From: a virus | Length of the DNA stretch: 25,807 nucleotides | Virus record (IMG/VR): IMGVR_UViG_3300015371_000154 | Location: 1 to 25,807 of that record | Strand: one strand, 5' to 3' | Part shown: positions 1 to 25,807 of the stretch, one piece after another | Position numbering within the stretch: the stretch's first letter is position 1 | Layout: each line of letters starts with the position of its first letter | Notes under the pieces: generated by a model | What the model was told of the DNA's origin: nothing | Database searches by the model: none | Seen by the model: the letters and a program-made list of their open reading frames with translations, nothing else | Made by a program: the position numbers and the translations under genes

Positions 1-72
1 AGCAGTGAGGGTGTCCGGTTTGATCTTGATTCCAGAGCCTCTCAGAGCCTGGGCCTTTCGGTTTGGCGGTGG

Positions 73-78
73 TAGAAT
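73..78 (+). promoter_or_regulatory. possible -10 box upstream of first gene
   Basis: The hexamer TAGAAT lies 44 bp upstream of the first start codon and resembles a sigma-70-type -10 element. I see no good -35 hexamer 16-18 bp upstream, so this is only a weak promoter candidate. The 121 bp before the first gene show no other feature and no reading frame I can support. Confidence 0.2.
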
Positions 79-121
79 CCTTTCGTGACTTTCGACCGCG
101 GTTAATTCGAGAGGAGTAGCG

Positions 122-406
122 GTGGTGCAGTTAGAGTATGAATTGGTTTTCGCAGGTAATGCTGAAGAGGTTTCCATGTATCGAGCGCGTCATGGCTTGT
201 CATCGAGGCAGGCTCGCTTTGTGAAAGACCTTCTCGACCTTCAAGGTTTTCGTTTCGATCCTCCAATCAATATGCCACTGATTGGCACTTTCTGGATGCG
301 ATTGGATGCTCATTTGCTTTATGACGCTGCAAAAAGTCGCGGCATCATTCCAACTCCTCCAAGGATTTCGCCTTTGTCTACGCCGCCACCGGACAGTGCT
401 GCATGA
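122..406 (+). CDS. hypothetical protein (94 aa)
   Basis: I do not recognise this protein. It begins at GTG, preceded by a good ribosome-binding site (GAGAGGAG at about 110-117), and a second in-frame GTG follows at once, so the start could be one codon later. The first 75 residues look globular and the C-terminus is rich in proline and serine (PPRISPLSTPPPDS). It sits just upstream of the packaging genes, where actinophages often carry small unknown or HNH proteins, but no HNH or DNA-binding motif is visible. Calling it a gene rests on its RBS, strand and position. Confidence 0.6.
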   Translation: MVQLEYELVFAGNAEEVSMYRARHGLSSRQARFVKDLLDLQGFRFDPPINMPLIGTFWMRLDAHLLYDAAKSRGIIPTPPRISPLSTPPPDSAA

Positions 407-411
407 TCATT

Positions 412-468
412 CCACTGTGGACGAACATCCACGTTTCGTGATCTTGAAATCGTGCCCACAGTGGACGA
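412..468. repeat. pair of palindromic boxes upstream of terminase genes
   Basis: In the 127-bp gap between the first gene and the candidate small terminase, CCACTGTGG-ACGA (412-424) recurs as CCACAGTGG-ACGA (456-468), 44 bp apart start to start. Each 9-mer is palindromic except at its central base and is the exact reverse complement of the other. A small CACG-TTT-CGTG inverted repeat (430-440) lies between them. Such paired boxes next to terminase genes could bind terminase, belong to a cos/pac region, or be operator sites. Which of these applies is inference. Confidence 0.45.
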
Positions 469-533
469 TCAACAGGACGCTCGGGAAGACTCAGACAATG
501 CCATTCCTAATTGCTCTATGGTAGGATGCGCCC

Positions 534-1205
534 ATGTACCTGTGCCGCTATGACCTCCGAAGCAGCGGTCGAGGTTGCCCAAACGAGAGAGCACTCGATT
601 ACGAATACTGTCCTGAGCACCTCGATACTCCGCGTGGGCGCGCGCATGTTATGGACGTCATTCGCGCGGGACAATTGACTCTGCCTTCCCAAGTGGAGAG
701 GGCAATCGAGAAGGCAAAGGAGATTCCCGAGGAGGATTATCACACTACTGCTTTGGAGCGTATGGCCGATGCCTTGACAACTATTCAAACGTGGGTCGAC
801 GAGTCCAGAGACAATATGGACACCTTAGATAAGCACGAATATCGCTATAAGGACCGTGCCGGTCAAGAACAACTCCGCAGTGAGGTTTCAATCTACGAAA
901 GGGCGCTCGATAGGCTTTCCAAGCACCTTGGGGCTATGAGCAAGGTGTCTCTTCAGGATAAGATGGTCTCATTGGGCAAGGCTCAGGTCGACATGATGAT
1001 TCGAATGGTTATGTCGGTCGTTAATGAGCTGCGTTTGGATGATGAGCGCGCCCAAAAGGCACAGATCCTTTTGTTGGAGCTTTTGGAACGTGATGCGAAC
1101 CTTTCTGGCCGCGTGGACGTCTATGCGCATAAGCAGTTGGACTCTGCCGACGGCCATCGCATCGTGGATAGCACGGTGACGAGTCCTTATGCCCAGAGCC
1201 ACTAA
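534..1205 (+). CDS. candidate terminase small subunit / terminase-associated zinc protein
   Basis: A 223-residue protein directly before TerL. The N-terminus carries Cys4, Cys15, Cys26 and His29 (ending YCPEHL), spaced like a small zinc-binding knuckle. The rest (about 35-200) is predicted from its composition to be almost entirely charged helices, with a coiled-coil feel around 90-190. Position immediately upstream of, and overlapping by 17 nt, the large terminase gene, plus the helical architecture, fits a DNA-recognising small terminase subunit. No helix-turn-helix is obvious and I do not recognise a specific family, so the function is inferred from context. The start has AGGAT about 6 nt upstream. 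It probably works with TerL in recognising concatemeric DNA for packaging. Confidence 0.5.
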   Translation: MYLCRYDLRSSGRGCPNERALDYEYCPEHLDTPRGRAHVMDVIRAGQLTLPSQVERAIEKAKEIPEEDYHTTALERMADALTTIQTWVDESRDNMDTLDKHEYRYKDRAGQEQLRSEVSIYERALDRLSKHLGAMSKVSLQDKMVSLGKAQVDMMIRMVMSVVNELRLDDERAQKAQILLLELLERDANLSGRVDVYAHKQLDSADGHRIVDSTVTSPYAQSH

Positions 1206-2754
1206 ATTTGACGCCAAAGCCTATGCACTCGACCAATTAAAGTCGAGAATTCTTCCCAGCGACCCGGTTGAGTGGGTAAAGAAGAAGACTGGCGTTGGTT
1301 TATGGTCAAAGCAGCGAGAGATTTGCTATTCAGTTCAGAAAAACAGATTTACCGCAGTTAAAAGCGGCCACGGCGTTGGAAAGTCATTTACGACCTCCAA
1401 TTTAGCCGCATGGTGGGTTGATACCCATCCTGTTGACGATACTCTTGTTATTTCGACCGCTCCTTCCTCTCGTCAGGTCGGAGCGATTATGTGGGAAGAA
1501 ATTCGGAAGATTCATCGGAAGGCCCAACTTGCGGGCGAAGTACAGCGGGCAAATCGCTGGATTATCGACGATACTGAAGTGGGATTCGGGCGAAAGCCTC
1601 AAGATTACGATAAGCACGCTTTCCAGGGACTTCACCGCGATAATCTCTTGGTCATCATTGATGAGGCTTGCGGTGTCGACGAATGGCTGTGGATTGCAGC
1701 TATCTCGATGGCGACTGGCGAAAATAACCGGATCATTGCAATCGGAAACCCCGACGATCCTTCAAGTTATTTCTCCAAGGTCTGTCGTCCAGGTACGGAC
1801 TGGAATGTCATCCAGATTTCCGTATTTGATAGTCCGAACTTCACGGGTGAGCAAGTCACCGAGGAAGCTCGTCGAAAGCTTACTCAGCACTCGTGGGTAG
1901 ACTTTATGTCAAAGGAAGTCGGGCGCGGAACTGCGACCTGGACTTCTAAGGTACTTGGGGAATTCCCCGAAGTCGATGAAATGTCCACCATTCCCCTTGC
2001 GTGGATTCATCGCGCACAGGAACGCTATCAGGAATGGGAAGACGCTGGCAAGCCTATTTCGGGTCGTCATCTTCTCGGAGTGGACGTCGCCCGCTATGGA
2101 GGGGACAAAACAGCTTTCGCCCATCGTTGGGGAAATGTCTTCACTTCTGTTGACGTTTATCCTGGTGGAGATACTGAAGCAACTGCCGAGCGCGTTCTAG
2201 AGCATGAGGACGCTACAGCAATCGTCGACACTAACGGAGTAGGTGCCGGTGTCTACGATAAGCTTAGGGCCAGGGGAATGGCAGCGCTTCCCTTTAACTC
2301 TGGCAATAGGACTCATCTTCGCGATAAGTCTGGGCAGATTGAGTTTTATAACCTTCGTGCTGCCGCTACGTGGCGATTGCGTGAGGCTCTTGACCCTGCG
2401 AAGGGCGCGACCCTTTGTTTGCCACCGGGCGAGTTGTTAGCGGCTGATCTCAGCTCTCCGCGTTGGGCGACCATGGCTGGTGGAAAGCTGGTCATTGAAA
2501 CCAAGAAAGAAGTTAAGAAACGCCTGGGTCGTTCTCCTGACCGTGGCGACTCGGTAATCCTTGGGAATTGGCTTCAGGCTAATCAGTCTTTCGGTGTTGA
2601 AGATTCGACTTTCGATTGGGTAGACAAGGCGCCTTCAGAGGTGGATGATGTCTACGGCACGGTGGATTGGGTGACAGCACCGGATGAACCGAGTTTAGAG
2701 GTTACGCTTACGCAGCCTGGATCTATAGATACATCATTAGCCGGATGGTACTAA
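1189..2754 (+). CDS. terminase large subunit (TerL)
   Basis: ATP-driven DNA packaging motor and nuclease that cuts concatemers and docks on the portal. The 521-residue length is normal for the family. N-terminal ATPase: Walker A SGHGVGKS at residues 59-66 (Lys65), Walker B LLVIIDEA at 153-160 (Asp158-Glu159), and a likely coupling motif around AIGNPDDP (184-191). C-terminal RNase H-like nuclease: GVDVARYGGDKTA (297-309, metal-ligand Asp299), AIVDTNGVG (344-352, Asp347) and DRGDS (451-455), which give the expected acidic cluster. The ATG overlaps the preceding gene by 17 nt and has only a weak ribosome-binding site, so translational coupling is likely. The portal gene follows without any gap. 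All key residues are present, so the protein should be active. Confidence 0.96.
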   Translation: MPRATKFDAKAYALDQLKSRILPSDPVEWVKKKTGVGLWSKQREICYSVQKNRFTAVKSGHGVGKSFTTSNLAAWWVDTHPVDDTLVISTAPSSRQVGAIMWEEIRKIHRKAQLAGEVQRANRWIIDDTEVGFGRKPQDYDKHAFQGLHRDNLLVIIDEACGVDEWLWIAAISMATGENNRIIAIGNPDDPSSYFSKVCRPGTDWNVIQISVFDSPNFTGEQVTEEARRKLTQHSWVDFMSKEVGRGTATWTSKVLGEFPEVDEMSTIPLAWIHRAQERYQEWEDAGKPISGRHLLGVDVARYGGDKTAFAHRWGNVFTSVDVYPGGDTEATAERVLEHEDATAIVDTNGVGAGVYDKLRARGMAALPFNSGNRTHLRDKSGQIEFYNLRAAATWRLREALDPAKGATLCLPPGELLAADLSSPRWATMAGGKLVIETKKEVKKRLGRSPDRGDSVILGNWLQANQSFGVEDSTFDWVDKAPSEVDDVYGTVDWVTAPDEPSLEVTLTQPGSIDTSLAGWY

Positions 2755-4305
2755 GTGACATTCCCAACGAGTTACCTAGAAGATGAGTTAAACGACGAAC
2801 CACCTCCCATGGGAGAGCTTGGTTCCTCTTTTGCGTGGAATGACACTTTCGGTGGATACGATGCTGGTAAGGTTTTCGAGTATCCCGAGCCGGGCCGAAT
2901 TGAATACCATGAAATGCTCGATACTGATGGCAAAGCTGCCAGCATTGAGCAGGTGCTAACCTATCCCATCGTCTCCGCTCCGTGGGAAATTGCTGCTTCC
3001 CTTAATGAAGACGGATCTACCGAAGGCGGCGGGAAAGCCGATGAGATTCGTCAATTCGTCTTGGATGCATTGACTGACCTTCCGCACCAGGGCGGACCAC
3101 GTACAACCGTTGAGCAATTAATCAGTCAAATGACGATGGCCTTCACTGATAAGAAAGCCGTCTTCGAGAAGGTCTTTAAGGAGAATAAAGGCAAGGTCGT
3201 CTATGATAAACTCGCCTGGCGTCCTTTGGAGACGTGCGAGATTGCTTATGACGCCAAGAACTCTGATCTGAGAGGATATTACCAGACTCCGATCAAGTAC
3301 GAGCCGACTCCTCAGCTTTTCCCACAGGGACAGCGAATTTGGGTCCCCATGGCTCGGGCATTCATTTATATCCATGGAACGTGGCGCGATCCGCTCCATG
3401 GCATCTCATCGATGCGCGTGCCTTACTGGTGCTATATTACCAAGCGAAAGCTTCGCTGGCTATGGTATCAGTTCCTCGATCAGAATTACCTGCCCAAGAC
3501 TATTGTCAAAAACCCCGATGACACTCAGGCAGTAAGGGATGCGAAGAAAGTAGCCACCCTGAGGTCTAAGGGAGTGGTGGGACTCCGAGAGGATACGACG
3601 GTCACTCCGTTCGAATCTGGCGGGCATGGTGCGGCTGGATATCTCGAAGCGATTCGATTCCTCGACTCTGAGATGTCCAACTCGATTATGGCCGGATTCA
3701 ATGACCTATCGAGCATGGCGGCGAGTGGTAAGGGTTCCTATGCTCTTGCCGAAAGCCAGTCAAAGTTATATCTTCGCGCACGTCGAATGGTGGCGAAGGA
3801 TATGGCACGGTGGATTACTAATGGTGTCGTTGCTGATTTGGTCCGTTATAACTATGGCAATGCGGCTCCATGCCCGACTTTCCAATTTGGTCCACTCTCT
3901 GAGCAAAATGAGCTTGCAGTTCTGGATATGTTTAAGTCGGTCGCTTCAACGGGTGCGAACGTCGATCCTGAATTTTACGATGAGCTTCAGTCTCGTGTGG
4001 CAACTCTTCTGGAATTGGATCAGGGAAAAGTAAAGAAGTCGATGGAAGAGGGCACTGATACTCCCGGTGGACTTCAAGAGTTGGGAAAGAAGACCGAGAT
4101 AGCGACTCAGATGGTGCAGCACGCGCAAGCGACTGGTCAGATTGCTCCCTCTCCCATAGGTCCCGCTCCGGGTTCCAGTTCGAGTGCTCCTCCTGCTCCA
4201 ACGGGATCGCAAAGCGTAGTGAATAGTCCTAAAGCAGCGAAAAAGAGGACCCAGCTCCCAGCAAGGAAGAAGTCTCAGCCTACCAGGCAGCAAAGAGGTA
4301 GGTAA
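2755..4305 (+). CDS. portal protein (Mu gp29/DUF935-like)
   Basis: Forms the dodecameric ring at the capsid vertex through which DNA enters and leaves and to which the tail connects. The length of 516 residues is typical. Visible family-like segments are the N-terminal ADP-ribosyl-free portal core with LDTDGKAASIEQVLTYPIVS at about 56-75, WRPLETCEI near 155-165, and GTWRDPLHGISSMR near 208-222, where portals carry a conserved RDP-G-S-LR motif. The C-terminus (about 440-516) is disordered, rich in Pro/Ser/Gln and then strongly basic. It starts at GTG directly after the TerL stop codon (TAA-GTG), implying tight translational coupling. Unlike many DUF935-type portal loci, no MuF-like minor head protein follows. 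Confidence 0.9.
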   Translation: MTFPTSYLEDELNDEPPPMGELGSSFAWNDTFGGYDAGKVFEYPEPGRIEYHEMLDTDGKAASIEQVLTYPIVSAPWEIAASLNEDGSTEGGGKADEIRQFVLDALTDLPHQGGPRTTVEQLISQMTMAFTDKKAVFEKVFKENKGKVVYDKLAWRPLETCEIAYDAKNSDLRGYYQTPIKYEPTPQLFPQGQRIWVPMARAFIYIHGTWRDPLHGISSMRVPYWCYITKRKLRWLWYQFLDQNYLPKTIVKNPDDTQAVRDAKKVATLRSKGVVGLREDTTVTPFESGGHGAAGYLEAIRFLDSEMSNSIMAGFNDLSSMAASGKGSYALAESQSKLYLRARRMVAKDMARWITNGVVADLVRYNYGNAAPCPTFQFGPLSEQNELAVLDMFKSVASTGANVDPEFYDELQSRVATLLELDQGKVKKSMEEGTDTPGGLQELGKKTEIATQMVQHAQATGQIAPSPIGPAPGSSSSAPPAPTGSQSVVNSPKAAKKRTQLPARKKSQPTRQQRGR

Positions 4306-4311
4306 TTTGTC

Positions 4312-4656
4312 ATGTGGTTCGAAATGGACGTGGTTCAAGGCAGCGATTATGAGGTGGTTTTCTCTGCCAGAGACCCCGTAACCGGCACTCCCATTGATAT
4401 TCGAACTGGATTCACCTTCATAGGCAAGATTTGTCTGACTACCGACAACGATGAGACTCCACTTTACACTTTTCCCGTGGGTGATACGGGTCTTCTACCT
4501 CAAAATGGCTCTCTAGTAGTAAGAATACCCGGTGATGTAAGCGATGATTGGGAATTCGAGAGGGTTACGTTTGGAATAAGAGTAATAAATGACGACGATG
4601 GCCGCGAATTAATGGGTATTCGCGGCCCTTGCTATGTCCAACCGACGGTTGCCTGA
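4312..4656 (+). CDS. small beta-rich virion-type protein, unknown function
   Basis: This is a 114-residue protein with alternating hydrophobic/polar strands and no long helix, consistent with a single beta-sandwich. Motifs such as QGSDYEVVFSARDPVTGTP and a central FTFIGKICL resemble the small beta-sandwich proteins found with phage fibre or minor tail genes (an LtfC/BppU-N-like impression, not a firm match). It begins 7 nt after the portal stop, behind AGGTAGGT. An alternative in-frame ATG lies four codons downstream at 4324. A perfect 10-bp inverted repeat lies in its 3' end (4600-4627). It opens the accessory cassette, so a structural or host-interaction role is likely, but this is inference. 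Confidence 0.65.
   Translation: MWFEMDVVQGSDYEVVFSARDPVTGTPIDIRTGFTFIGKICLTTDNDETPLYTFPVGDTGLLPQNGSLVVRIPGDVSDDWEFERVTFGIRVINDDDGRELMGIRGPCYVQPTVA
4600..4627 (+). repeat. perfect 10-bp inverted repeat, strong hairpin
   Basis: GGCCGCGAAT (4600-4609) and ATTCGCGGCC (4618-4627) are exact reverse complements separated by 8 nt. In mRNA they would form a very stable stem. No T-run follows, so it is not a standard intrinsic terminator. It lies within the last codons of the preceding gene and about 47 nt before the next start codon, where it could block 3' decay, be a processing site, or tune expression of the downstream cassette. Confidence 0.6.
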
Positions 4657-4673
4657 TCCGAAAGGGAAAATTC

Positions 4674-4988
4674 ATGCCAGAAGGCGTGGAAGAGAGCTAC
4701 GACGTTCGACCTGATCGAGTTTGTATTGCTTGTGGCAAGACAGATAAGGCTCCGAGGGATCAGGTTGCTTTGGCGGATGGCAATGTGGCTTATTACCACT
4801 TTGATTGCCACGCCATGATGGGCTGCCCGATCTGTAAAGACGTTCTCGATGCCGTTGCGCAAGGTCATGGTCCCGATGGGAAGAAAGACGAGGACCTTTG
4901 GCAGAGCCTTGTAGCCGAGGCAGACAAGCCAGTCGATGAGCAGGCCGAAATCTTCACCTCGGATAACGTCTACGAGATGGAAAGGTGA
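4674..4988 (+). CDS. small zinc-binding (LIM/RING-like) protein
   Basis: This 104-residue protein has a dense set of metal ligands: Cys17-x2-Cys20, His42-x2-Cys45-His46, and Cys51-x2-Cys54, the layout of a two-site treble-clef, LIM- or RING-type zinc domain. The C-terminal half is acidic and probably helical. I chose ATG 4674 because GAAAGGGA lies just upstream and the alternative start at 4629 would overlap the previous gene by 28 nt and add residues that look unstructured. It sits in the accessory cassette and ends 5 nt before the next gene. It could be a structural zinc protein of the particle or a host-directed protein. No enzymatic motif is seen. Confidence 0.6.
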   Translation: MPEGVEESYDVRPDRVCIACGKTDKAPRDQVALADGNVAYYHFDCHAMMGCPICKDVLDAVAQGHGPDGKKDEDLWQSLVAEADKPVDEQAEIFTSDNVYEMER

Positions 4989-4993
4989 GGTAA

Positions 4994-5386
4994 ATGGCCG
5001 TTCTCGATACCGCCGAGGCTAATAGGTATCTCGAAGCCCTGGTGGGTAAGACAACGTACTCCGCGACGGTATCTCCCATTAAGGTCAAGCTGTGTACTGC
5101 GGTGGGAAGCGATACTTCAGCGGGTACTGAGGTAAGTGGTGGAGGTTATGTCGCCGGTGGGCAGGGCGTGACCACGTGGAATGCGGCGGCTACTCGTCAG
5201 ATTACGAATAACACTGTTGTTTCTTATACAAACATGCCGGTGGCGACCGTGACGTCTATTGACGCAACGGACAGCACTGGTACTCCGGTTCGAAAGTTCT
5301 ATGGCACCTTGGCTGCATCTCGCACAACGGCATCGGGTGACACCCTGAGTTTCGCCGCTGCTGCGATTGTGCTCGGAATGGGGTAA
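4994..5386 (+). CDS. tail-fibre-like protein (Gp80-type)
   Basis: A 130-residue protein beginning MAVLDTAEANRYLEAL, followed by KTTYSATVSPIKVKLCTAVG and a Gly/Thr/Ala-rich beta body. This pattern is typical of the small phage tail fibre or Gp80-like proteins of actinophages, which start with a short helix and continue as a beta-sandwich. It is complete, uses an ATG just after a GAGGTAA-type ribosome-binding site and ends 3 nt before the peroxidase start. A role as a virion surface or adsorption component is likely. The position upstream of the capsid gene rather than after the tape measure is unusual for fibre-like proteins. Confidence 0.6.
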   Translation: MAVLDTAEANRYLEALVGKTTYSATVSPIKVKLCTAVGSDTSAGTEVSGGGYVAGGQGVTTWNAAATRQITNNTVVSYTNMPVATVTSIDATDSTGTPVRKFYGTLAASRTTASGDTLSFAAAAIVLGMG

Positions 5387-5389
5387 TAA

Positions 5390-6811
5390 ATGCGTAGGCT
5401 ACTCACCATCCTATTTACTGTTCTCGTCGGGGTGGGGGTGGTCGCGCCCCAAGCACTTGCTCAAGGAAGAATCGATGATGCAAAGACATCGTCGTCGCAT
5501 TTCGGATTTATGTTCAAAGACCTTGAGCCATTTACTAGTCCTCAACCGCAAGACCTGGCTGATTTAGCGCAAACGATGCTCGATCCCAATGCGGACTCTG
5601 AGAACAATGCTAATATGCTCTCGGTCTATACGTACTTTGGGCAGTTCATTGACCACGATTTAACTCTAGATACTCTTCCACAACCTAGTGCACCCGTCGA
5701 TCCGACCACTTTAGTCAATGGTCGGACTTTTAGGTTTGACCTGGATTCAGTTTATGGTGGTGGACCCGGCAAATCTCCTCAGCTCTACGAGAATGACGGT
5801 CTTCATTTTAAGGTGCAGAACCCAAACCCAAATGGGGTCGTAGACCTTCCACGAAATGCAGACGGTAGCGCCATCCTCGTTGAGGGTCGAAATGATGAAA
5901 ACGAGATCATTTCGCAGATCCATACTGCATTCCTCCTGTCGCACAACAAATTGATTGATTCTGGCCTGAATTTCGCTCAGGCTCGCGCAAAGCTAGTTGG
6001 AATGTACCAAGAAATCGTCTTGGGCGAGGTTCTTCCGCACTTTGTGACCGCTGCGGTCGTTAATGGGGAGCTAAATGGGAGTCTGAAGCGCTTCTATAAG
6101 GCTGGTGACCGCAATACACCGATGACTCCGGTCGAGTTTTCGGTTGCAGCGTACCGATTTGGCCATTCCATGGTGCGTCGTGCCTACGAATTGACCACTA
6201 CAACGGGTAAAATCCAGGTTTTCTCCCCTACAGCCCCCGATTTGCGTGGTGGACGGCAACTTCCTGCCGGTAGGCAGATCGATTGGGGTAACTTTATCGA
6301 GGAGTTGACCAGGCCCGAAAATGTGGCCCATCTCAACATCTCTCGCAAGATTGACCCGCTTATTTCCTCTTCTCTGTTCGTCTTGCCCATTCCTGGGGCT
6401 GAAGCAACGGGCTCTAACGTGCTCGCTTTCCGCAATATGACGCGCGCCGACTTCTACGGAATGGCTGACGGTCAAGATTTGGCCAAGGCAATGGGTATTA
6501 CACCCATTGATCCCACTGTATTGAGCGATAACCCTGCATTTGCTCAGGGAACGCCTATGTGGTTCTACATTCTTGCCGAATCCTCTCGTTCCACTAATGG
6601 CAAGTTCCTCGGCCCTGTGGGTGGACGCATTGTCGCCGATGTTTTCGTGCGACTCATGCAAATTGACAGGGCATCCATCCTTCGTGGTGGCAATAAGGTC
6701 AGCATTAAGGACGAAGACAGCACCATTACGCCTAGGGGTGGTGTCGAGCGGAATATGTTTACCTTGCCCGATCTGTTTGTCTTTGCCGGACTAGCCAAGA
6801 CTCCCTCATAG
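5390..6811 (+). CDS. secreted animal-type haem peroxidase
   Basis: A full-length (473 aa) member of the peroxidase-cyclooxygenase (An_peroxidase) superfamily in its bacterial form. These enzymes use H2O2 to oxidise halides, thiocyanate or phenols. A classic signal peptide (RR, hydrophobic core 4-18, ALA before Gln25) predicts export. Catalytic motifs are intact: distal GQFIDHD at 84-90 (Gln85, haem-linking Asp88, distal His89), calcium-site-like DLDSVYGGGP at 117-126, EGRNDENEI at 165-173 (catalytic Arg167, haem-linking Glu170, numbered by analogy to myeloperoxidase), proximal RFGHS at 256-260 (His259), and the bacterial C-terminal block FLGPVGGRIVADVFV (406-420). It starts 3 nt after a fibre-like gene and is followed by a membrane protein gene. 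Codon use by eye matches its neighbours, so any capture from a bacterium was not recent. What it does for the phage is unknown. Confidence 0.93.
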   Translation: MRRLLTILFTVLVGVGVVAPQALAQGRIDDAKTSSSHFGFMFKDLEPFTSPQPQDLADLAQTMLDPNADSENNANMLSVYTYFGQFIDHDLTLDTLPQPSAPVDPTTLVNGRTFRFDLDSVYGGGPGKSPQLYENDGLHFKVQNPNPNGVVDLPRNADGSAILVEGRNDENEIISQIHTAFLLSHNKLIDSGLNFAQARAKLVGMYQEIVLGEVLPHFVTAAVVNGELNGSLKRFYKAGDRNTPMTPVEFSVAAYRFGHSMVRRAYELTTTTGKIQVFSPTAPDLRGGRQLPAGRQIDWGNFIEELTRPENVAHLNISRKIDPLISSSLFVLPIPGAEATGSNVLAFRNMTRADFYGMADGQDLAKAMGITPIDPTVLSDNPAFAQGTPMWFYILAESSRSTNGKFLGPVGGRIVADVFVRLMQIDRASILRGGNKVSIKDEDSTITPRGGVERNMFTLPDLFVFAGLAKTPS

Positions 6812-6819
6812 GGGACGAA

Positions 6820-7002
6820 ATGCACGCAATTAACATAATTCTACTAATTTTGGCCCTGGTGTTCTTCATTGTCGCTGCCGTGGTCGGTTATGGTCCTGGC
6901 GCGGCAACTTCTCAAGGTTGGCATCGGACTAACTTCCTTGGTATTGGGTTAGCCTGTTGGGTGTTGACCGCCATCATTGAACTGGTAATTGGTAAGGTAT
7001 AA
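6820..7002 (+). CDS. small membrane protein, two transmembrane helices
   Basis: A 60-residue protein with a hydrophobic helix at about 4-24 (INIILLILALVFFIVAAVVG), a short polar turn containing GPGAATSQGWHRTN, and a second hydrophobic helix at about 39-57. No signal cleavage site is seen. It starts 8 nt after the peroxidase stop codon (RBS GGGGACG) and its stop codon overlaps the ATG of the next gene. The size and two-helix hairpin would also fit a class II holin, but no endolysin is recognised nearby, so the role is open. It may act at the membrane with the exported peroxidase. Confidence 0.7.
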   Translation: MHAINIILLILALVFFIVAAVVGYGPGAATSQGWHRTNFLGIGLACWVLTAIIELVIGKV

Positions 7003-7703
7003 TGCCGGGTGCCACTCTATTCGACTCAGCAACCGATTATTACTTCAATACCACCACGCCACCGTCGGGTAACTTGACGTTTACGTGTTGGACGAAGATT
7101 GCGGTCGATAGAGATGCGGCATCTACGCCATTTGCTATCGATGGTGGTGACCTTAACTGTGTGCTGTTACTGACCGACGCAACGGGTACTAACACTTTCA
7201 TTTATCACAATGGAGCGTTTAACCCGGGCACCGGTTTTGGGGCGACCGTTGGGACTTGGTATAAGAACGCTTACGTTCGGAACGGAACGGTTGGCACCTT
7301 TTATTTTGCTGCCGCTGGATCTCCTATGTCTAACTTAGTAGGTACAGCGGCAGCATTCACCCCTACGGAAGTGAGTATCGGTGCCAACCGTCGTACTGCG
7401 ACTACTCAGTTCTTTAATGGTTCCATAGCCGCGGTGAAGTTGTGGACGGCAGCTCTCACTGCCGCAGAGATTGATTGTGAATTTAATCAGTATGATCCGG
7501 TTCGCCGGACCAACCTTCAGCGTTACTATTCTTTTGCCAATGGTCCGCAGACCAATGATGAGTCCGGTGGCGGATTTACCTTGACTGCTGGCGCAGGCGC
7601 CTTGACAACGGATACAGCGGGACCACCCATTCCTCGTACCATTGTGAGGAAACCTATGGTTGTTCCTGCTTCAGTGGCGGTAGCTGATAGCTTTAACTGG
7701 TAG
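7002..7703 (+). CDS. LamG/concanavalin-A-like virion protein
   Basis: A 233-residue beta-rich protein with hallmarks of the LamG/laminin-G-like jelly roll: FDSATDYYF near the start, LTFTCWTKI at 25-33, a central YKNAYVRNGTVGTFYF, and IGANRRTATTQFFNGSIAAV (about 127-146), which matches the conserved 'G...FFNG-IAAV-LW' strand, followed by LWTAALTAAEI. This fold usually binds carbohydrate, so a role in adhesion to host or environmental glycans is likely. It overlaps the previous gene by one base (TAATG). The C-terminal tail is Pro/Val-rich. It is not an obvious enzyme, since no glucanase catalytic Glu pair is visible. Confidence 0.75.
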   Translation: MPGATLFDSATDYYFNTTTPPSGNLTFTCWTKIAVDRDAASTPFAIDGGDLNCVLLLTDATGTNTFIYHNGAFNPGTGFGATVGTWYKNAYVRNGTVGTFYFAAAGSPMSNLVGTAAAFTPTEVSIGANRRTATTQFFNGSIAAVKLWTAALTAAEIDCEFNQYDPVRRTNLQRYYSFANGPQTNDESGGGFTLTAGAGALTTDTAGPPIPRTIVRKPMVVPASVAVADSFNW

Positions 7704-7710
7704 GGATATT

Positions 7711-8172
7711 GTGACAATATATTGCGTCAAACAAGGTGGGTTTTCACATCCTGCCGCTGGTACAAAATCTAGTTGGCTGCTCAACCCGGTGTCAAGGTCA
7801 ATTAAAATTGTCGAGATTAGTATATCTTACGACTCTGCCGTTTCCGGCGCCGGTTTCGCAGTTGAGCTGTATCGGGTGACGACACTTGGCTCCCCTGCCG
7901 GCACTACCTATACACCGGTGAAGATCAGTGGAGGGGCTGATACGTCTGCTTGTGCCACTACGGCGCTGATTGCGTTGGGTACGGAACCGACAGCAATTGA
8001 AACCCTCGCTGAGTGGATGATTCAACCCTTTGGTGGGGTCCTTTTGCTTCAGTATCCTCAGACCAGGGAGCCTTTTACCGCTCAGGCCGGTCAGCGTATT
8101 GGCATAAGGACGTCAACGCCTGCTGGTGCCACTACTTGTAACTCTCGCGGTTACGTATGGTTTGACGAGTAA
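7711..8172 (+). CDS. beta-rich virion-type protein, unknown function
   Basis: This 153-residue protein starts at GTG, 7 nt after the LamG-like gene. It consists of short predicted strands such as IKIVEISISYDS, GFAVELYRVTT, and QRIGIRTSTPAG near the C-terminus, consistent with a single beta-sandwich of the sort seen in capsid decorations or fibre heads. Its C-terminus (SRGYVWFDE) resembles the final strand of such folds. I do not recognise a family. It probably belongs with the following repetitive protein, which starts directly after its stop codon (TAA-ATG). Confidence 0.6.
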   Translation: MTIYCVKQGGFSHPAAGTKSSWLLNPVSRSIKIVEISISYDSAVSGAGFAVELYRVTTLGSPAGTTYTPVKISGGADTSACATTALIALGTEPTAIETLAEWMIQPFGGVLLLQYPQTREPFTAQAGQRIGIRTSTPAGATTCNSRGYVWFDE

Positions 8173-10815
8173 ATGTCAGTCTTCGGCAGGAGTTTCCCCA
8201 CTCACCCCGTATACAGGCCGCCACCTGTTCAGATACCTCTTGCCAGGGCAGCCGTTCGAGCGCGCAATCAGGGTGCGCAAGTTACCGGTTCTACTACTCA
8301 CGTCATTAACCTGCCTGCCGGTGTCCAGGTAGGAGAGCTTCTCTATGTTGCGTTCTCCATTGACACCGCGACGGTCAACACCTCGACATCGTCGTCAGGT
8401 TGGCAAAAACTCGTTGAGATGGCGCAAGGCACCACCACTAACCATAAAGGTTCTGTGTGGTGGAAACGAGCCACCGGTTCAGATGCACTGACAATTAACT
8501 CGGACGCCTCTGTTCAGTCGACGCATATATCGCTGGCCCTAACGAATGCGGATGATCCCGAGGCGTGGGCGGCAAATGGTGCATCGGCATCTTTGGCGTC
8601 TCCTCCCGCTGCGACACCTACTAAGGGTGTCGAAGACTATATGAGTGTTATCAGTATCCATACGGACTCTTCAGCAGGTACGACTCAGAACTTTGGCACT
8701 GCTGCGGGATATTCCAACTCCACTACGCAGCAGGCCAGCACAACGTCATCGGCCGCGACGAACACCCAAGAGCAGATTTATCCTGCCTCCTCCGGATTCA
8801 CACCGGGTACCGTTTCTCTGAGCTTGTCTGAGCAGTGGGTAGCTATTACCACTGCGATTGGCACTGCGAGTCAGGCAGGCGGTGCCGTTACCTATCAGGG
8901 CTCCGTTTCCCTGACCGCTACTCCGACTCTCACTGTCGATTCGTTCCTAGAAACCTTTGCCACTCTTTCCCTAACCGCCACTACTACACTGACGGTCAAT
9001 GCCTATCTTACCGAAGTTGCATCCCTTAGCCTCATCGCATCCCCCACTATCGCACTTAACGCGGTTCGAACGACTCCCGCCAGTATATCTCTTAGCGCGA
9101 CCCCAACTCTTTCGGTTGCCGCGCCCGCAGTTACAACCTTCGCCTCTGTTTCCCTCACTGCGAGTCCTACGCTATCCGTCGATGGTATCCGTACAACCCC
9201 TGCCTCGATATCTCTAACCGCTACACCGACGTTAGCCATTCCCTCACCGGGATTGGTTGAGGTAGCCAGCGTCTCCCTAATTGCTACCCCAACGCTTACT
9301 GCTAATGCCACGACTATCCAACAGGCGTCTCTGAGCCTGACAATCTCTCCCACGCTCTCCGTTAGCATCTTCACGACGATATCGCTTTCGGTCACCCTGA
9401 CCGCTACACCCACGATATCGCTAAATGGTGTCAGGACAACCTTCCCCGCGGTTTCCCTGACTATCTCCCCAAGCCTCGCCGTTAGCGTCTATTTAACATA
9501 TCCAACCTCCCTGGCGCTAACGGTGAGTCCCACGTTGTCTATCGCTACTCCGGCGTTGACAACGTTTGCATCGGCAACCTTAATAATTGGTCCGACGATC
9601 ACCGTCAGCGGCTTGAGAACTGCTGTAACCTCCGTTAGTCTCTCCATCACACCGACACTAACGATTTCGGGTCTACTCCAAGCAGCGGCCACTGTTAGTC
9701 TGATTGCGGCTCCCAGCATAGCAATCAGTGCGGAACGGATCACCCCCTCAGCGATAACGCTGATAGCCATCCCGCAACTAACAGTGGCCGCCCTACTTCC
9801 TCAGGCGTCCATTTCCCTAATTGCGACTCCTACCTTCTCCGCAACGATATTTGCGATTCGGCCCGCTTCCGTCACTCTGACTATCTCCCCTACTCTGAGT
9901 TTGACGATCGGCGCAGTTCCCGCCTCTATTTCGTTGACGACCATTCCGACGCTGTCGGTTTCTATTTATGCAACTGCGAGTGTCAGTGTATCTCTATTTG
10001 CTATACCGACGATTTCAGTCACTGTTGCGCTTACTACCTTTGCTAGTGCTTCTCTCATTGCGGTTCCAACTCTTACCGTCTCCGCCCTTAGGACGACGTT
10101 TGCTAGCGTTTCACTTACTGTCGTTCCGAGTATTGGGCTTTCAGCGGACCGAATTGCTGTTTCTTCTGTTAGTCTATCTATCTCTCCAACGATCTCCCTT
10201 GTCCTGGTTGCTCCTGGTGCCTTCCTCTCCCTGACGATCACCCCGACGATCTCTGCGACGCTCCTCTATATAGGGGCTGTCAGCGTCCAGCTCGCGGCCT
10301 CCCCGACCCTCACGGTCACCGGGTACCTCACGGCGCGTGCGTCCCTCTCGCTCTCCATCACACCTACCCTTGCCGTATCGTTCTTCGGTCAGAGCCCGGC
10401 ATCCCTCCTCCTAACCGTTGTGCCTACCCTTGCGGTAGACGCTTCGCGCTACGTTCCTGCCTCTATCGCTCTCCTCGTCACACCCTCTCTGTTCGTCGAT
10501 GGCGTTAGTCAATCGCTCCCCGCTGTCAATCTGGTCATCGCTCCCTCCATTTTGCTCACCGCACAACGCTTTGCGGTTTCGTTTATCAGTTTGCTTATCG
10601 TTCCTACCATCTCCCTTAGGGGAGTTATCGAGGGTGCCGGTCCAGGTTGGCCGATCATTTTCAGCCTGGTGTCTATCACGACGGGCGATGAGCCTGTATC
10701 ATCTTCTCAAACTCCAATTAAGCCGTCGTTTGCTCTACAGAGCGTGACTAATGAATCAAGTGGCTCCGCTGTAGTAGCTACTCCTTACATTGCGTTCGAG
10801 GTAGCTAATGCCTGA
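8173..10815 (+). CDS. giant repetitive fibre/adhesin-like protein (880 aa)
   Basis: Residues 1-242 form a beta-rich N-terminal domain (for example VGELLYVAFSIDTATVN and EQWVAITTAIGTA). Residues 243-824 are about 29 tandem repeats of 19-21 residues with consensus A-S-x-S-L-T-x-x-P-T-L-S-V plus a variable 6-8-residue linker, and residues 825-880 form a non-repeat cap. Alternating hydrophobic and Thr/Ser residues point to stacked beta-strands (beta-solenoid or a rod of small beta-modules). Related Thr/Ala/Ser-rich repeats occur in actinophage minor tail proteins, so an elongated host-binding fibre is the best guess. No signal peptide or LPXTG anchor is seen. ATG follows directly after the previous stop codon, and the 3' end overlaps the peptidase gene by 8 nt. 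Confidence 0.8.
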   Translation: MSVFGRSFPTHPVYRPPPVQIPLARAAVRARNQGAQVTGSTTHVINLPAGVQVGELLYVAFSIDTATVNTSTSSSGWQKLVEMAQGTTTNHKGSVWWKRATGSDALTINSDASVQSTHISLALTNADDPEAWAANGASASLASPPAATPTKGVEDYMSVISIHTDSSAGTTQNFGTAAGYSNSTTQQASTTSSAATNTQEQIYPASSGFTPGTVSLSLSEQWVAITTAIGTASQAGGAVTYQGSVSLTATPTLTVDSFLETFATLSLTATTTLTVNAYLTEVASLSLIASPTIALNAVRTTPASISLSATPTLSVAAPAVTTFASVSLTASPTLSVDGIRTTPASISLTATPTLAIPSPGLVEVASVSLIATPTLTANATTIQQASLSLTISPTLSVSIFTTISLSVTLTATPTISLNGVRTTFPAVSLTISPSLAVSVYLTYPTSLALTVSPTLSIATPALTTFASATLIIGPTITVSGLRTAVTSVSLSITPTLTISGLLQAAATVSLIAAPSIAISAERITPSAITLIAIPQLTVAALLPQASISLIATPTFSATIFAIRPASVTLTISPTLSLTIGAVPASISLTTIPTLSVSIYATASVSVSLFAIPTISVTVALTTFASASLIAVPTLTVSALRTTFASVSLTVVPSIGLSADRIAVSSVSLSISPTISLVLVAPGAFLSLTITPTISATLLYIGAVSVQLAASPTLTVTGYLTARASLSLSITPTLAVSFFGQSPASLLLTVVPTLAVDASRYVPASIALLVTPSLFVDGVSQSLPAVNLVIAPSILLTAQRFAVSFISLLIVPTISLRGVIEGAGPGWPIIFSLVSITTGDEPVSSSQTPIKPSFALQSVTNESSGSAVVATPYIAFEVANA
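8899..10644 (+). repeat. about 29 tandem 57-63-bp coding repeats
   Basis: Each unit encodes a variant of A-S-V-S-L-T-A-T-P-T-L-S-V followed by a loop often ending in RTTP, RTTF or LTTF. Copies diverge strongly at the DNA level, so this is an old array rather than a recent slippage expansion. Unit length varies between 19 and 21 residues. Confidence 0.85.
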
Positions 10816-11491
10816 TTACCCCATTTTGGATCGTAAGGTCTTTTTTGACAACCAGTCCAGAAGTTACGGGGTTCGCAACCTTTTGGGAGATTCCAAACCT
10901 CTAAAGAAGAGGGTATGGAATCCAGGAGTAAACGTTCTTGATCAGGGTAGAGAGGGCCGATGTGTCGCATTTGGTTGGGGTAACGAACTAGCTTCTACAC
11001 CTCATCGATATGATATCAATACCGAATGGTGTAATCAACATTGGCCCTTGATTGTCGCCAAAGATCGTGAGATGGGAAATGACTTCTCCGACGGTGCTAG
11101 TGTCCTTGCCGGCGCTAAGACTATGCAAATGCTCGGGAACGTTAAGAGTTACCATTGGGGCTTTGGTATCGACGACGTATTGCAGCATTTATCTCGTCGC
11201 GGTCCTGTGGTACTCGGTATCAACTGGTACGCTTCTATGTACTCAACTAGAAGCGATGGACTTGTCACAGTGGAGGGAGACAGGGTAGGGGGGCATTGCA
11301 TCCTGGCTTACGGTGTCTGGCCGAAGCATCCACTCTTTCGGACCGATGTGGTACTCTGGATCAATTCGTGGGGTCCGAAGTACGGTATCAACGGCCGGGG
11401 GTATGTGCCTACAGATAGTTTGAGTCGACTGCTGAAGGAGGATGGTGAAGCCTGTATGGCTACTGACCGTCCTGTTAAGGGGGCAAGGTAA
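10808..11491 (+). CDS. papain-like (C1A family) cysteine peptidase
   Basis: This 227-residue protein has the papain catalytic arrangement: oxyanion Gln46 and nucleophile Cys52 in LDQGREGRCVAFGWG (44-58, compare NQG-CGSCWAF of papain), His163 in GGHCILAYG (161-169), and Asn186 in WINSWGPKYGINGRGYV (184-200). The 'DGAS' near 95 also fits the family. There is no signal peptide and almost no pro-region (about 40 residues), so it is probably active without long propeptide processing. The gene overlaps the repetitive fibre gene by 8 nt and ends by overlapping the next start. It could trim a virion protein, digest envelope proteins during entry, or be injected. Intact catalytic residues argue for activity, but the target is unknown. 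Confidence 0.88.
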   Translation: MPDYPILDRKVFFDNQSRSYGVRNLLGDSKPLKKRVWNPGVNVLDQGREGRCVAFGWGNELASTPHRYDINTEWCNQHWPLIVAKDREMGNDFSDGASVLAGAKTMQMLGNVKSYHWGFGIDDVLQHLSRRGPVVLGINWYASMYSTRSDGLVTVEGDRVGGHCILAYGVWPKHPLFRTDVVLWINSWGPKYGINGRGYVPTDSLSRLLKEDGEACMATDRPVKGAR

Positions 11492-12435
11492 TGAAAACTC
11501 CTCCTAATGAAAGAGCCGCTAAACGGAGAAAGTTGGCTAAGAAAGGCCATGCTCTTCCCGACGGTTCTTTTCCGATTCCTAACGCCGCGTATTTAGAAAA
11601 GGCTAAGCACAGGATTGGTAGTGCGCATCCTTCGAAGCGTGCAGCCGCGAGGGCTCTCATTAATAAGCGAGCCAGGGAATTGGGGAGGTCTGGTCTTGGG
11701 GATTCTGGAACCCAAACTAACACTCCCGATGGAAAGAGAAAGAAAAAGAAGAAGCCGGTACGAGCATCTGAAACTGACGCTAGGGCTATTCTACTGGTTA
11801 GTTCTAGGGTATATCCGGGTTTGGATCGCTCCCCAAAAGAGAATTGGGTAGATAAAGCAGGTGGTCTACCCGACTTCATCGAGCGCATTGCTAAACACCT
11901 GCATTACGAGAAGGGAATGTCTATCTCTCACGCTATTGCCACAGCGGTCAATAGGGTGAAGGTATTGTGTGCTAAGGGCAATGCCGAGGCTTGTGCGGCT
12001 GTTGCCGAATGGGAAAAGAAAAAGGCTGGCACTCGATTCGCAGCTACCGATGTTCGGGGTAGGAAGCTTACCGATCTCGAATTCGCTGAGATTCTATTAG
12101 TTGGGCGAGGGGTGGGAGCGAGTGGTTCGAACCGTCCCTTTGACGAAACTAAATACCTGCGGTCTCCGGGAACTGGTAAATTCGCTTCCAAGTTTACTCC
12201 CACCGAAATGATTGCAGGCCATCGGATTGTCGAGGCCGGGGTCATTAACTTGCAAGTGGGTCAGGTCTTTAAGTTACCCAATGATGCCGGGTGGGTGCAG
12301 CGTTCTGAAGGAGGCTATTTGGTCCAAGGCCCCGCAGGGCTTAGAGTGGCAGTGAGGACTGCTTCCGAGGCAGTTCAAGCTGCTGCTAATATTATGATCG
12401 GTGCGTTGAGGAGAGCAGGTGAGCCGAAAAAGTGA
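11491..12435 (+). CDS. head morphogenesis protein with DUF6582-like and KAGGLP domains
   Basis: A 314-residue basic protein. The N-terminus contains LPDGSFPIPNAAYLEKA (22-38) and a following Lys/Arg-rich helical stretch, the DUF6582-like motif often fused to phage head proteases and scaffolds. A poly-lysine linker (KRKKKKKP, 82-89) follows. Residues 115-178 carry NWVDKAGGLPDFIERIAKHLH and MSISHAIATAVNRVK, a conserved helical module of many siphophage head genes. The C-terminal 120 residues contain YLRSPGTGKFASKFTPTE. It lies directly before the protease-scaffold gene and the two overlap at GTGA, so a role in capsid assembly is probable. The exact role is not known to me. The start (ATG) overlaps the peptidase stop codon. 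Confidence 0.7.
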   Translation: MKTPPNERAAKRRKLAKKGHALPDGSFPIPNAAYLEKAKHRIGSAHPSKRAAARALINKRARELGRSGLGDSGTQTNTPDGKRKKKKKPVRASETDARAILLVSSRVYPGLDRSPKENWVDKAGGLPDFIERIAKHLHYEKGMSISHAIATAVNRVKVLCAKGNAEACAAVAEWEKKKAGTRFAATDVRGRKLTDLEFAEILLVGRGVGASGSNRPFDETKYLRSPGTGKFASKFTPTEMIAGHRIVEAGVINLQVGQVFKLPNDAGWVQRSEGGYLVQGPAGLRVAVRTASEAVQAAANIMIGALRRAGEPKK

Positions 12436-13559
12436 CAACTTCTACGGCTGTATCTCCCTTTGTAGTCAGTGATATTACTGAAGTCGAACTAGCTGACGGA
12501 AAGGGAACTAAGAAGGTTTGGAAGAAGCAAATTCTTCCGGCCGGTACTAGGAAGTATAGGGGAGAAACTCTAGATTTTTCTAAGATTAACCCAGCATGTA
12601 TCCAGGCTTTTAACGGAGGCGCATTCGACGCCGTTCCCTTTGTACTTGCTTTGTCTGATAACGAGCACCCCAAGCCGGGTGACGAGGGAAAGCAACTCGA
12701 AGGCGACGTCTATAGGCTGGAGATGGGCGAAGATGGGAGCCTCTTCGGATATTTTGATTTCTCACATTCTCCGAATGTTGTCGGAACAATTCGAAAGAGT
12801 GCTGGTAAATTCGGAGTTTCCGGTCGAATTGAGGTGGACTACACCGCAGAGGACACCGGTAAGCATTACGATTATGCTCTCTCCCACGTCTGTGGAACAA
12901 CTCGACCCCACATTAAGGGACTTGCCAATTGGCAGCCTGTAGAGCTGAGTGAGGACGAAAAGAATAGGCCGACTATCGACTTCTCCACGGAGATTATCGA
13001 CGAGCCCAAGGACGATAAGAATGACATCACTAAAGACAAGCCGGAGGATGACCTCGTGGCTGTAGAGATTCCCAAGGAAAAGCTCGATAGGCTCCTTGCG
13101 TTGCTCGACGATGATCTCGATGACGACGAGTTGGAAGAGTCGGCAGACGACGTCGAAAAGAAGGTAGAGCTTCCCAAGGAAGCACAGGAGAAGATTGCCG
13201 CTGCGGAAGCTGCTTCTCAGCGCGCTTTGGAACTTGCCGAGACTATGCAGGTGGATGCTGCCCAGACGAGGTGGAAGGCGCAGCGCGCTACTTACCTCTC
13301 GAAGGGCGTTCCTCCGGTCCTTCTCGACCTGGCTGAAAAGGTTATGAAGCGGCACCGCCCAATCACTCTCGAATTTGCCGAGGGTGACACCGTGGATGCT
13401 ACCGACGTTATTACCAAGATTCTCGACGAGTGCGAGGGTTACCTTGTTCTCTCGGATGAGAAGGGTCACTCCTTTACCGATCCGCAGCAGAATTCAGAGT
13501 ACACCAAGCTCGAAGAGGCGTTTGACGCAATGTGGACAAATGATGGGAGGGACCGCTAA
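12432..13559 (+). CDS. prohead protease fused to scaffold
   Basis: A 375-residue protein with two parts. Residues 1-175 look like a Mu gpI/herpesvirus-assemblin-type maturation protease: NEHP with His79, FGYFDFSH (105-112), KFGVSGRIEVDY (126-137, candidate Ser130) and LSHVCGTTRPHIKGLANW (150-167), near the usual 'LT-NP-h-G' block. Residues 185-290 are highly charged, with an acidic run (DDDLDDDELEESADD, about 226-240) and an Ala/Glu coiled coil, typical of an internal scaffold that is cleaved away after assembly. It starts at GTG overlapping the previous stop codon and ends at TAATG shared with the decoration gene. Catalytic residues are assigned by analogy, not certain. Confidence 0.75.
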   Translation: MTTSTAVSPFVVSDITEVELADGKGTKKVWKKQILPAGTRKYRGETLDFSKINPACIQAFNGGAFDAVPFVLALSDNEHPKPGDEGKQLEGDVYRLEMGEDGSLFGYFDFSHSPNVVGTIRKSAGKFGVSGRIEVDYTAEDTGKHYDYALSHVCGTTRPHIKGLANWQPVELSEDEKNRPTIDFSTEIIDEPKDDKNDITKDKPEDDLVAVEIPKEKLDRLLALLDDDLDDDELEESADDVEKKVELPKEAQEKIAAAEAASQRALELAETMQVDAAQTRWKAQRATYLSKGVPPVLLDLAEKVMKRHRPITLEFAEGDTVDATDVITKILDECEGYLVLSDEKGHSFTDPQQNSEYTKLEEAFDAMWTNDGRDR

Positions 13560-14032
13560 TGCCGGGCCTTCTTCCCACCTTTGATCAGGGTCCGTTTACC
13601 TTTAGCGCGACCACTGTTGCTAATGGTGGAAATATCAAGGGTGGAATGCTGGTGGAGCCTGATGGCACCACGGGACGCATTAAGCCTGCAAGCGCCGCTT
13701 CGGTTACCTGTCTCGGTGTCGCCATGGGTGACGCTTCCGCAAGTGACTATTCAAACGCGGATACCACGGATACGTGGGGCAATACCATTGTCAACGCTCA
13801 GTATCCTCCGAACGAAACTGCGGTAGCCTGTGAGGGTGTCTTTAAGCTCAAGGTTGCCGCAACTTCGGCTACCGTTCCCTTTGGCGCACTCGTCAAGTGT
13901 GCGGCGAATGGTGAGGTTACTCTCAACTCTACGGGAAGTGCTGCGACATTCGACCAAATTATCGGTCGTTGCATCGAACCATTGGGAATTGTTGCTGGCG
14001 CCCGTGGCAAGATTAACCTGGATTGGGCGTGA
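13559..14032 (+). CDS. capsid decoration protein (DUF2190-like)
   Basis: This 157-residue protein is rich in Gly/Ala/Thr and carries a pattern of short strands: TVANGGNIKGGMLVEPDG near the start, VTCLGVAMGDAS, ETAVACEGVFKLKVAA, and VPFGALVKCAANGEV followed by IIGRCIEPLG. This is the usual signature of DUF2190/head-decoration proteins, which sit on the capsid surface and stabilise the expanded shell. It lies between the protease-scaffold and the major capsid protein, exactly where decoration genes are found, sharing TAATG with the upstream gene and ending 5 nt before the capsid gene. Confidence 0.78.
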   Translation: MPGLLPTFDQGPFTFSATTVANGGNIKGGMLVEPDGTTGRIKPASAASVTCLGVAMGDASASDYSNADTTDTWGNTIVNAQYPPNETAVACEGVFKLKVAATSATVPFGALVKCAANGEVTLNSTGSAATFDQIIGRCIEPLGIVAGARGKINLDWA

Positions 14033-14037
14033 TATAA

Positions 14038-15003
14038 ATGGCTGTTCAGACTGTCACGCATAGCTATGACGGCCCGAAATGGACTGTCAATGATCTGATT
14101 AAGAACCCCACCTTTGTCCCTAACCAAATCGCTAAGTCGGTTAAGGACACCAATATCGCCGATCAGCTCTTGCGCACCGGTCCCACCGCTGTTGGTGGAG
14201 CTGTTGCCTATGAGACAACTCTTGCTCTGTATGCAGGGTCCGAAGGCGAAATTGTTGCGGAGTACGCTGAGTACCCGATGACCGATGCGCCGATGCGTAC
14301 TCGGATGACTGCGGGTACGACTAAGAAAGGTCTCGGATTCCGATTCTCCGAGGAAATGCGTACTCGTAATGACGTCGGTCGCGTGCAAGACGTCATGCAG
14401 ATGGTGCGGGACACTCTTATTGCCGGTAAGGATAAGGCGTATATCAACGCCGTTCTCGGCAACACCTCCGTTCAGTCTTTCGCAGCTTCTTCTGCCGCAA
14501 CGACTGACGGTTGGTATGCGACGGACCCCAACGTCTCAAAGATTAAGTACGATATCGCTCGGGCGATGTTCAAGCTCACATCGCAGGGTGTCTCTGGCGC
14601 TCAGTACAGTGAGAAGCTGGGATATCGAGCTAACACCCTAGTTTGTCACCCTCAGGTCTCTGCCATGCTTATTCAGAGTCCTGAAGTGTCTGGAATGTTC
14701 CAGCCTGCCGCAGCGCCGACGGCTAAGACAGTCGTTTTCGAAGGTATGTACCCGACGAAGTTCCTGACGCTTGACGTCTTCGAATCCTGGCGTTGCCCGC
14801 AGGATACAGTGATTGTCTGTCAGCGTAAGGCAATGGGGTTCATCGCGAATGAGTGGACACTGAAGGGTACTCCACTGAAGTTCGACGAATCGACCGATAC
14901 GTACACTTCCTATTTCAAGTACCGTGACCTCGTGGTTGTCGATAATCCTCTTGCGGTTTGCAAGATTACGAACATCGACGGCTCCGCGAATGTGGTGTGG
15001 TAA
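14038..15003 (+). CDS. major capsid protein (HK97 fold)
   Basis: The 321-residue length, position after protease/scaffold and decoration genes, and sequence features all indicate the major capsid protein. An N-terminal arm is followed by IADQLLRTG and AVAYETTLALYAGSEGEIVA (E-loop-like region), then KKGLGFRFSEEMRTRNDVGR, which resembles the conserved segment before the spine helix, and a long helix around DVMQMVRDTLIAGKDKAYI. The C-terminal part contains PQDTVIVCQRKAMGFIAN and YRDLVVVDNPLAVCKI, typical of the A-domain and final strand of this type. Many copies form the icosahedral shell. It is preceded by a short AT-rich spacer (GATATAAATG). Confidence 0.92.
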   Translation: MAVQTVTHSYDGPKWTVNDLIKNPTFVPNQIAKSVKDTNIADQLLRTGPTAVGGAVAYETTLALYAGSEGEIVAEYAEYPMTDAPMRTRMTAGTTKKGLGFRFSEEMRTRNDVGRVQDVMQMVRDTLIAGKDKAYINAVLGNTSVQSFAASSAATTDGWYATDPNVSKIKYDIARAMFKLTSQGVSGAQYSEKLGYRANTLVCHPQVSAMLIQSPEVSGMFQPAAAPTAKTVVFEGMYPTKFLTLDVFESWRCPQDTVIVCQRKAMGFIANEWTLKGTPLKFDESTDTYTSYFKYRDLVVVDNPLAVCKITNIDGSANVVW

Positions 15004-15005
15004 CT

Positions 15006-15527
15006 ATGACTGACGTTCGTTACACCGGAAACGCCGCCTGGACTCGCACTGCTATCGGTGAAGATGGTAAGTGGACGGGCAAGTATGAAGTTGTGAAGCC
15101 TGGCGAGGTTGTCACTCTCGATGATGACGTTGCCGAGCGATTCCTTCAGGGGCCCGCCGATAGGCGTTTGTTTGTCGCAGCGGGTAGCTCGGAAGACCCT
15201 GAGTCCAATGACTACGTAAGGGTTCGCTCAATTGGTAGTGGTGGAAATCCCGTCATTGACCCTGGTCAGGATTTGGGTTCTACCACTCCCGATGGGCGCG
15301 TGATTTATCGCACCGAGGACGACAACCCAGAGGGTTTCGAGGTTGCGCCTCCGAACGTGGGACCGCAATCGGATAACGCCGCACTAGTCGAGGAAGACGA
15401 GATTCAGGCCGAAGCCGACAAGGCTAGGCAGAAGGCACGTGAATCTCGATCCGGTAGTGCTGCTAAGCGTCCTACTCCTCGGCAGTCTACTGGCGATACT
15501 CCTAGTCATCCTGGTAGCAATAGTTAG
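15006..15527 (+). CDS. head-associated protein, unknown function
   Basis: A 173-residue protein following the capsid gene after 2 nt. The first 60 residues (TDVRYTGNAAWTR, YEVVKPGEVVTLDDDVAERFL) look like the small 'Rho-terminator/FI-like' domain found in head accessory proteins; the rest is acidic and then basic, Ser/Pro-rich and probably disordered. I chose ATG 15006, just after the capsid stop codon, rather than the earlier in-frame ATG at 14958, which would overlap the capsid gene by 46 nt and lacks a sensible protein sequence. A head-accessory role is inferred from position. Confidence 0.65.
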   Translation: MTDVRYTGNAAWTRTAIGEDGKWTGKYEVVKPGEVVTLDDDVAERFLQGPADRRLFVAAGSSEDPESNDYVRVRSIGSGGNPVIDPGQDLGSTTPDGRVIYRTEDDNPEGFEVAPPNVGPQSDNAALVEEDEIQAEADKARQKARESRSGSAAKRPTPRQSTGDTPSHPGSNS

Positions 15528-15550
15528 AGGCCCTAGGGATAGGGATTAAA

Positions 15551-16075
15551 ATGGCTTATTCAACTGTGCGCGCAGTTCGCCTTGTGTTAAGAGGGTGGAC
15601 CGATCCCCATTTGGGGGACGATCCGGATTACACCCCGGCAATGCTCGACGATGCACAAATTGAATTTGCCATTGGAGATGCTGATTCTCAAATTGATTCT
15701 GTCCTGAGGCGAATTTACGCCGTTCCTCTTCCTGATCCGGTTCCTGATATCATTGTCTCACTGTCGACTGATATGGCGGCAGTGCTATGTGACGGTATGT
15801 GGCGGGGTTCTCGTGAGTATGCTAGTGAACTCGCTCCTGCAAGGGTTCTGTGGAATCGTTGCTCTCGCATTCTCGATCGCATTGGCAATGGTAATCTCCA
15901 AATTTACAATGTAGGGGAAGGGCCGGATCAGGTAGGGAACGAGGCTGTCGTCATTAACCCTTATCCGGGGGATATCCTGCTAGATAGAGATGTGTATCCT
16001 CGTGGAAATTCTCCGGATAAGGTGGGGCAGGCCCAGTATTCTACGCAGCCCATTCCGCAAACTCCGTATAGGTAA
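15551..16075 (+). CDS. head-tail connector / adaptor (Gp6- or DUF1320-like)
   Basis: This 174-residue protein is mainly helical in its first 125 residues: AQIEFAIGDADSQIDSVLRRIY, then VPLPDPVPDIIVSLSTDMAAVL and a helix ending NRCSRILDRIGNG. The motif 'Y-A-V-P-L-P-x-P-x-P' following a helix of 'QI-AI-DADSQID' is the typical layout of head-completion adaptor proteins that bind beneath the portal. The C-terminal 45 residues are Pro/Gly-rich and probably extended. It has a strong ribosome-binding site (GGGATAGGGA) and lies 3 nt before the next connector gene. Confidence 0.75.
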   Translation: MAYSTVRAVRLVLRGWTDPHLGDDPDYTPAMLDDAQIEFAIGDADSQIDSVLRRIYAVPLPDPVPDIIVSLSTDMAAVLCDGMWRGSREYASELAPARVLWNRCSRILDRIGNGNLQIYNVGEGPDQVGNEAVVINPYPGDILLDRDVYPRGNSPDKVGQAQYSTQPIPQTPYR

Positions 16076-16078
16076 ACA

Positions 16079-16498
16079 ATGGCAGGCGCAGACGATTTCG
16101 TTAAGCGTATCGATTCTCTGGCTGAGCAAGTAGGCCAGGGAAACGTTGTTGCCGGTTGTGATGTCGACCAAATTTATGCTCAAAATCAGCACCAGAATAT
16201 GACTTTCCGTCATACCGTTGGACGTTCCCATTACTTGGGTGCACCATTACTGGAAAACAGTACCGCTCTGATGCAAGAGATTGCCCTCTCTGTTATCGAT
16301 GAGTCGGGCTCCCATCTGCGTCGGGGAATGATTGACACCGCTGAGAAGATGGCGGGGTTCGTTCTAAAGAATGCTCCGAGAGATCCTGATATCGGCGATG
16401 TTTTGGCTAATTCTGGTTCTCCATGGGTGACGGATAACGGTAGAGAAGTTTATAGGCGTCCTCCTGTTCAGCCACGTGAGGCGGAGGATCACAAGTAA
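16079..16498 (+). CDS. head-tail connector, HK97 gp10-like candidate
   Basis: A 139-residue protein located between the adaptor and the tail terminator, where gp10-like/neck proteins are encoded. It has DDFVKRIDSLAEQVG at the start, a His-rich central stretch (QHQNMTFRHTVGRSHYLGAP), a helix SHLRRGMIDTAEKMAGFVLKN followed by APRDPDIGDVLANSG, the 'A-P-x-D-x-G-x-L--SG' pattern of gp10-like proteins. The ATG shares its last base region with no overlap (3 nt after the previous stop), and its TAA overlaps the next ATG. Assigned by position and a weak motif match. Confidence 0.6.
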   Translation: MAGADDFVKRIDSLAEQVGQGNVVAGCDVDQIYAQNQHQNMTFRHTVGRSHYLGAPLLENSTALMQEIALSVIDESGSHLRRGMIDTAEKMAGFVLKNAPRDPDIGDVLANSGSPWVTDNGREVYRRPPVQPREAEDHK

Positions 16499-16923
16499 TG
16501 AGTGCTCTCACTGCCAAGAAGTTATCCACATATCTTAAGGAACATGTAACCACCCAAGCTAGGATAATTCCAGGGCGATTGCCTGATATGCCCAATAGAA
16601 TCATTTCCGTGACCCTTACCTCGGGCGCGGGATTTTCTATGGATGGCCTCTTTGACGCAGTGGGATTCACCGTCACCTGTCGGGGCGGGGAGAATAACTT
16701 CACCGATGCGGAGATGATTGCCAAGGAAGTAGACGACATCCTGACGGGTAAGTTTGTGGACGCAAAGTCCATGAGTTTCTTTATGGATGATGTATATGTA
16801 GACGTCATCGGTCGGACGGGTGGCGGCCCTGTGCAGTTCCCCATGTCCGATGATCAGTCTAGGTTTATCTTTACCTGTAATTACTATGCACAAGTAGCAA
16901 CGGATATCGGGCAGGTTTCATAA
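16498..16923 (+). CDS. tail terminator protein
   Basis: This 141-residue alpha/beta protein lies directly upstream of the major tail protein region. It starts with a helix (ALTAKKLSTYLKEH), continues with strands RIISVTLTSGAG and GFTVTCRGGENN, a helix DAEMIAKEVDDILTG, and finishes with strands including SRFIFTCNYYAQVAT. The layout is that of the gpU/SPP1 gp17-like tail terminators, which cap the finished tail and join it to the head. It overlaps its upstream neighbour by one base (TAATG) and its downstream neighbour in the same way. Confidence 0.75.
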   Translation: MSALTAKKLSTYLKEHVTTQARIIPGRLPDMPNRIISVTLTSGAGFSMDGLFDAVGFTVTCRGGENNFTDAEMIAKEVDDILTGKFVDAKSMSFFMDDVYVDVIGRTGGGPVQFPMSDDQSRFIFTCNYYAQVATDIGQVS

Positions 16924-17135
16924 TGACTGATACACCGAATCCCTCTCCTTCGCCCAAGACCAGCAAGGGGAACGTCACAGTACGTACCGCATTCCCTGTT
17001 GGTTCTTTTGAAGGGGAAGGGTTCCCCACTATTACCTCAGAAGGAACCGATCTCACTTCTGCTGAGCTGAAGACAGCACAGGAGGCAGCGGCCGAAAGTG
17101 GCATCTCGCTGCTGGTTATTGAGGATGGTTCATAA
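16923..17135 (+). CDS. small conserved-looking tail-region protein
   Basis: A 70-residue protein starting with a Pro/Ser-rich segment (TDTPNPSPSPKTSKGN), then a strand VTVRTAFPVGSFEGEGFP and a helix TSAELKTAQEAAAES ending in ISLLVIEDG. It overlaps the tail terminator stop and the major tail protein start by one base each, so it is surely translated. It may be a small domain that in other phages is part of the tail tube or terminator protein. No function can be assigned from sequence alone. Confidence 0.6.
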   Translation: MTDTPNPSPSPKTSKGNVTVRTAFPVGSFEGEGFPTITSEGTDLTSAELKTAQEAAAESGISLLVIEDGS

Positions 17136-17749
17136 TGGTTGATTTCATTCCCCGCTATGTGCGGGCAAATGTTCTCCGTGGTCAGGCCGCTCTGTGGCTT
17201 GCCGCTTACAGCGCCACGACCCCTGTTCCTCTTCCCCAAGATACTCTTGCTTTGGGTGGGGATTGGGCAGCTCCCGTTACGGGTAACGTTGCGTGGAAGC
17301 CTGTAGGCGCCACCGAGTCCGGCGTCACGATGCGATTCACTCGTGAAACGACAGACATTACGATTGAGGAGCAGGTTAACCCGGTCGACGTCGCCACGAA
17401 TACCCTTGACCCTCGCATCGAGGCGACCCTTTCGGAAGACACTCTGGAAACGATGGTCACCGCTTATGGTGGCGGTACGATCACTGCGACAGCTAAGACA
17501 GTGTCTACTCCGGGTATCTCCGATTTGGCCATTGCTTCTGAGCTGACCCACCTCACCTTGGGTATGGAAGCCGTCAACAATAAGGGATTCTGGCGCCGCG
17601 TTCTCTTCCCCGACGTTCTCTCGGTGGCAGAGGTGGAGACCAGTTATCGCCGTGCAGAGACTCAGCGTCTCTACGCAGTCAGTTTCCGTATGGTGAATCC
17701 CCTCAGTGAGCTGAAGATTAGGGAAATGACCGCAGTAATGGGTCCGTGA
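17135..17749 (+). CDS. major tail protein (tail tube)
   Basis: The 204-residue beta-rich protein has the position and pattern of a siphophage tail tube subunit, which stacks in hexameric rings. Notable segments are WKPVGATESGVTMRFTRET (near 50), DITIEEQVNPVDVATNTLDP, a family-typical 'D-I-T-I-E-Q-x-x-P-V' block, EATLSEDTLETM, and KGFWRRVLFPDVLSVAEVE. These match the 'G-T-E-G-G-h-x-x-x' tube fold in outline. It precedes the chaperone and tape measure genes, as expected. The start ATG overlaps the upstream stop codon by one base. Confidence 0.85.
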   Translation: MVDFIPRYVRANVLRGQAALWLAAYSATTPVPLPQDTLALGGDWAAPVTGNVAWKPVGATESGVTMRFTRETTDITIEEQVNPVDVATNTLDPRIEATLSEDTLETMVTAYGGGTITATAKTVSTPGISDLAIASELTHLTLGMEAVNNKGFWRRVLFPDVLSVAEVETSYRRAETQRLYAVSFRMVNPLSELKIREMTAVMGP

Positions 17750-17762
17750 TTGAAGGGAAGCC

Positions 17763-18206
17763 ATGCCAAAGTTCGATGCCAGTAGCATCGCGGATGTCGA
17801 ATACGACTTGACGGGCATTCGTGGTACGGATGGGAACTACATTCAAGATAAGGGCGTGGTTCCCGAGCCTTCGAGAGCACTCGTCAAGGCGACAATGAAG
17901 AAGATTTCTGCCGCCTACAATGAAAATGTTGCTCAAAGCAGCGACGAGGAAATTGGGGATACTCCTGACGAGATTGCCCAGGCTTTCCAAAAGCTGGACG
18001 ATTCTGAGGCATTTGATAAGATGGCGGATATCCTGGTGGAAGCCATTACTGAATTCTGCCAGGGTCATCCGTTACCTGAAAGCATTGATTTGCTTCCCTG
18101 GCCAAGGTTTATGGCATTCTTCGGGTATATCATGGAAAACATGCTATCCCCGGAAGCTTCGAGCGCCGGTACCAGCTCTACACCGAAACGCCTACGCAGT
18201 GTTTAG
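17763..18206 (+). CDS. tail assembly chaperone, short form (G)
   Basis: A 147-residue protein between the major tail protein and the tape measure, the usual place of the tail assembly chaperone that coats the tape measure before tube polymerisation. Predicted helices include TPDEIAQAFQKLDD and AFDKMADILVEAITEFCQ. It has a ribosome-binding site GGGAAG just before the ATG and ends at TAG overlapping a GTG in the -1 frame. The 3' part beyond about 18150 (EASSAGTSSTPKRLRSV) looks like low-complexity read-through, consistent with frameshifting to the longer form. Confidence 0.8.
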   Translation: MPKFDASSIADVEYDLTGIRGTDGNYIQDKGVVPEPSRALVKATMKKISAAYNENVAQSSDEEIGDTPDEIAQAFQKLDDSEAFDKMADILVEAITEFCQGHPLPESIDLLPWPRFMAFFGYIMENMLSPEASSAGTSSTPKRLRSV

Positions 18207-18448
18207 TGTGGTTCAATGCCCGGCGCTATCTCGGGTACGACATAACTGAATGGGAAGACCTGACGTGGTGGCAGCAAGACGCCTATATGTCAGGGATGAA
18301 TCAGTATTTCGAGTGGAAAGTCAAACTCGCTGGGGGAAAGACAGGCTCATCGTCCTCTAGTGAGTTTGGCTCATCCCTTGCAGGTGGGGATATTGGCGGT
18401 CAATCCGATATGGATATAGGCGCACTGGTCCCCATTGAAAGGGTGTAA
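17763..18448 (+). CDS. tail assembly chaperone, long form (GT) by -1 frameshift
   Basis: The -1 frame is open from 18089 to the stop at 18446-18448 and encodes FERRYQLYTETPTQCLVWFN and EWEDLTWWQQDAYMSGMNQYF, which look like real, conserved-type protein, followed by a Gly/Ser-rich tail. The lambda-type arrangement (G and GT proteins) would fuse this to the short form. Candidate slip sites are GGAAAAC at 18134-18140 (codons GAA-AAC, with G-U tolerated on slipping) and the C-run in TCC-CCG at 18147-18152. The alternative is separate translation from GTG 18206 by reinitiation at TAGTG, which would give an 80-residue protein lacking the upstream frame-2 sequence. Confidence 0.65.
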
Positions 18449-18462
18449 CGAGGGCTAGGTGA

Positions 18463-21400
18463 GTTGAAATCGCATTCAACGCAGGAGCGATCGAAGCTCG
18501 CCTAACCCTCGATAGAACTTCTTTCAACAATGGACTTAGAGCCGCCAAGGCTGACGCCGAGAAGTTTGCCAGGCAAAAGTTCGAAGTCAAGATTACCCCT
18601 AAGTTAGAACGTGGCGACCTCGCGCGTATCAAGCAGGAGATTGAGCGCGTCACAGGGAATATCAAGGCTAAGGTATCCCTCGACAATTCCTCTCTCGCTG
18701 CAATCAAGGAGCGCATTAACCGTACCGTCGGTGATATCAAGGTCAGAGTCTCCCTTGATAACTCCTCCCTCACCGCGGTCAAAGAGCGTATCAACCGCAG
18801 TGTCGGTAGGATCTCGGTTAAGGTACAGCTTGACAACTCCTCACTAGCGGCCGTCAAGCAGCGAATCAATAGCGCTACCGGCAAGGTCAATGTTAAAGTT
18901 CAGCTTGACAACTCTTCCCTGCAAGCACTAAGGGCAAGAGTCAATAGCGTTAACCTCAGGGCCAAGGTTTCTCTCAACCTTGACAACTCTTCGCTCCAAG
19001 CCATTAGAGCAAGAGTCGATTCCCTCAGGTTAAAGATCAAGGTAGGTCTCGACTTTGATCGATCCGATCTCACTCGACTGCGTGCTGAGTTATTAGCCTT
19101 TAGACCCACTATCAAGGTCAGACTCGACATTGATAGAAGTAGTCTTGATCAGCTACAAGGCTCACTCAGAGGAGTCTCATCTGGCTTTAGTGGTGCCGGT
19201 AGCCAGGCTCGCGCTTTAATTGCTGCGCTCCCTCTCCTTCTGACTGTTGGCGCGCCTGCCATTAGTGGTCTCATAGGGTTACTCGGTGGGCTCAGTAGTG
19301 CATTCGGAATCGCTGCCGCTGGCTTGGGTGCCTTTGGTCTCGTCGGTGCCAGTGTCTTTAAGACAATCAGTCAGCACGCTCAAAAGTCTGCGGACGCTAC
19401 CAAGGCAGTTTCGGCTGCCTATGATCAGGTCGGCCAGGCTCGGGAAAGATTATCTCAGACAATCGATGACGCTGCTCATCAAAATGAGCAGGCTGAGAAG
19501 CGCGTTGCCGATGCCAGGGAACAATTATCTCGAACTACCGAAGCTGCTGCTAGAGCCGATGTAGCAGCCGAGGAAAGGGTTGCGGACGCTCGAAAGAACC
19601 TGGCCCAGGTTACCCAATCCGTAGCCCGAGATAATCTGGCTGCCCAACAACGAATTGGAGATGCTGAGCAAAACTTAGCTGATACTGTTGAATCAGTAGC
19701 GAGAGCTAATGTATCGGCTCAACAGCGAGTCGCCGATGCCAGACAGAACCTCTCAGATACTATTGAGCAGGCCGCTAGGAGTGATGCACAAGCAGAAGAG
19801 CAAGTCGTTGCGGCGCAGGAATCTCTGCAAAGAACCATTGAGGCAACCGCTAGAGCTAATGAGGATGCCCAGGCACGCATTGCTGACGCGCGTAAGACTT
19901 TAGCAAGAGCAGTTGAATCTGCCGCACAAGATGAAATAGCCGCTGAGGAACGAGTCGCTGCGGCTAGGGAAGATTTAGCTAGGACTGTTGAGGACGTAGC
20001 CCGTTCTAATGCTTCGGCACAGGATCGCGTTGCGAGTGCAGAGCAGTCTCTCACCAGGACTCAAGAGGCCGCTAAGCGCGCTCAGGAAGACCTGAACCAA
20101 GCGCGTAAGGATGCGGTTGAGGAACTAGAAAACCTTAAGCTTTCTCTTCGGGGGGCAGCCCTTTCCGAAGAGCAGGCAATGATTGACCTGCAAGACGCGC
20201 AGGAGAAATATAACGCAGCACTTGCCAAGGGTACGAGTGGTAAGGAACTTCACCAACTCGACCTTGACGTTCGCAAGGCAAAGCTGTCCTTGGATGAGTC
20301 CAGGGAAAGCCTGGATGATCTTAAGAAAAAGAGTGACGAATACGCTAAGTCTGGTATTGAGGGATCTCAGGGAGTACGGGACGCACAGCAGAAAGTTGCT
20401 GATGCTAATCAGGATATCCAAGCCTCTGAGAAAGATGTAGCGGACGCACGTAAAGAGGCTGCTCAGACTGCCCTCGATGGTCAGCGCCAGATTCAAGCGT
20501 CCCAACAGGGTATTATTAAGGCTCAAAAAGAAGCGTCTCAAGTAGCTATAGACGGTCAGCGCGCTATAGCGGATGCCCAAGAGGGAGTCCTTAAAGCACA
20601 AAAGGATGCTACTCAGACCGCGCTCGATGGACAGCGAGATATTCAAAAGGCTCAACAGGATGTAGTTAAGAGCCAGCAGCAAGCTGTTCAGACCGCTCTA
20701 GACGGTCAAAAGAGCGTTCAGAAAGCACAAGAGGATGTTGCTAAGGCGCAAGCCGAGGCTACCCAAACGGCTCTCGACGGTCAGAAACAAATCCAAAGAG
20801 CCCAGCAGGAAATTTCTAAGGCTCAAGCAGAGGCAGCTCAGACAGCTTTAGATGGTCAGCAGAAGCTTGCAGATGCTCAGGAACAAGTTGCTAGGGCTCA
20901 AAGGGAAGCTGCACAAACTGCATTAGATGGTCAGCGTGATGTCGCTGATGCACAAAAGGCAGTGGCGGAAGCTCAGCAGGAAGCTGCAAGAATTGCTCTG
21001 GAAAATCAGAAGCAAATTGCAGCGGCAACTCGCGACTTGGTTAATGCCCAGCGCGATTACAACAATGCCTTGGGCGAGATGCCTCAGAAGCTTCTCCCCG
21101 GTATGCAAAAGGCTTTAGATGCTCTCGATAGGCTCAAGGCATCCTATCAAGGGCTCGTTGACCGAACCTCTCCCGCAGTGGGGGGCGCCTTTGCCGCCGT
21201 CTTTGACGCTGGGACTGCCGCGCTCAATACCCTAGATCCTCTGGTCAATGCTACCGCAGCATCCCTAGAGAGAATGGGTCGCAGTCTTCAGACTTACTTC
21301 GGTACTACCGACTGGAAGAACTTTGTTGACTTCCTCTCGCAGCATGTTGGCCCCACCCTCGATAAGGTCTTCGCAGCAACATCTAATCTTCTCGGTGGAA

Positions 21401-23676
21401 TCAAGGGACTCGTTGTAGCTTTCCAACCCCTAGCGGACTGGATTCTCGACGCCATCGTTAAGGGTCTGCAAGAATTTAATAAGTGGGCTAACAACCTGGC
21501 TGGCGACCCCGCTTTCCAGCAGTGGCTCAAGGATGTCAAGGTAGACCTTAAGCTTCTGTGGGACTTCCTTGTTCAGGTGGGTATCTTCCTGAAGAACCTA
21601 ATTCGAGACTTGGAGCCTTTCGGTCGCCCCATCTTGCAGGGCTTGATTGCTGCCCTCCAATTCCTCAATAGTCTCCCCCCGGGAATGTTGGGAGCTATTG
21701 CTGTTGGCTTAACGTCAATTATGACTGCCCTCATTTTGGGTGCCGGTGGACCGGTAGCTTTGGGCATTGGTGCCCTTACTGCCGCAGCAGCAGGCATTGT
21801 TTACTTGGCGAGTAAGAGTGATGACGCCAAGACCAAGATGGGCGCATTTGTCGACTGGCTCAAAGCTGAATGGCAACCCATATGGGATGTCATTAAGACG
21901 AACTTTGAGACGAAGATCAAGCCAGCGTTTGATAACCTGGTTGCCGTCATTAGAGACAATATGATCCCCGTCTTCGAGTCTTGGAAGAAGGGCTACGAAG
22001 ACAATATCAAGCCTTGGTTGGTACCTCTCGCAGATACCATTACCGGCCAACTCATTCCAGCTTTCTTGCAATTCCTCAGCGCCGTCGCTCCTTACTGGCT
22101 TCAGTTCTGGCAGACGATGGGCCCGATTATTACAGACGTTCTCGGCAGGCTGTTGGGAATTGTCGACGGTGGTCTCAAGGCTGTCTCTGGTGTCTTCACC
22201 GCAGCTACCGGACTTCTCACCGGAAACTGGACTCAGTTCGGCGATGGCCTGAGGACAATCGCCGAGGGATTCTGGACGGCAGTTGCGGGTGTCTTTGGTA
22301 CCAACCTTGATGGTCTCAAGGCAAAGTACACCGAGTGGGACCAGGCCATTACGGCAGCGTGGAATACATTTTGGGATGGCTTTAAGTCTCGGGCCGACGG
22401 CGGAACTACCGATACCCAAAACGCTTGGACGATTATGCTCGATGGTATCAAGTCTTACCTTGATACCAAGAGTCAAGAGCTGCAAACAGGGTGGGATCAG
22501 TTCTGGTCCACCTTTACTGGAAAGACCCAAACTAGTGGTGAAGATAACCGCAGTGCCATTCAGACTGCCTTCGACGCTATCTCTTCACTGATTAGTAATG
22601 CTACTACTGGAATCACTCAGGGTTGGAATAACTTCTGGACTGAATTCCAGCGCATCACCGACGACTTTATGAACAATGTTAAGCAAAGGTTCTCTGAGTT
22701 TGGTCCCTGGTGTCAGCAGCGAATCCAGGAAGCAGCCGATGGAATTGGTAAGGCTTGGCGTGCGGTAGCGAACTTCTTCGCCGAGCCTATTAACTGGGTT
22801 ATCAACGTCGTTATGAACCAGGGAATCCTCAGCGCTTGGAATCAGGTCATGGGTTGGATTGGCGCTCCCTCCCTCACTGCCGCTCCCATTGCTCAGATTC
22901 CTACGTATGCCGTGGGTGGTGTGGTGCAGGGTCCGGGAACGGGGACCTCTGACTCTGTTCTCGCGAGGGTTTCCGCTGGGGAATACATTGTCCCTGCATC
23001 TGTTGCCCAACGTAATCTTGGCTGGCTTAATTCTCTTCCTCGGTTCCAAGCGGGTGGACCCGTTCCCCCTCCCGGTGCTCCTTTGGCTACGGGCTCTGCT
23101 GGTGCCACTGTTGCCCCGGGCACTACTGCGCAAGCTCAATCCGTATCGTGGTGGAGTCAGGTTGGAGATAGGGCAACCGCTCTATTCAATGGTCTAAAGA
23201 ACTACTCCGCTATGCCTCGTTTGGCGAGTGCCATTGGTACCGCTATTGCGGGTAGCTCTACCGCTTTGATTGATAAGGTTCTTGATACCCTCAAGACCAA
23301 GCTTTCCAATATGTTTACTACCGTGGCGGCGGCTGCTACACCTCCCGCTGTACCGGGCGCGCAGAATCTATCCCCGGCCGGTGTTGACCCCCGACTCCAA
23401 GGGCCCTTTGATAGAGGGGGTATGCTCCGCCCTGGTATGCGGCCTCTCAATACCAGTGGTTACGCTGAGCGCATTCTATCCTCGGGACAGACCCAAGATT
23501 TCAACGAGCTTATTAAGATCCTCAGTGAAATGTTCCACCCCACTCATACCACATCTCCTGGTGGTGGCGACGTTTATCACATCACGCTTCCCAAGGGTGC
23601 AACGGTTCGTGAGTTGGCTAATGAGATTGCCTTCCGAAAGAAGGTCAGCGCGAAGGGTAGGTATAGTCCTCGATGA
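18463..23676 (+). CDS. tape measure protein (non-standard start)
   Basis: This protein of about 1737 residues sets tail length. Hallmarks: N-terminal EIAFNAGAIEARLTLDRTSF, hydrophobic stretches at 19225-19360 and 21673-21815, and the C-terminal GGVVQGPGTGTSDS-ARVSAGEYIVPA block (from 22912) of actinophage tape measures. It contains three 8-copy arrays of 25-residue repeats. In frame, the only stop upstream is TGA 18460-18462; no ATG, GTG or TTG occurs until TTG 19324. The true start is therefore around GTT 18463 or ATC 18469, or GTG 18459 plus a +1 shift, or the sequence has an error. A ribosome-binding-like GAGG (18450-18453) precedes it. Taking 1.5 angstroms per residue, the tail would be roughly 260 nm. 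The 3' end overlaps the next gene at ATGA. Confidence 0.88.
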   Translation, partial: VEIAFNAGAIEARLTLDRTSFNNGLRAAKADAEKFARQKFEVKITPKLERGDLARIKQEIERVTGNIKAKVSLDNSSLAAIKERINRTVGDIKVRVSLDNSSLTAVKERINRSVGRISVKVQLDNSSLAAVKQRINSATGKVNVKVQLDNSSLQALRARVNSVNLRAKVSLNLDNSSLQAIRARVDSLRLKIKVGLDFDRSDLTRLRAELLAFRPTIKVRLDIDRSSLDQLQGSLRGVSSGFSGAGSQARALIAALPLLLTVGAPAISGLIGLLGGLSSAFGIAAAGLGAFGLVGASVFKTISQHAQKSADATKAVSAAYDQVGQARERLSQTIDDAAHQNEQAEKRVADAREQLSRTTEAAARADVAAEERVADARKNLAQVTQSVARDNLAAQQRIGDAEQNLADTVESVARANVSAQQRVADARQNLSDTIEQAARSDAQAEEQVVAAQESLQRTIEATARANEDAQARIADARKTLARAVESAAQDEIAAEERVAAAREDLARTVEDVARSNASAQDRVASAEQSLTRTQEAAKRAQEDLNQARKDAVEELENLKLSLRGAALSEEQAMIDLQDAQEKYNAALAKGTSGKELHQLDLDVRKAKLSLDESRESLDDLKKKSDEYAKSGIEGSQGVRDAQQKVADANQDIQASEKDVADARKEAAQTALDGQRQIQASQQGIIKAQKEASQVAIDGQRAIADAQEGVLKAQKDATQTALDGQRDIQKAQQDVVKSQQQAVQTALDGQKSVQKAQEDVAKAQAEATQTALDGQKQIQRAQQEISKAQAEAAQTALDGQQKLADAQEQVARAQREAAQTALDGQRDVADAQKAVAEAQQEAARIALENQKQIAAATRDLVNAQRDYNNALGEMPQKLLPGMQKALDALDRLKASYQGLVDRTSPAVGGAFAAVFDAGTAALNTLDPLVNATAASLERMGRSLQTYFGTTDWKNFVDFLSQHVGPTLDKVFAATSNLLGGIKGLVVAFQPLADWILDAIVKGLQEFNKWANNLAGDPAFQQWLKDVKVDLKLLWDFLVQVGIFLKNLIRDLEPFGRPILQGLIAALQFLNSLPPGMLGAIAVGLTSIMTALILGAGGPVALGIGALTAAAAGIVYLASKSDDAKTKMGAFVDWLKAEWQPIWDVIKTNFETKIKPAFDNLVAVIRDNMIPVFESWKKGYEDNIKPWLVPLADTITGQLIPAFLQFLSAVAPYWLQFWQTMGPIITDVLGRLLGIVDGGLKAVSGVFTAATGLLTGNWTQFGDGLRTIAEGFWTAVAGVFGTNLDGLKAKYTEWDQAITAAWNTFWDGFKSRADGGTTDTQNAWTIMLDGIKSYLDTKSQELQTGWDQFWSTFTGKTQTSGEDNRSAIQTAFDAISSLISNATTGITQGWNNFWTEFQRITDDFMNNVKQRFSEFGPWCQQRIQEAADGIGKAWRAVANFFAEPINWVINVVMNQGILSAWNQVMGWIGAPSLTAAPIAQIPTYAVGGVVQGPGTGTSDSVLARVSAGEYIVPASVAQRNLGWLNSLPRFQAGGPVPPPGAPLATGSAGATVAPGTTAQAQSVSWWSQVGDRATALFNGLKNYSAMPRLASAIGTAIAGSSTALIDKVLDTLKTKLSNMFTTVAAAATPPAVPGAQNLSPAGVDPRLQGPFDRGGMLRPGMRPLNTSGYAERILSSGQTQDFNELIKILSEMFHPTHTTSPGGGDVYHITLPKGATVRELANEIAFRKKVSAKGRYSPR
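18604..19203 (+). repeat. eight 25-residue repeats, block 1 of tape measure
   Basis: Units begin every 75 nt at 18604, 18679, 18754, 18829, 18904, 18979, 19054 and 19129. Consensus L-D-N-S-S-L-x-A-h-K-x-R-I-N-x-x-x-x-x-h-x-V-K-V-x, an alternation of short strand and helix rather than one long helix. The first and last two copies have diverged (LERGDL, FDRSDL, IDRSSL). Confidence 0.9.
19501..20100 (+). repeat. eight 25-residue repeats, block 2 of tape measure
   Basis: Tandem 75-nt units with consensus R-V-A-D-A-R-x-x-L-x-x-T-x-E-x-x-A-R-x-x-x-x-A-E-E, Ala/Glu/Arg-rich and surely helical coiled coil. A partial unit precedes the array. Confidence 0.9.
20464..21063 (+). repeat. eight 25-residue repeats, block 3 of tape measure
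   Basis: Tandem 75-nt units with consensus Q-T-A-L-D-G-Q-x-x-h-x-x-A-Q-x-x-h-x-K-A-Q-x-E-A-x, Gln/Ala-rich helical. The last copy is diverged (RIALENQKQIAAATRDL). The period equals that of blocks 1 and 2 although the sequence is different. Confidence 0.9.
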
Positions 23677-24602
23677 TCCTTCCGCCTGACCTCGGCTATG
23701 AATTGGTCAACCCACCGCTAGACCTCGGCGATGGCTTCTCATTCGGAAGAGGCACCAAGGTTTTAGTGACCAAGGCATCGTTTGGCAGTCCTGACGTGGA
23801 AACTCAAGACTTGCCTAATGCTCGCGACGACGGCCTAGCATTCGGTAAGGATTTCCTCCGCGGAAGGCTGATCTCTTTCGATATTAATATTCGTACCTCT
23901 TCTACCGATACTGTCTCAGCCCACGATTTGTATTCCAATATGGAAGCAGCGTGGTTCACCGAGGATACTCAGGTCGGACCTTCCCGACTGGAAAATGGTT
24001 CTGTCTCTCAGCTAGTGATGAATCGTCATGGGCAAGTCAAGATTGCCTATGGTCGTCCCCGACGTATTGAGCCTACGACAGGTCGAGTGGACTCCGGGTG
24101 GATTCCCGTTACCTGCGATTTTCAAATGTCTACCCACAAGTTTTACGATGCCGAGTGGGGCAACAACACTATCAATATTGCCCCCGGTACTGTTGGCGGA
24201 GGCTTTGAGTTTCCTTTGGAATTCCCTGCGAGTAGCACTATCACTTCCCAGGGAGAAGACATTGTCTTAGTGGGTGGGAATACCGATACCTGGATGCTGA
24301 GCTATATCCATGGACCCATCGTCGCCCCCATTATTGACGTTGTCAACTACTACCAGATTAAGACGGCGCCTGATTTTGTCCTTGGTCAGTACGACTATCT
24401 AGAGATTGATCCCCGACCTTGGGCGAGGAAGATCCTTATGAATGGGTCTGTTAACGTCGCAGGAAGATTTACCCAAGACTCTCGCCGAGTGAGTATGCAA
24501 ACTCTTCCACCCGGAACGAATCAGATTGTGCTGCGTGGGCGAGACGTTACAGGAACTGCGTATCTATCCACGAGTTGGCGTAATGCCTGGACAACGTGGT
24601 AA
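23673..24602 (+). CDS. distal tail protein (Dit-like)
   Basis: A 309-residue protein immediately after the tape measure, overlapping it by ATGA, the classical place of the distal tail protein that closes the tail tip and joins the fibres. The N-terminal half (YELVNPPLDLGDGFSFGRGT, then DGLAFGKDFLRGRLISFDINI) matches the Dit pattern of a belt domain with an early 'G--FG-D'. The middle contains VKIAYGRPRRIEP and GWIPVTCDFQMSTHKFYD, as in actinophage minor tail proteins of this position. The C-terminal half is a further beta-sandwich ending TSWRNAWTTW. It has no catalytic motif. Confidence 0.8.
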   Translation: MILPPDLGYELVNPPLDLGDGFSFGRGTKVLVTKASFGSPDVETQDLPNARDDGLAFGKDFLRGRLISFDINIRTSSTDTVSAHDLYSNMEAAWFTEDTQVGPSRLENGSVSQLVMNRHGQVKIAYGRPRRIEPTTGRVDSGWIPVTCDFQMSTHKFYDAEWGNNTINIAPGTVGGGFEFPLEFPASSTITSQGEDIVLVGGNTDTWMLSYIHGPIVAPIIDVVNYYQIKTAPDFVLGQYDYLEIDPRPWARKILMNGSVNVAGRFTQDSRRVSMQTLPPGTNQIVLRGRDVTGTAYLSTSWRNAWTTW

Positions 24603-24614
24603 GGAGATTAGCCC

Positions 24615-25676
24615 GTGACTTCACCTACTGCCAATCCAGGCGTTCCGTGGGCCGTGGGAGGTGGTGCGGATAACGCTATTGAGCACGCTAGGATGATTCC
24701 TTGGGCCGCCTTCGGAGGTAACGAGGGCACCATGGGAGCTAACGATCTTCAGGTCCAAGCCTTGACTACTCCTGGTGGATCTGTTCAGGTCAATCCCGGT
24801 GGCTATGTTGTCCTCGCCCGTGGCTTGGGTCAGACCTATGAATCCTATTTAGGTAAATATGGTAATGCTGTTACCGTCGCCATCGATCCCAACAATACAG
24901 GCTCCGCAAGATCCGACCTTATCATCCTGAGGATCGAGGATAACCACGTAGCGGGAGAACCGTGGACCGCTCCCCCGAGCAACGACACCGGACCTTATCG
25001 AAACATCGTTGTCGTTAAGGGAGTCCCGTCCACTACCCGCTCTATCAGAGACCTTGGCAATTCGTGGTCGGGTATCACCTTGGCCCGTATTGATATCCCG
25101 GCATTCACATCGACAATTACCAACGCTATGATTGTTTCCCTACGCACAAAGGTAGGACCTTGTCCACCTCCTGGGCCACCTATCTCCATTCCTCCTGTTG
25201 AAGGTGCACCGGTTCTCGATAACCCCGAGTTTTTCTATACTCGAATCCTCCCTCAGACAGTTAACCCCGCTGTCGATGACTTTACCAGTGGCAGCGTTGG
25301 CGCGTGGAGGGATTGGCCACTCACCGCAAGTTGGATTGTTCCCGTTCCTCGATGGGCAACCAAGGCGGAAATTTGGTTCACTGCCTATGGAGTGCAGGTC
25401 TTCGCGAATCACTATTCCAGCGCGAGGGTCAACATTGACAACGGAGCAGTCTTCACTCCCATTGTAACTATTGACTACAACTATTCGTTTACCAGTGGTG
25501 GTCCCGATGGGTTGACGGTTGTCGCGGGCGGTGCGGTCACTATCCCTTCGGCTCAGCGTGGGAAGTATTGCAAATTCAAGACTCAACTCTCCACGAATAT
25601 GCTGCCGAGTAGCACTCTGCGATACTTCTGGGGATCAGTAGGGGAATTTCGGGTCTTCTTCAAAGAGCAGACGTAA
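24615..25676 (+). CDS. minor tail protein, baseplate/fibre-like
   Basis: A 353-residue protein starting at GTG behind a strong ribosome-binding site (AAGGAGATTAG). The first 180 residues (AFGGNEGTMGANDLQVQALT, GSVQVNPGGYVVLARGLGQTYE, SARSDLIILRIEDN) match the common phage domain that begins tail fibres or receptor-binding proteins: 'L-V-G-N--G-V-PGG--V---G--Y-V'. A Pro-rich hinge at about 182-198 (CPPPGPPISIPP) precedes a C-terminal beta domain (WRDWPLTASWIVPVPRWATK through FRVFFKEQT) that may be the binding head. Position after the Dit gene supports a tail-tip role. Confidence 0.75.
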   Translation: MTSPTANPGVPWAVGGGADNAIEHARMIPWAAFGGNEGTMGANDLQVQALTTPGGSVQVNPGGYVVLARGLGQTYESYLGKYGNAVTVAIDPNNTGSARSDLIILRIEDNHVAGEPWTAPPSNDTGPYRNIVVVKGVPSTTRSIRDLGNSWSGITLARIDIPAFTSTITNAMIVSLRTKVGPCPPPGPPISIPPVEGAPVLDNPEFFYTRILPQTVNPAVDDFTSGSVGAWRDWPLTASWIVPVPRWATKAEIWFTAYGVQVFANHYSSARVNIDNGAVFTPIVTIDYNYSFTSGGPDGLTVVAGGAVTIPSAQRGKYCKFKTQLSTNMLPSSTLRYFWGSVGEFRVFFKEQT

Positions 25677-25679
25677 TCC

Positions 25680-25807
25680 ATGGCCAGAAATACTTTCGAT
25701 GGTGGTGGCCCTAGTGGCGCCGTTATTACGACGGCCAACGCTGGTGGCGTAGGAAACAACCAATTCGATGCAGTTATCAAAGAGGCTTCGGCAACGTGCC
25801 AGTTCGA
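25680..25807 (+). CDS. LamG/fibre-like tail protein, N-terminal fragment
   Basis: Truncated by the window end after about 42 codons. The start ATG lies 3 nt after the previous stop. The sequence ARNTFDGGGPSGAVITTANA and GVGNNQFDAVIKEA resembles the N-termini of actinophage tail proteins with a laminin-G/concanavalin-like fold. Its 'FD' opening is similar in style to the protein at 7002-7703. Function and full length cannot be judged. Confidence 0.55.
   Translation, partial: MARNTFDGGGPSGAVITTANAGGVGNNQFDAVIKEASATCQF

What the first reader, a model, noticed from the sequence alone, without database searches (positions are those of the whole stretch)
5390..6811. Complete, exported animal-type haem peroxidase encoded inside a phage late operon
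Seen: signal peptide plus distal GQFIDHD, EGRNDENEI, RFGHS and the C-terminal GPVGGRIVADVF motifs, all in the right order in a 473-residue protein. Established: in this superfamily these residues bind haem covalently and generate hypohalous or other oxidants from H2O2. Inference: during late infection or lysis the cell would export an oxidant-producing or peroxide-consuming enzyme. It might kill competing bacteria or phages, protect released virions or the host from peroxide, or modify the cell wall or biofilm. I know of no characterised phage peroxidase of this kind. Its codon style matches its neighbours, which suggests a long-standing phage gene.
Basis: partly seen in the sequence, partly recalled or inferred. 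Interest (0 to 1): 0.85.

Follow-up and report, generated by a model that had tools for sequence, protein, structure and literature searches.

The report
Phage late operon exports haem peroxidase
This soil phage carries, among its virion genes, an intact exported haem peroxidase of the family that includes our myeloperoxidase, and at least 21 other distinct phage versions of the same phage-only lineage exist, so phages seem to have repeatedly recruited a secreted oxidant-handling enzyme whose role is unknown.

Summary
ORF 5390-6811 is an intact 473-aa protein with a Sec-type signal, matching Pfam An_peroxidase at E=1e-14; its AlphaFold model matches a cyanobacterial peroxidase, DdPoxA and myeloperoxidase. 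The distal Asp-His-Asp, Gln, Arg, second ester Glu and proximal His are invariant across 22 distinct phage proteins and 18 bacterial relatives. It sits 3 bases behind a fibre-like gene inside a portal-to-capsid late module. The join recurs in a second, separately assembled contig.

The new part is its spread. Viral metagenome contigs hold 22 distinct phage versions (31 contigs), one clade nested among Actinomycetota enzymes. Eighteen lie within a few kb of head or tail genes, in unrelated phages and different slots. Eight carry Sec-like signals, 13 twin-arginine signals, and one start is damaged. Two sister phages of this one carry it in another slot, with copies closer to an unrelated phage's: horizontal exchange.

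No isolate phage, PHROG or BFVD phage entry shows a homologue; one giant-virus protein does. The chemistry (H2O2-driven oxidation outside the membrane) is well supported. The benefit to the phage is inference. "Animal" is only the family name: its kin are bacterial.

The parts
5390..6811 (+). exported haem peroxidase gene (473 aa)
   Evidence: Pfam PF03098 E=1.1e-14; AlphaFold pLDDT 87, pTM 0.88; structural matches to peroxidases
5390..5461 (+). Sec-type signal peptide, residues 1-24, probable cleavage ALA|Q
   Evidence: read from sequence and hydropathy; residues 1-31 are the only long low-confidence stretch of the model
5639..5659 (+). distal motif GQFIDHD: Gln85 (halide-binding Gln of the superfamily), Asp88 (ester), His89 (distal catalytic), Asp90 (Ca)
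   Evidence: invariant in 22 phage and 18 bacterial proteins; roles as described in PMC4420034
5888..5899 (+). RNDE motif: catalytic Arg167 and ester-forming Glu170
   Evidence: invariant; R-x-x-E signature of the superfamily; aligned with the R-x-x-E of lactoperoxidase and myeloperoxidase
6155..6169 (+). RFGHS: proximal haem ligand His259
   Evidence: invariant; aligned with RfGHt/RyGHT of eosinophil peroxidase and myeloperoxidase
6434..6436 (+). Asn349, predicted hydrogen-bond partner of the proximal His
   Evidence: N in 17 and D in 4 of 21 phage proteins with the position; N in all 18 bacterial ones
2755..4305 (+). portal protein
   Evidence: PF06074 Portal_Mu 8e-39; 38-40% identity to Streptomyces phage portals
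4994..5386 (+). gp80-like fibre gene just upstream; stop and peroxidase ATG 3 bases apart
   Evidence: PF23140 2.6e-10; junction printed
6820..7002 (+). 60-aa protein with two hydrophobic stretches, just downstream; also in L003 and in L101 (the L008 phage), away from their peroxidase genes
10808..11491 (+). peptidase gene; in L003/L005 the peroxidase lies directly behind it, here that slot is empty
   Evidence: phrog_16701 1.2e-38; junctions
14038..15003 (+). major capsid protein, marks the late module and ties L003/L005 to this phage (80-84% identity)
   Evidence: phrog_1650 4.8e-55

Best explanation
The gene encodes a secreted, covalently haem-linked peroxidase of the peroxidase-cyclooxygenase superfamily (bacterial, peroxicin-like), carried as late-expressed cargo by a tailed phage that probably infects an Actinomycetota host. 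It is probably transcribed with the virion genes, crosses the membrane by the Sec route, binds host haem and links it through Asp88 and Glu170, and uses ambient H2O2 to oxidise small anions (I-, SCN-, perhaps Br-) or phenols outside the infected cell. The most likely benefit is control of oxidant chemistry around the dying cell: H2O2 is consumed and short-lived hypo(pseudo)halites are made that hit neighbouring cells or surface receptors. Shown by computation: family, fold, conserved catalytic residues, operon position, the phage-only clade and its exchange between phages. Inferred: late expression, export, activity, substrate. Speculative: the benefit. The confidence given is for the enzyme-level statement (active exported peroxidase, late cargo); for oxidant production as the main benefit it is about 0.4.
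For: Pfam; PDB profile hits to a cyanobacterial peroxidase labelled lactoperoxidase, to peroxinectin A and to mammalian peroxidases; structure matches. Gln85, Asp88, His89, Asp90, Arg167, Glu170 and His259 are invariant in 22 phage and 18 bacterial proteins, meeting the signatures in PMC4420034, where halide oxidation is called the dominating activity of most members studied. Phage clade with 94-97% support. Export is kept although the route differs: eight Sec-like and 13 twin-arginine starts. 18 of 22 lie within a few kb of head or tail genes. L003 against L005: dN 0.165, dS 0.94. Characterised relatives make antibacterial oxidants: RbMPO kills E. coli (PMC10204396); secreted DdPoxA limits bacterial contamination (PMC5787809).
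Against: No activity, expression or haem data exist for any phage member. No H2O2-producing enzyme was seen beside it. Killing neighbours could also remove future hosts. Four phage members have Asp in place of the Asn that pairs with the proximal His. In L004, L008, L009 and L139 the gene is not close to virion genes, so late timing is not universal.
Confidence: 0.75

Rival explanations
1. Peroxide protection: the enzyme's purpose is to remove H2O2 outside the infected cell, shielding host, progeny virions and neighbouring hosts in peroxide-rich soil; oxidant products are incidental.
For: Any peroxidase consumes H2O2; RbMPO also shows catalase activity (PMC10204396); a prophage-borne secreted peroxidase in a citrus pathogen is reported to scavenge reactive oxygen (PMC12628843).
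Against: Peroxidases need a reducing co-substrate and clear peroxide less well than catalases (established knowledge); the conserved Gln85 and both ester residues point to (pseudo)halide oxidation.
Confidence: 0.3
2. Envelope or matrix modifier: the exported enzyme oxidises wall polymers, receptors or extracellular matrix, helping release and keeping progeny from re-adsorbing to debris, or blocking superinfection.
For: Export without an anchor (C-termini); late-module position; another apparently secreted enzyme, a transglycosylase-like protein with a signal-like start, lies in the late module of the L008 phage (L101 6703-7290, reading).
Against: No wall- or sugar-binding domain is fused to it; nothing direct.
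Confidence: 0.2
3. Virion component: the peroxidase is packaged on the capsid or tail like the lectin-like and fibre-like products of neighbouring genes.
For: It sits among a fibre-like gene, a LamG-like gene and a long repeat protein between portal and capsid.
Against: Export signals in both lineages; slots change from phage to phage, including tail, connector and non-virion regions.
Confidence: 0.08
4. Recent host gene or assembly artefact: a bacterial gene picked up by chance or a chimeric contig.
For: 8% of 396 sampled genomes from one bacterial phylum hold a homologue.
Against: Second contig with the same junctions; GC3 0.52 like its neighbours; 22 phage versions in one clade, the nearest bacterial relative 44% identical overall in the species-level collection; purifying selection.
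Confidence: 0.03

Closest known systems
Bacterial short peroxicins (family 5, peroxidase-cyclooxygenase superfamily, PF03098)
   Same: Short secreted single-domain protein with GQxxDHD, RxxE, proximal His and Asn; kin are bacterial
   Different: Carried by phages in late modules; the role of family 5 was called completely unknown (PMC4420034)
LspPOX (Lyngbya), RbMPO (Rhodopirellula) and 8s6c (cyanobacterium TDX16) peroxidases
   Same: Fold and active-site residues; 8s6c is the best structural match (Z 29.6, 21% identity)
   Different: Cellular genes; LspPOX is placed in family 6; only about 20% identity to the solved one
DdPoxA, secreted peroxidase of Dictyostelium (6erc)
   Same: Signal peptide, fold (Z 27.4), soil setting; antibacterial role supported by knock-out (PMC5787809)
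   Different: Eukaryote, family 6, one ester bond only
SC2_gp095, secreted peroxidase of a 'Candidatus Liberibacter asiaticus' prophage
   Same: Phage-borne, secreted peroxidase (reported in PMC12628843)
   Different: Works as a plant-defence suppressor in a crop pathogen; its family was not compared here
Orpheovirus haem peroxidase (A0A2I2L5A1)
   Same: Viral protein with the same fold (BFVD E=2.7e-13)
   Different: Giant virus of amoebae; 18% identity
Auxiliary metabolic / moron cargo genes of phages
   Same: Host-derived gene exchanged between phages, not part of the virion recipe
   Different: Exported haem enzyme placed repeatedly inside late virion modules

Membership tests
Peroxidase-cyclooxygenase superfamily (An_peroxidase, PF03098) | profile match above curated cut-off | tested here: met
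   54.4 bits against 25; ten phage relatives also pass
Peroxidase-cyclooxygenase superfamily (An_peroxidase, PF03098) | G-Q-x-x-D-H-D distal motif and R-x-x-E | tested here: met
   residues 84-90 and 167-170; invariant
Peroxidase-cyclooxygenase superfamily (An_peroxidase, PF03098) | proximal His hydrogen-bonded to Asn | tested here: met
   His259 and Asn349 aligned in sequence; the bond itself not measured
Peroxidase-cyclooxygenase superfamily (An_peroxidase, PF03098) | peroxidase fold | tested here: met
   AlphaFold model, Z 24-30 over 360-397 residues with solved members
Peroxidase-cyclooxygenase superfamily (An_peroxidase, PF03098) | covalently bound haem and (pseudo)halide oxidation | not testable with these tools
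   needs purified protein
Family 5 short bacterial peroxicins | short single-domain bacterial-type protein branching with bacterial members | tested here: inconclusive
   nests among bacterial proteins but no named family-5 reference sequences were in the tree
Myeloperoxidase proper | Met243 sulfonium link to haem | tested here: not met
   the position is Asn171 in all phage and bacterial members
Phage cargo (auxiliary/moron) gene | present in phage genomes, absent from related ones, exchanged between phages | tested here: met
   slots differ in window and L003/L005; absent between portal and peptidase in L097; gene tree crosses phage kinship
SC2_gp095-type prophage peroxidase | sequence homology | not tested
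   the effector sequence of a crop pathogen was not fetched

The most novel reading that the evidence does not exclude
Soil phages of Actinomycetota share a dedicated, phage-only lineage of exported haem peroxidases, passed between unrelated phages and repeatedly placed in the virion operon, that serves as a late extracellular oxidant system against competitors or superinfecting phages: a phage counterpart of peroxidase-based immunity.
Probability: 0.3. Interest if true: 0.85.

Novelty: new variant of a known kind. Interest (0 to 1): 0.68.

Why it matters
If the enzymes are active, tailed phages export a myeloperoxidase-like catalyst during virion production. That would add a chemistry (extracellular H2O2-driven oxidation) to what phages are known to do outside the host membrane, give a first physiological setting for bacterial peroxicins, whose role was called completely unknown in 2015 (PMC4420034), and raise testable questions on phage competition, superinfection and virion survival in soil. 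Keeping export while the signal type differs between Sec and Tat, together with repeated placement in late modules, argues for selection rather than chance.

Tried and rejected
tblastn against 50,697 isolate phages: no peroxidase hit with the window protein or L009's. PHROGs, NCBIfam and PADLOC: no family. Single-sequence PDB search: nothing; only the profile reached solved relatives. Literature searches for phage and animal/haem peroxidase gave no phage member; 'encoded peroxidase' led to the Liberibacter prophage case. L144 and L147 (33% identity) lie outside the phage clade or are broken, so they are not counted. Frameshift or chimera for the window: rejected. dS is saturated for most pairs, so dN/dS is quoted only for L003/L005. 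First gene calls on high-GC contigs picked wrong frames and were redone with the peroxidase as codon seed. MPO-type third haem bond: rejected.

Full report
WHAT IS THERE. The window is a 25.8-kb linear viral metagenome record. Its genes on the + strand read as one late module: large terminase 1189-2754, Mu-type portal 2755-4305, a gp80-like fibre gene 4994-5386, the peroxidase 5390-6811, a 60-aa hydrophobic protein 6820-7002, a LamG-like protein 7002-7703, a long repeat protein 8173-10815, a peptidase 10808-11491, a cement/scaffold-like protein 13559-14032, major capsid protein 14038-15003, connector, tail tube, tape measure 19324-23676 and distal tail genes. The peroxidase ATG stands 3 bases behind the previous stop, and the next gene starts 8 bases behind its own stop. 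Its GC3 (0.52) lies within that of its neighbours.

IT IS A REAL AND INTACT PEROXIDASE. Pfam An_peroxidase E=1.1e-14. With 41 homologues taken from fetched loci, AlphaFold gave pLDDT 87 and pTM 0.88; only the signal region (1-31) scored below 50. Foldseek and VIA-align put it with a cyanobacterial peroxidase (8s6c, Z 29.6, 378 residues, rmsd 3.0), Dictyostelium DdPoxA (Z 27.4) and myeloperoxidase, dual oxidase, lactoperoxidase and cyclooxygenase (Z 24-26). A profile search of PDB sequences aligns GQFIDHD, RNDE and the RFGHS stretch with the matching catalytic motifs of the solved enzymes. Gln85, Asp88, His89, Asp90, Arg167, Glu170 and His259 are invariant in 22 phage and 18 bacterial proteins; Asn349 is Asn in 17 phage proteins and Asp in 4. 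These are the signatures that PMC4420034 uses to assign the superfamily, including the Gln linked to halide binding. The extra Met link of myeloperoxidase is absent (Asn171).

IT IS NOT A ONE-OFF. Three scans of IMG/VR with the protein and its alignments gave 32 contigs. Leaving out two distant or broken ones (L144, L147) and merging identical proteins leaves 22 distinct phage peroxidases, the window's included, on 31 contigs. One of these contigs, L002, is the window's own phage assembled again (4 mismatches in 8.3 kb, none in the gene); eight contigs from eight samples share one identical protein (L129 group).

THE CARRIERS ARE PHAGES, AND UNRELATED ONES. PHROG matches show two terminase types (phrog_2 in window, L003 and L005; phrog_9 in L006, L093, L146 and the L008 phage), two portal types (phrog_113 and phrog_12) and several capsid types. 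Eighteen of the 22 genes lie within a few kb of head or tail genes: window, L003, L005, L006 (terminase to portal), L007 and L010 (before the tape measure), L092 (after portal), L093 (after capsid), L094, L121, L123, L124, L126, L128, L129 (between protease and capsid), L137, L143 and L146 (between portal and capsid). For L121, L126 and L143 the capsid gene was recognised by likeness of its sequence to a PHROG-tested neighbour, not tested itself. In L004, L008, L009 and L139 the gene is elsewhere.

MOVEMENT BETWEEN PHAGES. L003 and L005 are sister phages of the window (capsid 80-84% identical). They lack the gene at the window's slot and carry it instead between the peptidase and the following gene, where the window has no insert. 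Their copies group with that of L006, a phage with another terminase and portal type, at 98-100/96-97, excluding the window's copy. The window's peroxidase is also more distant from theirs (68-71%) than its capsid is (81-84%). So copies were exchanged or acquired separately within one group of phages. L097, a more distant relative (capsid 43%), has no peroxidase between portal and peptidase.

ORIGIN AND SELECTION. The 12 proteins first found form one clade (97/97) and all 22 form one (94/92), sister to a gene from an Acidimicrobiia metagenome bin (L011) and then to Pseudonocardia. In a species-level collection of 84,980 genomes the best bacterial match was 44% identical; in 396 genomes of the L011 phylum 32 had a homologue, the best again L011. 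Only one pair allows a sound dN/dS: L003/L005, 0.165/0.94, purifying. Tree support is by bootstrap; one origin is the simplest reading, not proof.

EXPORT IS KEPT, THE ROUTE DIFFERS. Eight members start with a Sec-like signal; L093 appears to have one broken by a frameshift, perhaps a sequencing error. Thirteen start with a twin-arginine signal such as MDRRTLLRLGLAGGGAVALLPWGGRAMA and form one starred clade (100/100). These are readings of sequence; no signal predictor was available. No anchor is evident at the C-termini.

HOST. Portal and capsid relatives among isolates are phages of Streptomyces, Gordonia, Mycobacterium and Arthrobacter in the cases checked, mostly at 29-46% identity; for L092 the top row was an unannotated faecal phage, then Arthrobacter phages. 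Actinomycetota hosts are therefore likely but inferred.

HOW IT PROBABLY WORKS. Shown: family, fold, residues, position, spread. Inferred from the family: covalent haem through Asp88 and Glu170, compound I formation with H2O2, oxidation of iodide and thiocyanate, perhaps bromide. Characterised relatives do this: LspPOX (I- > SCN- > Br-) and RbMPO, which also uses Cl- and kills E. coli (PMC10204396); DdPoxA oxidises iodide and thiocyanate and limits bacterial contamination of fruiting bodies (PMC5787809). Speculative: the gain for the phage. I rank extracellular oxidant production (about 0.4) above peroxide removal (0.3), wall or receptor modification (0.2) and a virion role (0.08).

WHAT IS KNOWN. 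No isolate phage in INPHARED, no PHROG and, in the BFVD structure library, only an Orpheovirus protein. No paper found in the held library describes phage members. The nearest precedent is the secreted prophage peroxidase SC2_gp095 of a citrus pathogen (PMC12628843); its sequence was deliberately not fetched. I therefore call this a new variant of a known kind: phage cargo of a known enzyme superfamily, in an unreported carrier and setting.

Noticed in passing
window 10808-11491; L005 7256-8002; L009 5127-5858; L098 3222-4073; L097 1114-1818: A papain-like peptidase gene (phrog_16701 in window and L009; the others by likeness of sequence, with Cys, GGHC and WxNSWG-like motifs in the window protein) recurs in several peroxidase-carrying phages and in one without it at that site; its role is unknown.
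   Followed up: partly
window 8173-10815; L003 1765-7308; L099 12366-16319: Very long proteins with many short repeats of the type 'SVSLTATPTLSV' in the late module, of very different length between related phages; possibly a head or tail fibre.
   Followed up: no
window 6820-7002; L003 1589-1756; L101 5521-5709; L137 5269-5454; L143 4459-4641: Short two-helix hydrophobic proteins recur near the peroxidase or the fibre-like genes; in L137 and L143 close upstream of the peroxidase. They may be holin-like.
   Followed up: no
L101 6703-7290 (-): A protein with a signal-like start and a transglycosylase (Rpf-like) look lies inside the late module of the L008 phage: another apparently secreted enzyme among virion genes.
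   Followed up: no
L124 7055-12135; L137 7644-12501; L006/L100 1500-7506; L007 2343-3392; L010 10110-11150: Glycosyltransferase-, methyltransferase- and epimerase-like genes lie close to the peroxidase in several phages (by reading of the starts only); could be surface or DNA modification cargo.
   Followed up: no
L144 1873-3444; L147 764-2334: Two viral-collection contigs hold distant (33%) peroxidases without an obvious signal peptide, near cyanobacterial and proteobacterial ones in the tree; L147 is broken. May not be viral.
   Followed up: partly
L093 about 7940-8030: The N-terminus of this peroxidase appears frameshifted: a hydrophobic start is in one frame and the mature protein in another; sequencing error or a decayed start.
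   Followed up: partly
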